Of a stretch of DNA of 49,681 nucleotides, positions 1 to 49,681 are shown piece after piece. The notes below the pieces were generated by a model, which saw nothing but the letters and a program-made list of their open reading frames with translations, did no database searches and was not told the origin of the DNA. The position numbers and the translations under genes were made by a program. Each line of letters opens with the position of its first letter. Position 1 is the first letter of the stretch. The stretch is from Methanobacteriota archaeon. GTDB lineage: Archaea; Thermoplasmatota; Thermoplasmata; RBG-16-68-12; JAJISG01. The stretch covers positions 1 through 49,681 of the forward strand of contig JAUVFR010000008.1 of NCBI GenBank assembly GCA_030594205.1, written 5' to 3'.

Positions 1-147
1 CCCCTTCTCCTGGGCTTCTTTCTTGAACTTGTCGATGACATGCTGCTCGATGTGACCCGTGTCCAGGAGAAGCCGGCCGATGAGGGTGGACTTCCCGTGA
101 TCCACGTGCCCAATGAAGACGAGGTTCAGGTGCGGCTTTTCCGCCAT
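1..147 (-). CDS. tuf: Elongation factor 1-alpha (aEF-1A), N-terminal fragment
   Basis: This is the start of archaeal EF-1alpha, the GTPase that carries aminoacyl-tRNA to the ribosome. Only the first 49 codons lie in the window; the rest runs off the left edge. The translated start [20 protein letters not shown] contains the P-loop (GHVDHGKST) at residues 13-21, followed by the LIGRLL helix typical of the family. The ATG is at 147-145. The gene follows EF-2 on the same strand after 76 bases, which is the common archaeal order S12-S7-EF2-EF1A. No separate TATA box is obvious in the gap, so co-transcription with EF-2 is likely (inference). Confidence 0.95.
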
Positions 148-223
148 AGGATACCTTCCAATTGTCCGGCCTCGTTAGCGGGCGTGCGTATTTATTCCTT
201 TGTCAGTGGACCCAGACGACGCC

Positions 224-2422
224 CTACGCGGCGTAGTAGTTCGCATCGTAGGGTTCAGGCCGCAGGCCCTTCCGGATGCGGATCTCGGCCACGACTTCGT
301 CCTGCAAGTCCGTTGGAAGTCGCTCGAACCCGGCGTTCTCATAGGACCACAGGACGCGGCCCGCAGTCGCCGATCGGATGGCCGTGGCGAACCCAAACAT
401 CTCGGCCACGGGGGCCTTCGCGCTGATCGTTACGTCGTCCCCATCCTGCTCGATGTCCTCGATGACGGCCCGCCGGGACTGGAGTTCCGCGATGGCGGCG
501 CCCATGACCTCCTGGGAGAGGTTGAGCACCACCGTCTGCTTGGGCTCCAGGAGGAGGCGGCCCGCCAGGACCATGGCCCCGTACATCGCGGACCGGGAGG
601 CCGGGATGACCTGGGCCGGGCCTCGATGGATGGAGTCCTCGTGGAGCTTGGCGTCCACGAGCAGGACCTTCACCCCCATGCAGCGTTCCCCCGCCAGGGG
701 TCCCCGGGTCGCGGCCTCGACGAAGGCCTCCCGCACGAGCTCGATGGTCTCGTGAAGGTACTGGATGCCCTTGGTCATGTCCAGGAACATGTTGTTGTCC
801 TGGATCCAGACTACCTTGCGGGACTCTTTCTTGGACAGCCCCAACTCCCGTATGAGTTCCATGAACTCCCGTGTCTTCTTGACCCGCTGGTTCGTGGGCA
901 CCTGGCCGTCCAGAATGGCCTGAACCATGGCCTCCCCCAGGGGCTCCACCTCCAGATAGAAGCGGTTGTGCTTGTTGGGGGACTTCCCCTCGAAGGGACC
1001 CGCCCTCGTGCGGACGCCCTCGCGGTACACGACGATGGGGGGCGAGGCATCGATCTCCACCCCGTGCTCGTGGACGATGCGATATTGTGTGATCTCGAGG
1101 TGCAGCTCCCCCATGCCTGACATGAGGTGCTCCCCCGTCTCCTGGTCGATCTCCACCTGGATCGACGGATCGGCCTTCCCGATGATTCGGAGGACCTCGA
1201 CGAGCTTGGGCAGGTCTCGCGTGTGCTTGGCCTCGATGGCGACGGTCACGACGGGTTCGGAGTAGTGCACGATGCGCTCGAAGGGTATCATGTCCTTGTT
1301 GTCAGCCACGGTGGCCCCCGAGATCGCGGCCTTCAGCCCCACGATGGCGGCCACGTTCCCCGCCGTGATCTCGTCGACGCGAATGCGGTCGGCGCCGACC
1401 ACCATGTTGACGGTCTGCAGGCGTTCCGGCCTGGGCGAACCCAGGACCCACGCCTCCTGGCCCTGCCGCATGGTGCCGCTAAAGAGCCGACCGACGGCAA
1501 CCTCCCCGGCATGGGGGTCCATGATGATCTCGGTGACGACAAAGGCCACGGGTCCGTCTCCGTCCACCTCCATCATGGCCCGGGCCAACTTGGAGTCGGG
1601 AGGTCCCTTCCAGATGATGGGGATGCGGAGCTTCTGGGCGGTCAGGGGGTCCGGCATGTGTCGGATGATCATGTTGAGGACGATGCGGTGAAGGGGGGCC
1701 CGTTTGGCCAGATCCTCCACGTTTTCGTCCTTGTGGTACTGATAGACATCCTTGAACGTCAGCCCCGTCTCCTTCATGAACGGGACGGAGATGGCCCACT
1801 TCAGGGTGGCAGAGCCGAAGGCGACGTTGCCCTCTTCGACCTTCACCTGCCAGTCCTTCTTGAGCTCGTCGGGAAGGAGCTGAGCGATGCGCTTGTTCAC
1901 CCCGGCGATGATCTTGAGGAAGCGTTGCTGCATCTCGTCGGGATCGATTCTCAGCTCGTTGATGAGCCGGTCCACCTTGTTGATGAAGAGGACGATCCGG
2001 ACCCGCTCCTTCAACGCCTGCCGGATGACGGTCTCGGTCTGGGGCATCACCCCCTCGACGGCATCCACCACGAGGATCGCACCATCAATGGCCCGCATGG
2101 CCCGGGTCACATCGCCGCCAAAGTCCACGTGGCCCGGGGTGTCGATGAGGGTGATCAGATATTCGTTGCCCTCAAACTCGTGAACCATGGAGGCGACGGC
2201 GGCGTTGATGGTGATGCCGCGGGCCTGTTCCTGCTCGTCGTAGTCGAGCTCCAGCTGCTGCCCCGCGAGTTCCTCGGACATCATGCCGGCGCCGGCGATG
2301 AGGGAGTCTGATAGTGTCGTTTTCCCGTGATCCACATGCGCCACGGTTCCGATGTTTCGAATGAACTCCGGCTTGTGAATGATGGCCTGCGCCTTGCGGA
2401 CGTTGTCCTCTTTTCGTCCCAT
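224..2422 (-). CDS. fusA: Elongation factor 2 (aEF-2)
   Basis: A 732-residue translocation GTPase, full length for archaeal EF-2, which moves tRNA and mRNA through the ribosome after peptide bond formation. The G1 P-loop AHVDHGKT is at residues 28-35. The switch I segment (RGITINAA), DTPGHVDF (G3) and NKVDR (G4) follow. Near the C-terminus the segment LHEDSIHRGPAQVIPASR contains the conserved histidine (IHRGP) that archaea and eukaryotes modify to diphthamide, so this is the archaeal/eukaryotic type and not bacterial EF-G. The ATG at 2422 lies 82 bases downstream of the small unknown gene. A weak TATA-like ACCTTTAGG sits at about 2469-2477, so EF-2 may have its own promoter as well as read-through from rps12. 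Confidence 0.98.
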   Translation of the reverse strand: MGRKEDNVRKAQAIIHKPEFIRNIGTVAHVDHGKTTLSDSLIAGAGMMSEELAGQQLELDYDEQEQARGITINAAVASMVHEFEGNEYLITLIDTPGHVDFGGDVTRAMRAIDGAILVVDAVEGVMPQTETVIRQALKERVRIVLFINKVDRLINELRIDPDEMQQRFLKIIAGVNKRIAQLLPDELKKDWQVKVEEGNVAFGSATLKWAISVPFMKETGLTFKDVYQYHKDENVEDLAKRAPLHRIVLNMIIRHMPDPLTAQKLRIPIIWKGPPDSKLARAMMEVDGDGPVAFVVTEIIMDPHAGEVAVGRLFSGTMRQGQEAWVLGSPRPERLQTVNMVVGADRIRVDEITAGNVAAIVGLKAAISGATVADNKDMIPFERIVHYSEPVVTVAIEAKHTRDLPKLVEVLRIIGKADPSIQVEIDQETGEHLMSGMGELHLEITQYRIVHEHGVEIDASPPIVVYREGVRTRAGPFEGKSPNKHNRFYLEVEPLGEAMVQAILDGQVPTNQRVKKTREFMELIRELGLSKKESRKVVWIQDNNMFLDMTKGIQYLHETIELVREAFVEAATRGPLAGERCMGVKVLLVDAKLHEDSIHRGPAQVIPASRSAMYGAMVLAGRLLLEPKQTVVLNLSQEVMGAAIAELQSRRAVIEDIEQDGDDVTISAKAPVAEMFGFATAIRSATAGRVLWSYENAGFERLPTDLQDEVVAEIRIRKGLRPEPYDANYYAA

Positions 2423-2504
2423 ATGGTACCTACTGGCCTTCGAATCTCGCCAAGAGAGACGCCGGCTACCTAAAGGTTTTCACGGGGAGGGGACCGAATC
2501 AGCC

Positions 2505-2828
2505 TCAAAGCCCCGCTACGTAGGCGCGGGCCTTATGCCACTCCTCCGCAAGACGCTGATTGGCACCGTCACTCCCCCAAAGGTCCCCCAGGTCGGGCCG
2601 GGTTTCCTCGCACTTCCTGAGGAGTTCCTCGACGGTGAGGCTGTCCATCGTCTGGAGCACGAGATCCTGGTACGCTCGGATGTCGTTGGCGTGCTTCTGG
2701 ACGACCTGGTCGGCCAAGGAAAACTCCCCCCCGATCCACCGCTCCACGTACCCACGCGAAAGGGGGCGGACCCGTTGCGCCACTTTGGCCAGGGTCGCCT
2801 CCCGGGCCATGGTCACCAGCAGACTCAC
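2505..2828 (-). CDS. Small hypothetical protein between rps7 and EF-2
   Basis: A 107-residue protein of unknown function, 30 bases after rps7 and before EF-2 on the same strand. It is mainly helical and charged, with no membrane segment, signal peptide or cysteine cluster. The C-terminal half contains LRKCEETRPDLGDLWGSDG and then a helical, positively charged tail. I do not recognise the family. Its position inside a ribosomal protein/elongation factor operon suggests a translation-linked role, but that is inference from context only. An internal methionine (MAREAT, seven residues in) is an alternative start. GC-rich third positions like its neighbours support coding. Confidence 0.75.
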   Translation of the reverse strand: MSLLVTMAREATLAKVAQRVRPLSRGYVERWIGGEFSLADQVVQKHANDIRAYQDLVLQTMDSLTVEELLRKCEETRPDLGDLWGSDGANQRLAEEWHKARAYVAGL

Positions 2829-2858
2829 GCCAGCCCCCTCCGTCTCGAAAGGCGGGCC

Positions 2859-3923
2859 TCAACGAGCCGAGGCCGCGATGCGTTCCATCTCCTCCTTCTT
2901 CCCGATGGCGAAGGAGTTGATGTCCCCGTCGGCGGCCATGAGGAGCTCGTCGGCCAGACACTGGGAGGCGGACTTGGGGGTCTTGAACGTCGCCCGCACG
3001 GCCCCCGTCGTGATGTTCCGCAGAGCCAGGTCCAGCCGGCGGGCGGGCGCGACGTCCACGGCCCGGGGAACGGAGATCCCGCCGAAACGGAGGCGTGTCA
3101 CTTCCTCCCGGGGCGCCGCCTTCTCCAGGCCGTCCACCAAGACCTGGATGGGGTTCCGCTTGGCCCGCTTCTCCACGAGCGCGAAGGCGTTCTCGACGAC
3201 CTTGATCGTCTTGTTCTTCTTGCCTGTGTATCTCTCGGTGCGCATCATGTTGTTGACGAACCGCTCCACAAGGTTGACGCGCGCCTTCGTGAAGGCGCGG
3301 TTCGCCCACCGGCCTCCGGTGTGCGGCAGGTAAGTCGGGGTCAGATTCATGTACCGCTTGAGGCCAGGGTCGGCGACTTCCACCTCCCTGAAGTCCCAAC
3401 GGTTGAACAGGAGCAAGCCGTCTTCCGTCTTCGGTGGAACTTCCGGCTTCGGTTTGGGTGGAGCTTTGGGCTTGGTCTTGGGTGGAGCTTTCTTGGCCGC
3501 CGGTTTCCTCTTGGCGGGCTTTTTGACTGGGGCCTCTAGCGGAGCTTCCTCGGCGGGTTTCTTGACAGGCTTTTTCGCCGGGGCCTTCTTCTTGGGAGCC
3601 TTCTTCTCTTTCTTAGGCGCCGCCTTCTTCGCCGCGGGTTTCTTGACAGGCTTTTTCGCCGGGGCCTTCTTCTTCGGAGTCTCTTTCTTGGCCGCGAGCT
3701 TCTTGACAGGGACCTTCGTTGCCGCCTTGCTGGACGGCTTGGCTCTGGGTTTGGCCGCCGTTTTCTTGGGCTTCTCCGGGGCGGCCTTCTTTCCCGTGGG
3801 TTTCTTCTTTGCCGGCGCTCTCTTTGCGGAGCCTTTCTTCGCTGGCGTCTTCGTCTCGCTCTTGGACGTCGTCTTCGAACCCTTGGCCACCTTGGCCGCC
3901 TTGTCGGCCTCCGCCTTCGCCAA
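2859..3923 (-). CDS. rps7: Ribosomal protein S7 (uS7) with a long Lys/Ala/Pro-rich N-terminal extension
   Basis: The C-terminal ~185 residues are archaeal uS7, which nucleates the 30S head: FNRWDFREVEVADPGLKRYM, then LPHTGGRWANRAF and the conserved KNKTIKVVENAF segment. Upstream in the same open frame lie about 168 residues made almost entirely of K, A and P, resembling a histone H1 tail, with a 27-residue internal repeat (KKKAPAKKPVKKPA twice). The frame opens with TTG at 3923, five bases after the rps12 stop, so almost no non-coding space remains between the genes. A TTG codon at 3416 (residue 170), just before the S7 homology, could act as an internal start and yield a normal-sized S7. Archaeal S7 proteins usually begin at the FxxWD segment, so the extension is unusual. 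Confidence 0.93.
   Translation of the reverse strand: MAKAEADKAAKVAKGSKTTSKSETKTPAKKGSAKRAPAKKKPTGKKAAPEKPKKTAAKPRAKPSSKAATKVPVKKLAAKKETPKKKAPAKKPVKKPAAKKAAPKKEKKAPKKKAPAKKPVKKPAEEAPLEAPVKKPAKRKPAAKKAPPKTKPKAPPKPKPEVPPKTEDGLLLFNRWDFREVEVADPGLKRYMNLTPTYLPHTGGRWANRAFTKARVNLVERFVNNMMRTERYTGKKNKTIKVVENAFALVEKRAKRNPIQVLVDGLEKAAPREEVTRLRFGGISVPRAVDVAPARRLDLALRNITTGAVRATFKTPKSASQCLADELLMAADGDINSFAIGKKEEMERIAASAR
3553..3674. repeat. 41-bp direct repeat inside the rps7 extension
   Basis: Two identical 41-base copies at 3553-3593 and 3634-3674, offset by 81 bases (27 codons), encode the repeated KKKAPAKKPVKKPA block of the S7 tail. The exact nucleotide identity suggests recent duplication or slippage within a low-complexity coding region. 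Confidence 0.85.
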
Positions 3924-3928
3924 AAACG

Positions 3929-4357
3929 CTACCTCACGGGCTTCTCCTTTCGCCCCCGGACGAGCTCCTCCAGCGAGACCGTGTTGACCTGGATGACCTT
4001 GTAACGCACGCCTGGGATGTCTCCATAGGACCGACCCATTCGACCGCCGATCCCCTCCACCAGGACCTCATCGTGCTCGTCGATGTAGTTGATCGCGCCG
4101 TCTCCTGGGGCGAAGGCCGTGATCTGTCGCCCGTTCTTGATGAGCTGCATCTTCACGCACTTGCGGATGGCGGAGTTCGGCTGCTTTGCCTCGATGCCGA
4201 CCTTCTCGATGACGATGCCTCGCGCCTGGGCCGCGCCCTCCAGCGGGTCGCTCTTCTCCCGGAGGCGGAGCATGCGCCGCTTGTAGTAACGGTCGCTCCA
4301 GCGGTACCGCTGCCGGTGCTTCTTCAACTTCCGGGCGGCGTGGAGGCCTCTCGCCAT
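3929..4357 (-). CDS. rps12: Ribosomal protein S12 (uS12)
   Basis: A 142-residue decoding-centre protein of the 30S subunit, normal length for archaea. The hallmark segments are [20 protein letters not shown] and, further on, [20 protein letters not shown]. It is the first gene of the translation cluster: rps7 follows after five bases, then a small gene, EF-2 and EF-1alpha. The ATG at 4357 lies 24-32 bases downstream of a strong TATA box (CTTATATAG), so the transcript is probably leaderless or nearly so. Confidence 0.98.
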
Positions 4358-4380
4358 GACGGGTTTCAGAGTCGGGAGGC

Positions 4381-4389
4381 CTATATAAG
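4381..4389 (-). promoter_or_regulatory. TATA box of the rps12 operon
   Basis: On the minus strand this reads CTTATATAG, with its centre about 28 nt upstream of the rps12 ATG. This spacing predicts transcription starting at or within a few bases of the start codon. Confidence 0.8.
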
Positions 4390-4429
4390 CCTGGCTCAGC
4401 CCGCGAGCCGGTCGGGTCCGATGGCCGAA

Positions 4430-6115
4430 CTACGACGCATCGTAGTCCGTGAGGGAGGCTTGTGCTCGCTTGGACCGGGGCCGCCGGGGCACGGGCTCCT
4501 CCTCGTCCTCCTCCGGTACGAGGAAGCGCGAGGTTTCGTCGTCAAGTTTCGGCGCTGTGAAGAAGCCTCCGCCAGGCTTGCCCACGAGGATTCGTTGTTT
4601 GAGGCGTTCTCGTAGACGGTCGAGTTCCACGTGCATCTTGCGTTCCTTGCTGCGGGCGGAGTAGAGGTACGCCTCGTCCCGGCTGTCCTTGGTCACGACC
4701 ACCACGACCCTCCCCGGCCGGTCGCGACCTGTCCGACCGCGACGCTGGATGGTTCGAATCTCCGAGGGGATGGGCTCGTAAAAGACGACAAGGTCCGTCG
4801 ACGGGATGTCCAACCCCTCCTCGGCCACGGACGTGGCCACCATGACGTTGAACTCCTCCGCTTTGAACCGCTCGACCAGGTCGACCTGCTCCCTTTGCGA
4901 GAGGCCACGGTCTCCCTCCCGGTCGGCCTGTCCCACGAAGCGGAAGGGTTTGACCCCCGGGACCTGGGCGAGCTCCCGTACCATCTGGTCGGAGGTCTCT
5001 CGGTAGTGAGTGAATAGAATGACACGCGACTCCGGTTTGGAGGCGAACTGCTCTGCCATGATCTCCCGCACCTTCGCCACCTTCGGGTCCTCGGGGCGGG
5101 TCGATCGGGCCTGCTTGAACGCCTCCTGGACCTTCGGGATGCGGACCAGGGCCTTGGACGCCTTCGAGCTGTCCTCCTCGCGGGCGTCCCGCTCCAACCG
5201 GTTCGCGTAGGAGCGCAGCGCCCCGAGTCCCTGGGTCTCCAGCATTACCGAGGCGTGGTTGATTTTCAGCGCCACGGCCAGGTTCGAGGCGGCCCGGTAC
5301 AGGTGGTAGTTCTTCTCCCCCCGGGACAGGCGCTGGCTTACCCGTTTCTGCGCAGCCACAATCTCGCGTACGGTGGCCCGGCGCCGTTCCGGCAGGAACC
5401 CTCGTCGTTGGAGGTCGGACGCCACTTCTTGGAATGCCGCGCCGAGGAGGTCACGGATGCGTGCCATGGGGGGTGGGAGGGAGACGGTCACCCGCTCCAT
5501 CTTCACGTCGTGGATGTAGTTCACCACGTCCGGATCGAACTCCGTCCGGATCTCCACGCCTTCGATGCCCAGGTTGCGAGTCACCTCGAGGATGCGCTCC
5601 GGGTCGCTCCCGGGCGAGGCAGTCATGCCCATCACCAGGCCCGCCTCCCCCTTGTAGGCCTCTCCCACCTGCACGTAGGCGTAATCCCCCACGGCCCGGT
5701 GGGCCTCGTCGAAGACGACGAGACCGAAGCCCTCGAGGGTCATCCGCTCGTGCTTGAGGTCGTTGCGGACCACCTGGGGGGTGGAGACGATGACATCATC
5801 ATGGATCCACGTCCACTCCCGGTCCGCGGGGGCGACCTCCCCCGTCAAGGTGCCGACCGCGAGGTCGTCCTGGAGCCGTGCGCGAAGAAAGGTGGCGTGT
5901 TGCTCCACCAAGGGCTTTGTCGGCGCGAGGAAGAGCACCCGGCCCGCCCTCGCACGCAGTCGTTCCGCGAGGACCAACAGGGCCACGACGGTCTTGCCCA
6001 TCCCGGTGGGCAAAACGACGAGCGTGCTCCGTTCCAGGCAAACACCCGCGATGTTCACCTGGTAGGCCCGCTCCTCCAGCTCGTTGGCCACGAGGAGGGG
6101 GTTCTCGAGAAGCAC
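4430..6115 (-). CDS. hef: Hef/FANCM-type superfamily 2 DNA helicase without nuclease domain
   Basis: A 561-residue SF2 helicase related to archaeal Hef and eukaryotic FANCM, which remodel stalled forks and branched DNA. Visible motifs are PTGMGKT (motif I), STPQV (Ib), VFDEAHRAVGDYAY (DEAH, motif II), MTASPGSD (III), then in RecA2 ATSVAEEGLDIP (V) and QRRGRTGRDRPGRV (VI). An insert between the two RecA domains matches the Hef thumb-like region. Full-length Hef has a C-terminal XPF-type ERKxxxD nuclease; that is absent here and the protein ends in a charged tail. The open frame extends to 6328, but that part overlaps the metalloprotease gene. A TATA box at 6137-6142 lies 24 nt from an in-frame GTG at 6115, which I take as the leaderless start. 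Confidence 0.9.
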   Translation of the reverse strand: MLLENPLLVANELEERAYQVNIAGVCLERSTLVVLPTGMGKTVVALLVLAERLRARAGRVLFLAPTKPLVEQHATFLRARLQDDLAVGTLTGEVAPADREWTWIHDDVIVSTPQVVRNDLKHERMTLEGFGLVVFDEAHRAVGDYAYVQVGEAYKGEAGLVMGMTASPGSDPERILEVTRNLGIEGVEIRTEFDPDVVNYIHDVKMERVTVSLPPPMARIRDLLGAAFQEVASDLQRRGFLPERRRATVREIVAAQKRVSQRLSRGEKNYHLYRAASNLAVALKINHASVMLETQGLGALRSYANRLERDAREEDSSKASKALVRIPKVQEAFKQARSTRPEDPKVAKVREIMAEQFASKPESRVILFTHYRETSDQMVRELAQVPGVKPFRFVGQADREGDRGLSQREQVDLVERFKAEEFNVMVATSVAEEGLDIPSTDLVVFYEPIPSEIRTIQRRGRTGRDRPGRVVVVVTKDSRDEAYLYSARSKERKMHVELDRLRERLKQRILVGKPGGGFFTAPKLDDETSRFLVPEEDEEEPVPRRPRSKRAQASLTDYDAS

Positions 6116-6136
6116 GTCGAGACAAGGTGCTAGGCG

Positions 6137-6142
6137 TATAAA
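6137..6142 (-). promoter_or_regulatory. TATA box of the Hef-like helicase gene
   Basis: TTTATA on the minus strand, immediately after the stop codon of the upstream protease and about 25 nt from the GTG at 6115. It decides the start: the upstream part of the open frame would lie outside the transcript. Confidence 0.65.
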
Positions 6143-6143
6143 G

Positions 6144-8810
6144 TCAGTAGGGGGGGGAAGTCCGTCGCCGGCGCAGGGCCGTGAGGACCATGGCCAAGGC
6201 CAGCATGACCCCGCCGATGATGAGGGCCACGATGAAGCTCCGTCCCGAGAGGTCGAACCCGAAGCCCAGGGGCACTTGGAGGCTGAAGATGAAATCGGCC
6301 GAGCTTCCTTCGTCCATGAGGGCAACAAGGACGCCCTGATGGAGGACGCCCCGCTCCGCCAGGAGGGGCGCGCGGACGATGAGATTCAACGCGCGCTGTT
6401 GGTCGGGCCCCAATCGGTCCGCGTAGGCCGTCACGGCGATGGCGGAGGTCTCGTTTAGCCCAATGAGGGCCTCCCAGTCCAGGGGAAGACCCTCAATCAG
6501 GAAGGTGACGTTCCCCGGAACGTCACCCACGTTCACGACGAGGAACAACAAGGAAGCCGTGCCGCCGGGGATGACCTCTTCCTGGCTCTCCACGGGTTTC
6601 AGGAGGGAAACGGGCGCCAGGGGCACCCGCAGGATGACCACATCGTCGATCCACCAGCCCCCCTCCTCTGGCATCGCACCCGCGGTGGCCGTGAAGCGGA
6701 CCTGCATGCGGGCGGCCCCCTGTGCGAAGGGAGCCAGGTCCACATAGACTGGGGCCCAGTCGAGGTCGATTCCCGTGAAAGAGATCACCTCGATCCACCT
6801 CCCCCCCCCGTCGAAGGAAACCGCGACAGCCGCTCTGTCGGATTCCGGCGGATCCCCTCCGCTCTCCTCCGACGCCGTGGCAAGCTGGTACCGCTGGTAA
6901 AACAGGAGGTGAGGTACCTCCCCTCCCAGGAGAATTTCCGGGCTCGTCAGGTTGTAGAACGGATAGGCCATCGGGACCCCGAAGGTGCCGAAGTATCCGA
7001 ACCGCCACGACCGGGTGGGGCTGTGGGCGGTCCCGAAGCCCTCGCCATCCTCCACCACGTCCCACCGATGCGGGGATCCGAGGTCGTTGGAGAGGGTCCA
7101 GGCCGAGGTGTCGCCCTCCACGTCCTCCAACAGGAGATGCTCGCCGGCGACGAGGTGGACGATTCGAACGTTGTTCTCCGGGAGCTCGTCCCCCGTGACC
7201 TGGACGGCCGCTTCCACGAGATACGTGCCGCGTAGGGTGGGCGTGAAGGCAAAGGCGATGGTCCGGGTCTCCCCCTCATCGAGGAGGAGCAGGGCACGGG
7301 ACTCCTCGGTCACCAGCGCGCTCCCGTTGTACTCCTCGTAGAAAACGTCGAAGCTCAGGGAGCCGTTGGAGACGGTGGTTAGGCCGCGGTTGGTGACCCG
7401 TACGTTGACAGGGACCGACTGATTGAGCGGGACGAAGCTCGGACGGGCGACGTCGAGGACGGCCACGTCGACGACCACGCCCACGCTGATGTTCGCCTGC
7501 ATCACCGCCTGCGAGGCGCTGATGTCCGTGACCTCCCAGCCCGTACGAGCCCCGTCGTTGTCGTCGCTGCCCGGGACGGTGTCGGGGGCGAACCCCAGCG
7601 CGTCGGCCGCCCAGGCGTCCCCGGGCTGGGTGGGGTTGTCGGCGAAGAAGGTTCCGCGGCCGTCGTCCGCCTCCTCCAGATCCACCAGCCGGCGGTTTGG
7701 ATTGACGTTGCTACTGACCGTCTCGTCCACATGCCAGATGAGGAGGCCCGAGCCGGGCAGGCCCTGATCGAAGCCCAGGCGCTGTCGGTTCTCCACGATG
7801 AAGTATTCCTCGCCCCGGGGGGAGTCCTTGAGGGGGAGCTTATAGGCGACGGCGCTCGTGGCCAGGGCCGGGATCGATGCGGGGATAAGGGCGTCGTTCA
7901 CGACGGTGAAGTCCAACCACCCGAGGTGGGCCTTCGACCAGGCGGTGAAGTGGGCGGGGGTCGATCCCCGGGGGACCCCGTTCCAGGACCCCGTCCCCAT
8001 CACCCCCCACACGCCGATGCCCAGGGTGAGACCCGTTACGTCATACAAGTCGGGAAGCCCGAAGTCATGGCCGAACTCGTGGACGAAGACCCCCAGGGGC
8101 GACCCTTCCGCGGCGATGAGGTACTCGCGGATCTGGACCCCGTCCAGCACGACGCTCATCGTGGGGTGTCCGCACTGGCGGGCATCGATGATAGCCCAGT
8201 GGTGTGACCAGATTAGATTCGGACTGGCGGTGGTCTCCTGGCCGTTCCCCGCATGGACGATCACGAGGTGGTCTACCTCCCCGTTGCGGTCGGTGTCGTA
8301 TTGGGAGAAGTCGACCTCCGCGTCGGCGGCCAGGACCGCTTCGACCACAAGGCAGTACACGGGCCCGTTGGCGTCGTCGATGCCGTCGCTGCTATCCTCC
8401 CCGTAGTAGGTCATCGTCCGTCCCATCCGATTCCACTGCTGGGTGGTGGCGCCCACGATCTGGGTGGCGTTGTAGCTGTTCTCCCGATAGAAGGCATTGA
8501 GGCTGGAAGCCCCCCCGGGGGTCGCATCGAACAGGAGGTCACCGATGGCTCCAGGGCTGCGGATCGCCGTCTGGTCCGGGAAATCCACGAGGACGGCGAC
8601 GAGTTCTTCCGTGGCCTCCGTCGGACGGATGGAAACGGGCTGGGGGCCCACTTGGAGGACGAAGGGCGGGGTCGCGTACACCGCGGGGTTCGGGGGCGTC
8701 AGGAGGGGGCCCGACACCAGGACCGGTTCGGGGTCTGACACCGTTCCCGCGACCCCCAGCGGGTGGAGAAACGCGAAGAGAAGGGGGAGGAGAAGGAGGG
8801 CCCGGCGCAT
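6144..8810 (-). CDS. Secreted, membrane-anchored M6-family metalloprotease
   Basis: An 888-residue exported peptidase of the immune-inhibitor-A (M6) family. Residues 1-22 form a Sec signal peptide (RRALLLLPLLFAFLHPLGVA). The zinc site HEFGHDFGLPDLYD lies at residues 244-257, with E245 as the predicted catalytic base and the M6-type G-x-P-D extension. After the catalytic domain (about 65-440) comes a CARDB-like beta-sandwich (about 445-565) and a beta-rich region resembling MAM/lectin modules (about 570-735). A second beta domain follows, then a C-terminal membrane helix (FIVALIIGGVMLALAMVL) with an RRRR stop-transfer. The enzyme should sit on the outer face of the cell membrane and degrade extracellular protein. 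The ATG at 8810 has a TATA box about 29 nt upstream. Confidence 0.92.
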   Translation of the reverse strand: MRRALLLLPLLFAFLHPLGVAGTVSDPEPVLVSGPLLTPPNPAVYATPPFVLQVGPQPVSIRPTEATEELVAVLVDFPDQTAIRSPGAIGDLLFDATPGGASSLNAFYRENSYNATQIVGATTQQWNRMGRTMTYYGEDSSDGIDDANGPVYCLVVEAVLAADAEVDFSQYDTDRNGEVDHLVIVHAGNGQETTASPNLIWSHHWAIIDARQCGHPTMSVVLDGVQIREYLIAAEGSPLGVFVHEFGHDFGLPDLYDVTGLTLGIGVWGVMGTGSWNGVPRGSTPAHFTAWSKAHLGWLDFTVVNDALIPASIPALATSAVAYKLPLKDSPRGEEYFIVENRQRLGFDQGLPGSGLLIWHVDETVSSNVNPNRRLVDLEEADDGRGTFFADNPTQPGDAWAADALGFAPDTVPGSDDNDGARTGWEVTDISASQAVMQANISVGVVVDVAVLDVARPSFVPLNQSVPVNVRVTNRGLTTVSNGSLSFDVFYEEYNGSALVTEESRALLLLDEGETRTIAFAFTPTLRGTYLVEAAVQVTGDELPENNVRIVHLVAGEHLLLEDVEGDTSAWTLSNDLGSPHRWDVVEDGEGFGTAHSPTRSWRFGYFGTFGVPMAYPFYNLTSPEILLGGEVPHLLFYQRYQLATASEESGGDPPESDRAAVAVSFDGGGRWIEVISFTGIDLDWAPVYVDLAPFAQGAARMQVRFTATAGAMPEEGGWWIDDVVILRVPLAPVSLLKPVESQEEVIPGGTASLLFLVVNVGDVPGNVTFLIEGLPLDWEALIGLNETSAIAVTAYADRLGPDQQRALNLIVRAPLLAERGVLHQGVLVALMDEGSSADFIFSLQVPLGFGFDLSGRSFIVALIIGGVMLALAMVLTALRRRRTSPPY

Positions 8811-8834
8811 GCCGTCTGGACCACGGGCCCCCGC

Positions 8835-8843
8835 CTCTAAAAG
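8835..8843 (-). promoter_or_regulatory. TATA box of the M6 protease gene
   Basis: Minus-strand CCTTTTAGA centred about 29 nt upstream of the ATG at 8810. Confidence 0.6.
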
Positions 8844-8993
8844 GTGTCGCGTCGGTTATCGTCCGCGATTCCCCGGGAGGACCGGTGCCACCCAGCTCGA
8901 CCCTGGGATCAGGGCGTCCGGCGCCATTGTGCGGGCCAGAGAGAACACGGCCTCGGTCGGCCGCGAAGGCGTCCTTGTCCTTTCTGAGTGGCC

Positions 8994-10259
8994 TCAGACG
9001 ATGGGCCTGTCGAACTCAGACCGGCCGAGAGGCTTGGTGGCGTCCAGACCCATCTTGGCGGTGGTGTCCCCCGCGCTGGGATCGATGGAGCTGCCCTTCG
9101 CTCCCTTGATGACGAGGAGATCCCTGTCTGCCTGGAACCGGGTGGCCAGGGCCCACTCTACATCCCGGTCGTCGTAGATGTCGATGTCTTCGTCCACGAT
9201 GACGACCTGCTTCATGGAGGTGTGTCCGCTGAGGGCGGCCAGGATCGCGTTCTTCCCGTCCCTTTCGTGTTGTTTCCGGATGGCGACGACCCCGTGGAGC
9301 CAGGAGCTCCCCCCCTCCGTGAGCCGAACGCCGGCCACGTGAGGGACCACCCGCGTAACCGCTTCGCGAATCAAAGGCTCCCGAGGCATGCCCATGAGCT
9401 GATGATGCTCCTGCCCCCCCGACAGGATGAGATGGTAGACCGCGTCGGGCCGACGGTAGAGGCGGGTGACCCGGATTACGGGCTCCTGCCGCACCCGGTC
9501 GTAGGTGCCCGTGCCGTCCACGAAAGGCCCTTCCTCGTGCGTCTCGCCGGTGATGCGCGCCTCTAGGACGTATTCGCAGTCCGCGGGGACCGTCACGCCG
9601 TTGGGGAGCCTGACCGCCTCTAGCTTCTTGCCCGTCGTGCCGCGCGTCAAAGAAGCCGCAATGTGGAGCTCGTCGGAGTCGTACTCGAGGGATGTCGCCC
9701 CGGCGAGAAGGACGGGGAGGGGCGCGCCAATGAAGATGGCAATGGGGATCTCCTCTCCCTGATCCAGGGCGGCCTCCATCATGGTGCGGAGGTGCCGCGG
9801 GACCAGCCGCGCGACCAATCGGTCGCGGTCGAGGACGAGCATCCGGTGGTAGGAGAGGTTCCTCTTCCCCTCCCACTCGGCGGCCACGATAGCGGAGGTG
9901 AGGTAACGACCCGGTTCGTCCGGGTACCAACGGGGGGCGGGGAGGTCCTCGTGGAGGTCGAAATCTGGGATCTCCCCCTCAAGGAACCCCGCGTCCTTCG
10001 TCATCTCTTCGGAAATCGGGTGGTGAATGGCGTCGAGAAGGGCGAAGGGGAGTTTCTCCCGAGAAACGCCCAGCGACTCGCAAATGCGGGCGCGAGACGC
10101 CCAGAGATTGCCTACGGCGGGACGCCCACCCAAGTCGGTGAAGTAGACCACCCGTTCCTCGTCTTGCCTCAGAATGCTCGTGACGGCGAGGTCAAGTTCG
10201 ACGGGTTCTTCGACCGTGTGCAACGAGGAGAACCGCGCCAGGTCTTCGGCCAGCGGCAA
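8994..10259 (-). CDS. UbiD-family prenyl-FMN-dependent decarboxylase
   Basis: A 421-residue member of the UbiD family, which uses prenylated FMN for reversible non-oxidative decarboxylation. Family marks include the EGPFVDGTGTYD segment (equivalent of the acidic active-site loop), the Arg-containing SYHRMLVLDRDRL strand, and the C-terminal GHTSMKQVVIVDEDIDIYD block. At about 420 residues it matches the compact archaeal subgroup, in which one characterised member is the anhydromevalonate phosphate decarboxylase of the modified mevalonate pathway. That specific role is inference; other UbiD substrates are possible, and no flavin prenyltransferase (UbiX) or mevalonate gene lies in the window. 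The gene stands alone, ending 184 bases before the protease start. Confidence 0.88.
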   Translation of the reverse strand: MPLAEDLARFSSLHTVEEPVELDLAVTSILRQDEERVVYFTDLGGRPAVGNLWASRARICESLGVSREKLPFALLDAIHHPISEEMTKDAGFLEGEIPDFDLHEDLPAPRWYPDEPGRYLTSAIVAAEWEGKRNLSYHRMLVLDRDRLVARLVPRHLRTMMEAALDQGEEIPIAIFIGAPLPVLLAGATSLEYDSDELHIAASLTRGTTGKKLEAVRLPNGVTVPADCEYVLEARITGETHEEGPFVDGTGTYDRVRQEPVIRVTRLYRRPDAVYHLILSGGQEHHQLMGMPREPLIREAVTRVVPHVAGVRLTEGGSSWLHGVVAIRKQHERDGKNAILAALSGHTSMKQVVIVDEDIDIYDDRDVEWALATRFQADRDLLVIKGAKGSSIDPSAGDTTAKMGLDATKPLGRSEFDRPIV

Positions 10260-10297
10260 GGGAACCGGCCGCCGTAGGGGCGTGGTTGCCTTTACCC

Positions 10298-10858
10298 TTA
10301 CGCAACCGGGCTCCGCTCAAGCGTGCCGGCGGGGAAATGGATCGTCAGGGCGCTCTCCTCGACGGACAGCTGTGGAGAGATGTTCGGGATCGATTCGAGA
10401 ACCTGCTCGATCCCTCGAGAAAGGAGGAGAGAGAACTTCGGGCCGAGGTCGTGGTGAAGCGAGATGGTATTCCCGTCCGCGCCCTCCTGCATCTCGTAAT
10501 CCGCCAACCGCCCGTAGCGCATTTGGACTGAGAAATACCGGAGATACGTCTCGAGATTTACCCGCTTAAACCAGAGGAGCGCCATCTCCCTTGTCTTCGC
10601 GGGACCAAACTGCTCTGCGATCTCGATGAGCCTTTCCTCGTCGACGGCATCGATTAGGGTGCGGAATCCGTCCCGGGGGATGGCCACGAAGCCGAATCGA
10701 TCGGCGTAGCGATCCCACTCCGCATATTTGGTCAGAATCGAGGAGATCAGCGCGTTCACCGTTACCCCCGAACCCTTCGCATCCTGCCGGATCAGGTCAT
10801 CCATCTCCCTGGTGATTCGGATGCTCCGAACCACGGACTTTAGCGTTCGCGTGCTCAC
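10298..10858 (-). CDS. Ribbon-helix-helix transcriptional regulator with unknown C-terminal domain
   Basis: About 186 residues. The N-terminus (VRSIRITREMDDLIRQDAKG, then VTVNALISSIL) has the basic beta strand and two helices of CopG/Arc-type ribbon-helix-helix DNA-binding domains. The remaining ~120 residues form an alpha/beta domain with the segment SLHHDLGPKFSLLLSRGIEQ, probably a sensor or dimerisation domain; I do not recognise its ligand. The longest frame starts with GTG at 10870, but a TATA-like CTTATGTA at 10881-10888 sits 26 nt upstream of a second GTG at 10858, which I prefer as a leaderless start. It is divergent from gltX with about 150 bases between, so it may control itself or gltX (inference). 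Confidence 0.8.
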   Translation of the reverse strand: MSTRTLKSVVRSIRITREMDDLIRQDAKGSGVTVNALISSILTKYAEWDRYADRFGFVAIPRDGFRTLIDAVDEERLIEIAEQFGPAKTREMALLWFKRVNLETYLRYFSVQMRYGRLADYEMQEGADGNTISLHHDLGPKFSLLLSRGIEQVLESIPNISPQLSVEESALTIHFPAGTLERSPVA

Positions 10859-10880
10859 GGGCCCCGCCACTACAATGCAT

Positions 10881-10888
10881 TACATAAG
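10881..10888 (-). promoter_or_regulatory. TATA box of the RHH regulator gene
   Basis: Minus-strand CTTATGTA within the divergent promoter region shared with gltX, 26 nt from the GTG at 10858. Confidence 0.5.
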
Positions 10889-10983
10889 GGTTCCGTGGTA
10901 ACCTTCTACACTCTGCGCCAAGACCCCGGCATGGAGGGGAGGGCCTCACTTGGCCAGAAGGATCCGCCTTCCTGTGAAACGGA

Positions 10984-10992
10984 GTTAAATAG
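10984..10992 (+). promoter_or_regulatory. TATA box of gltX
   Basis: GTTAAATAG centred about 20-24 nt upstream of the gltX ATG at 11008; no Shine-Dalgarno sequence is seen, consistent with a leaderless message. Confidence 0.6.
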
Positions 10993-11007
10993 CCAGGCCC
11001 CGCATCA

Positions 11008-12672
11008 ATGCTCGTGGTCCGCGAGCTGGCCCGCAAGTTCGCCCTCCAGAATGCCCTCTCGCACGGAGGCCCTGCCCAGACCAAGGCCGTAATGGGCAAG
11101 GTCCTGGCGGCGGATCCCGACCTACGAAGCAGGGTGAATGAGGTGGCGGAGACGATCTCCTCGGTCGTGGAGGAGGTCAATGCCCTCGACCCCGAGGAGC
11201 AGCGGAGGCTCTTGCGGGACCTGGCCCCGGAGCTCTTGGAGCGGCAACACGAGACCCGCCGGACGGGCCTCCCTGACCTGGACGACGTATCGGACGGCGT
11301 CGTGATGCGGCTGGCGCCCTACCCCTCGGGCCCCCTCCACATCGGAAATGCCCGGATGGTCCTCCTGAACGACGAGTACACGAAGCGGTACGGGGGGCGG
11401 CTCCTCTTGGTGCATGACGACACCATCGGGTCGGAAGAGAAGCTCCCCTTGGCCGACGCGTACGGACAGGTGGAGGAGGGCCTGCATTGGCTCGGTGTGG
11501 AGGTCCATGAGGTGCTCTACAAGTCGGACCGGCTCCCCCTCTTCTACGATTGGGGACGCCGCCTTCTGGAGGTAGGCGGGGCCTATGTGTGCCTCTGCCC
11601 CTTCCAGGAGCTGCGAGCCAACCGGGTGGCAGGACGGGCCTGCGAACACCGGGCGTCGGAGACGGAGGAGAACCTCCGACGTTGGGAGGAGATGCTGGGG
11701 GGCGAGCTCGCCCCGGGTCAGGCGGTGGTCCGGCTCAAAACGGACATGCGACACCCGAACCCCGCGTTCCGAGACCGTGTCCTCTTTCGAATCAGCGATC
11801 GCTCCCACCCCAGGGTGGGGACCCGGTACCGGGTCTGGCCCCTTCTGGAGTTCTCATGGGCAGTGGACGACCACCTCCTTGGCGTCACGCACGTCCTCCG
11901 GGGGAAGGACCTCCTGATGGAGGACGAAATGGAGCGGGCGATCTGGGACTACTTCGAGGTGGACGGCCCCGCCTTCGTCCACTTCGGGCTGCTTCGCCTG
12001 AAGGAGGTCGCCCTGAGCAAGAGTCACCAGCGTCGACTGATCGAGGCGGGAGAACTGGCCGGGGTGGATGACCCCCGGACCTGGAGTCTGCAGAGCCTCC
12101 GGCGGCGGGGAATTCAGCCCGAGGCCCTGCGGGATTTCATCAAAGGCTTCGGGTTGAGCCTGACCGACATCGAGGTCCCCGCCGAGACGTTGTACACGGA
12201 GAACCGCCGCATCATCGACCCCCTCGCGAATCGCTACTTCCTCGTCCCCGACCCCGTGGCGGTTCGCATCTCGGGGTTGCCGGATCGAAGGGAGGCCCAC
12301 CCCCGTCTCCACCCCGACTTTCCGGAGCGAGGGACCCGCACCCTCCCTGGCGCCGAGGAGGTTTCCCTCGCGAGGCAAGACCTTGAGGCACACGAGGGCG
12401 AGGAAATCCGCCTCAAAGACTGGTGCAACGTGCGCCTCGTGGACGGCGCGAAATTCCTGTCCTGGCGGGTCCGGGACATCCCCAAAGTGCAATGGCTCCC
12501 GCGGGGCCTCCCCGCCACCGTCCTCATGCCTGACGCCTCGGAGGTGGAGGGCCTGGCCGAAGAGGCCGTGGGGGATCTCCCGGAGGGCACGATGCTGCAG
12601 TTCGAGCGATTTGGCTTCGTCCGTCTCGAGGATTCGGGCCCCCCCGTCGTGGCCATCTACGCCCATCGCTGA
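11008..12672 (+). CDS. gltX: Glutamyl-tRNA synthetase, archaeal type
   Basis: A 554-residue class I synthetase that charges tRNA with glutamate. The archaeal/eukaryotic form is recognised by its N-terminal helical region (residues 1-95), then APYPSGPLHIGN with the HIGH-type motif at 111-114, and the KMSKS equivalent ALSKS. The C-terminal half is an all-beta anticodon-binding domain, as in GlnRS and archaeal GluRS, not the bacterial helical type. In most archaea this enzyme is non-discriminating and also makes Glu-tRNA(Gln) for an amidotransferase; whether that holds here cannot be read from the gene. Only 47 bases separate it from the aminotransferase that follows. Confidence 0.97.
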   Translation: MLVVRELARKFALQNALSHGGPAQTKAVMGKVLAADPDLRSRVNEVAETISSVVEEVNALDPEEQRRLLRDLAPELLERQHETRRTGLPDLDDVSDGVVMRLAPYPSGPLHIGNARMVLLNDEYTKRYGGRLLLVHDDTIGSEEKLPLADAYGQVEEGLHWLGVEVHEVLYKSDRLPLFYDWGRRLLEVGGAYVCLCPFQELRANRVAGRACEHRASETEENLRRWEEMLGGELAPGQAVVRLKTDMRHPNPAFRDRVLFRISDRSHPRVGTRYRVWPLLEFSWAVDDHLLGVTHVLRGKDLLMEDEMERAIWDYFEVDGPAFVHFGLLRLKEVALSKSHQRRLIEAGELAGVDDPRTWSLQSLRRRGIQPEALRDFIKGFGLSLTDIEVPAETLYTENRRIIDPLANRYFLVPDPVAVRISGLPDRREAHPRLHPDFPERGTRTLPGAEEVSLARQDLEAHEGEEIRLKDWCNVRLVDGAKFLSWRVRDIPKVQWLPRGLPATVLMPDASEVEGLAEEAVGDLPEGTMLQFERFGFVRLEDSGPPVVAIYAHR

Positions 12673-12687
12673 GCCCCTGAGGGACAG

Positions 12688-12695
12688 GTTTTAAC
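12688..12695 (+). promoter_or_regulatory. TATA box of the aminotransferase gene
   Basis: GTTTTAAC centred about 28 nt before the ATG at 12720, within the 47-base gap after gltX. Confidence 0.6.
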
Positions 12696-12719
12696 CCGAG
12701 ATGGCCTAGGGAGGCCACC

Positions 12720-13868
12720 ATGGTCGCGGAGAGGATGAAACTGGTCAAGGGGTCTCCCACGGTGGGCCTCGCCGGCCGGGTGGCCGAGCTCCGGGCGCAA
12801 GGGGAAGACGTGATCTCCCTGGCCGCCGGCGAGCCGGACTTTCCCACCCCCGCTCACATCGTGCAGGCTGCCAAGGAAGCCCTCGATCAAGGCTTCACGA
12901 AGTACACCCCCTCCCCGGGCATCCCCGAGCTCCGGGAGGCCATCGCGGAACAGAGCGTGAGTCGGAACGGCATCCCGGCTCGAGCGGAGAACGTCCTTGT
13001 CAGTCCGACAAAGCATGCCCTCTTCGCTAGCATGATGGCTTTCGCGGGTCCCGGAGACGAGGTCCTGGTCTCGGATCCGGGATGGGTGTCCTACCTTCCG
13101 ATGGTCCACCTTGCCGGAGCCACGCCCGTGCCTGTCCCCACGCCGGAGGCAGGGGGATTCGCCTTGACGCCCGAGGCCGTGGCCGAGCGTATCACCCCCC
13201 GGACCCGTCTCCTCGTGGTCAACACACCCAACAACCCCACCGGCGCGGTGTACGGTCTCGCCGCGCTGCGGGGCCTCGCCGATCTGGCCGAGGACCACGA
13301 CTTTCTCATCCTGACGGACGAGATCTACGAGCGAATCGTCTACGAAGGCCAGCACCACGCCGTCGCCTCCTTCCCGGGGGCCTTCGAGAGGACCATAACC
13401 GTCAACGGGTTCTCCAAGACCTACTCCATGACGGGGTGGCGCCTGGGCTGGGCCGTGGCCCCTGTGGACTTGCTGAAGCCCATTAACACGGTACAGCAAC
13501 ACTCCGTCACCTGCGCCACTTCCTTCGCGCAGAAGGGCGGTGTGGCGGCCATCCGCGGTCCCCAGGAACCACTGGAGGCCATGGTCGGCGAGTTCGCGCG
13601 GCGAAAGGACCTCGTCGTGGAAGGGCTGAACGCGATTCCGGGCCTCCAGTGCGCGGAGCCCCCCGGTACCTTCTACGCATGGGCCCGGTATGATGAGGAC
13701 CTGGACTCGGTCGCCATGGCCGAAAGGATCTTGGAGAAGGTCCGGGTGGCCGTTATCCCCGGCGTGGCGTTCGGGAAGGAGGGCGAGGGTCGGATCCGAC
13801 TCTCTTTCGCCACTTCCACCGAGGACCTGAAACGGGCCCTCGCCCGACTTCGTGAGGTCCTAGGGTAG
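12720..13868 (+). CDS. Class I/II PLP-dependent aminotransferase (aspartate aminotransferase-like)
   Basis: A 382-residue fold-type I aminotransferase. It shows AAGEPDFPTPAHI near the N-terminus, YTPSPGIPELREAIAE, the PLP-contacting NTPNNPTGAVY, LTDEIYERIVYEG, and NGFSKTYSMTGWRLGW, where K233 is the predicted Schiff-base lysine. Sequence class suggests aspartate or aromatic amino acid transamination with 2-oxoglutarate; the substrate cannot be fixed by eye. The ATG at 12720 has both a TATA box about 28 nt upstream and a weak GGGAGG a few bases ahead. The 3' end overlaps the convergent STAND regulator by nine bases. Confidence 0.93.
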   Translation: MVAERMKLVKGSPTVGLAGRVAELRAQGEDVISLAAGEPDFPTPAHIVQAAKEALDQGFTKYTPSPGIPELREAIAEQSVSRNGIPARAENVLVSPTKHALFASMMAFAGPGDEVLVSDPGWVSYLPMVHLAGATPVPVPTPEAGGFALTPEAVAERITPRTRLLVVNTPNNPTGAVYGLAALRGLADLAEDHDFLILTDEIYERIVYEGQHHAVASFPGAFERTITVNGFSKTYSMTGWRLGWAVAPVDLLKPINTVQQHSVTCATSFAQKGGVAAIRGPQEPLEAMVGEFARRKDLVVEGLNAIPGLQCAEPPGTFYAWARYDEDLDSVAMAERILEKVRVAVIPGVAFGKEGEGRIRLSFATSTEDLKRALARLREVLG

Positions 13869-16307
13869 CTCCCGGAGCAAGGCTTCCACCCGATCCTCCC
13901 CGAGCACATCGGCGGCCCGGTTCCGAAGCTCCTGGGCCCGGTCGGTCTCGCCCATCTCCCCAAGCACCGCGCTCATCTCCACCTCTCGGTTGGCCCGACT
14001 CACGGGGGCCTCCCTGCCAAGGAGCCGCAGGCTCTCCTTGTAAAGCGAGAGGGCTTTCTTCGGGTCGCCGCGCCCCTTGGCGACGAGGCCTCGGTTGGCC
14101 TGACAGGCGGAGATCATGACCGGGTCGTCCAGACCCCGCGCGACTCGTTCGGCTTCCTTGCACCGGGCCTCCGCCCGGTCGAACTCCCGCATGCGGGCCA
14201 GGAGGTCTGCGGCATTCATCAGGGCGTACGCCTGGCCACGGACCATTCCTGCGGCCTCCGCGATGCGTCGACTCTCTTCCAGCGCCTTCAAACTCGCCTC
14301 CCACTTCCCCTCCTCCTTCAAGGCGATTGCCCGGTTGTTCTGGAGGAAGGCCAGGTCCCCCTTTCGGGTCGCCAGGAAGGGCTCGGCCGCGCGGAACGCC
14401 TCGATGGCCTCTGCGGGGCGCCCGCCCTGGAGGTGGACGACCCCTCTCTCCATTCGTGCTCGCCCCCGCGAACGCCGGGCCGCGATCCGCTTGAAGATGG
14501 CCTCCGCCCGCTCCAGGTCGCCCAGGGCTAGGTCCTCCTGCCCCTCCTTCCGCCAGACGATGCCCATCCCGTAGAGGGCGAGGCCCCGTTCCCGGTGTGC
14601 GCCGTATCGGACGGCCTCCTCCTCTGCCCTCAGGAAGGCCGCCTTTGCCCCCGCCAGGTCGCCACGTTTGCTTGCGATCCGGCCCCGGACCAGGAGGAGG
14701 CCGGGTTCCTCCGCCCCGGGCTTCGCCGCCAGTCCTGCCTCGACGGCCTCCTCGGCCTCATCCCAATTCCCGAGATAGTCGAGCGCCCTTGCCCGGGCCA
14801 GGGACGCCGCGGGGTCCGATGGAAGCTCGTCCAGGACCTTTGCCAAGTCCGCCGCCTTTCCCGTATCCAGGATCTCCTCCAACCGCGATCGAACCAGATC
14901 CTTTGCGTCTGCAGCTCGTCCCCCCCGCGCCAGATGATAGACCGCTTCGATCCACTCGCGTTCCTCCTCCCAATAGGAGGCCGCCCGCCGGTGGAAGGCG
15001 CGGAGTTCTTCGCCTCCCTGCCTTCGGATCGCAGGCGCCACGAGGTCATGCACCTCATAGCCCGGCCGATTTGCCACCAGCAGTCCCTTCCGACGGAGGG
15101 TCCGAAACGTCGAGAAGCCGGCCGGGGCCAATGCGGACGGGGGGACCGGTCGTCGAAAGACGGCAGCCTGAAAGAGGGCCTCGTGGACCTCGCTGTCCAG
15201 GTCCGCAAGGACCTCGTCGAGGAGGAAGGCCTCCGTATCGGCGAGGGTCTCGGGCAGCTCCCCGGTGGCCACGAGGCGGAGCAGAAGCGGGTGCCCCATG
15301 GTCAGCTCGTAGGCGTCAGCGCCCCCCTCGTCCCGGCCTAGGGCGTGGAGGAGTTCCTCGCTCTCCTCCCGGCTCAGGCCCCCCAGTCGAATCTCGGCCA
15401 ACCGGCCCTCCAACCGGTCCTTGGTGCCAAGGAAGGTGGGCGTTTCCCGGGCTGTGAGGAGGATCTTGCCTCCGGGAACCGGGCTTTCCAGGAGCAAGCG
15501 GAGCACCCGGGAGGCTTCGGGAGAGGCGGTGACGTCGTCAAACACCAGGAGAAGGCCCGAAGCATCCGTCGACAGGAGGACGCCCACCTCCGCGAAGTCC
15601 AGCGGGTTTCCGCGCAGGTAGGAGAGCAGACGGGGCCGACCCACCCGGTGCAGGGCCGTGGCCAGGCTCGCCACGAGGGAGGCGGCGCTATCGAAGGGGA
15701 AGACCTTTACCCAGAGGCCTTCTCGATCGGCTAGGAGGGTCCGGGCGAGCGTTGTCTTGCCGATCCCGGGGAGCCCCGTGATAAGCATCAGGGGCGGACC
15801 CTCCTCCGCCCAAGCTTCGAGGACCGCTCGCTCCTTGCATCGGCCGACGAAGTTCGGCTGGGGGGGCGGGCCGACTTCGGGCGGTTCTGTCCGCAGGTCC
15901 ACTACCTCCCCACCGAGAATGGCGAGATACGTCGCGCTCAGGTGTCGCCCCTCCTTCCGGGCGAGGCGGATCAGCTCGGCCCCCGGTCCCGTGCCGGCGG
16001 TGCCGTCGGGCCCGATCCACTGCGCCACCTCGGAGTGGGCACGCTCCCGCAACGTGGCGGCGAGGCGCTCCCCCTGGAAGGTGTTGAAGTAGACCTTTCG
16101 GCGGCTCTTAGCCCCTTGGACGTGGGCGAGCCGGGACTCGAGGGAGCTCTCCTCCAGGAGCTTCTTCAGCTCGAGGGCGATGTGCGAACGACTGAGCCCG
16201 AGGGCTTGAGCAATCCCCTGTTGCGTGACGGCCTTGGGGACGTCAAACTCGTCCTGGTGCTTCGCGAAGAGCGATAGGTGGAGCATGACGCGCTGGGCGA
16301 CGGTCAA
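13860..16307 (-). CDS. HTH-STAND NTPase-TPR signal-transduction regulator
   Basis: An 815-residue multidomain protein. Residues 1-90 form a winged helix (QQGIAQALGLSRSHIALELK, with a basic wing), probably DNA binding. Residues 154-400 are a STAND/NB-ARC type ATPase with P-loop GLPGIGKTT at 178-186 and Walker B LLLVFDDV. From about 470 to the end there are repeated helical hairpins (for example ALYGMGIVWRKEGQEDLALG) typical of tetratricopeptide repeats. The plan resembles MalT/LuxR-type regulators but with the HTH at the N-terminus. Such proteins usually sense a ligand through the repeats and oligomerise with ATP; the signal here is unknown. The frame starts with TTG at 16307, with a TATA-like CGTTATGC near 16334-16342; ATG at 16286 is an alternative. 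Confidence 0.85.
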   Translation of the reverse strand: MTVAQRVMLHLSLFAKHQDEFDVPKAVTQQGIAQALGLSRSHIALELKKLLEESSLESRLAHVQGAKSRRKVYFNTFQGERLAATLRERAHSEVAQWIGPDGTAGTGPGAELIRLARKEGRHLSATYLAILGGEVVDLRTEPPEVGPPPQPNFVGRCKERAVLEAWAEEGPPLMLITGLPGIGKTTLARTLLADREGLWVKVFPFDSAASLVASLATALHRVGRPRLLSYLRGNPLDFAEVGVLLSTDASGLLLVFDDVTASPEASRVLRLLLESPVPGGKILLTARETPTFLGTKDRLEGRLAEIRLGGLSREESEELLHALGRDEGGADAYELTMGHPLLLRLVATGELPETLADTEAFLLDEVLADLDSEVHEALFQAAVFRRPVPPSALAPAGFSTFRTLRRKGLLVANRPGYEVHDLVAPAIRRQGGEELRAFHRRAASYWEEEREWIEAVYHLARGGRAADAKDLVRSRLEEILDTGKAADLAKVLDELPSDPAASLARARALDYLGNWDEAEEAVEAGLAAKPGAEEPGLLLVRGRIASKRGDLAGAKAAFLRAEEEAVRYGAHRERGLALYGMGIVWRKEGQEDLALGDLERAEAIFKRIAARRSRGRARMERGVVHLQGGRPAEAIEAFRAAEPFLATRKGDLAFLQNNRAIALKEEGKWEASLKALEESRRIAEAAGMVRGQAYALMNAADLLARMREFDRAEARCKEAERVARGLDDPVMISACQANRGLVAKGRGDPKKALSLYKESLRLLGREAPVSRANREVEMSAVLGEMGETDRAQELRNRAADVLGEDRVEALLRELP

Positions 16308-16414
16308 GTCTGCGATGCAACTCCCCCGAGCCCCGCATAACGTCTCGGGAAGTGATAAGCCTTGCCTCGGCCCCGGCTAGCGTGCCCTGGAAGCCTCCGA
16401 CCCACCCCGGCGAC

Positions 16415-16720
16415 CTAGGGCCGCCCGTGGGAGGACAGCAGCTCGCGGAAGACGTCCGGCTCCAGGCCTGCCATCTCCGCGCCCTGCTGCATGTCGACCT
16501 TCCCTGCCTCCACGTTCCGAATGGCCTTCCAACGCTTCTGCTCCGTGAGCCCGACCCGCATGATCTCCACGAGCAGTTCGCTTCGGGTCAGCTTTCCCTC
16601 CTGGATCAGACGCGAGAGGTCGAGGATGGCCTTCTCTGGTGTGGTGCCTCGCATCGCCATCAGGATACTATGCTCACTCTTGGAAGATAAAGGCTTGTCT
16701 TCGGACGGTTCGGACGCCAT
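16415..16720 (-). CDS. Small putative helix-turn-helix protein (UPF0175-like)
   Basis: A 101-residue protein six bases downstream of the epimerase gene. The C-terminal segment VEAGKVDMQQGAEMAGLEPD and the FRELLSSHG end resemble the helix-turn-helix seen in UPF0175-type small proteins, often linked with antitoxin or regulatory roles. The N-terminal half is helical and charged. No toxin partner is visible next to it, so I would call it a small DNA-binding candidate only. It is most likely translated from the glycosylase-epimerase transcript. Confidence 0.7.
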   Translation of the reverse strand: MASEPSEDKPLSSKSEHSILMAMRGTTPEKAILDLSRLIQEGKLTRSELLVEIMRVGLTEQKRWKAIRNVEAGKVDMQQGAEMAGLEPDVFRELLSSHGRP

Positions 16721-16726
16721 ACCGCT

Positions 16727-17629
16727 TCAAGGGAAGAGGCGCGGCAGCCACGTTTCCAACGGGGCGGATGGCTCGCCCACCAGGTCCTGAAACTGTTCGG
16801 CCCGCCCCACCAGGTCCCGCTGGAGGAAGAAGAGTTCGTCCCGTGTCACGGTTGGCTCCCGGCCGACCAGGGCACCGACGGAGGAGACGGCGCGCGCCAG
16901 GCCTGCCGGGATGTGTCGAAGGCGGCGCGACAGGCCCATGCCCCCCGCCAGGCGGAGGACGAACGCGTCCCAGGTGAGGCGATCGGGCCCCACCAGCTCC
17001 CAGGTGCGTCGGCCGGGAGCCTGCAAGGCGGCCCCGATGGCTCGGATGGCGTCCCCGATCCAGATGGGTTGGATCTGATTCTGCCCCTTCCCCACCACGG
17101 GGACCCGCCGGTATCGTCGAATCAGGGCCAGGATGCGCTCCGTGAAGTCTCCGCCCGGCCCCAGGACGACGGATGGGCGGAGGATGACGTACTCTCGGTC
17201 GCTCTCCCGCCACACCTTCTCCCCGACGGCCTTCGTTCGGGCATAGCGGGTAGGGTGTCGCTCGCTGGTCCCGAGCGCCCCCAGGTGGACCACCCGCGGC
17301 ACCCCGGCTCGTTCGCAAGCCTCCAGCAGATGGCGGACGCCTCCGACGTTCACCTCCTCGAAGGTGGATTCCCGTTCCCGCAGGATGCCCACCAGGTGGA
17401 TGACCGCGTCCATCCCTTCGACCGCGGCTTTCAGGCTTCCCGGGACGAGTACGTCCCCCTCCGCGAAGGTCACGGCGAGGTCCGCCAGCGGGGCGAGGTC
17501 GGAGGTCGGGCGGTGAAAACAGCGGACCGTGTGCCCCGCATCCACGAGCGTCCGGACCACATGCCGCCCCAGGAATCCGGTGGACCCTGTGACCAGGACG
17601 CGCACGAGCCGCCATCGGCTGCGGCTCAT
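16727..17629 (-). CDS. NAD(P)-dependent epimerase/dehydratase, NDUFA9-like atypical SDR
   Basis: About 300 residues with an N-terminal Rossmann fold: VRVLVTGSTGFLGRHVVRTL has the TGxxGxxG cofactor site, followed by VHLGALGTSERHPTRYARTK and the YxxxK-like YARTK. The C-terminal part resembles the NDUFA9/complex I-associated subgroup of atypical short-chain dehydrogenases, some of which act on quinone- or isoprenoid-linked substrates. The function here is not fixed. The longest frame reaches 17704, but the ATG at 17629 overlaps the TGA of the upstream glycosylase gene (ATGA), which marks translational coupling and decides the start. Confidence 0.85.
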   Translation of the reverse strand: MSRSRWRLVRVLVTGSTGFLGRHVVRTLVDAGHTVRCFHRPTSDLAPLADLAVTFAEGDVLVPGSLKAAVEGMDAVIHLVGILRERESTFEEVNVGGVRHLLEACERAGVPRVVHLGALGTSERHPTRYARTKAVGEKVWRESDREYVILRPSVVLGPGGDFTERILALIRRYRRVPVVGKGQNQIQPIWIGDAIRAIGAALQAPGRRTWELVGPDRLTWDAFVLRLAGGMGLSRRLRHIPAGLARAVSSVGALVGREPTVTRDELFFLQRDLVGRAEQFQDLVGEPSAPLETWLPRLFP

Positions 17630-18300
17630 AACCCTGTTTGGGGAAGGTCGGCCACGACCGCCTGGCCGTGGAGGCAGAGGTCCAGCAGGGGGCAAGGAGC
17701 GCACCGCGGGGTTGGCCGACAGAACTCCTTCCCCAGAATCACCATCACGGCGTGGAACCGACGATGGTCCGAGACGTGGTCGGGCAGCTGCTCCCGCAGT
17801 TGGCGGGCCGCCTTTTCGTAGCCGCGCGGTAGGGGATGTCCGAGTCGTTGCAGGATTCGCCGGGTGTAGGCGTCCACCACGGGCGCGGGATAACCGGCCG
17901 CATAGAGGAGGATGGCGTCCGCTGTCTCCTCCCCCACTCCCTCGATTGCGAGGAGGCTTCGCCGCAACGTCCCGGGAGGGCGCGCCAAGAAGGTCTCCAG
18001 GGTTCCGGCCTCCTCGAAGACCCGGGCCGCCATGAGGCGAAGCCGACGCGCCTTCGATCGATAGAAACCCGTGGGGCGGACGCAGGTTTCAATGTGCTCG
18101 AGTGAGGCGTGGGCCAAGGCGTCGGGCGGGAGCAGCCCTTCTGCCTTCAGCGAGCGCAAAGCCCGATCGACGCTCTGCCAGGTGGTCTGCTGCGCCAGGA
18201 TGGCGCCGACCATGACCTCCCACGGGCTCTCCGCCTGCCACCAGTTCTCGCCGCCGAGGGCATGGCGAAGCCTCTCATAGACTCGGAGGAGGAGGTCCAA
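17626..18300 (-). CDS. Endonuclease III-like HhH-GPD DNA glycosylase
   Basis: A 224-residue base-excision repair glycosylase. It has the helix-hairpin-helix segment LLAIEGVGEETADAILLYAA, the catalytic aspartate in VVDAYTRR, and a C-terminal [4Fe-4S] motif C-x5-C-x2-C-x5-C (CRPTPRCAPCPLLDLC). Classical endonuclease III has a lysine in the hairpin (GVGxKTA) for AP lyase activity. Here the position is EE-T, as in the monofunctional MagIII-like branch (GVGKETADSILLYA), so removal of alkylated bases without strand cleavage is more likely than classical Nth. The start is TTG at 18300 with a TATA box about 27 nt upstream. It heads a three-gene operon. Confidence 0.9.
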   Translation of the reverse strand: MDLLLRVYERLRHALGGENWWQAESPWEVMVGAILAQQTTWQSVDRALRSLKAEGLLPPDALAHASLEHIETCVRPTGFYRSKARRLRLMAARVFEEAGTLETFLARPPGTLRRSLLAIEGVGEETADAILLYAAGYPAPVVDAYTRRILQRLGHPLPRGYEKAARQLREQLPDHVSDHRRFHAVMVILGKEFCRPTPRCAPCPLLDLCLHGQAVVADLPQTGL

Positions 18301-18322
18301 CGGGGGGACGAGATCCCAGGAG

Positions 18323-18331
18323 ACTAAAATG
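18323..18331 (-). promoter_or_regulatory. TATA box of the glycosylase operon
   Basis: Minus-strand CATTTTAGT, 27 nt from the TTG at 18300, predicting a leaderless message with a TTG start. Confidence 0.6.
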
Positions 18332-18351
18332 CCACGGTCCTGAGCCGGGAC

Positions 18352-18735
18352 CTATATCGCAAACTTGTCCAACGGACGCAGGGGCTCCAGGACCCGTTGG
18401 AGGGCGTCCAAGGCCTCTTTGGTACGGGTCTTCAGCTCCCCATCGCCTCCGACGGCCAGGAAGAAGGTGTTGCGCTCCACCCGGAGGACGGTGAGCATCC
18501 CGTTGGCCGTCTCGGCGGTAATCCGCTCGGGCGGGGCGAGGCCGATTCCTCGATAGAGGACATCCATGGATCCCACGAAGGTCGCGGCCATGGTGGCAAA
18601 GTGCTCCTCCCCGATTTCCACGGTGGCCTGAATCGCGATGGGCACGCCCGTTCCCGTGACGAACGCCGCCACCTGCGTGCCGTAGGTGAAGTTGAAGTCC
18701 CGCAGGACCCGCTCGAGCTCGTCGGGAGCCACCAT
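18352..18735 (-). CDS. Roadblock/LC7-like protein
   Basis: About 127 residues with the alternating strands and helices of Roadblock/LC7 proteins: an N-terminal helix (DELERVLRDF), TQVAAFVTGTGVPIAIQ, a long helix HFATMAATFVGSMDVLY and a final pair of strands (MLTVLRVERNTFFLAVGG). Archaeal members of this fold often partner with small Ras-like GTPases (MglB-type) or act in motility and polarity; no GTPase gene lies next to it. The frame allows ATG at 18765, but a TATA-like AGGTTTATG overlaps that codon, so I prefer ATG at 18735. It is divergent from the aminopeptidase gene. Confidence 0.75.
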   Translation of the reverse strand: MVAPDELERVLRDFNFTYGTQVAAFVTGTGVPIAIQATVEIGEEHFATMAATFVGSMDVLYRGIGLAPPERITAETANGMLTVLRVERNTFFLAVGGDGELKTRTKEALDALQRVLEPLRPLDKFAI

Positions 18736-18799
18736 AGGCCCGAATCCTTCCCGACGCAGGCCCATAAACCTATCGCGGACATTATCAACCCCCGGAAGG

Positions 18800-18807
18800 G
18801 TTTTAGA
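18800..18807 (+). promoter_or_regulatory. TATA box of the M29-like aminopeptidase gene
   Basis: GTTTTAGA centred 27 nt ahead of the in-frame GTG at 18830; it rules out the longer reading of this frame. Confidence 0.6.
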
Positions 18808-18829
18808 CCCCCCCGGCCCCTACGGCCTC

Positions 18830-19768
18830 GTGGACCTGAGCGCGGGCGCTCGCTCCCTGGTTGAGGTCTCCCTCGCGTTGCAGGAGGAGGAGACCGCCAT
18901 GGTCCTGGTGGACGAGCCGAGCCTCGCCATCGGCCAGGCCCTCGTCCAGGCTGCCCAGCGAACGGGCGCCGATGCCTTCCTGGCGGTTCTCGACCTGCCG
19001 GAACCCGGGAGGGAGCCGCCGGATCCGGTGGTTTCGGCCATGAAAGACTCGGATGCCGTCATCATGGCCACCCGCCGCTCGCTCAGTCACACTGACGCGC
19101 GTCGGGAGGTGACCCGAAGCGGCACCCGGATCATATCGATTCCCCAGGTGACGGAGGCGATGATGGCCGAGGGGTGCCTCACCGCGAACCACGCGGAGGT
19201 CGAGGAGACCATGGCCGTCACGAACAAGCGGTTGCGCCGGGCCAAGTCCCTTCGGCTCACGACAGCACGGGGGACGGACATGGCGGTGAGCGTGGAGGGG
19301 AAGTCCTGGATCACCGAGGACACCGGCCTCTGCCGCGAGCGGGGGGACTTCGCCACCTTCCCGGCGGGGGAGCTCCTCGTGCCCCCCGTCAACGGGTCGG
19401 CGGAGGGGTCCCTTCTGGTCGACGTCTTCTTGCAGCACCCGCTCCGGGCGCCGGCCACCGTGACGTTGCGGGAGGGCTACGCGGTGCGGATCAGCGGCGC
19501 GCAGGCGGCGGAGTCGGCCATGGACGCCGGGGGACACGAAGGGAGGCACGTCTCCCGTCTGGGGATTGGCTTCAACCCGCAGGCCAGCCTCAACGCGAGC
19601 CCGCTGGAGGCCCAGAAGGCCCTTGGCGCCCTGCACGTCGGATTTGGGGACAACCGGACCCTTGGCGGTGACGTCCAGGCTGGGGCGGAGGTGGACGCCA
19701 TTCTGCGAGGGGTCACGCTGGAGGCCGACGGCAGGCTCCTCATGGAGCGGGGCCGTGTCACGACATGA
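18830..19768 (+). CDS. M29-like aminopeptidase (AmpS/aminopeptidase T type)
   Basis: About 312 residues resembling leucyl aminopeptidases of family M29, metal-dependent exopeptidases with a two-domain fold. Features are the N-terminal domain with VLVDEPSLAIGQALVQAA, then the catalytic-domain segments FATFPAGELLVPPVNGSAEG (glutamate and proline-rich loop), VSRLGIGFNPQA, and GALHVGFGDNRTLGG near the C-terminus with the metal-ligand type His and Asp. It is shorter than the ~400-residue family standard, so it belongs to a compact archaeal branch. The start GTG at 18830 is supported by a TATA box 27 nt upstream. The 3' end overlaps the convergent radical SAM gene by 11 bases. Confidence 0.82.
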   Translation: MDLSAGARSLVEVSLALQEEETAMVLVDEPSLAIGQALVQAAQRTGADAFLAVLDLPEPGREPPDPVVSAMKDSDAVIMATRRSLSHTDARREVTRSGTRIISIPQVTEAMMAEGCLTANHAEVEETMAVTNKRLRRAKSLRLTTARGTDMAVSVEGKSWITEDTGLCRERGDFATFPAGELLVPPVNGSAEGSLLVDVFLQHPLRAPATVTLREGYAVRISGAQAAESAMDAGGHEGRHVSRLGIGFNPQASLNASPLEAQKALGALHVGFGDNRTLGGDVQAGAEVDAILRGVTLEADGRLLMERGRVTT

Positions 19769-20816
19769 CCGGTCGGAACCGGAGCTCCTGCCAGGTGTCC
19801 TGCAGGGCGCCGACGATGGGGAGCTGGTAGCCGCACTCCTGGCACCGGTTCTGGTCGTCCAGGTCCCAACCCCGGATGTCGAAGCCGTGGCGCCGGATCG
19901 CGATCCGGCCGCAGCCCGGGCAGTACGTGTGTTCCAGCGGGTGGCCGGGGACGTTTCCGATGTAGACGTAACTCAGGCCCACGTCTCGGGCGACTCTGTG
20001 GTGCTTCTCCAGGGTCTTCACGGGGGTCATCGGGAGATCCATCATCTTGTAGTCCGGGTGGAACCGCAGGAAGTGGATGGGGGTGTCAGGCCCCAGCTCG
20101 TCGAGGACGAATCGGGAGAGCCTCTTGGCGTACTCCAGATTGTCGCCCACCTTGGGCACGACGAGGTCGGTGATTTCGATGTGGACGTCCGTCTTGTCTC
20201 GCATCTCCAAGAGGCTGTCGAAGATGGGCTGCGGGTCGGGGATGCCGATGATCTGGCGGACGAACTTGGGCTCCGCATTCCCCTTTAGGTCGACCGTGAT
20301 GGCGTCGAGGAAGTCCGGCATGAGGGCCACCGTCTCCGGCGTATCGTAGCCGTTGGAGACGAAGATGTTGATGAGGCCCGCCTTCCTGGCCAAGACGCCG
20401 ATGTCGTGGGCGAACTCAATGAAGATGGTGGGCTGATTGTAGGTATAGGCGATTCCCTGGGCACCTTGTTGGTGGGCCAGCTCAACCACGCCCTCGGGGG
20501 AGATGTCCGTCCCCTTAATTTTCCTTCTCTGTGAAATATCGTAGTTCTGGCAAAAACGGCACAACCAACTGCATCCGGTGGTCGCGATAGAGAAGATCTT
20601 GGAACCGGGCATGTAGTGAGTAACCGGCTTTTTCTCGATGGGATCCACGTGTCCCGCGATGACTTTCCCATAAACGAGGAGCTGAAGCTTTCCATCCAGG
20701 TTCTGCCGGACTCCACACAGCCCAATCTGTCCCTCCCCGATCCTGCAATAGCGGGCGCAGGCCGTGCAGACGACCTTCCCGCCCGCGACGGGTTCGTACA
20801 GAAGGGCTTCCTTCAT
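19758..20816 (-). CDS. amrS: AmmeMemoRadiSam-type radical SAM enzyme
   Basis: A 352-residue radical SAM protein of the AmrS (PflA-like) family. The [4Fe-4S]/SAM motif CSWLCRFC is at residues 82-89. It is preceded by a four-cysteine N-terminal motif (CTACARYC and IGLCGVRQN), and the family-typical KIFSIATTGCSW and EHTYCPGCG zinc-ribbon-like segments follow. AmrS is usually linked with AMMECR1 and Memo proteins in an uncharacterised modification system; neither partner is in this window. The longest frame starts at TTG 20831, but ATG 20816 sits 34 nt from the TATA box and fits better. It lies downstream of thiL but has its own promoter. Confidence 0.88.
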   Translation of the reverse strand: MKEALLYEPVAGGKVVCTACARYCRIGEGQIGLCGVRQNLDGKLQLLVYGKVIAGHVDPIEKKPVTHYMPGSKIFSIATTGCSWLCRFCQNYDISQRRKIKGTDISPEGVVELAHQQGAQGIAYTYNQPTIFIEFAHDIGVLARKAGLINIFVSNGYDTPETVALMPDFLDAITVDLKGNAEPKFVRQIIGIPDPQPIFDSLLEMRDKTDVHIEITDLVVPKVGDNLEYAKRLSRFVLDELGPDTPIHFLRFHPDYKMMDLPMTPVKTLEKHHRVARDVGLSYVYIGNVPGHPLEHTYCPGCGRIAIRRHGFDIRGWDLDDQNRCQECGYQLPIVGALQDTWQELRFRPVMS

Positions 20817-20845
20817 GCCAGCCCGTAGCAATCATCCCGCGCGGA

Positions 20846-20854
20846 CTATATATC
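20846..20854 (-). promoter_or_regulatory. TATA box of the radical SAM gene
   Basis: Minus-strand GATATATAG in the 40-base gap after thiL, about 34 nt from the ATG at 20816. Confidence 0.65.
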
Positions 20855-20871
20855 TTGGGCTCCAAGGCAGG

Positions 20872-21831
20872 CTATCTGAAATGCTCGTAGCCCCTGGGAT
20901 CCAGGATTTCCTCCCGGCCCTCGATTACGAGGACGTTGTCCCCTGCCTCGAGGACCTCCCCGATGGCCGTCGCCTGTGTGCCCATCTCTAACAAGCTCCC
21001 ACGAATCCCCTCCCATCGCCCGGGCCGACAGGTGAACACAAGCTCGAAGTCCCCTCCCTGGAATAGGAGCGTGTTCTTCCGCGCCGCGGCCTCCTGGTCC
21101 ACGAGAGGCGGGGCCTGCGGAAGCCGGTCATACTCGACTCGGAAGGCGACCTGACTGGCCTCACTTAGCTGTCCCAAGGATGCCGCGAGGCCGTCCGAGT
21201 CATCTATGCAGGAAGTCACCCCTCCGGACGCGGCGAGGAGAAGACCCTCTTCCACGCGGGGCTGGGGGCGCATGACGGCGTCCATGGCCCGATTCTCTTC
21301 GATGCCCTCCTTCAGCCGGGACAAGCCCCAGTCGGCCCAGCCGAGGACGCCGGTCACGGCCAGGACGTCCCCCGGCCGGGCGCCCTTCCGACGCAGCACG
21401 CGGTCGCCCTGGGTCCACCCCGCCGCCGTGACGCAGATCGAGATCTCCGCCCCTTCCTTCGTGTCACCCCCGAGGATCGCGACGTCGTAGTTCTCGGCGC
21501 AGGCACGAAGGCCCTGGGCCATCGACTCGACGTACGAGACCTCGAGCTGGGGGGGCAGGATTAGGGAGACGAGCAGGCCGAAGGGCTTCCCCCCCATGGC
21601 CGCGATGTCGCTGAGGTTGACGGCGGCCGCGTACCAGCCCACTTGGTCGCCGGCGACCCCCGGGGGGATGTGGGTTCGAGCGTTGATGGAATCCGTTGCG
21701 AGCAGCAAGTAGCGGTCGCCCACGGGGAGGAACGCCGCGTCGTCTCCCAGGCCGCGCTCCTCTGCCTCCCCATAGATGGCGAGGAGGCGTCGAACGAGGG
21801 CCCTCTCCCCGAGATCCGCGAGGGTTCCCAT
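20872..21831 (-). CDS. thiL: Thiamine-monophosphate kinase
   Basis: A 319-residue kinase that phosphorylates thiamine monophosphate to thiamine pyrophosphate, the last step of thiamine cofactor synthesis. It has the PurM-like fold with Mg-binding acidic loops: GLGDDAAFL near the N-terminus, DSINARTH, NLSDIAAMGGKPFGLL, AILGGDTKEG and, in the C-terminal half, CIDDSDGLAASLG and GGDFELVFT. These match ThiL and not HypE or SelD. The frame reaches 21843, but ATG at 21831 lies 27 nt from a good TATA box and is chosen. No TPP riboswitch was seen in the short upstream region. Confidence 0.93.
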   Translation of the reverse strand: MGTLADLGERALVRRLLAIYGEAEERGLGDDAAFLPVGDRYLLLATDSINARTHIPPGVAGDQVGWYAAAVNLSDIAAMGGKPFGLLVSLILPPQLEVSYVESMAQGLRACAENYDVAILGGDTKEGAEISICVTAAGWTQGDRVLRRKGARPGDVLAVTGVLGWADWGLSRLKEGIEENRAMDAVMRPQPRVEEGLLLAASGGVTSCIDDSDGLAASLGQLSEASQVAFRVEYDRLPQAPPLVDQEAAARKNTLLFQGGDFELVFTCRPGRWEGIRGSLLEMGTQATAIGEVLEAGDNVLVIEGREEILDPRGYEHFR

Positions 21832-21854
21832 GGCCCCGTCCAAGGGCGGGGGAG

Positions 21855-21862
21855 CCTATATG
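21855..21862 (-). promoter_or_regulatory. TATA box of thiL
   Basis: Minus-strand CATATAGG, 27 nt from the ATG at 21831, again predicting a leaderless message. Confidence 0.65.
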
Positions 21863-22033
21863 AACTCCCCTGGACGCCCGGAAAGGATCCGGCCGCCGCC
21901 CGCGCGATGCTCGCGCCGCTCGCGGAGGCGGGGCTGACGGTCTGGCACGAGTTTCTTCCCCAACGATTCCAGGGCCATGCGGCGGCGCATCGAAGCGGGT
22001 CCTCCCCCGTGGGAATAGGGACGGCGGGACGGA

Positions 22034-22122
22034 TGCGGGCTGCGGGATTTGAACCCGCGCTACGAGCTGTTTGCAGGTGTCTTTGGCAAGCTCGAGTCCT
22101 GACCAGGCTAGACTAAGCCCGC
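22034..22122 (-). tRNA. tRNA-Gly(GCC) with a 15-nt intron
   Basis: Read on the minus strand. The acceptor GCGGGCT pairs perfectly with AGCCCGC (discriminator A; CCA is not encoded). The D arm is GTCT/GGAC, the anticodon stem CGAGC/GCTCG, and the T arm GCGGG-TTCAAAT-CCCGC. The anticodon loop has 22 nt instead of 7. The extra bases fold into a canonical bulge-helix-bulge: TTGC pairs with GCAA, flanked by three-base bulges CAA and ACA. Cutting each bulge after its second base removes 15 nt between positions 37 and 38 and leaves the loop TTGCCAA with anticodon GCC (22085-22087). This gives tRNA-Gly(GCC). Confidence 0.93.
22069..22083 (-). other. BHB intron of tRNA-Gly(GCC)
   Basis: Fifteen bases at the canonical 37/38 site. 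The intron folds as a two-base-pair AG/CT stem with an ACAC tetraloop on top of the four-pair central helix, which is close to the minimum that still makes a complete bulge-helix-bulge substrate for the archaeal splicing endonuclease. Confidence 0.88.
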
Positions 22123-22143
22123 CCGGACTCCCTAACGGACGGC

Positions 22144-22154
22144 CTTTCTTAAAG
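22144..22154 (-). promoter_or_regulatory. TATA box of the tRNA-Gly gene
   Basis: Minus-strand CCTTTAAGAAA centred about 27 nt upstream of the mature 5' end at 22122. Confidence 0.6.
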
Positions 22155-22177
22155 GTCGTCAGACCCCTGGGTTAAGG

Positions 22178-22185
22178 GTTAAAGC
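22178..22185 (+). promoter_or_regulatory. TATA box of the flippase gene
   Basis: GTTAAAGC-like element about 28 nt before the ATG at 22209, back to back with the tRNA promoter. Confidence 0.5.
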
Positions 22186-22208
22186 GTGCCTGCGACTTCC
22201 CCGCGGCA

Positions 22209-23513
22209 ATGGCGTCCGATCTCGTCAAGGAGGTCATGGAGGATATCCGCTCCCCCCTCTACAAGAACGCCATCTTCCTGATCTTCCACACCCTCCTCGT
22301 TGCCGGGGCCGGCTTCCTCTTTTGGCTCATTGTGGCGCGCCTCTTCGGGAACGAGGAGGCCGTGGGGCAGGCCCTGCTTCTCGTCAGCGTGATCACTCTC
22401 CTTACCACGGTTTCCACTCTGGGGTTTGGAACCGGCCTGATCCGCTTTCTCCCCAATTCCAAAGGGGACAGGAGCCGGATGGTCAACAGCACGCTGACCG
22501 TCAGTGCCATCGTGGCCGCGGCCCTGGCGGTGCTGATCCTGTTGACGGTGAACGTGTGGTTTCCCGCCGGGGCCAACGTTCTCAGCCTCGCGACATTGGT
22601 TCCCATCTTCTTCCTCCTGGCGGTCGTGTCCGTCGCCGTCCCCATCGTGGACAGTGGATTCGTCGCGGGCCGGAAGGCCTCCTACGTCGTCCTGCGGAGT
22701 AGTCTCTTTCAGGCGGTCCGCCTGGCAACTCCCCTCATCCTGATCGGCCTCCTAGGGGTCATCGGCGTGCTAGCTTCTCTGATGGTAGCCCACATCCTCG
22801 CCCTGGCGGTGGCCTTTGTCTTCCTCCTCCCTCGCCTCTATCCGGGGTTCCGGCTCAAGCCGGTGGTGGACCGCGACCTTCTGGGCGAGATGTTCCACTT
22901 CTCCCTGGGCAACCACGTGGGGGAAATCTTCCACGTCCTTCCGTACCCTGCGCTCCTGATTCTCGTCTCCTGGCTCGCGGGGAGCGCGGCGGTGACGTTC
23001 TTCGGCATCCCCTGGCTCATTGCGGGCCTACTGTTCTCGGTTCCGATGATGGCGAGCACCTCCCTCTACGTCGAAGGGTCCCACTTCTCCGATCGCCTCC
23101 GCCAGGATCTGCGGCGGACCTTGCGATTCGTGCTCCCCCTCCTGGTCTTGGGCATCGCCTTCATCTGGTTCTTCGGGGAGTGGCTTCTGTCCCTTTTCGA
23201 CCTGCGCTTCCAGCCGGAGAGCCTGCGGCTCCTTCGGCTCCTGGCCGTCTCGGCCATTTTCGTGGCTGTGAATGGGCTCTTCATCGCGGTCGCTCGCGTC
23301 ATGAAATGGGTGAAGGCCATCATCGGCCTGTGGGCGTACGTGGCGGTGTCAACCGTCGTCCTCGCCTACTTCCTTCTCCCGGTGTACGGGCTCGAGGGGG
23401 TAGGGTACGCATGGCTCCTCGGCAACGGGACCGCCGCCCTGGCCGTGATGGTGGCCTACCTCCTGAAGCGGGGATCCATCCGGGCCCTCCTCACGGCGAC
23501 CCCCGAGGGGTAG
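22209..23513 (+). CDS. Polysaccharide/lipid-linked oligosaccharide flippase-like membrane protein
   Basis: A 434-residue integral membrane protein with about 12-14 hydrophobic helices. It belongs to the MOP superfamily (Wzx-like) by its N-terminal pattern: an amphipathic start, two helices, then LFGNEEAVGQALLLVSVI and a short TLGFGTGLIRFLPN loop, which is typical of O-antigen/teichoic-type exporters. Members flip lipid-linked sugars across the cytoplasmic membrane for N-glycans or surface polymers. No glycosyltransferase lies nearby, so the cargo is unknown. The gene is monocistronic with its own TATA box and ends convergent with the Nif3-like gene with no gap. Confidence 0.85.
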   Translation: MASDLVKEVMEDIRSPLYKNAIFLIFHTLLVAGAGFLFWLIVARLFGNEEAVGQALLLVSVITLLTTVSTLGFGTGLIRFLPNSKGDRSRMVNSTLTVSAIVAAALAVLILLTVNVWFPAGANVLSLATLVPIFFLLAVVSVAVPIVDSGFVAGRKASYVVLRSSLFQAVRLATPLILIGLLGVIGVLASLMVAHILALAVAFVFLLPRLYPGFRLKPVVDRDLLGEMFHFSLGNHVGEIFHVLPYPALLILVSWLAGSAAVTFFGIPWLIAGLLFSVPMMASTSLYVEGSHFSDRLRQDLRRTLRFVLPLLVLGIAFIWFFGEWLLSLFDLRFQPESLRLLRLLAVSAIFVAVNGLFIAVARVMKWVKAIIGLWAYVAVSTVVLAYFLLPVYGLEGVGYAWLLGNGTAALAVMVAYLLKRGSIRALLTATPEG

Positions 23514-24338
23514 TCAGGGTTCGAGGACACCGCCGAGGGCGACCACCTCGAGACCTTCCTCTCGGAGCCGCTGGATGTAGGGGGTGATTCCCACGGAGTC
23601 GCTCGCGATGTGGCCCGTGACGACGAGGGTCTTCCCCTCCAGGGCCGGGTCCTCTCGCAGGCGTTGAAGGTCCGCCGGCAGGATGTGGATGTAAACCAGG
23701 GTGTCCACGCCGTGGGAGAAGTAAGCTTTCGCCACGGGGTAGCCGCCGTTCGTTCCCGCCCCGTGGGCGACCGCCCAACGGCCGAGGGGGTGGGCCGGTT
23801 CCCCCAGGCGGATGACGATATCCGTCTCGGCGACGCCGAATTCCGGGAGGGCATGGAGGGCGGCGACCCCGTCCCCCACCGCGGCGTCCTCGTCGCAGGC
23901 CTCCAAGGCCCCGACCATTCGCTGTCGCCCCATCTCGTCCCAGGGCTGGTGGATGTTCAGGAAGGGAAGGCGGAGAAACCGGGCGAAGGCGGGGACGCGG
24001 TCGTAGTTGGCGGCATGGCCGGCCGTCTCCCGGGGGGCGGACAGTTCCTCCACGGCGCGGAGGGCCTCCCCGTGCGGGACCCCCGCCCCCTCCATGAGCT
24101 CGGCGTGACGGCGGAGGACGTGGTGGAAATGGACGCTGGCGTGCCCCCCGGCCGGGTGGTGGGCGATCACCCCGTCAAATCCTCGCTCTCGGGCCAAAAG
24201 GAGTTCGCCTACGCCGATGTCGATGCCCACGAGGAGGCGGCGGAGGTTCGTTCCGGGCACGAGGATCTGGGAGTCCGCGGGCACCTCCGTGAAGCCGACC
24301 ATCTCCAGGGCGAGGGCCATCAACCCGTCCGTGTCCAT
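23514..24338 (-). CDS. Nif3-like dinuclear metal-centre protein
   Basis: A 274-residue protein of the NIF3/YbgI/DUF34 type. The metal-ligand signatures are GVIAHHPAGG (H60-H61) in the first half and VVTGHIASDS with a C-terminal HIxxD arrangement, plus GIDIGVGELLLARE typical of the family. These proteins form ring-shaped hexamers with a two-metal centre; a role as GTP cyclohydrolase or in metal-cofactor insertion has been proposed for relatives, but the function here is open. The ATG at 24338 is 26 nt from a TATA box, so the message is leaderless. It is divergent from the Cys-rich microprotein. Confidence 0.82.
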   Translation of the reverse strand: MDTDGLMALALEMVGFTEVPADSQILVPGTNLRRLLVGIDIGVGELLLARERGFDGVIAHHPAGGHASVHFHHVLRRHAELMEGAGVPHGEALRAVEELSAPRETAGHAANYDRVPAFARFLRLPFLNIHQPWDEMGRQRMVGALEACDEDAAVGDGVAALHALPEFGVAETDIVIRLGEPAHPLGRWAVAHGAGTNGGYPVAKAYFSHGVDTLVYIHILPADLQRLREDPALEGKTLVVTGHIASDSVGITPYIQRLREEGLEVVALGGVLEP

Positions 24339-24359
24339 GGGAGGAGGAAGGGAGCGGCC

Positions 24360-24368
24360 GATAAAGAT
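24360..24368 (-). promoter_or_regulatory. TATA box of the Nif3-like gene
   Basis: Minus-strand ATCTTTATC centred 26 nt from the ATG at 24338. Confidence 0.6.
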
Positions 24369-24398
24369 GGTCGCCTCATCGTCGATTGTCGAAGGAAA

Positions 24399-24406
24399 GA
24401 TTTATC
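24399..24406 (+). promoter_or_regulatory. TATA-like element ahead of the Cys-rich microprotein
   Basis: GATTTATC, divergent from the Nif3-like promoter 35 bases away; predicted transcription start near 24429. Confidence 0.45.
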
Positions 24407-24445
24407 ATTGTCGAAGTCCGTGGTCACGGTCTCGAGGCCTGGTCC

Positions 24446-24574
24446 ATGGAGGAAGCCTTTGGGGCCCCCGACGTGCGAGGGTGTCGGCACGACGCCGGTT
24501 ACGACTGTGACGGGCTCTTTCACTACTGCCACCTTTGCATCATGCCGCTGGACGACTGCTTTCACGCCTCTTAA
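24446..24574 (+). CDS. Putative Cys/His-rich microprotein (42 aa)
   Basis: A 42-residue candidate with five cysteines (C13, C21, C28, C31, C38) and several histidines, including the CHLC pair and MPLDDC near the end, so metal binding is likely if it is expressed. It weakly recalls the small cysteine-rich domains (CxxC...PLxxxC) found next to radical SAM or cobalamin genes in archaea, but the match is not firm. Third codon positions are GC-rich as in other genes here. A TATA-like GATTTATC at 24399-24406 lies about 43 nt upstream, giving a short leader. The frame is open upstream to 24386, but that codon precedes the TATA box. Confidence 0.45.
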   Translation: MEEAFGAPDVRGCRHDAGYDCDGLFHYCHLCIMPLDDCFHAS

Positions 24575-24579
24575 TGTGC

Positions 24580-24600
24580 AAAACCTCCGTCAAACGGGGG
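24580..24600 (-). terminator. Hairpin plus T-run, minus strand
   Basis: CCTCCGT (24584-24590) and ACGGGGG (24594-24600) form a seven-pair stem with one G-T pair and a three-base loop. On the minus strand the stem is followed by TTTT, the form of an intrinsic terminator. It would end a minus-strand transcript coming from the 24.6-24.9 kb region. Confidence 0.35.
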
Positions 24601-24910
24601 AAAATTATTAATGCTGGGTTCATCATCCGGCTGCGGGATGGGATGAGGTTGCTCCGACGCCGACGAGATTGGTTGCTTCTCCCCTCCGCAAACTCCTCCC
24701 CCGCGGTCTTCTAAGCGTCCGAGCGACGCCCATCCCTTCTTTCTCCGGACTGAGGCGGGGGGCCCCGCGCTTTGGCCGTTCCAGGCCGATTCCAGGCAAA
24801 CCCCCGTGGTCCGGTCTGATGCGTGCTTCGGGTCCATTTTCCCCACCTCGACCACCGACCCGGGCAGGGCCTTCTTGCTCGCGCATTCGGGACCCGTTTT
24901 GATGCCTTCC
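24601..24910. ncRNA. Candidate structured non-coding RNA region
   Basis: This 300-base stretch has no convincing protein gene. Several helices can form on either strand: GGGATGGG (24635-24642) with CCCATCCC (24729-24736); hairpin GCGTC-CGAGC-GACGC (24715-24729); CCGGACT (24745-24751) with GGTCCGG (24808-24814), one G-T pair, enclosing the hairpin GGCC-GTTCCA-GGCC (24774-24787); and CGGGTCC (24829-24835) with GGACCCG (24890-24896), followed by TTTT. On the plus strand a TATA-like ATTATTAATG (24604-24613) precedes it. On the minus strand a CTTATGTT-like element near 24930 precedes it and a terminator-like hairpin ends it. I could not match it to RNase P RNA (no GGAAAGTCC or ACAGAA core) or SRP RNA, so identity and strand are open. 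Confidence 0.3.
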
Positions 24911-25264
24911 TTCAAGCGATTGAATGAGAACATAAGGGGAGCGAGGCGTAGTTTACCTGCATGGCGGTCAGAATTCACCGTCGCCCTGTCGGTGAACGGG
25001 TTCAGGGGGGGGAGAGAAAGGCCCCGCGGGACCCGGGATTTATTCCTTAGGGCGACGATCCTCGTAGGCCTCGGAGTTCTCATCCTCTCCGTGGTCCTGA
25101 CCAGCCCCCTCCTCCAACCCATCTCGCCAGGAGCGCCCGTTGAGATTCGCTTTCGAGATCTGGACAACCGTCAATACTCAACGCCGGCCGGACCCCTCCA
25201 AGCCAGGAATTCAGGGCTGAGGTTCCCGCTTGGCCGCACCTCGGGACAAAGGTTAAAGGCTTAA
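24902..25264 (+). CDS. Possible small membrane protein (weak)
   Basis: A 120-codon frame starting at ATG 24902 with one convincing hydrophobic helix (LFLRATILVGLGVLILSVVL, about residues 53-72) followed by PISPGAPVEIRFRDLDNRQY, which looks like an N-in, C-out single-pass protein. The first ~45 codons have atypical codon use with many A/T third positions, no family is recognisable, and no TATA box or ribosome site precedes the ATG. It may be a decayed or horizontally acquired gene, or not coding. It is the only plausible frame in the 24.9-25.3 kb gap. Confidence 0.3.
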   Translation: MPSFKRLNENIRGARRSLPAWRSEFTVALSVNGFRGGRERPRGTRDLFLRATILVGLGVLILSVVLTSPLLQPISPGAPVEIRFRDLDNRQYSTPAGPLQARNSGLRFPLGRTSGQRLKA

Positions 25265-25269
25265 TAAGC
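25259..25269 (+). promoter_or_regulatory. Promoter of the liv operon
   Basis: GCTTAATAAGC, a near-palindromic A/T core, predicts a start near 25290 and a leader of about 50 nt before livH. A GGTGAG ribosome site at 25330-25335 precedes the GTG start by eight bases, so this operon, unlike most genes here, is leadered. Confidence 0.5.
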
Positions 25270-25343
25270 TAGGTCGAATGAATACAGGAGGAATGAGCCG
25301 GCAACTGAGCCCCGCCACAGGGCACGATGGGTGAGATCTTTCC

Positions 25344-26534
25344 GTGATTCATGAGTTCATCGTAAACGGCATCGCCCTGGGAAGCATCTTCGTCCTGGGG
25401 GCCGTGGGTCTTTCCCTCATCTACGGGGTGCGCAATTTCGCGAACTTTGCCCACGGGGACATCTTGACGCTCGGTGCCTACCTGGCGTTTACCGTCAACG
25501 TCATCTTCGCCTGGAATTGGGTCTCCGTGGCGCCCTCCATGGCCGTAGCCACCGTCCTCTTGGGGATCGCCGCCGCGGGGCTGGGGGGCGCCTTGGGGCT
25601 GCGCCTCTTCTTTCGAGCCCGAGGGGCGCCCCCCTCGCCGCGCCGCCGGGGCCTTCCCCTCCTCTTCCTCCTCGTGGGAATCCTCGCCCTCGGGATCTCC
25701 CTCCCGATTCTGAACCTGGTTCGCCTGGGGATCTCGGAGGTTGCCTTGCCCACCGGACTCCTCCTGTCCGGCGTGACGGCGATCATCGGGGCGGGCCTCG
25801 CCGGGGTCCTCTTCGAGCACAGCATCTTTCGTCACCTGCAGTACCGGGGACCCGTGCCCTCCCTTATCGCCTCCATCGGCCTGGCCTTCATCCTGCAGAA
25901 CGTCATCTCCGCCATCTACGGGACAGACCAACGCTTTTTCTCTGTTTCATCGGGGGTTGGGCTCGACGTGGGCGCCGGGATCGTGCTGACGATGGTGAAG
26001 CAGTACATGATCGTCATCGGCATCCTCCTCGTGGTGTTGCTGCATGTCGTCTTACGGTACACGAAGCTAGGGAAAGCCATGCGGGCCACCTCCGATAACC
26101 TCGACCTGGCCCGGGTCACGGGCATCAACGTCCGCTGGGTGATCATCTGGACCTGGGTCATCGGGGCCGGGTCTGCCGCAATCGGGGGCATCCTACTGGG
26201 TCTCAACGCGCAGGTGAAGCCCCTCATGGGGTTCGGCATCCTGCTCTTCATCTTTGCGGCGGTCATCCTCGGGGGCATCGGCTCGGCGTACGGAGCGCTC
26301 CTGGGCGGATTCGTGATCGGAATCACGAACGAGGTATCGAAGGCCCTTCTCTTTCGGGCAGGATTCGACACGGCGTGGTCCCCCGCTTTCCCTTTCGCGA
26401 TCATGGTCGCGATGCTCCTGATTCGTCCAGAGGGGCTCTTGGGTGGCGAGCCGTTGGTTCGATGGGGCGCCCTCCGTGCCTCCCTGTCCCGCTTCGCCCG
26501 ACGGATTCGGGGGCTTCGAGCGCCCTCGAGGTGA
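25344..26534 (+). CDS. livH: Branched-chain amino-acid-type ABC transporter permease, LivH-like
   Basis: A 396-residue inner-membrane permease of the hydrophobic amino acid (HAAT) ABC importer family. It begins with FIVNGIALGSIFVLGAVGLS and GVRNFANFAHGDILTLGAYL, both typical of LivH, and ends with the KALLFRAGF/IRPEGLLGG region. About nine or ten hydrophobic helices are visible. It has an extra Arg/Pro-rich loop near residues 93-110, longer than in Escherichia coli LivH (about 308 residues). GTG at 25344 is the start, with a GGTGAG ribosome site. It is the first gene of livHMGF; the livM ATG follows its stop after four bases. Confidence 0.93.
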   Translation: MIHEFIVNGIALGSIFVLGAVGLSLIYGVRNFANFAHGDILTLGAYLAFTVNVIFAWNWVSVAPSMAVATVLLGIAAAGLGGALGLRLFFRARGAPPSPRRRGLPLLFLLVGILALGISLPILNLVRLGISEVALPTGLLLSGVTAIIGAGLAGVLFEHSIFRHLQYRGPVPSLIASIGLAFILQNVISAIYGTDQRFFSVSSGVGLDVGAGIVLTMVKQYMIVIGILLVVLLHVVLRYTKLGKAMRATSDNLDLARVTGINVRWVIIWTWVIGAGSAAIGGILLGLNAQVKPLMGFGILLFIFAAVILGGIGSAYGALLGGFVIGITNEVSKALLFRAGFDTAWSPAFPFAIMVAMLLIRPEGLLGGEPLVRWGALRASLSRFARRIRGLRAPSR

Positions 26535-26538
26535 GACG

Positions 26539-27528
26539 ATGGTCGAGCTTGGCTTTCTCCGGGAAATCGTCTTCTTCATGAGCTTTCTCGGGATTTTCGC
26601 TCTGCTGGTCCTGGGCCTGAACCTTCAATGGGGATACACGGGCCTCTTCAACATCGGAGTCGCCGCCTTCTTCGCCGTCGGGGCCTACACGTCGGCCATC
26701 CTCATCACCCCAAACGTTCCCCCGTCGGATTTCTATCCAGGACACCTGGGTTTCGGCCTCCCCTGGGCCGTCGGGATCATCGGCGCGGTCCTCGTCGCCG
26801 CCGTGCTGGGATTCCTGATCGCCATCCCTACGGTGCGCCTCCGCGCGGACTACCTCGCCATCGCCACCCTCGGCCTTGCGGAGATCATTCGCCTCTCGCT
26901 GATTCAATCCGAATCCATCACTGCGGGAACGATTGGGCTGAGGAACATCCCCTCGCCCGTTATCGTGCCCGGCGATCCCTTCCTCACGAACGTGGCCTTC
27001 GCCGTCATCGTGGTTCTCGCCGTCGTCGTTCTGTACGTCTTCATCGAGTTCGTCGGGCGATCTCCATGGGGGAGGGTTCTGAAGGCGATTCGGGACGACG
27101 AGGATGCGGCCGTGGCCCTGGGAAAGAACGCCTTCAGCTACAAGGTGCAAGCCTTCGTACTGGGGGCCGCCATGATGGGTGCGGCCGGGGCGCTGTTTGG
27201 CTCCTTCCTCCATTTCATCGAGCCGCTCACCAGCTTCACCCCCATCGACACATTCTTCATCTGGGTCATGGTCATCTTGGGAGGGGCCGGGAATAACCGC
27301 GGGGTCCTCGTGGGAGCCTTCCTCGTCTGGGGCTTTCAGTTCTTGATCATTCGGACGCCGTTCCCGGATCTCGGCTTTGTGGACTTGGAGTCGAAGAAGG
27401 CCTTCCTTCAGCTGATCGCGCTGGGTCTGCTTGTGGTCCTTGTCATGCTCCTCCGGCCCAGGGGAATCCTGGGAGAGGAGAAGGTTATCTCCCGGGGCGT
27501 CCTTAAGGGAACCAAGAGGTCCACATGA
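26539..27528 (+). CDS. livM: Branched-chain amino-acid-type ABC transporter permease, LivM-like
   Basis: A 329-residue permease, partner of LivH in the membrane channel. It shows LGLNLQWGYTGLFNIGVAAF, the RADYLAIATLGLAEIIRLSL segment that marks LivM, the cytoplasmic GRVLKAIRDDEDAAVALGKN loop that contacts the ATPases, and a C-terminal LLRPRGILGEE. The frame is open from 26443, but ATG 26539 has a GAGGTGA ribosome site directly upstream and follows the livH stop by four bases. Its own TGA overlaps the livG ATG (ATGA), so the proteins are translationally coupled. Confidence 0.93.
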   Translation: MVELGFLREIVFFMSFLGIFALLVLGLNLQWGYTGLFNIGVAAFFAVGAYTSAILITPNVPPSDFYPGHLGFGLPWAVGIIGAVLVAAVLGFLIAIPTVRLRADYLAIATLGLAEIIRLSLIQSESITAGTIGLRNIPSPVIVPGDPFLTNVAFAVIVVLAVVVLYVFIEFVGRSPWGRVLKAIRDDEDAAVALGKNAFSYKVQAFVLGAAMMGAAGALFGSFLHFIEPLTSFTPIDTFFIWVMVILGGAGNNRGVLVGAFLVWGFQFLIIRTPFPDLGFVDLESKKAFLQLIALGLLVVLVMLLRPRGILGEEKVISRGVLKGTKRST

Positions 27529-28277
27529 CCCTTCGCATCAAGGACGTCAGCAAGCGATTCGGGGGGGTGCATGCGGTGGAAGAGTGCACCCTGGGCGTCC
27601 AAGACGGGACCATCACGGGATTGATTGGCCCGAACGGAGCCGGCAAGACGACTCTCTTCAACCTCATCACGGGGTTTCTGCACCCCGACGGGGGGGAAAT
27701 CCACCTTAACGGGGAGCGGCTGGACGGCTTGCCCGCCCACGCCACGGTGAGACGGGGGGTTGTCAAGACCTGGCAGATCCCGCGTGAATTTGAGAACATC
27801 ACGGTCCTGGAGAACCTCATGCTCGCGGCGAAGGACAACCCAGGGGAGAGCATCTGGAACGTCGTCTTCCGACCCTTTCGCGTCCGGAAGCGGGAGCGCG
27901 AGGTGCAGGAAAAGGCTCAAGAGATTCTCGAGTTTCTCGAGCTGGACCACCTCGCCACGGAACTCGCCGGTAACCTGTCCGGAGGGCAGAAGAAGCTCTT
28001 GGAACTCGGTCGGGCCCTGATGACGGATCCGACCCACCTCCTCCTGGACGAGCCCGTCGCCGGGGTGAACCGGGTGCTTGCCGAGAAGCTGCTGGATCGT
28101 CTGGACCAGCTTCGCGAGCAGGGGATGACCATCTTCCTCATCGAGCACGACATGGACGTCGTCATGAGTCGCTGCGATGTCGTCATCGCGATGCACAATG
28201 GCCGGAAGCTGGCCGAGGGGACTCCCACGGAGATCAAGGCCAACGACGACGTGATCGAGTCCTACCTCGGGGGCTAG
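27525..28277 (+). CDS. livG: Branched-chain amino-acid-type ABC transporter ATPase, LivG-like
   Basis: A 250-residue ATP-binding subunit. Walker A is GPNGAGKTT at residues 35-43, the ABC signature LSGGQKKLLELGRAL, Walker B HLLLDEPVAGV and the switch histidine in IEHDMDVV. The sequence between Walker A and the signature (VVKTWQIPREFENITVLENL) matches the LivG subgroup, which usually has FQ or TWQ at the Q-loop. It pairs with LivF to power the importer. The start overlaps livM by four bases, and livF starts two bases after its stop. Confidence 0.95.
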   Translation: MTLRIKDVSKRFGGVHAVEECTLGVQDGTITGLIGPNGAGKTTLFNLITGFLHPDGGEIHLNGERLDGLPAHATVRRGVVKTWQIPREFENITVLENLMLAAKDNPGESIWNVVFRPFRVRKREREVQEKAQEILEFLELDHLATELAGNLSGGQKKLLELGRALMTDPTHLLLDEPVAGVNRVLAEKLLDRLDQLREQGMTIFLIEHDMDVVMSRCDVVIAMHNGRKLAEGTPTEIKANDDVIESYLGG

Positions 28278-28279
28278 GG

Positions 28280-28987
28280 ATGCAGCCCCTCCTGAAGGCC
28301 GAGGCGATCCATTCCGGGTACGGCGACGTGGAAATCGTCCACAATGTCAGCGTGGTCGTGAACAAGGGCGAGCTCGTGACCATCATCGGGCCCAACGGCG
28401 CTGGGAAGTCCACGCTGATCAAGACCATTTTCGGCCTCTTAGCCCCCATGGCCGGCCGGATATGGTATCAAGGCCGGGACGTGACGGGGACGGAACCTGA
28501 CAAGCTGGTTCGGATGGGGCTCAGCTACGTCCCCCAGGTGGACAACGTGTTCCCCAGGCTGACGGTGATCGAAAACCTCGAGATGGGTGGCTTCGTGCGC
28601 GAGGGCGATCTGACGCCCCGCATCGACGTGGTCCTGGAGATGTTTCCCAGCCTGAAGGAAAAGGCCTCGGTCAGATCGCGCAATCTGAGCGGGGGCGAGA
28701 AGCAGATGGTGGCCTTGGGGAAGACCCTCATGCTCGATCCCGAGGTGATGCTCATCGACGAGCCCTCCGCCGGGCTGGCCCCAAACCTCGTGGAGGCCGT
28801 CCTCGAGAAGATTCGGGAGATCAACGAAGCGGGGACCGCCATCGTCATCGTCGAGCAGAACGCCCGGAAGGCCCTGTCCATGGCGCACCGAGGCTACGTG
28901 CTGGACATGGGGGAGACCAAGTACGAGGGGACGGGGGAGGACCTCCTGGCCGACCCCCGTGTGGGCCGGATGTACTTGGGCGGCTAA
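28280..28987 (+). CDS. livF: Branched-chain amino-acid-type ABC transporter ATPase, LivF-like
   Basis: A 235-residue ATP-binding subunit with Walker A GPNGAGKST (37-45), LSGGEKQMVALGKTLML signature, Walker B VMLIDEPSAGLAPNLV and IVIVEQNARKAL, where LivF proteins carry EQN in place of EHD. It is the last gene of the livHMGF operon. The stop overlaps the stop of the convergent binding-protein gene by four bases. Confidence 0.95.
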   Translation: MQPLLKAEAIHSGYGDVEIVHNVSVVVNKGELVTIIGPNGAGKSTLIKTIFGLLAPMAGRIWYQGRDVTGTEPDKLVRMGLSYVPQVDNVFPRLTVIENLEMGGFVREGDLTPRIDVVLEMFPSLKEKASVRSRNLSGGEKQMVALGKTLMLDPEVMLIDEPSAGLAPNLVEAVLEKIREINEAGTAIVIVEQNARKALSMAHRGYVLDMGETKYEGTGEDLLADPRVGRMYLGG

Positions 28988-30423
28988 GACCGAGCAACAG
29001 CGGCCTGCAGGGTCACGATGAAGCTAGGCTGGGCCTGGCTCACCGGTGCAGGTGGCGCCGCCTCCAGCAGGTCCTGCGTGATGACGTCCTCCTGGACGAA
29101 GGCGTCCGACTGGATGCTGAAGAACTCGTAGTCGCTTCCCGCTTCGCCCCACAGGTCGAAGTTGAGGCTTCCGGAGGCCCCCTCGAAGTCGATCTGTCTG
29201 CCCGCGGCCAGCTCAGTCTTCGCCTTCGCGAACTCACCGGGGAAGATCTTCGTCCCTGTCGGCGAGGAGACGGCGTACAGGTTGTCGCGAATCGTCGTGC
29301 CGTCGGCCGCCCCACCGCGCTCGATGGCGAGGGCGATCAGGTACACGGCGTCGTAGGTGTGCGCGTCGAACGGGAAGAGGTCCAGCCCGAAGAGCTCGTC
29401 CATCCGTGTCACGAAGTAGTCAAAGGATGCTCCCGCCGGCGGGAGGGGCGAGGTCCCTACAAACCCGTCTGTGTTGATCCCCTCGGTATCCAAGTCGGTC
29501 AAGAAGTCGGTGGACTTCAGGCCCTCGGACCACTGCCAGTCCCACGCCCAAGCGGGATTGGCCAGCCAATTCTTGTACATCGTTATGCCGTCCTCCGGAT
29601 ACGCGATCATGAGGACGGCTTCCGGGTTCGCGCTGGCCAGGAGCTGCAGATCGGAGGTGTAATCCGCCTGCTCCTCCGTGTAGTTGACCTGCGCGACGAT
29701 GGTGCCTTCGTACCCCCCACGGAAGGCGGCCGCGAACCCCTTTCCGTACGGGTTGTTCACGGCGATGATTCCCAACGTGTTCCAACCCCCGAATCCCGTG
29801 AAGTCCCCGTTCGCGATCATGGCGGCGGCCTTGCCCTGCAGTGCGTCGGAGGGAGCCGTCCGCCACCACCACCCTGGGTTCCCAAACGTGTCGGGAACCG
29901 GGTCGTCGGGACCGAGGAAGCCTCCCGCAACGAGCGATTCGTGTCGCTCGATTTCGAAGAGGGTGAAGAAGGGCGACGTGGAGGCCGGGCTTATCTGGAC
30001 TACGTTGTTCTCCATCGTCACGCCGCTTACAGCCTGAGACACCCCCGAGGACGCCGCGCCTACGATGGCGCCGACGCCGTCGGTTGCGACCAGTTTCGTT
30101 GCAACGTTAGCCCCGGCGATGGGTCGGGTCTGGCTGTCCTCGTGAATAAGTTCTAGGGGAAGGCCGATGACGCCTCCCGCGTCGTTGATCTCGCTCATTG
30201 CGAGATTGGCGGCATTCTGCATGCGTGGTCCGAAGTCGGAAAGCGCCCCGGTCACGGGGAGAATCGTTCCGACTTTCACGCTCGCGGCCGGCTGAAACAG
30301 CAGAGGAGCCGCGAAGATTGCGGCCACAACGACGACGACCGCAATAATCACGACGGCAATGGCAATCCATAGGCCACGGCCTGCACCTCCGGCTGGTGCT
30401 GGTGCCTGTGCTTCTCCTTCCAT
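28984..30423 (-). CDS. ABC transporter substrate-binding protein, LivJ/K-like, N-terminally anchored
   Basis: A 479-residue type I periplasmic-binding-fold protein of the leucine/isoleucine/valine-binding group (KVGTILPVTGALSDFGPRMQ, then ANLAMSEINDAGG). In place of a lipobox it has a short Pro/Ala/Gly-rich start and one long membrane helix (about residues 18-43), so it should be tethered to the outer face of the membrane. The pocket residues cannot be assigned by eye, so the ligand (branched-chain amino acid, amide, urea or other) is open. It is transcribed towards the liv operon from its own promoter. A strong GGAGGT ribosome site lies three bases before the ATG, so this message is leadered. 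Confidence 0.92.
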   Translation of the reverse strand: MEGEAQAPAPAGGAGRGLWIAIAVVIIAVVVVVAAIFAAPLLFQPAASVKVGTILPVTGALSDFGPRMQNAANLAMSEINDAGGVIGLPLELIHEDSQTRPIAGANVATKLVATDGVGAIVGAASSGVSQAVSGVTMENNVVQISPASTSPFFTLFEIERHESLVAGGFLGPDDPVPDTFGNPGWWWRTAPSDALQGKAAAMIANGDFTGFGGWNTLGIIAVNNPYGKGFAAAFRGGYEGTIVAQVNYTEEQADYTSDLQLLASANPEAVLMIAYPEDGITMYKNWLANPAWAWDWQWSEGLKSTDFLTDLDTEGINTDGFVGTSPLPPAGASFDYFVTRMDELFGLDLFPFDAHTYDAVYLIALAIERGGAADGTTIRDNLYAVSSPTGTKIFPGEFAKAKTELAAGRQIDFEGASGSLNFDLWGEAGSDYEFFSIQSDAFVQEDVITQDLLEAAPPAPVSQAQPSFIVTLQAAVARS

Positions 30424-30426
30424 TTT

Positions 30427-30432
30427 ACCTCC
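30427..30432 (-). promoter_or_regulatory. Shine-Dalgarno sequence of the binding-protein gene
   Basis: Minus-strand GGAGGT just upstream of the ATG at 30423. It is one of the few strong ribosome sites at a promoter-proximal gene in this window. Confidence 0.7.
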
Positions 30433-30471
30433 ACCCGAGTAAATGAACCGTTAGCGGGATTGATGTGCAGG

Positions 30472-30480
30472 TTATAAATA
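30472..30480 (-). promoter_or_regulatory. TATA box of the binding-protein gene
   Basis: Minus-strand TATTTATAA, the most A/T-rich promoter of the window, about 52 nt before the ATG; predicted leader about 25 nt. Read on the plus strand (TTATAAATA) it could also serve the divergent gene at 30577. Confidence 0.7.
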
Positions 30481-30576
30481 TTTCGCCGACACCGTGGCTT
30501 GATGAGGTGCGAGCAAGCCCGCGCCTGTGGCGAGCCGGACACCGATTGTCTGGCATCAGGAGAGTGAGGTAGTAAC

Positions 30577-31134
30577 GTGTTCCCGTTCGGGCACCTTGGT
30601 CTGACGCTCGCCCTCGTGGTATGGCCCCGCAAGCGGCATTTCCCAATAAGGGTCGACTACCGCGTCCTGCTGGCGGGGGCCCTCGTCCCCGACCTGATCG
30701 ACAAGCCGCTGAGTCTCATTCTCGGGGTCGGAGGCAGGGCCGTCGCCCACACGCTGCTCTTCGCCCTGGCCCTCAGCCTCTCCTTCCTCCTCCTCCGTTC
30801 GCAAGCGGTGTCTCCGCGACGCCAGATCTTCTGGACGACCATTCCCCTCGCACTGGCCATCGGCACCTGGACACACCTCATCCTGGATCGGATGTGGATG
30901 CAACCCGAGATCCTGTTCTGGCCCTTTCTGGGGTTTGCCTTTCCTCTGGACATCTTTGACCCATTCAACTTCTTGGAGGGGTATCGGGACCCTTACGTTC
31001 TCATCGGGGACATCCTAGGAGCATTGGCCCTTGGCTACCTTGGCTGGAGACACCGCATCTACCGTGTTGCCAACTTCTTCCGGCTCCTTCGAAAGGGACG
31101 TCTCGGGACGGGCGAGGCTTCCTCAATCCCGTAG
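30577..31134 (+). CDS. Membrane-bound metal-dependent hydrolase-like protein (YdjM/DUF457 type)
   Basis: A 185-residue protein with four or five hydrophobic helices. It resembles the YdjM/LexA-binding membrane hydrolase family: an N-terminal FPFGHLGLTLAL with histidine, VLLAGALVPDLIDKPL (the Pro-Asp-Asp/Leu-Ile-Asp motif after the second helix), GRAVAHTLLFAL and GTWTHLILDRMW with conserved His and Asp. These residues could bind a metal at the membrane face. The biochemical role of the family is not well defined. GTG at 30577 is chosen; a GAGGT lies about eight bases ahead. Its 3' end overlaps the next gene on the other strand by 12 bases. Confidence 0.78.
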   Translation: MFPFGHLGLTLALVVWPRKRHFPIRVDYRVLLAGALVPDLIDKPLSLILGVGGRAVAHTLLFALALSLSFLLLRSQAVSPRRQIFWTTIPLALAIGTWTHLILDRMWMQPEILFWPFLGFAFPLDIFDPFNFLEGYRDPYVLIGDILGALALGYLGWRHRIYRVANFFRLLRKGRLGTGEASSIP

Positions 31135-31725
31135 GACGAGAAGGAGGGCAATGAGGAGGGCGGCGATGGCCACCCCCGTGCCGTAGGTGGTGGCATAGAG
31201 GAAGGCGGTGCTGAGGGCGACCTGCCCTTCCAGGAAGGGAACAAAGCCAGGGATGGCCCAAAGGGAGATGGCCACGATGGCCGCGAACCCGAAGGCAGGG
31301 ACGCCGAGGAGACGCGCCGACCAGAATCGCATCCGCAGGAGACTCCGGCGTTCCTGGAGGGCCTCCTTGATGTCCTCCTCCCCGTCCGGGAATTGGCCGA
31401 GTCGGAGGCCCTCCTCAAGGCCTTTCTCCAGGTCTTCGTCCCATCCCCGCGCGGTCCACGACCCGCGGGCCTCGAGCCAGCGTAGCATCGCCTGCTCGAT
31501 CTGATGGGTCCGGTTCCGGAGGATGTGGTGCGCGGCGATGAGGGCGAGGACCGATACCCCCACGAGAGGGAACAGGCCCCGCGCCAGGGCGGGGTATCCC
31601 TGTTCGATGATGTCGGCCCCGTACCGATAGCCGGTGGCGGACGCGAAAACCCAGGAGAGCACGAAGGTAGCCGCGAGGGCGCCGAGGAGGGAGAGGAAGG
31701 CAACCTTCAGGACCCTCTCGTTCAT
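31123..31725 (-). CDS. Four-helix membrane protein of unknown function
   Basis: A 200-residue protein with two N-terminal membrane helices (VLKVAFLSLLGALAATFVLS and ARGLFPLVGVSVLALIAAHH), a ~75-residue charged cytoplasmic loop with an acidic helical stretch, and two C-terminal helices. I do not recognise the family. The frame extends to 31845, but ATG 31725 lies 27 nt from a TATA-like CCTTATTT (31749-31756), so that is the likely start. It follows the permease genes on the same strand with its own promoter. Confidence 0.65.
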   Translation of the reverse strand: MNERVLKVAFLSLLGALAATFVLSWVFASATGYRYGADIIEQGYPALARGLFPLVGVSVLALIAAHHILRNRTHQIEQAMLRWLEARGSWTARGWDEDLEKGLEEGLRLGQFPDGEEDIKEALQERRSLLRMRFWSARLLGVPAFGFAAIVAISLWAIPGFVPFLEGQVALSTAFLYATTYGTGVAIAALLIALLLVLRD

Positions 31726-31748
31726 GTCCAGACCGCGGGACCCGGACG

Positions 31749-31756
31749 AAATAAGG
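31749..31756 (-). promoter_or_regulatory. TATA box of the four-helix membrane protein gene
   Basis: Minus-strand CCTTATTT, 27 nt from the ATG at 31725; it decides against the longer frame. Confidence 0.5.
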
Positions 31757-31841
31757 GTTTCTACCTTGCTCGCGGCCCTGATAACGAGGGTTCGCAGTCC
31801 CCCCTCCGTCAACGAGAGGAGGGCGGCGATGCCCACGCCCT

Positions 31842-33011
31842 TCACGCGGACCCGCTTCCCCCCTTGGCCGGGCCTCCCTCCGCCTCATGCCAAGAGGGCT
31901 CCGGCCCCTCATGGAGCAGGTCTCGTGGGGGCTGGCGGAGCAGGAAGCCGAGCCCCACCAACACGACGACGGCGAAGGCTGCCAGGTACACGGCGCCTAG
32001 AAGGAGGAGCTCCGTGGCATCTAGCGTATAGGGAAGCGCGTGGCCCAGGAACGAGTAGGCGCCCGTTGCGTCCAACAGCAGTCCAACCCCTACCCCCGCG
32101 AGGAGGCCAGCCACCGTCGCGGGAATCCCGAGGACGAAGAGCCTCATGGCAAAGAGGCGAAGGGCCCCCGACCCCCGTCCTCCGAGGGCACGCAGAACGC
32201 CCACTTCCCGGCGGCGCTCCACCCAGTAGCGTGTGAGGGTGGAGGCCATCATCACCACGAGGAGGAGCACGGTGAGCGCCTCCATCCCAATGACCAGGAT
32301 CGAGAGGCTGTTTCCGCTATGCTGGGCGAAGGAACCGATGTAGGCCCGTCCGAGCTCTCTCCCCAGGGCCGGGTTCGTGAGGATGAGGGAGCCGATCCGG
32401 TCGTCGAGGACGAGGCCCCCCTGCACGAGCCGGGTCTCCCCCCCTCCCGCGACGAGGACCTCCTTCTCGTGGGTGGCGAGGTAGGCAAGGAGGGACTCCA
32501 CATCCTGCGTCCCCACGCGGACAAGGGTCAGGGAGGTGCTTCCCAGACCGGCGAGTAGACGGGCCCGGGGCAGGTCGACGAGGACTTCGTCCGCGGGGGC
32601 CCCCTGGGCCCGGAGGATCCCGTCCACCCGGGCCTCCATCAGGATCGGCGATGTCGACCCGGGAAGGAGGAGGGGATCCCCGGCCTCCAGACCGAGACGG
32701 CCGGCAAGTCGTTCCCCCAGAAGCAGGAACTCGGGACCGAGTGGGGCCCCGAACGACAGTCCTTCCAAGGCCAAGAAGGGCTCGAATTGAATGCCACGAA
32801 CGACGACGGCCTGCCCTGCGAAGCCGAGGAGGGCGTAGACCTCGGGACTGACCGCGGACGACCAAGGCGCTCCCCGTAGCTCTTCGGCCAACTCCTCGGT
32901 CAGGGGTTGCCGGGACGAGGCTTGGCTGAGGACGTACACCCCCGGACCGAAGAAGAGTTCCTCGGGGGTACGGGCCAGGGAGGCGTAGAAGGGGAAGGAG
33001 GCGGTGAGCAA
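31842..33011 (-). CDS. FtsX/MacB-type ABC permease, C-terminal half
   Basis: About 389 residues. A large extracellular domain is followed by three C-terminal helices with the FtsX core (VMMASTLTRYWVERRREVGV, LRALGGRGSGALRLFAMRLF). The only start in this frame is TTG at 33011, which falls inside the first membrane helix. The open frame continues upstream to about 33090 and encodes the missing part of that helix (AELFVIVTLGAALLTASFPF). Together with the upstream half this makes a typical ten-helix, two-FtsX-domain permease of about 780 residues, so this half is probably the continuation of the gene at 33043 after a one-base frame change. Confidence 0.8.
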   Translation of the reverse strand: MLTASFPFYASLARTPEELFFGPGVYVLSQASSRQPLTEELAEELRGAPWSSAVSPEVYALLGFAGQAVVVRGIQFEPFLALEGLSFGAPLGPEFLLLGERLAGRLGLEAGDPLLLPGSTSPILMEARVDGILRAQGAPADEVLVDLPRARLLAGLGSTSLTLVRVGTQDVESLLAYLATHEKEVLVAGGGETRLVQGGLVLDDRIGSLILTNPALGRELGRAYIGSFAQHSGNSLSILVIGMEALTVLLLVVMMASTLTRYWVERRREVGVLRALGGRGSGALRLFAMRLFVLGIPATVAGLLAGVGVGLLLDATGAYSFLGHALPYTLDATELLLLGAVYLAAFAVVVLVGLGFLLRQPPRDLLHEGPEPSWHEAEGGPAKGGSGSA

Positions 33012-33042
33012 GGCCGCGCCCAGGGTGACGATGACGAAGAGT

Positions 33043-34215
33043 TCAGCCGCCGGCCGCGCGGTTCCACCTCCGGACGCTCTGGAGCAAGCTCAACCCACCC
33101 CCCGCAAGCCCCGCTCCGAGAGAGGCGACCAGGGGAACCACGAGCCCCGTGAGGGACAGGTGAGGTCGAATCACCGTCGGGAGTCCGAACAGCGGCGCGA
33201 AGGAGACCAGGCCATTGGCCGCCACGATGCCCCCCGCCACCCCAAGCAACGTTCCCCCGACCACGATGAAGGCGAGTTGGAGGCCGTACAGGCGGCCCAA
33301 CCCGCGTCCGTCCATCCCGAGGGCGAGGAGGGTGTGGGTCTCCGAGCGTCGGTATCGGATCTCCAGGGCGATGAGGCTGTACGCGATCACCGCGATGGCG
33401 ACGGCGCTCACGCCCACCAGGCTGGAGACGAGGCGCCGGGCCTCCTGCACCGTCGCCCAGAAGAAATCCGGGGCCGAGGCGAGGGAGAGCACCGTGTGGC
33501 CCCCATCGGCCAGCCGCAGGGCGTCTTCCCGCCGCTCCAGGAAGAGGAGGTCAAACGAGCCTGCCTCCCATGTCGCGAGCCCACGCAGGTCGGACTCCGC
33601 GATCACAATCCAGGACGCCGGCAGGACCAGTCCCAACGCCTGGGAACCCTGCAGGGTGACTTGGATGACTCCGACGTCGGTACGGAGGACGAGGACGTCC
33701 CCGCCCGCCCCTTGGGCGAGTTGGGGACTCCCAAACGCCGTGCCGGGGGACGGCGTGGGCCCGCCCAGGCTTCCGTCTGCAAACGTCGCGACACGGACGG
33801 GAACGGGAGAGGGGTCGGTCTCAAGCTCGGCGGGGCGAAGCCAACCGGCTCGATACGCCCCGCGAAAGTCACCGTCGAGGGCGAAGGGCTCCAGCAGCGG
33901 AAACACGCCCCGATACGCCAGGTAGGGGCCCGTTTCGAGTCGGTCCAGCACGGACTGGCTGCCCGCCTCTAGCCCGTCGAGGAGGACGAACGCTCCGGCC
34001 GCGTAGGTGGCAGACACCGCGATGCCGAGCATGGCGGCGGCTACGCGCCAATTGAAGCGGGTGGCGATGCGGAGAAGCGTGTTCCCCCTTCCTTTTGGCT
34101 GGGTGGCAGATCGTCCTTGGCCTCGCAGGTCGGTCCGGAGCCCGGCCGTGCAGCCCAGAGTGGCCAGCGGAACCGACGCGGGGGCATAAAGCGCACGGTC
34201 ACGGCCCGGAGGCAC
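33043..34215 (-). CDS. FtsX/MacB-type ABC permease, N-terminal half
   Basis: About 390 residues. One membrane helix (about 57-80: VAAAMLGIAVSATYAAGAFV), an extracellular domain of ~180 residues, then three helices with the FtsX pattern (LIALEIRYRRSETHTLLALG). It ends LLQSVRRWNRAAGG at a TGA, exactly where the second half begins in the +1 frame. The start is uncertain: GTG at 34215 is the longest; a TATA-like GCTTTATGCC near 34183-34192 lies inside that reading, and the next in-frame ATG (34032) would trim the first helix. MacB-type systems export peptides, lipoproteins or antibiotics, or extract lipids. The ATPase is divergent. Confidence 0.78.
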   Translation of the reverse strand: MPPGRDRALYAPASVPLATLGCTAGLRTDLRGQGRSATQPKGRGNTLLRIATRFNWRVAAAMLGIAVSATYAAGAFVLLDGLEAGSQSVLDRLETGPYLAYRGVFPLLEPFALDGDFRGAYRAGWLRPAELETDPSPVPVRVATFADGSLGGPTPSPGTAFGSPQLAQGAGGDVLVLRTDVGVIQVTLQGSQALGLVLPASWIVIAESDLRGLATWEAGSFDLLFLERREDALRLADGGHTVLSLASAPDFFWATVQEARRLVSSLVGVSAVAIAVIAYSLIALEIRYRRSETHTLLALGMDGRGLGRLYGLQLAFIVVGGTLLGVAGGIVAANGLVSFAPLFGLPTVIRPHLSLTGLVVPLVASLGAGLAGGGLSLLQSVRRWNRAAGG

Positions 34216-34223
34216 CTCGTTAG

Positions 34224-34232
34224 GTTCTTAGC
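34224..34232 (+). promoter_or_regulatory. TATA-like element of the ABC ATPase gene
   Basis: GTTCTTAGC about 30 nt before the GTG at 34258, supporting that start over the longer frame from 34117. Confidence 0.4.
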
Positions 34233-34257
34233 AGGAAGGCGGAGTAGTGGGCAGTCG

Positions 34258-34932
34258 GTGCCCGCCCTCCTTGAAGCCCGGGACCTCTGGAAGAGCTACG
34301 ATGGGGTGGACTACGTGCTCCGAGACGTCCATCTGAGCCTTGGCGCCGGTGAAGGCCTGGTTGTGTGGGGGCGGAACGGGAGCGGGAAGACGACCCTGCT
34401 GAACCTCCTCGGCGGCTTGGACTGGCCGGACCGCGGGGAGATTTTCCTGCGTGGTCGAGACGTGGCTGGGCTCACCCCGCGGGAACGGGCCGCCGTGCGG
34501 CTCCATGAGATCGGTTTCGTCTTTCAGGAGCACAACCTGCTGGAGGAGCTGACGGTCCGACAGAACGTGCAGCTCCCGCTCCGACTCCGTCGAGCGCACA
34601 CCATGGAGGCGCGGGGGGAGGAGCTCCTGGCTCGGTTCAGCTTGGAGGCTCTGGCAGATCGACGGCCCCCGACCCTAAGCGTGGGGGAACGGCAGAAGGT
34701 CGCGGTCGCCCGGGCCCTGGCCAACGAACCTGACCTCTTCCTGGCGGACGAACCGACGGCGTCCCTGGATGAGGAGACCGCCCCCGATTTGTTGGACCTC
34801 TTTGAGGGGCTTCGTGCGGAGGGAAGAACCGTTATCTTGGCCTCGCATGACCCTCTTTCGCGAGCCCTTCCTTGGCCGGTACGACGCCTGCAAGGGGGCC
34901 GCCTCCGTTCCGAGGGCGAGGGGGAAGAATAA
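34258..34932 (+). CDS. MacB/LolD-type ABC transporter ATPase
   Basis: A 224-residue ATP-binding protein with Walker A GRNGSGKTT (38-46), Q-loop FVFQEHNLLEELTV, a signature LSVGERQKVAVARAL (V in place of the second G, which is tolerated in the family), Walker B LFLADEPTASLD and switch SHD. The FQEHNLLxxLT and ADEPTASLD segments are typical of LolD/MacB ATPases that work with FtsX-type permeases, which are encoded divergently next door. The frame is open from 34117; GTG at 34258 gives the standard family length and has a TATA-like element about 30 nt upstream. The CsaA-like gene follows after 25 bases. Confidence 0.9.
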   Translation: MPALLEARDLWKSYDGVDYVLRDVHLSLGAGEGLVVWGRNGSGKTTLLNLLGGLDWPDRGEIFLRGRDVAGLTPRERAAVRLHEIGFVFQEHNLLEELTVRQNVQLPLRLRRAHTMEARGEELLARFSLEALADRRPPTLSVGERQKVAVARALANEPDLFLADEPTASLDEETAPDLLDLFEGLRAEGRTVILASHDPLSRALPWPVRRLQGGRLRSEGEGEE

Positions 34933-34957
34933 GGCCCCTCCGCCCCTGGCGGACCCG

Positions 34958-35293
34958 ATGGCAACCATTGCCTGGGAGGACTTCGGGCTTGTGGACATGC
35001 GAGTGGGGGAGGTCACGGAGGTCGAAGAGTTCCCCGAGGCGCGCAAGCCGTCCTACCGGATGCGCATCGACTTCGGTCTTCTGGGCGTGAAGAAGAGCGC
35101 GGCGGCGGTCAAGGAGTGGTATGCCCCCGAGGATCTCCGGGGACGGAAGGTGGTCGCCGTGGTCAACTTCGCCCCCAAGCAGATCGCCAACTTCCTCTCC
35201 GAGGTGCTGGTCTTGGGTGCTGTTCGAGCGGACAGGCGCGTCGTCCTCCTTCGGCCCGACGACGGGGCCCAGCCCGGCGATCCGATCGCCTAG
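34958..35293 (+). CDS. csaA: CsaA-like tRNA-binding domain protein
   Basis: A 111-residue single OB-fold protein: IAWEDFGLVDMRVGEVTEVE, then ARKPSYRMRIDFG, GRKVVAVVNFAPKQIANFLS, ending VVLLRPDDGAQPGDPI. This is the CsaA/EMAPII-type tRNA-binding domain as a free-standing protein. In bacteria CsaA has been linked with protein export and chaperone-like activity and in archaea it is expected to bind tRNA; the exact role is unclear. The frame is longer (34769), but ATG 34958 fits the family. It is probably cotranscribed with the ABC ATPase. Its stop overlaps the convergent citrate synthase stop by four bases. Confidence 0.9.
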   Translation: MATIAWEDFGLVDMRVGEVTEVEEFPEARKPSYRMRIDFGLLGVKKSAAAVKEWYAPEDLRGRKVVAVVNFAPKQIANFLSEVLVLGAVRADRRVVLLRPDDGAQPGDPIA

Positions 35294-36453
35294 GTCCGCT
35301 GGTCGAGAGGGGTGAAACTCAGCCCCTTCGGTCCCGTGTACTCCGCCTTGGGCCGGATGATCTTGTTGTCCCCGTATTGCTCCCTTGCGTGAGCCACCCA
35401 GCCTGCGACCCGGCTGACGGCGAAGATCGGCGTGAAGATGTCGACGGGGATGCCCATCGCGTAGTAGGTCGTGGCGCTGTAGAAGTCCACGTTGGGGCTA
35501 AGCCCCTTCTCCCGCATCATGGCCTCCTCCATGATGTAGGACATCTCGTGCCACTTCTCCTGCCCCGCCGCCTTCCCCAGGCTTTCGGCGTACTCCTTGA
35601 GGATGGCGGCCCGGGGGTCCATCGTCTTGTACACCCGGTGGCCGAACCCGGGGATCTTCTCCTTGCGCGCAAGGGCCTCCAGTACGTAGGTCTCGGCCTT
35701 GGCGGCGTCCCCGATCTTCAACCGCAGGTTCATGGCGTCCCGGTTCGCGGCGCCGTGGAGAGGACCCGAGAGGGTGCTGAGGGCCGTCACCACCACGCCG
35801 TTGAGGTCGGCCAGGGTGGAGGCGGTGACCCGAGCGGCGAAAGTGGAGGCGTTGAAGCCGTGATCCGCGTGCAGGACTAGGGCGACGTCCATGACCCGGG
35901 CGTGCTCCTCGGTGGGGGCCTCGCCGTGGAGGGCGTAGAGGAAACTGGCGGCGTGGCCCAAGCCCTCCGGCGGCGCCCGGTACTCCTTCCCCTGCCGCAG
36001 GCGATGGAAGGCGCCCACGAAGAGCGGGAAGGCCCCGACGAGCCGGACCCCCATGCGTCGGGTGGCCTCGGGCGAGACGTCACCCCGATCGGGATCCGTG
36101 AGGGCCTGGCGAGCCACCATGGCCCGGAGCACCTCCATGGGCAGGGCCTCCTTGGGGAAGGTCGCCAGCTGATCCAGCTGCTCCGCCGACAGGCGTCGGG
36201 CTTCCCCCAGCTCCTCCGAGAACGCGTCCAGTTCGGGTCGGTTCGGGAGCCGCCCATTCCACAGCAGGTAGACGGTCTCTTCGTAGGTCACGTCTCGGGC
36301 CAGGTCCCGGATGTCGTACCCGCGGTAGACCAAGAGGCCTTCCTGGCCGTCGATAAAGCTAAGCCCGGTTGTCCCGGCAATGACGCCGGCTAGGCCCGTT
36401 GCGCTCACGAAGTCATCCCCCTTCGTCGATTGTCGATGGGAATGATGTCCCAT
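35290..36453 (-). CDS. gltA: Citrate synthase
   Basis: A 387-residue type I citrate synthase joining acetyl-CoA and oxaloacetate to start the citric acid cycle (2-methylcitrate synthase is the near relative and cannot be excluded). The active-site histidines lie in LVLHADHGFNAST and STLSGPLHGAANRD, IPGFGHRVYKTMDPRA holds the third, and the catalytic aspartate is in LSPNVDFYSATTYY. The size fits the short archaeal and Gram-positive dimeric enzymes. Its ATG overlaps the stop of the upstream membrane protein by one base (TAATG), so it is the third gene of the DUF3179-membrane protein-citrate synthase operon, an unexpected partnership. Confidence 0.95.
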   Translation of the reverse strand: MGHHSHRQSTKGDDFVSATGLAGVIAGTTGLSFIDGQEGLLVYRGYDIRDLARDVTYEETVYLLWNGRLPNRPELDAFSEELGEARRLSAEQLDQLATFPKEALPMEVLRAMVARQALTDPDRGDVSPEATRRMGVRLVGAFPLFVGAFHRLRQGKEYRAPPEGLGHAASFLYALHGEAPTEEHARVMDVALVLHADHGFNASTFAARVTASTLADLNGVVVTALSTLSGPLHGAANRDAMNLRLKIGDAAKAETYVLEALARKEKIPGFGHRVYKTMDPRAAILKEYAESLGKAAGQEKWHEMSYIMEEAMMREKGLSPNVDFYSATTYYAMGIPVDIFTPIFAVSRVAGWVAHAREQYGDNKIIRPKAEYTGPKGLSFTPLDQRT

Positions 36454-37061
36454 TAACTCTTCGCCCTTACCGTAAGCGGGACCGTACCCGCGTTCGGAAC
36501 CTCACGGAGGAGGTTCCAGGCCAGGACGAGGCCCAGGGAGAGGAAGGCGGCGGGCATGAGAATCGGAATGAGGCCGGTCAGGCTGGCGGCGGAGACGGCC
36601 CCGAGGGAGATGGCCAGGCTCGGGGCACAGCAGGCGAAACCCGTCAGGAAGGCGGGGGCGCTGGCCAGGATCCCGGTCGCCGAGCCGGTAATCCCACACG
36701 CCCGGAACTCCGTGAAGAGGTAGAACGCCACGGCGAGGCTCAACGCCAGAAGGATCCCCAGACTCGCCGCCAGCAAGAGGTTCGGGACCGCGAGGAAGAC
36801 CGCGAACCCTTCCACGGGCTGGAAGACAGCGATGGGTTCGTAGTTGTAGGGGGCCCGCTCCCGCCAGATGTTCTCCAGGCCGACCACGGCGAAGACACCC
36901 GCGTTGGGCAGGGGGGTCGAGCCCGGCTGGATGACGATGTGGCCCAGGGTGAAGAGGTAGAACAGGGCGTAGGCGGTGCCCGCGAGGATACCCCCCCATT
37001 TGAGGCGCGGGCGGGCCAGGGCGTCGTGGAAGCGGTCTCGGGCGCGATCCCATGCCGTCAT
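36453..37061 (-). CDS. Multi-pass membrane protein between DUF3179 and citrate synthase
   Basis: A 202-residue protein with about five hydrophobic helices and an external loop of ~40 residues after the first helix. A conserved-looking FLTGFACCAPSLAISLG segment places a Cys-Cys pair in a membrane helix, a feature seen in thiol or metal transfer proteins; no catalytic motif is otherwise visible. I do not recognise a named family with certainty. It starts 16 bases after the DUF3179 gene and its TAA overlaps the citrate synthase ATG. Confidence 0.75.
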   Translation of the reverse strand: MTAWDRARDRFHDALARPRLKWGGILAGTAYALFYLFTLGHIVIQPGSTPLPNAGVFAVVGLENIWRERAPYNYEPIAVFQPVEGFAVFLAVPNLLLAASLGILLALSLAVAFYLFTEFRACGITGSATGILASAPAFLTGFACCAPSLAISLGAVSAASLTGLIPILMPAAFLSLGLVLAWNLLREVPNAGTVPLTVRAKS

Positions 37062-37077
37062 GACGCGGCCTCCGTTC

Positions 37078-38232
37078 TCAGCTGAGCACCTGCGTCCCCG
37101 GATAGAAGGCGTACCAGGCGAACCACATCACGTTGACGGCCGAGATGGGCGTAAGGGCGGTCCCCTGGAAGGAACCCTCGAGGCCGATCCCCTCCGGCGA
37201 CCAGAGCGTCCCGCTCTCCGCATCGAGGATGCGCCCCTCCTCGTGCTGGAAGGTCAGGGGGCTCCCCTCGACCTCCCGGCGGAAGACCCGGACCGCGTTC
37301 AGGTCCCCGTCCTGCAATGCCACGAGGGGGGTGCCGCTCAGAGCGACGTTCTTGACGCGGACGGCGTGAAACTCCTCCGCGGGGATCGCCAGCTGCTCAT
37401 CCCCGACCTTGACCCCGTACACGACCTTCTTGGGGGGGAACCGGTCGGAACGATTCATTACGTTGGGGAAGATGAGGCTGTCGTTCCGATAGTAGCCATG
37501 GGGGTCGGGGTTGTAGAGTCCGTAGGGGTCCCGATTGTAGTCCCGTAGGAATCCCGTCTCTGTCGTCAGGACCTCGGTGCCGGGGTGGCGCTGTCGCCAT
37601 CGGTCCCACGTGGTCCAGACCAATGGGACCTCTGCCAGGACGCTCGCGCATCGCTGGCCGTTGATGGCCGTTCCGAGGATCTGGGGCCAGTTGCTGTCGC
37701 TGGCCCGGTCGTACATGAGAAGGTTGCTGTTCACGAGCTGGCCCGATACCCCGAAGGTTTCCCCGTCCCCTCCAGTGGGCGGCCGGAAGGCGATCTGCGA
37801 CCCGGTCAGAGGGCAGTAGGTGATGGCGAGGTGCTGGCCGCTCGGGCGGTCGTTGACGATCTCGTGCCACACCAGGATGCGCTGAGGGTACGCCCTCTGG
37901 ACGCCCTGGTAATCGAGGCCGAAGACGATGTCGGTCGGCTTCAGGAAGTTGCTGGCCGCCTCCGCCGACATGAATCGAGGGCTGTCGACACTGGGGATGC
38001 CGTCCTTGGGTGGGCCCCCGCTGAGAATGTTGCGCTGGAAGGAGGCGAACTCTGTGCACGGCCCGGCCGGCTGGGTCCCGGTCCCTCCGCCGCTCGTCCC
38101 TCCCGCAAGGAGGCGGGCGAGGGCAGGACCCACGAGGACACCGACAAACGCTGCTCCCCCCAGGCCCAGCGCGAGTTTCACGAAGTTGCGCCTCGAGGGC
38201 GTTTCGGATGACGTGTCCTTGTCGGATGCCAT
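37078..38232 (-). CDS. DUF3179 protein with twin-arginine signal
   Basis: A 384-residue exported protein. The start has a Tat-type signal: SRRNFVKLALG with the twin arginines at residues 14-15, followed by a hydrophobic stretch to about residue 45. The body matches DUF3179: IVFGLDYQGVQRAYPQRILV, HEIVNDRPSGQHLAITYCPL (with the conserved single cysteine), and TETGFLRDYNRDPYG. Function of the family is unknown; Tat export suggests a folded, perhaps cofactor-binding protein outside the membrane. ATG 38232 has a TATA box (CTTAAATAG) about 38 nt upstream. First gene of the operon with the membrane protein and citrate synthase. Confidence 0.9.
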   Translation of the reverse strand: MASDKDTSSETPSRRNFVKLALGLGGAAFVGVLVGPALARLLAGGTSGGGTGTQPAGPCTEFASFQRNILSGGPPKDGIPSVDSPRFMSAEAASNFLKPTDIVFGLDYQGVQRAYPQRILVWHEIVNDRPSGQHLAITYCPLTGSQIAFRPPTGGDGETFGVSGQLVNSNLLMYDRASDSNWPQILGTAINGQRCASVLAEVPLVWTTWDRWRQRHPGTEVLTTETGFLRDYNRDPYGLYNPDPHGYYRNDSLIFPNVMNRSDRFPPKKVVYGVKVGDEQLAIPAEEFHAVRVKNVALSGTPLVALQDGDLNAVRVFRREVEGSPLTFQHEEGRILDAESGTLWSPEGIGLEGSFQGTALTPISAVNVMWFAWYAFYPGTQVLS

Positions 38233-38265
38233 GACGCCCTCAGGATGAAAAAAAGGGGCTCAACG

Positions 38266-38274
38266 CTATTTAAG
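38266..38274 (-). promoter_or_regulatory. TATA box of the DUF3179-citrate synthase operon
   Basis: Minus-strand CTTAAATAG; predicted leader about 12 nt, ending in an unusual run of eight T before the coding start. Confidence 0.6.
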
Positions 38275-38343
38275 CCGGGGCTCAAAACCTTCGATCCATC
38301 CCAGGAGGGTGCGGATGGGGGGATGGGGCGTCCCGGAACCCGG

Positions 38344-38715
38344 TCAGTACTCACCGGGACGCCGGACACGACGGCCCAGGATGGACCGCAAGAGATGCTC
38401 CAGCTTGGGGGCGTGGGCCCTTCCCACGCGAAAGCGGTAGCTGCCACCACCCGTCTGGACCTTGAAGGAGGAACCCAGGAGGGAGGGGTAGATCTGGACC
38501 CAGCGGATCTCCTCCAGGGGAAGCGTGTAACGACTCGCCGCCTCAAGGGCCTCGATGCCCTGGGACAGAATGTGCTCCTTCGTGGGCGATCTCCCCGACG
38601 ACTTCCGTCTCAGGACGAGAAGCCGACGCTGGCTCAGCAGCAGTGTACACGGCCGCTTCCTCTGGAGTCCCCAAATCTCCGAGGCCGGAAAGACGCCCAG
38701 GACGTCCTCCGCCAT
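38344..38715 (-). CDS. Small hypothetical protein, possibly PH-like
   Basis: A 123-residue protein with a beta-rich pattern: CTLLLSQRRLLVLRRKSSG, IRWVQIYPSLLGSSFKVQTG and SYRFRVGRAHAPKLEHLL ending with an amphipathic helix. This alternation of strands and a final helix recalls bacterial/archaeal PH-like domains, but the match is by shape only. A TATA-like TCTTTAAGG (38746-38754) precedes the ATG by about 35 nt. No operon partner. Confidence 0.65.
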   Translation of the reverse strand: MAEDVLGVFPASEIWGLQRKRPCTLLLSQRRLLVLRRKSSGRSPTKEHILSQGIEALEAASRYTLPLEEIRWVQIYPSLLGSSFKVQTGGGSYRFRVGRAHAPKLEHLLRSILGRRVRRPGEY

Positions 38716-38835
38716 GACAATTCCCTGTCCGTTTACGGGAACTTCGCCTTAAAGATTCCTGAGTCGGGCACGAGGGGGAGGCGGTCTCCCCGGCAAAGGT
38801 TCTTCTCCCGGTCGGCCGATGCGCCGAGGAGGGAC

Positions 38836-39138
38836 ATGCCGGCGAGTCTAGATCTCCATCGGTTGGTTCACCTGTCCCAGGAACTCCTCCTCATGGCCTG
38901 GCACGGCGTTCAGCCCAAGCGGCTGGGGATGCTGGCCCTGGATCTGCTCCTGGCACGCGAGTCCGCGGCCCGTATGGTCCGCCAGGGCGGGGATTCGGCG
39001 GGCGGAGAGCGGGCGCGACACGCCTTGGCCTTTATCGCACGGCTCGAGGAGCAGGTCCTGCGCCTCTACGCCACCCACCGGCCGGGGCCCCGAGGGCTCC
39101 TGGGGCGCGCGGCCGGGTACGGCCCCCGGAGGCGGTGA
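38836..39138 (+). CDS. Small hypothetical helical protein
   Basis: A 100-residue, all-helical protein rich in Leu, Ala and Arg (DLHRLVHLSQELLLMAWHGV; then RLGMLALDLLLARESAARMV). No family recognised. The frame is open from 38245, but ATG 38836 has a perfect-looking GAGGAGGGA ribosome site immediately upstream and codon usage improves there. It is followed, with 2 bases between stop and start, by another small helical gene, and the two probably form a pair. A TATA-like CCTTAAAG at 38746-38753 may drive it. Confidence 0.65.
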   Translation: MPASLDLHRLVHLSQELLLMAWHGVQPKRLGMLALDLLLARESAARMVRQGGDSAGGERARHALAFIARLEEQVLRLYATHRPGPRGLLGRAAGYGPRRR

Positions 39139-39140
39139 GG

Positions 39141-39578
39141 ATGGAGGGCGCCGTCTTCAGCGCGGAGGACCTCTCCAAGGCCTTCGACCGCGCCATCGCC
39201 GACGTGCGGGCCAACTCCACGACGGAGCTCGCCAGCCTGTCCGTCCTCCTTCAGGTCCTCGGGGACTTCCGGGACGACGGATTGTACTTGATGGCGGGGC
39301 TCATCCTGGGGCAGCTGGGCGGGGCGACCTTCCAGCTTCGCAACCTGCAGACCCTCGACCCGACGGTCGAGCAGGTCCTGAAAACCATCGCCCGGGAACT
39401 GGGTCAGGGGCTCACGGCCTTGAAGGCAGAGTTCACCGGTGAGGACGGTCCGAACGCCGAAACGTTCAACGAGATCATGGGGAACCTCGCGAAGGTGCAG
39501 TGGCGGTTGATTCAGCGGCTTAACGTCGTCCAACAGATGCCTTTCGGGGCCCCGTTCGGGGGTCCGGGGGAGGACTAG
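39141..39578 (+). CDS. Small hypothetical helical protein
   Basis: About 145 residues, helical, acidic, ending in a short Gly/Pro-rich tail (FGAPFGGPGED). An N-terminal half with DLSKAFDRAIADVRANSTTE and LSVLLQVLGDFRDDGLYLMA. No family recognised. GTG at 39135 overlaps the previous stop; ATG at 39141 has a GGAGG eight bases upstream and is preferred. Tight linkage to the gene at 38836 suggests the products act together; this is inference. Confidence 0.7.
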   Translation: MEGAVFSAEDLSKAFDRAIADVRANSTTELASLSVLLQVLGDFRDDGLYLMAGLILGQLGGATFQLRNLQTLDPTVEQVLKTIARELGQGLTALKAEFTGEDGPNAETFNEIMGNLAKVQWRLIQRLNVVQQMPFGAPFGGPGED

Positions 39579-39609
39579 ACCGAGGCGGACTGACGGCAGA
39601 AGATCGCCC

Positions 39610-40080
39610 ATGAAGAAGCTCGCCGTGGTCGCTCTCGCAGCCCTCCTCCTCGTAGCCCTCTACGTCCTCATTCCTCGCGTGACGACGCCTCAGCCGACCC
39701 TCCCCATGGCGACGGTCACCATCGCCTCCCCTTCGGGCCCCGTCCAAGTCTCCGCGGAGATCGCCGACGAGCCCGAAGAGTGGTCGAGGGGGCTGTCCTT
39801 TCGCCCGAGTCTCGCGGAGGGTTCCGGGATGCTGTTTGTGTTTGACGACGAGAGGTTCCGTCAGTTTTGGATGAAAGACACCCTCATCCCGCTGGATGTG
39901 ATCTTCATTAACGGAGAGCTCGTCGTCGTGCACATCGTAGAGGGCGCCGTCCCGTGCGAGGCCGACCCGTGTCCCCTGTACGGCTCCGGGGGGCCCGTTC
40001 GATACGCCCTTGAGGTCAACGCGGACTTTGTCAAGGTTCACGGCATTCGCGTCGGCGCGGAAGTGACGATCGAGCTGTAG
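39610..40080 (+). CDS. DUF192 protein with N-terminal membrane anchor
   Basis: A 156-residue protein. Residues 3-22 (KLAVVALAALLLVALYVLIP) form a signal or membrane anchor. The rest is a DUF192 domain: EEWSRGLSFRPSLAEGSGML, FVFDDERFRQFWMKDTLIPL (the FWMKNT-type core), DVIFINGELVVVH, and VRYALEVNADFVKVHGIRVG. The family is widespread and exported, with a beta-barrel-like fold, but its biochemical role is unknown. It carries two cysteines in AVPCEADPCPLYG, which may form a disulfide outside the cell. A weak ribosome site is seen; it probably continues the preceding pair of genes. Confidence 0.9.
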   Translation: MKKLAVVALAALLLVALYVLIPRVTTPQPTLPMATVTIASPSGPVQVSAEIADEPEEWSRGLSFRPSLAEGSGMLFVFDDERFRQFWMKDTLIPLDVIFINGELVVVHIVEGAVPCEADPCPLYGSGGPVRYALEVNADFVKVHGIRVGAEVTIEL

Positions 40081-40112
40081 CCCCCGCGCCCATCCGGAAC
40101 TCCCACGGTTGA

Positions 40113-40883
40113 CTAGAACGCCGGAGGAGGTGGCGGTGCCGCATCCAACGGGCCTTCGCAGCTCCAGCACCGTTCCATGTCGGGGAGGACGCGGAGGCCA
40201 CACCAGGGGCAGAGATAGTCCATCTCCCCCGGAAACATGGCGGCGGCTTCAGGGGGTATGCCCGGGTCGCCCGGCCGCGCGAAAGGTTGTCCCGGCGGCA
40301 TGGCGGGAGGGTACTCCGGGAGCATGTGCGGAGGGTAGGGTGGGTAGGGGGCCATGTTCATGGGGACGGGTCTCGCCGCGGGTCGCCCGGCCACGGCCCC
40401 CGCCAGGGCTCCGCCGAGGGCCGCCCCGACGGCAGGCAGGCTCACGAGGAGGAGGAGCTCTACAAAGACGTCTCCTCCGGTGAGGGCGATGAGCTGCCCG
40501 AGGACGGGCTGCATGAGGAGGCCGATGCGCGACCAAAGGCCCTCCATGAGCATCACGTAGGGCACCAGGCGAGCCATCTCCGGCGAGGCGCTCAGGTCGA
40601 AGAACCCTTGGTTGGACAGGAGGATGACGGCATAGGAGAGGAGGAGGATAAGCATGAAGAAGCCCCCCGAGCGGGCCGCGGCTCCCGCCCCCATGCGGGC
40701 CCCCCCGCGGGCTATGGCCCCGGCCAGAATGCCAGCGAACACGAGGGCGCCTGCGAAGGCCATGAGCCCGTAGCCGAGGGCGTAGGGCACGACGAGGCCC
40801 AGGAACACGAGGCCCAGGAAGGCCCCCAGGCTGGGATGCGACCCGGGGTGGGCACGCCTAGGGGTAACAGGGTACGGATACAC
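40113..40883 (-). CDS. Membrane protein with C-terminal zinc ribbon
   Basis: A 256-residue protein with about five hydrophobic helices (from AFLGLVFLGLVVPYALGYGL to VELLLLVSLPAVGAALGGAL), then a Pro/Met/Tyr-rich linker and a zinc-ribbon-like end: LCPWCGLRVLPDMERCWSCE, that is CxxC...CxxC. No family recognised beyond zinc-ribbon membrane proteins common in Thermoplasmatota. GTG at 40883 starts the frame; possible TATA elements lie just upstream. It is isolated, 36 bases from the convergent DUF192 gene. Confidence 0.75.
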   Translation of the reverse strand: MYPYPVTPRRAHPGSHPSLGAFLGLVFLGLVVPYALGYGLMAFAGALVFAGILAGAIARGGARMGAGAAARSGGFFMLILLLSYAVILLSNQGFFDLSASPEMARLVPYVMLMEGLWSRIGLLMQPVLGQLIALTGGDVFVELLLLVSLPAVGAALGGALAGAVAGRPAARPVPMNMAPYPPYPPHMLPEYPPAMPPGQPFARPGDPGIPPEAAAMFPGEMDYLCPWCGLRVLPDMERCWSCEGPLDAAPPPPPAF

Positions 40884-40936
40884 TGCCCTCAGGTGTTTTA
40901 GGGAAGATGAGGGCGAAAAGGTTTACTTCCCCATTA

Positions 40937-41089
40937 TCAGGAAGCATCGTCGCGCTCATGCTCCCGAATGTGAATGATGAGGCGATTTCGGGGCAGGATG
41001 ATCTGCCAGAACTCGAAGAGCGAAGGCGAAAAAAGGGGGAGGATGTTGGCAGGGCCGCGCCTCCTCTCCCGCTCCCGCTTCTCACCCAT
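40937..41089 (-). CDS. Putative 50-aa basic microprotein
   Basis: A 50-codon frame, MGEKRERERRRGPANILPLF at the N-terminus, then SPSLFEFWQIILPRNRLIIH and an acidic end. About three quarters of third positions are G or C, as in neighbouring genes. A TATA-like GATTAAAG (minus strand, 41115-41122) is centred about 29 nt upstream of the ATG, the same leaderless spacing as known genes here. No family is recognised. It is the best candidate in the 310-base gap between the glutamate-synthase-like operon and the zinc-ribbon gene; otherwise the gap holds only promoter elements and a short T-run. Could still be chance. Confidence 0.35.
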   Translation of the reverse strand: MGEKRERERRRGPANILPLFSPSLFEFWQIILPRNRLIIHIREHERDDAS

Positions 41090-41193
41090 CTTCCCGCGAC
41101 GAGGCGTAGTTGGGCTTTAATCCTTGCGATGTTCTCGTGGGCGATAACGACTCGACCTCGGCGGGCGGACTGGCTCCCCATAGGCGGTTGCGC

Positions 41194-43743
41194 TCAATCG
41201 TGGGCGGGGATCAGTGCTCGCAACGGTACGGCGGCCACCTTACGGTACACGCGCTCCGGAGGGAGGCTGCGGCCGTTCCACGAAAGGAGGCGGTCGACGG
41301 GGACGCCAAGGAGCTCCTCGTTCCTCTGGAGATAGGGAAGGATGAGTTCCCAGTCCGCTGCCGAGAGCTCTGCGAACTCCCCACCGTTGAGCTGGTTCTC
41401 CTCCACCGCGCCCTCGGGATCGCGGACGTACAAGGCGCCCCCGGAGGCGAGGGAGAAGAGGTTTCCCCCCTCGTAGGGCGTCTCGCGGTCGACGAGGTAG
41501 CCCCTCTGGTCCACATTGAGGCCGTTGATGATGACGAAGCCCCCTCCCTTGAGGGGGTCCCCGGCCATGAAGGACTCCGCGAGGTAGTCCAAGGCCGTGC
41601 CGTTGATGACAACCCGCGGTCGACCGACGGCGTTGATGAGGGGTCGTCCCGCGGCGTCGCCTAGGATGTACGCTTCGCCCCCCTTCGCCCCGTACATGAA
41701 GGTCTGGCCGACATCCCCGTGAACGACGAGGCGGCCCGTTTTCATAACCTGGGCCACCTGGTCCTGGGCCGATCCGTGGACGTGGATTTCCGATCCATCC
41801 AGTCCGGAGGCCAGGTAGTCGCCGGAGCTTCCATACACGTGGATCTCGGCCAGGGAGTCAGGGCCGAGACCGCAGCCGATGAAACGCTGGCCCCGGTTCC
41901 GAAACACCCGCATGCGCCGCCAGCCGAGCTCATGTGCCTGCACGAGGAAGCGCGACCCGCTATCCTCATTTTCCGCGGGGAAGCCGGCCAGGTCCACGAG
42001 GAGGGTCGAGTCCGGCTCGGTGGGTGGGTCCAGGAGCTTCCGTCCACCCCAATCGACCTTCACGAAAGCCTTCCCGTCCCCGGGCGGACCAACGTCCAGC
42101 AACGCTTCGATGGCATCGCTGATGTCCGCCCGGGCCCGGCTCCGCCTCCATCCCTCCATCGGGTACGGGCGGTCCAGGAGGAGGGTGAGGGAACGCAGGG
42201 CGAGGCGCCAGTCCCGGTCGGACCGCTGTCCGCGCTTTCGTAATCCATGAACCAACCCGGCGGCCTCGGCCGGGCCACTCTTGCGAAGGTAGCCCAGGGC
42301 CTGCTTCGCGATCGCTCCGGGATCCTCCCCCTCGAGGGCAGGAAGGGTTCCTCCGTTGGCCGCGACCCTCGTCGTCACGGGCGCGTCGGAGACCGCGACG
42401 GGGCTCCCGAACTTGTCGGTGCAAGTGAGTTCGAGGCCTTCCGAACCTTCCCGCAAGGAGAAAATGAAGGAACCCCCGTTGGAGTAGCTCCCCCCCCGCG
42501 CATTCCAGTAGCGGTCCGCCACCTTCCAGATCCGCGGGTCCTCCTCGTGCACGCTTCGCAGGAAGGCGTCGATGGCTTGCTTCTCCGAGGCCACCATGCC
42601 GAGAGAGACGTCCCCACTCTGGAGGGCGAAGACCTGCGGCCGGAGCATGGAGGTGTCGGTGATTCCGAGGAGCTCCATCTCCCCCCCCGGCTGCCGCCCT
42701 GCGACGATGAAGAACCACGGGCCGTCGGGGGACCCATGGATGTGGGTGGCCTGGATGCGCCGGTAGGCCTCCTGCTTCCTCTCCGGGAGCATCGTGAAAT
42801 CCCGCTCCGTGGTGGGGGCCATGGCCTCGATGACGTACTCCAGCGGATACCGGTAGGTCCGCCGTAGGAGGTCGAACAGGAGGACCGAAACCTCCGTGTC
42901 CGTGAGGAAGAGGGGGACGATGTTCCGCTGCCGCAGGTACTTCGTGACCCGGGCGTAGTTCGCGAAGTCCCCGTTGTGGACGAGCGCCTCGTGAAGTCCG
43001 ACGAAGGGGTGGGCCCCGCCCGGATGCCAGACCTTCCCTCTCGTGGGATACCGTTGGTGCCCGATCCAGACGTGGGCCGTGATGTCCTCCAGGCGGTAGT
43101 AGTGGACGACCTGTTCCGCGTACCCCACGATCTTCAGGACCATCAGGTCCTTCCCGTGGGACAAGACGAACGCACGCTGCTCCCCGAGGGAGGCGTAGAA
43201 GGCCGTGTTCAACCGGTACGAGTTGCGGTAGACGAACTCGTCCTCCAGGTCGCCCGGCGGCAGGTCCTCCAGGTCGGCCTCCTTGGCGAAGGTCCGAAGA
43301 CGATTCTCGCGGGGACGGACGAAGTAGCGGACCACCTCCGGCGGTTGGACCTCGAGCCCCGGGACTTCCTCCATCTCCCGGGTCGGCAGGGCCTCGGTGT
43401 GGTCCACGTCGAAGGGACCATCGATATACTCCGCTTCCACCTCCTCCCGGCAAGAGGGGTCCAGGTAGGCCACCAAGAGGAGGTAGTCTCGGGCGAGGAC
43501 TTCGGGGGAGACCCCCATCTGTTCGGGATCCATCCCCACGGCGGCGATGCCGCCGCCCTTCCCGTTCCCCCGGTTGTGCATCTGGTGCATGGGGGGGAAC
43601 AGGTGGCGGCCCGCGATGGGCTTCGTGGAGGCGAGCCCCAGGACGCCGCAGCCGCCCTCCGCCTCCCGCTTCTTCAGGCCCGAGGGGAGCCCGGCGACCA
43701 GGTCCTTCCGGGCCGCGAGGACGCGCCGGACCGCATCCCTCAC
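41194..43743 (-). CDS. Glutamine amidotransferase (class II) fused to GXGXG domain, glutamate-synthase-like
   Basis: An 849-residue fusion. The N-terminal part is a class II (Ntn) glutaminase like GltB domain 1: EGGCGVLG puts the predicted nucleophile cysteine at residue 32, behind a prosequence-like segment, with GHQRYPTRGKVWHPGGAHPF and ALVHNGDFANY. The C-terminal part is the GltB-type GXGXG beta-helix (VYGSSGDYLASGLDGSEIHV, then GDVGQTFMYGAKGGEAYILG). The FMN domain that lies between them in bacterial GltB is missing; it is supplied by separate genes upstream. The likely role is to hydrolyse glutamine and pass ammonia to the FMN subunit. The start at 43743 overlaps the FMN gene stop by four bases. 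Confidence 0.9.
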   Translation of the reverse strand: MRDAVRRVLAARKDLVAGLPSGLKKREAEGGCGVLGLASTKPIAGRHLFPPMHQMHNRGNGKGGGIAAVGMDPEQMGVSPEVLARDYLLLVAYLDPSCREEVEAEYIDGPFDVDHTEALPTREMEEVPGLEVQPPEVVRYFVRPRENRLRTFAKEADLEDLPPGDLEDEFVYRNSYRLNTAFYASLGEQRAFVLSHGKDLMVLKIVGYAEQVVHYYRLEDITAHVWIGHQRYPTRGKVWHPGGAHPFVGLHEALVHNGDFANYARVTKYLRQRNIVPLFLTDTEVSVLLFDLLRRTYRYPLEYVIEAMAPTTERDFTMLPERKQEAYRRIQATHIHGSPDGPWFFIVAGRQPGGEMELLGITDTSMLRPQVFALQSGDVSLGMVASEKQAIDAFLRSVHEEDPRIWKVADRYWNARGGSYSNGGSFIFSLREGSEGLELTCTDKFGSPVAVSDAPVTTRVAANGGTLPALEGEDPGAIAKQALGYLRKSGPAEAAGLVHGLRKRGQRSDRDWRLALRSLTLLLDRPYPMEGWRRSRARADISDAIEALLDVGPPGDGKAFVKVDWGGRKLLDPPTEPDSTLLVDLAGFPAENEDSGSRFLVQAHELGWRRMRVFRNRGQRFIGCGLGPDSLAEIHVYGSSGDYLASGLDGSEIHVHGSAQDQVAQVMKTGRLVVHGDVGQTFMYGAKGGEAYILGDAAGRPLINAVGRPRVVINGTALDYLAESFMAGDPLKGGGFVIINGLNVDQRGYLVDRETPYEGGNLFSLASGGALYVRDPEGAVEENQLNGGEFAELSAADWELILPYLQRNEELLGVPVDRLLSWNGRSLPPERVYRKVAAVPLRALIPAHD

Positions 43744-45218
43744 AGGATGGCCCCCTCGTACCGCAACAGGTCATAGCGGCCGCGCAGGTCCCGGAAGCTC
43801 TCCAGGCCCAGGCGCGTCAGCAGGTCCACCCACTGGAGGCGCCAGGCGTGGTACATGTTGTAGATGCGTTGGGCCCCGAAGTCCGCGGGGATGAGGGGCA
43901 CGAGTTCCGGGTCCGTGGTGGCGATGCCATGCTGGCAGCCCCGGCCCCGCTCGCAGTTCCCGCAGCGGGTGCAGTTCAACGCCACGAGCTCCGCCGTCCC
44001 GATGACGCAGCCGTCCGCCCCGAGGGCGATGGCCTTGGCCACGTCATAGGCCGTCCGGAGGCCGCCGCTCGCCATGAGGACGATCTCGTCCCGGATGCCC
44101 TCGCCCTCCAAGAAGCGGTGGACCTTGGGGATGGCGAACTCGATGGGCATGGCGATGTTCTTCTTCGCGATGTCCGGCGCCGCCCCCGTGCCGCCGTAGC
44201 CGCCGTCCAGGTTCAGGATGTTCGTTCCCGCGTAGTAGGAACCCACGGCCACCATGTCCACGTCCACGGGTGTGGACACCTTCACCGAGATGAGCGCGTC
44301 CGGGTTCACGGACCGAAGCCAGTCCACGTGCTTCTTGTGATCCTCCACGCTGTACACGCTGTGGAAGGGGAAGGGAGAGAAGAGGGAGGTCTTCTCGACC
44401 GCCTCCCGGATCCGGGCGACGTCGGGGGTGTTCTTGTCCGCCAGGAGGTGCCCCCCCAGCCCGGGCTTCGCCCCTTGGGCGTATTTGATCTCCACGATCG
44501 GCGCCCGCTGGATGCTCGCCTCGGAGACGCCGAAGAGGCCTGTGGCCACCTGGGTGATAACGTGGTCCGCATACGGGATGAGGGCCTCCGGGTAGCCGCC
44601 CTCCCCCGTGCTGCAGAAGGTGCCCCATGCCTTGGCCGCACGGATGCGACTCAGCATGACGTTGAGGCTGACGCTGCCGTAGGACATCGCGGCGCCGTAG
44701 ATGGGGATCGGGGTCCGGATGCGGGGGCCCCACGGCCGGCGGTTGAGGTCCAGGGAGGTGTCGACCTCCTCCACGGGTTCGGGGTCCTCCGGGAAGACGA
44801 AGTGCAGGCGGTCGAAGCCGCCTCCGGAGTCCCCGATTCGGGACTCGATGCCCGGCGGGGGCAGCTGGCCCGTCTCCGACATGTACCACGTGGACGTGAT
44901 GAGGTCCGCGGGCCACCGGTCGTCGCCGAGGTCCTCGTAGTAGGCGTTCTCCCCAACCCGGATCGCGTCCGTCGGGCAGTTGTCGACACAGAAGAAGGAT
45001 TGGCCCTCGCAGTTGTGGGGGCCGATGCAGTTGGAGCTCTTCGGGGCGGAGATGTGGACGAGGCCGGGCTTCATCTCATAGACGTCGTAGGGGCAGACCT
45101 GGGCGCAGATCCCGCAGTCGATGCAGGCGTCCGGGAGGATTTCCACCGCGTACTTGTTCACCGTCCGCCAGATGTAGGAGGGGGCGCTCACCACGCGCAG
45201 GGGTTCGGCCTCAACCAT
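43740..45218 (-). CDS. Glutamate synthase FMN subunit with ferredoxin domain
   Basis: A 492-residue protein. The N-terminal ferredoxin-like part has CIDCGICAQVC (C32, C35, C38, C42) and a second, oddly spaced set C64-x5-C70-x6-C77-x3-C81. The rest is the FMN-binding barrel of glutamate synthase domain 2: GAAMSYGSVSLNVMLSRIRA, FCSTGEGGYPEALIPY, IVEIKYAQGAKPGLGGHLLA, NLDGGYGGTGAAPDIAKKN, and near the C-terminus NCTRCGNCERGRGCQHGIAT, the equivalent of the 3Fe-4S cysteine motif. All parts for a working synthase site appear present. The frame is open much further upstream (to 45902), but ATG 45218 overlaps the previous gene by eight bases and is the sensible start. Confidence 0.92.
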   Translation of the reverse strand: MVEAEPLRVVSAPSYIWRTVNKYAVEILPDACIDCGICAQVCPYDVYEMKPGLVHISAPKSSNCIGPHNCEGQSFFCVDNCPTDAIRVGENAYYEDLGDDRWPADLITSTWYMSETGQLPPPGIESRIGDSGGGFDRLHFVFPEDPEPVEEVDTSLDLNRRPWGPRIRTPIPIYGAAMSYGSVSLNVMLSRIRAAKAWGTFCSTGEGGYPEALIPYADHVITQVATGLFGVSEASIQRAPIVEIKYAQGAKPGLGGHLLADKNTPDVARIREAVEKTSLFSPFPFHSVYSVEDHKKHVDWLRSVNPDALISVKVSTPVDVDMVAVGSYYAGTNILNLDGGYGGTGAAPDIAKKNIAMPIEFAIPKVHRFLEGEGIRDEIVLMASGGLRTAYDVAKAIALGADGCVIGTAELVALNCTRCGNCERGRGCQHGIATTDPELVPLIPADFGAQRIYNMYHAWRLQWVDLLTRLGLESFRDLRGRYDLLRYEGAIL

Positions 45219-46545
45219 GGCCGTTCCCTCCCGGGAAGAGGGCCATGAACTCCCGTTCGAGGTCCTCGTGGAACATGGCGCGGCCGATCTCGCCCGCCAT
45301 GCGACGGGCGTCCCGAATGCCCATGGCCCCCATGATCTCCAGGAGCTGGTCGCGGCAGGCGTTGGCCCAGTTCGTGATGCGCTGGACCCCCCACTGCGTT
45401 CTGATGGGGGACGGAAGGCCCCCCTCCGGGTTCCCGTTCCAGCCGAGGGCGACCAGGTAGGTGGTATCCAGCCCGACGGCGTCGGCCCCGCAGAGGAGGG
45501 CCTTGGGCACGTGTTCCGAGGCCACGACGCCGCCGCTGGCCAGGATGGTGACCTCGTCTCGGAGCCCCTCCTCCACCAGGTACTGATCCAGATCACGCAG
45601 GACCGGGGCGATGAAGCGGGTCTCCTCCGGCCCGATCTCACGTCCGTGAGGATCCGCGTAGAGGTGAAGGACGTCCACGCCCGCGCGGATGCGGTCGGCG
45701 TACGCCTCCCGCGCGTCGAACCGGAGGGGCATTCGCAGGAAGGCGACCAGGTCGGGGCGGGCCTCCTTGATCGCGTGGTACGTGGCCAGGCCGTCTCCCG
45801 CATCATCGACCTCCACGGCCCGCGCCCCGTCCAGGAGGTCCCAATCCACCTCCTCCTCCGCCGCGAATCGTGGGATGACGTGGCCGTTCTCCCCGCGCAC
45901 ATCGGAGGCCTCGAGGATGGCGTAGGTCCCCAGCTCTGCGGCGGCGCGCGCCACGAGGGGCTCGAGGCCCCGCCCGATCGCCCCCGGGGGATTCAGCAGA
46001 AAGGGAACGGGGATTTCCAGGATGGGAGGGAAGGGCTCGTCGTCCTCCCAGGTCAGGTAGGGCGGCTTCCGCCCCAGGTCCACCGCGGTCGAGATGTACT
46101 CCCGCCCGTGGATGCCGTCTCGGGTAGGTCGGACGATCTCCGACATGTCCGTCCAGATCGCGTCGAATCCCGGCTGCACGAAGGGACCCCGATACCCCGC
46201 GCCCGAGACGGGAATGCGGCCGCTCGCCGCCTCGTCCCAGATCCGGGTGACCACCCGCGGTCGGAAGGTTCCCTTTCCGATGGCCCTGAAGTCCGGATGG
46301 ACCCCGATGTCGAGGACCCCGACCGGGCACTCCATGACGCACCGCTGGCATCCCACACACAAGTCGTCCTCCGGGAGGGCCATCAGGCGGGCGTCCGCCT
46401 CCTGCTTCAGGTGGACGCCGTAGGGGCAGGCGGTCACGCAGGTGCCGCAGTGGATGCAGTCCTCGCCCCGGATGACCTGGAACCGGCGGGGGGCCTCCTT
46501 GGGCGGGGATGCGAGCTGGATGGGGATCTCGTACCGCTCATACAT
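45211..46545 (-). CDS. Second glutamate-synthase-like FMN protein with ferredoxin domain, lacking the 3Fe-4S cysteines
   Basis: A 444-residue paralogue of the next gene. It has two regular [4Fe-4S] motifs, CIHCGTCVTAC (C30-C40) and CVGCQRCVMEC (C63-C73), then a TIM-barrel domain with ILASGGVVASEHVPKALLCG and GADAVGLDTTYLVALGWNGN, as in glutamate synthase domain 2. The cysteine-rich C-terminal cluster motif of true synthases is absent; the equivalent region reads RITNWANACRDQLLEIMGAM. The glycine-rich GGYGGTGA loop is also not obvious. It may be an electron-transfer or structural subunit, or have a different substrate. It overlaps its neighbours by eight bases on each side. Confidence 0.85.
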   Translation of the reverse strand: MYERYEIPIQLASPPKEAPRRFQVIRGEDCIHCGTCVTACPYGVHLKQEADARLMALPEDDLCVGCQRCVMECPVGVLDIGVHPDFRAIGKGTFRPRVVTRIWDEAASGRIPVSGAGYRGPFVQPGFDAIWTDMSEIVRPTRDGIHGREYISTAVDLGRKPPYLTWEDDEPFPPILEIPVPFLLNPPGAIGRGLEPLVARAAAELGTYAILEASDVRGENGHVIPRFAAEEEVDWDLLDGARAVEVDDAGDGLATYHAIKEARPDLVAFLRMPLRFDAREAYADRIRAGVDVLHLYADPHGREIGPEETRFIAPVLRDLDQYLVEEGLRDEVTILASGGVVASEHVPKALLCGADAVGLDTTYLVALGWNGNPEGGLPSPIRTQWGVQRITNWANACRDQLLEIMGAMGIRDARRMAGEIGRAMFHEDLEREFMALFPGGNGHG

Positions 46546-48448
46546 CGGGACGCCTCCCCCGCGGCGTCTGGACCGGGTAGGCCAGGCCGCGGTTGACCAG
46601 GTCGTGGTACTCCTCCTCCGCCTCCACCCGCTTCACGAACGCCTCGATCTGCTCCCGGGGCTTCCCGTATCGGCGGGCGACCAGGTTCTCCAGGCGGTCC
46701 CATACGGGAACGAGGTCGATGGCGCTCTGGCAGACGTTGGAGCAGGCGGCGCAGTGGATGCAATCGAAGATCTGTCGGGCCCCCTCCCCCTCCATCGCCT
46801 CCCCCCGGGCCATCTTCTCCATGACCAGGAGCTTCCCCCGCGCCGTCACGAGCTCCGTCTTGTCTGCGAGGTAGGCCGGGCAGACCGTGATGCAGGCCCC
46901 GCAGTGGGCGCACTCGGCGGCGGAACGAAGGTCCTCGTCCGTGGGTCCCTCCAGACCGGGGGGCGCGAGGTCGTGCAGCATCGGGGCGGAGGGCTGACCC
47001 AACGGGTTGCGCGGGAGGAGCCGGCCGGCGGCTCGAGCGAGGAGGGGGGCGAGGAAAAAGGAGGAAATCGACCAACGGGGAAGGAAGGGATCCGCCCCCG
47101 GGTCGAAGGCCTTGCCGGGGTTGAGGAGGTTCTTGGGGTCGACTTGCCGCTTGTAGGCTCGGTAGGCCCGCATGTCCCGTCTGGAGTAGCGGGTCCGGAG
47201 GAACGGGCGGTTCCAGATGCCGACGCCGTAGGCGCGCCCGCCGGCTCGGATGCCGGCCTCATGCAGGAGGAGCACGAGGGCGATGTGGGGGAGATACCGC
47301 TCCAGGTCCCGCGGGTCCGTGAGAAAGGAGGAGATCAGGAGGGCCTCCGTGGGGCTCACCAGGTGGCCCTCGTGGGCGAGGGAGGCGTCGAAGCGCGCGG
47401 CCAAGCCCTCGGCTCTCGCCAAGTAGGCGGGAATGGATGTCAGCGGCAGGAGGGTCTCCGCCCCCAGGATGCCCGGGCCGAGCCGCTTCACCTGCATGGG
47501 GAAGAAGCGGTGTTCCCAGAGGAAGGAGGCCTGATACGGCTCCGCCAGGACGCCTTCGACCGAGCCGGCGTCCTTCGGCTTTCCCTCCCCCTCTTCCGTG
47601 ACCACGAGGAGGCTGTGGGCCTCGTCCAGCACCTCTCGCTCTTGCAGGGCATTGAGCTCGCCCAGGCGGTGCGGGTCGTAATAGGTCATGTGGACCGGGT
47701 CCCAGGTCTCGGCGATGGACCGGGCGTCCATCAGGGCCTCCTCCGGGTCGGGGTAGGTGAAGAGGAGGGGGCGTTGTGCGGCGGGTCGCGGCCGCACGCT
47801 CAGCCCGACCTGGGCCACCACCCCCATCTGGCCCTCCGTGTGGACGTAGTAGCGGAAGGCCTCGTCTCCGCCCGCGAGGGTCCGTGTCCCGTTGAAATCC
47901 ACGACCCGGATCCACGCGATCTGGGAGGCGAAGGAGCCGAAGCCGAGGCTGTAAAGGCCGTATCCCCCCGTGTTGAGCCACCCCGCCACGGTGGACCACC
48001 AACTCGTGGGGTGAGATCGGAGGGCGTACCCGTTGCCCGCGAGGAACTGGTCGAGGTCGGCCCATCGGACGCCGCCCTCCACGGTGACCACGCCCGCCTC
48101 CGGGTCGAAGGCCACGATCGTCCGGAGGAGGGACAGGTCCAGGACGATGCCGCCGCGGACCGGGAGGGCGCCGCCATAGGGGGAGGAGGCGGCCCCCCTC
48201 GGCACCACGGGCAGGTGGTGCTCCTCCGCGTGCCGAAGGACCCGGACGATCTCCTCCTCGCTTCGGGGCTGGGCCACCATGGCGACGGGCTTTCGGAGAA
48301 ACAGCCGACGGAGCTCCGCCGGCACTTCGGCCTGATCGAGGCTGTAGATCTCCCGCTCGAGGGCAGAATCGAGGAGTCGGACGCCCTCTAGACCCCCGCC
48401 CCTCACGAGTCCACGACCCCCCACATCACGCAGACGATTGTAATGCAA
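46538..48448 (-). CDS. FAD-linked oxidase with two [4Fe-4S] clusters (GlcD/GlcF-like)
   Basis: A 636-residue fusion. Residues ~45-235 are a PCMH-type FAD-binding domain (VVPRGAASSPYGGALPVRGG, VTVEGGVRWADLDQFLAGNG), then a substrate domain like that of glycolate or D-lactate oxidases, and at about 510-590 a ferredoxin-type region with two C-x2-C-x2-C-x3-C motifs (CAHCGACITVC, CIHCAACSNVC). Such proteins oxidise 2-hydroxy acids and pass electrons to iron-sulfur partners; the actual substrate cannot be read. It heads the operon, which has no GltD-like NAD(P)H subunit, so it is a candidate electron donor. Start TTG 48448 lies about 24 nt from the TATA box; GTG 48424 is an alternative. Confidence 0.88.
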   Translation of the reverse strand: MHYNRLRDVGGRGLVRGGGLEGVRLLDSALEREIYSLDQAEVPAELRRLFLRKPVAMVAQPRSEEEIVRVLRHAEEHHLPVVPRGAASSPYGGALPVRGGIVLDLSLLRTIVAFDPEAGVVTVEGGVRWADLDQFLAGNGYALRSHPTSWWSTVAGWLNTGGYGLYSLGFGSFASQIAWIRVVDFNGTRTLAGGDEAFRYYVHTEGQMGVVAQVGLSVRPRPAAQRPLLFTYPDPEEALMDARSIAETWDPVHMTYYDPHRLGELNALQEREVLDEAHSLLVVTEEGEGKPKDAGSVEGVLAEPYQASFLWEHRFFPMQVKRLGPGILGAETLLPLTSIPAYLARAEGLAARFDASLAHEGHLVSPTEALLISSFLTDPRDLERYLPHIALVLLLHEAGIRAGGRAYGVGIWNRPFLRTRYSRRDMRAYRAYKRQVDPKNLLNPGKAFDPGADPFLPRWSISSFFLAPLLARAAGRLLPRNPLGQPSAPMLHDLAPPGLEGPTDEDLRSAAECAHCGACITVCPAYLADKTELVTARGKLLVMEKMARGEAMEGEGARQIFDCIHCAACSNVCQSAIDLVPVWDRLENLVARRYGKPREQIEAFVKRVEAEEEYHDLVNRGLAYPVQTPRGRRPDV

Positions 48449-48467
48449 AGTCGATACTTAGGTTCAC

Positions 48468-48476
48468 GATATAAGG
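48468..48476 (-). promoter_or_regulatory. TATA box of the glutamate-synthase-like operon
   Basis: Minus-strand CCTTATATC centred about 24 nt from the TTG at 48448, in the divergent region shared with the winged-helix regulator. Confidence 0.65.
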
Positions 48477-48614
48477 TTTATCCGAGGAATGTTGGACGAG
48501 CATCTAGAAAAAGTGCATTCCTATCGAACATTCGTCCTTCGCCTCTCAGGTCTGATATCGGCGGCGACACGGTTAAGTCGCGGCAGCCCGACACAGGCGG
48601 CCTGGAGGATCGCT

Positions 48615-49001
48615 TTGGGTACCTCAGAGACGGAGGAAACCGCCCCGGGGCAGGACCCCGAAGGGCCTCCCGCGCCCGCCCGCTTTCCCAGCTTTCTCCT
48701 GGCCCTCTTCGACGAGATGAACGTCCAGATTCTGCAAACCACGGCGGAGCGCTACATGCCGGTCAAGGAGATCGCGAAGACGGCGCAACTGCCCCTTCGT
48801 GCATGTTACCGCCGCGTCAAGACCATGCATCGGGAGGGTCTATTGCGGCTCGAGCAATCGGACCCCGAGGGGCGCGGCCGACCTTCGACGCGGTACAAGT
48901 CCGCCCTGGGGGACGTCACCGTGGTTCTCACGGGGAACGAGTACAAAGTGAGCCTCGTCTGGCCCGAGGTGAGCTTCAACCTCTCCGTCGATTTCTCCTA
49001 G
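48615..49001 (+). CDS. Winged-helix transcriptional regulator
   Basis: About 128 residues. The helix-turn-helix is in ERYMPVKEIAKTAQLPLRAC with recognition helix YRRVKTMHREGLL, followed by a wing (GRGRPSTRYKSAL) and a C-terminal beta hairpin. It resembles small archaeal ArsR/MarR-like repressors. The frame is open from ATG 48489, but the first ~42 codons have poor codon use; a TATA-like GGTTAAG (48571-48577), GGAGG (48604-48608) and TTG at 48615 with good spacing fit better. It is transcribed away from the glutamate-synthase-like operon and is its most likely regulator (inference from position). Confidence 0.78.
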   Translation: MGTSETEETAPGQDPEGPPAPARFPSFLLALFDEMNVQILQTTAERYMPVKEIAKTAQLPLRACYRRVKTMHREGLLRLEQSDPEGRGRPSTRYKSALGDVTVVLTGNEYKVSLVWPEVSFNLSVDFS

Positions 49002-49183
49002 ATCTGGGGGACCGCGAGGAGGAACTCGAGGAACTCCTCGTCCGCGCCATCGCCCGTGGCGATGTAGCAGTCGCTGCACAAGTCGACGTCCTTGCCCGTG
49101 GCCGGGAGGCGGAGGTGCTTGGACCGGCCCACCGCGGCCGAAACGGGCTGCCCGCAGAGGTCACAGGCGGCCTCAGAAGTCAT
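48998..49183 (-). CDS. Small zinc-finger protein (61 aa)
   Basis: A 61-residue protein with two CxxC pairs, CDLC (C7, C10) and CSDC (C36, C39), spaced as a zinc ribbon or treble-clef knuckle, with basic residues between them (RSKHLRLPATGKDVDL) and an acidic tail. Typical of many archaeal small zinc proteins that bind nucleic acid or protein; no specific function can be assigned. A textbook TATA box (GCTTATATA) lies 26 nt upstream of the ATG at 49183, so the gene is real and leaderless. Its 3' end overlaps the regulator stop by four bases. Confidence 0.82.
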   Translation of the reverse strand: MTSEAACDLCGQPVSAAVGRSKHLRLPATGKDVDLCSDCYIATGDGADEEFLEFLLAVPQI

Positions 49184-49204
49184 GGAATAGCCTTGTTTCG
49201 ACGG

Positions 49205-49213
49205 TATATAAGC
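49205..49213 (-). promoter_or_regulatory. TATA box of the small zinc-finger gene
   Basis: Minus-strand GCTTATATA, 26 nt from the ATG at 49183. Confidence 0.75.
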
Positions 49214-49292
49214 GGTGGTTGCCGCTTATCACGGGTCGGCAAAAATGGGCAGACCCAAGGCCTAAGAACCCTCCTGCGACTCGGGGGGCCAG

Positions 49293-49681
49293 ATGGGCGA
49301 ATTCCTCTTTGGGGTGGCTCCGATCCGGGCCCTCTGGGAGGCTTCGAGCCCGTTCCTGGACGCATTCTTCGTCATCATCACGTCCACGGGCGACGTCTTG
49401 TTCTTCCTGGCCGTCGTGGTCCTGGTCTACTGGCTATGGGACAAGCGGCTCGGTCTCTTCCTGGGCTCTCTCCTGCTCGTCAGCGGCGCCTTGAACGGGC
49501 TCCTGAAAACGCTCTTCGGACTGCCTCGGCCGCCCAGTTTTCTTCATCGGCCCTTCGCCCTCGCGAGCAACGGCTTCCCCAGCGGCCACGCCCAGACTGC
49601 GACCGCCTTCTGGTCCGGGATCGCCCTGGTATTCCGGGGGGGATGGGTTCTGGCGGCCGTGGTGATGACGGCGCTCGTCGC
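49293..49681 (+). CDS. PAP2-superfamily phosphatase, partial
   Basis: The first 129 codons of a membrane-bound phosphatidic-acid-phosphatase-type protein, cut by the window edge. The first two parts of the three-part PAP2 motif are present: KTLFGLPRP (K72, R79-P80) and PSGH (96-99); the SRxxxxxH part would follow outside. Several membrane helices surround them. Members dephosphorylate lipid pyrophosphates (such as undecaprenyl or dolichyl pyrophosphate) or phosphatidic acid at the outer membrane face. ATG 49293 lies about 27 nt from a TATA-like CCTAAGAAC (49261-49269). Confidence 0.9.
   Translation, partial: MGEFLFGVAPIRALWEASSPFLDAFFVIITSTGDVLFFLAVVVLVYWLWDKRLGLFLGSLLLVSGALNGLLKTLFGLPRPPSFLHRPFALASNGFPSGHAQTATAFWSGIALVFRGGWVLAAVVMTALV

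Follow-up and report, generated by a model that had tools for sequence, protein, structure and literature searches.

Glutamine synthetase (GS) is treated as near-universal, and canonical glutamate synthase (GltS) is regarded as effectively one-way. In the GltBD and ferredoxin-dependent (Fd-GltS) enzymes (1ea0, 6s6s, 1ofd), a class II glutaminase with an N-terminal Cys nucleophile is combined with a GXGXG domain and with an FMN domain carrying GAKPG, SPxPxH and GGTGA motifs and an Fe-S motif, and electrons arrive via [4Fe-4S] clusters. The split archaeal GltB1/B2/B3 proteins and the enzymes of the N-methylglutamate synthase type (loci L009 and L010) have the GATase, ferredoxin plus FMN, and GXGXG parts clustered, with GATase and GXGXG on separate genes. 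A GltS core with a different electron-input subunit is described for the putative F420-dependent FGltS(I/II) and the ANME FrhB10 clusters; in the portions of these sources available to us, that subunit is an F420H2 dehydrogenase subunit, and no displacement of GS is reported (PMC3448663, PMC9012536).

The operon described here has the domains and motifs listed for GltBD and Fd-GltS, clustered as in the split enzymes, and [4Fe-4S] clusters would likewise carry its electrons; as in the F420-dependent systems, the core is paired with a different, presumed electron-input subunit, of GlcD type here and of MetF or ETF type in other lineages. Unlike in GltBD and Fd-GltS, the domains are split and re-fused: the glutaminase is joined to GXGXG, and the FMN domain stands separately with its own ferredoxin. 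There is furthermore no recognised central domain, no GltD in the operon and an altered Fe-S motif, while an extra pseudo-barrel subunit (P0003), also lacking in the split enzymes, is present.

Layout of the operon

The window, that is, the whole stretch of DNA analysed, comprises 49,681 nucleotides. The four-gene operon with overlaps of 4-8 bases that an earlier note had recognised was found in place: four ORFs, all on the minus strand, occupy 41194-48448 in the order P0004-P0003-P0002-P0001, successive ORFs overlap by 8, 8 and 4 bases (P0004/P0003, P0003/P0002 and P0002/P0001), and their Pfam domains agree with that description. P0004 (636 aa, TTG start; 46538..48448) is an FAD-PCMH (VAO/GlcD-like) flavoprotein with a C-terminal 2x[4Fe-4S] part, the redox-exchange module. 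P0003 (444 aa; 45211..46545) consists of a 2x[4Fe-4S] ferredoxin domain and a degenerate FMN-type TIM barrel, and P0002 (492 aa; 43740..45218) of a 2x[4Fe-4S] ferredoxin domain (residues 24-90) and a glutamate synthase FMN domain (residues 170-472), both according to Pfam and hhalign. P0001 (849 aa; 41194..43743) contains, by Pfam and motifs, a class II glutaminase domain, a variable linker and a GXGXG domain.

A TATA-box-like sequence seen by eye, AACCTTATAT (48469..48478, minus strand), lies about 20-25 bases 5' of the P0004 TTG start and is a candidate promoter of a leaderless operon mRNA. The divergent 170-aa ORF beyond it (48489..49001, plus strand) looks winged-helix-like by eye and may encode a regulator; it gave zero Pfam or NCBIfam matches. 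An Lrp/AsnC regulator is divergent from the homologous operons in loci L025, L052 and L058. Two long plus-strand ORFs that run antisense to the operon (43848-45248 and 46442-48391) are most likely high-GC mirror frames and not genes. As for the absence of GltD, this holds within the operon itself, but a GltD-like gene stands alone elsewhere in the genome, unlinked, on contig C19, and scores below the GltA cut-off.

Glutaminase and barrel subunits

P0001 matched GATase_6 and GXGXG on one ORF, which bears out the fusion previously read from the sequence. Its GXGXG beta-helix domain spans residues 618-783 (41395..41892, minus strand; PF01493, E=3.1e-12). The catalytic Cys is residue 32, after a 31-residue leader (codon 43648..43650, minus strand); it is the presumed N-terminal nucleophile after leader removal, the EGG|CGV junction being invariant in 27/27. 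The motifs EGGCGV, RYPTxG, SPDGPWFFI and GITDxxMLRPQVF were present in 27/27 sequences, and HNGDFxNY and TDTEV in 26/27. Judged by these motifs, the class II glutaminase site is intact and is accompanied by the GXGXG domain.

P0002 matched a ferredoxin domain and the full Glu_synthase domain (PF01645, E=7e-87), aligned to the GltB FMN domain at 100% by hhalign, and retained the motifs GEGGxP, YAQGAKPG and KVSTP in 27/27 aligned sequences. The earlier note had assigned it an FMN, a 3Fe-4S and a ferredoxin part; the first and the last stand, whereas the cysteine motif is C-x2-C-x2-C-x5-C and not a plain three-cysteine one. This motif, CTRCGNCERGRGC (residues 416-428; 43935..43973, minus strand), corresponds to the [3Fe-4S] motif of GltS, with Cys at GltS-equivalent spacing in 27/27 and an additional Cys in 26/27, and could hold either a [3Fe-4S] or a [4Fe-4S] cluster.

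P0003 gave a dicluster ferredoxin match and a partial Glu_synthase match, and matched the GltB FMN domain at 96% (hhalign). Foldseek with its model, which is confident only in part, retrieved FMN-barrel enzymes and IMPDH. P0003 had been taken for a second FMN-like ferredoxin protein; the ferredoxin and the FMN-type barrel are there, but the FMN-domain signature motifs seen in P0002 are lost, and the barrel carries an invariant motif of its own, TDMSEIVRPTRDGIHGREY. The idea that P0003 might correspond to the central domain of GltS was rejected, because hhalign aligned it with the FMN domain (96%) and found no similarity to the central segment.

The operon thus has the glutaminase (class II, with its Cys nucleophile and motifs for Gln binding), the FMN (alpha/beta)8 domain with its signature motifs and the GXGXG domain of glutamate synthases. 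None of the three core proteins had an hhalign match to the central segment of E. coli GltB, which lies between the glutaminase and FMN domains. Split archaeal GltS are not known to have this domain either, and its absence is therefore read as a departure from the bacterial GltB layout, not from GltS-type chemistry. Domains and motifs hence agree with a complex of the glutamate synthase type in which a GlcD-like flavoprotein takes the position of GltD, as first proposed. P0002 nevertheless branches deeply, its QGAKPGxGGxL motif shows E->L and Q->H changes, its KVSTP is clade-specific, and its identity to archaeal GltB2-type and N-methylglutamate synthase-type proteins is low (about 30%). These features would suit an acceptor of glutamine nitrogen different from 2-oxoglutarate, served by another reductive amination or amidotransfer with an indirect link to GS. 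We consider such an acceptor unlikely, as the nitrogen-assimilation neighbourhoods and the exchange with GS described below point to the Gln/Glu node.

The FAD module

P0004 comprises an FAD_binding_4 (PCMH) domain (residues 56-188; 47885..48283; E=2.5e-32), an FAD-oxidase_C domain (residues 222-446; 47111..47785) and a 4Fe-4S dicluster with two [4Fe-4S] motifs (residues 510-578; 46715..46921), all on the minus strand and assigned by Pfam. Its FAD-PCMH plus FAD-oxidase_C architecture is that of the FAD-dependent 2-hydroxyacid dehydrogenases GlcDF, LctD and D-2-hydroxyglutarate dehydrogenase (D-2-HGDH), its Fe-S domain resembles that of GlcF/LdhH-type partners, and LctD is among its best relatives of known structure. 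An AlphaFold model of P0004 from three sequences had a mean pLDDT of 45 and was set aside.

This GlcD layout, with the LctD relationship, speaks for a glutamate synthase whose GlcD-like subunit draws electrons from a 2-hydroxy acid such as lactate or glycolate, the electron source suggested at first. The active site argues against it. The metal-binding and catalytic His/Glu motif of these dehydrogenases is lost in P0004 and its homologues, [AP]Y[GS] standing in FAD-oxidase_C where EHG is expected. The check took in four residues, His434, His441, Glu475 and His476 (human D-2-HGDH numbering). The His434 equivalent is retained in 9/10 aligned homologues, whereas the other three, which E. coli GlcD shows when aligned with them, are absent in 10/10. 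His441, Glu475 and His476 are each essential, and they are strictly conserved in D-LDH and GlcD (PMC7801405). In other lineages, moreover, MetF or ETF replaces the FAD subunit. A synthase driven by 2-hydroxy acids is hence highly improbable and was rejected.

Exchange of the redox module

The core, formed by the last three genes (FD2-FMN-GLN), keeps its gene order across Thermoplasmatota as well as in several bacterial phyla, with catalytic motifs intact. The expected co-occurrence of all four genes was confirmed by the FAD gene lying directly 5' of the core in 12 further genomes; since the core order also recurs in related loci of several phyla, the arrangement is not due to chance. The redox module differs by lineage: GlcD-like FAD in the window, MvhD-MetV-MetF or ETF elsewhere, or none, the Poseidoniales-like versions having no dedicated redox gene. 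The module is thus exchangeable. Two observations go beyond the earlier view of the locus: several modules, among them the FAD one, can replace each other, and core and GS are anti-correlated.

In bacteria, glnA lies 5' of the core in loci L027 and L029-L031, and PII and glnD lie 3' of it in L027 and L031; proA-proB-like genes are found near the core in three archaea of family f23. The bacterial core with the MetF module and glnA alongside likely runs in the ordinary reductive direction.

Exchange of the core with glutamine synthetase

Among 390 Thermoplasmatota genomes, GS (PF00120) was absent in 24/32 core carriers and in 27/358 non-carriers; the Fisher p of 1e-17 overstates the evidence, since the count is of incomplete MAGs and relatives do not make independent observations. 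With a sensitive protein search, GSII was recovered in 7/7 controls but in none of 28 operon-bearing GS-less genomes, so detection failure was rejected. The Poseidoniales-like family f52 has zero genomes with both GS and core, and both states occur inside five genera.

We regard it as very doubtful that this anti-correlation was produced artificially by phylogeny or assembly, or by GS genes missing from incomplete MAGs. It is true that 20 of the 24 GS-less carriers fall in one family and that all are MAGs. However, the two states alternate within those five genera, completeness of operon-bearing GS-less genomes reaches 97% in some, the core without GS is seen also in f1, f5, f8, f33 and f44, and the GSII locus itself was assembled with the core there instead.

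In the genus pairs compared, the position and orientation of the core on the chromosome are those of the type II GS gene (GlnII) in the relative. In genus g125, DAO-NUDIX-GSII-MFS-OppF-OppD corresponds to DAO-GLN-FMN-FD2-MFS-OppF-OppD, and a similar exchange in place was observed in g110 and g117. In f33, AsnC-GSII corresponds to AsnC-FD2-FMN-GLN. Mutual exclusion with GS and occupation of its locus thus both hold within f52 and f33. The two systems are unrelated in sequence, and GlnII is ATP-dependent, whereas the analysis of the core revealed no ATP-binding domain. The operon-negative locus matches the DAO-nudix-type II GS gene set recorded for MGII (PMC6741140); our search of the literature available to us found no paper on the operon or its exchange with GS.

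GS and core occur together in eight archaeal carriers (f23, f43, f53) and in all MetF-type bacteria, so the core is not a universal GS substitute. In the window's genome, the genome search did not find GS, and glutamine-using enzymes are retained. Class I Gln-dependent GATases are about as numerous in operon-bearing genomes as in their GS-bearing relatives.

Proposed function

On balance, the product of the operon is probably a divergent glutamate-synthase-type complex of modular build that takes the slot of GS, and we infer that it fills this slot in GS-less archaea such as that of the window. Electrons would pass between FAD (P0004), the [4Fe-4S] clusters of P0004, P0003 and P0002, and FMN, where 2-iminoglutarate and glutamate would interconvert; a channel would carry ammonia towards the glutaminase Cys or away from it.

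For the GS-less archaea, the oxidative direction (2 Glu + oxidised acceptor -> Gln + 2-oxoglutarate, no ATP) seems slightly likelier, and we favour it only tentatively. The complex could then be a redox-driven, ATP-independent glutamine synthase, that is, a glutamate synthase reversed, standing in for GS in Poseidoniales-like archaea and the window's lineage, which we find plausible but doubtful. One glutamate would be oxidised at FMN, its ammonia would travel to the glutaminase Cys and a second glutamate would be amidated, while the electrons would exit via the exchangeable module and be taken up by ETF, a quinone or a similar acceptor of mid or high potential. By our own estimate, the (2-oxoglutarate + Gln)/(2 Glu) couple lies near -50 mV from textbook potentials; assumed cellular concentrations would shift it to around -100 to -160 mV. 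Hence, menaquinone, ETF, ubiquinone or O2 as acceptor would make glutamine formation downhill, whereas NAD(P) or ferredoxin would make it uphill. Since the core yielded no ATP-using domain, the drive for glutamine formation would have to come entirely from a redox partner whose potential is high enough.

The reductive direction, in which glutamate is formed from acquired glutamine, is likewise possible in these archaea. The complex might, with a comparable and still modest chance, be a reductive glutamate synthase with an unusual donor: GS-less carriers would import glutamine or glutamine-rich peptides and turn the surplus, with 2-oxoglutarate, into glutamate, and the shared locus would reflect a common glutamine-responsive regulator, not function. 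Consistent with this, every GltS motif is kept, the bacterial relatives adjoin glnA, PII and glnD, Lrp/AsnC regulators adjoin both GSII and core in f33, the f52 locus is flanked by OppD/OppF-like genes for ABC-transporter ATPases, and the stand-alone GltD-like protein of the window's genome could supply electrons. A reductive synthase leaves unexplained, however, why GS and core do not coexist in f52 and are swapped in place within genera, and a glutamate-forming enzyme would be of little use to a cell that has GDH and cannot make glutamine. GS-less cells could obtain glutamine from peptides.

Meaning for nitrogen assimilation

Found often where GS is missing and sometimes at its place, the complex may represent an unrecognised route to glutamine. 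It suggests glutamate synthase wired to mid-potential partners (GlcD-like FAD, ETF, methylene-THF reductase), not only to NADPH or ferredoxin, and offers a coherent reading for genes annotated 'glutamate synthase-related' and 'FAD-binding oxidoreductase'. The takeover of the GS locus in archaea, seemingly including abundant marine ones, would mean either a second, possibly redox-powered glutamine route or glutamine auxotrophy hidden in a large group of organisms, and either outcome would alter the annotation and modelling of nitrogen assimilation for these organisms.

Results

The four open reading frames described in the earlier note were recovered on the minus strand, with overlaps of 8, 8 and 4 bases. 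According to Pfam, P0004 carries FAD_binding_4, FAD-oxidase_C and 4Fe-4S dicluster domains, P0003 a dicluster ferredoxin domain and a weak Glu_synthase match, P0002 a ferredoxin domain and a strong Glu_synthase match, and P0001 GXGXG and GATase_6. In the genome of the window, G000 (a MAG of 1.54 Mb, 94% complete), PF01645 matched P0002 and P0003 only. Of the FMN barrel, P0003 retains just the late portion, and it carries an invariant motif of its own, TDMSEIVRPTRDGIHGREY; P0003 aligned with the FMN domain of the glutamate synthase (GltS) subunit GltB and gave no alignment with the GltB central domain. Its partial, weak structural model groups with FMN-barrel/IMPDH folds. At the pseudo-barrel end (residues 360-385), most bacterial and f8/f23 homologues carry a C-x2-C-x2-C-type cluster motif, which is absent from the versions of the window, G013 and the Poseidoniales-like family f52. 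The window also encodes an M6-type secreted peptidase of 888 aa (6144-8810) and a DUF3179 protein whose start is twin-arginine-like (37078-38232).

Homologues in the order P0003, P0002, P0001 (the core) were found in Thermoplasmatota (phylum inferred), Aminicenantes, Dehalococcoidia, Planctomycetota and bacteria labelled Deltaproteobacteria/Desulfobacca/NaphS2. P0001 homologues occur in 32 of the 390 sampled genomes of the phylum (16 of 156 genera). All 27 homologues compared share the glutaminase motifs EGGCGV, RYPTxG, SPDGPWFFI and GITDxxMLRPQVF and the FMN motifs GEGGxP, YAQGAKPG and KVSTP; two further glutaminase motifs, HNGDFxNY and TDTEV, are kept in 26. Because the glutaminase motifs are so conserved, the residue after EGG in P0001 is a good candidate for the N-terminal nucleophile once the leader of about 30 residues is removed. 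Genome G375 (Poseidoniales-like) has two core copies on different contigs (L068, L067), each flanked by D-amino-acid oxidase (DAO) and MFS genes, which may reflect a strain mixture in the MAG.

The full four-gene order recurs, with a P0004 homologue upstream of the core in twelve other genomes (ten Thermoplasmatota, two Aminicenantes). MvhD-MetV-MetF takes this position in Dehalococcoidia and two Deltaproteobacteria, and MvhD-MetV in a third Deltaproteobacteria genome; MetF has an operating potential of about -200 mV (PMC8760232). In a planctomycete (L026:6569-17753) the core lies between MvhD-MetF and HdrC-HdrB-HdrA-NuoF-like genes (Hdr and NuoF named by eye), and thus looks to sit inside a methylene-THF reductase/Hdr electron-transfer cluster. 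G097 has EtfB and EtfA after the core. Family f52 has no redox module; its P0002 has lost the ferredoxin domain and its P0003 has lost it in part. Judged from these gene arrangements, one redox module can be exchanged for another. GlcD-like and ETF partners are likewise mid-potential, and with MetF they suggest a core suited to mid-potential partners, not NADPH.

The earlier note had proposed a synthase driven by 2-hydroxy-acid oxidation. Human D-2-HGDH binds metal and substrate through His434, His441, Glu475 and His476; none of the four is dispensable, and D-LDH and GlcD conserve them strictly (PMC7801405). E. coli GlcD reads HAGDGNMH and EHGIG in the alignment with the P0004 family, in which all ten aligned members have lost the second His and replaced EH with [AP]Y. 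The proposal is thus not supported: the fold of P0004 is GlcD-like, yet three of these four metal/catalytic residues are lost.

Glutamine synthetase (GS) was not detected in the G000 MAG by PF00120 or type II GS (GSII) protein searches; GDH is retained, as are class I GATase matches, a marker of glutamine-using enzymes. By PF00120, the 390 MAG-type genomes comprised 8 with operon and GS, 24 with the operon only, 331 with GS only and 27 with neither (p = 1e-17, descriptive only, as related genomes are not independent). None of 28 operon-bearing GS-less genomes matched the GSII protein query, to which all seven controls responded. Family f52 has 20 genomes with the core, 34 with GS and none with both, and five of its genera hold both states; its GS is type II (best match NF041605, below that model's cut-off). 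The pattern extends to f8, f1, f33 (g77) and f44 (g134). It also holds in f5, where genus g9 has the operon and no GS, and genus g6 has GS and no P0003 relative better than ferredoxin level.

G001 (94% complete), from the family of the window genome, lacks the operon, with only weak ferredoxin-level matches to P0003, and gave no GS match, GSII query included. The weak PF00120 match in f11 (L081, G041) stems from a GS of about 728 aa, apparently a long enzyme of GSIII type. A branched-chain amino acid-type ABC transporter cluster in the window (25344-30423; permeases, ATPases, periplasmic binding protein) possibly serves amino-acid import in this GS-less genome.

In the related genomes compared, core (FD2-FMN-GLN, for P0003-P0002-P0001) and GSII tend to occupy the same chromosomal place. 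In g125 (signs, strands) the GS version reads DAO+ NUDIX+ GSII- MFS+ h123- OppF- OppD- and the core version DAO+ GLN- FMN- FD2- MFS+ h123- OppF- OppD-, NUDIX being a nudix hydrolase. The pairs are GSII+ DAO- versus FD2+ FMN+ GLN+ DAO- in g110 and AsnC- GSII+ versus AsnC- FD2+ FMN+ GLN+ in f33. A DAO neighbour is common to both versions on one side in g117, and flanks are shared only in part in g154. We call f52 Poseidoniales-like because its GS locus matches one described independently for Marine Group II, in which a eukaryote-like type II GS accompanies D-amino-acid oxidase and a nudix hydrolase (PMC6741140). In the GLN tree, f52 is sister to f33 and its sequences cluster mostly by genus; the core therefore looks old in f52 and was probably exchanged with GSII repeatedly, each exchange possibly having run either way.

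Bacterial neighbours include glnA upstream of the core, or of the MvhD-MetV(-MetF) module preceding it (L027, L029, L030, L031), PII and GlnD downstream (L027, L031; GlnD by eye) and, beyond PII/GlnD in L031, a canonical GltB start (by eye). Three f23 archaea have proA- and proB-like genes nearby, and in L025, L052 and L058 an Lrp/AsnC-type regulator is oriented divergently from the core. Together, these neighbours place the core at the glutamine/glutamate node.

Discussion

The operon shares its domains with GltS and differs in domain fusion, the pseudo-barrel subunit and the redox partner. Non-NADPH partners for GltS have already been proposed, for F420-dependent GltS (PMC3448663) and ANME FrhB10 clusters (PMC9012536). 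Neither the operon nor its exchange with GS was described in the literature searched, whose scope left out most subscription journals. Most likely, the complex couples a glutaminase to ammonia transfer and to FMN-based redox chemistry acting on 2-oxoglutarate/glutamate.

We estimate the potential of the couple (2-oxoglutarate + Gln)/(2 Glu) at about -50 mV from textbook values, and at -100 to -160 mV at assumed pools. By this estimate menaquinone, ETF or ubiquinone could drive glutamine formation, whereas NAD(P) and ferredoxin could not. An electron sink is plausible in G000, which encodes ETF and has a membrane CCG/Fe-S protein adjoining GDH. At this locus (L079, C64:72900-78000), archaeal GDH adjoins a membrane-bound TfrB/LdhH/GlpC-like CCG/Fe-S protein and EtfB-EtfA, possibly an ETF-to-quinone route beside glutamate dehydrogenase. 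A separate GltD, which the earlier note had counted against its reading, does have a counterpart in G000, a stand-alone GltD/NfnB-like flavoprotein of 471 aa with a Fer4_20 domain (L078, C19:6245-7660), but it is unlinked to the operon and has no obvious adjoining partner; an NADPH route to the core may thus exist.

In GS-bearing bacteria, the core probably runs the usual reductive glutamate synthesis. Reductive use of acquired glutamine is nearly as likely in the GS-less archaea as the oxidative reading, and would agree with the conservative chemistry of GltS, but the one-for-one, in-place swap with GSII leans slightly the other way. Putative oxidative glutamine formation by the core, with menaquinone, ETF or ubiquinone as possible driver, is slightly favoured in the GS-less archaea.
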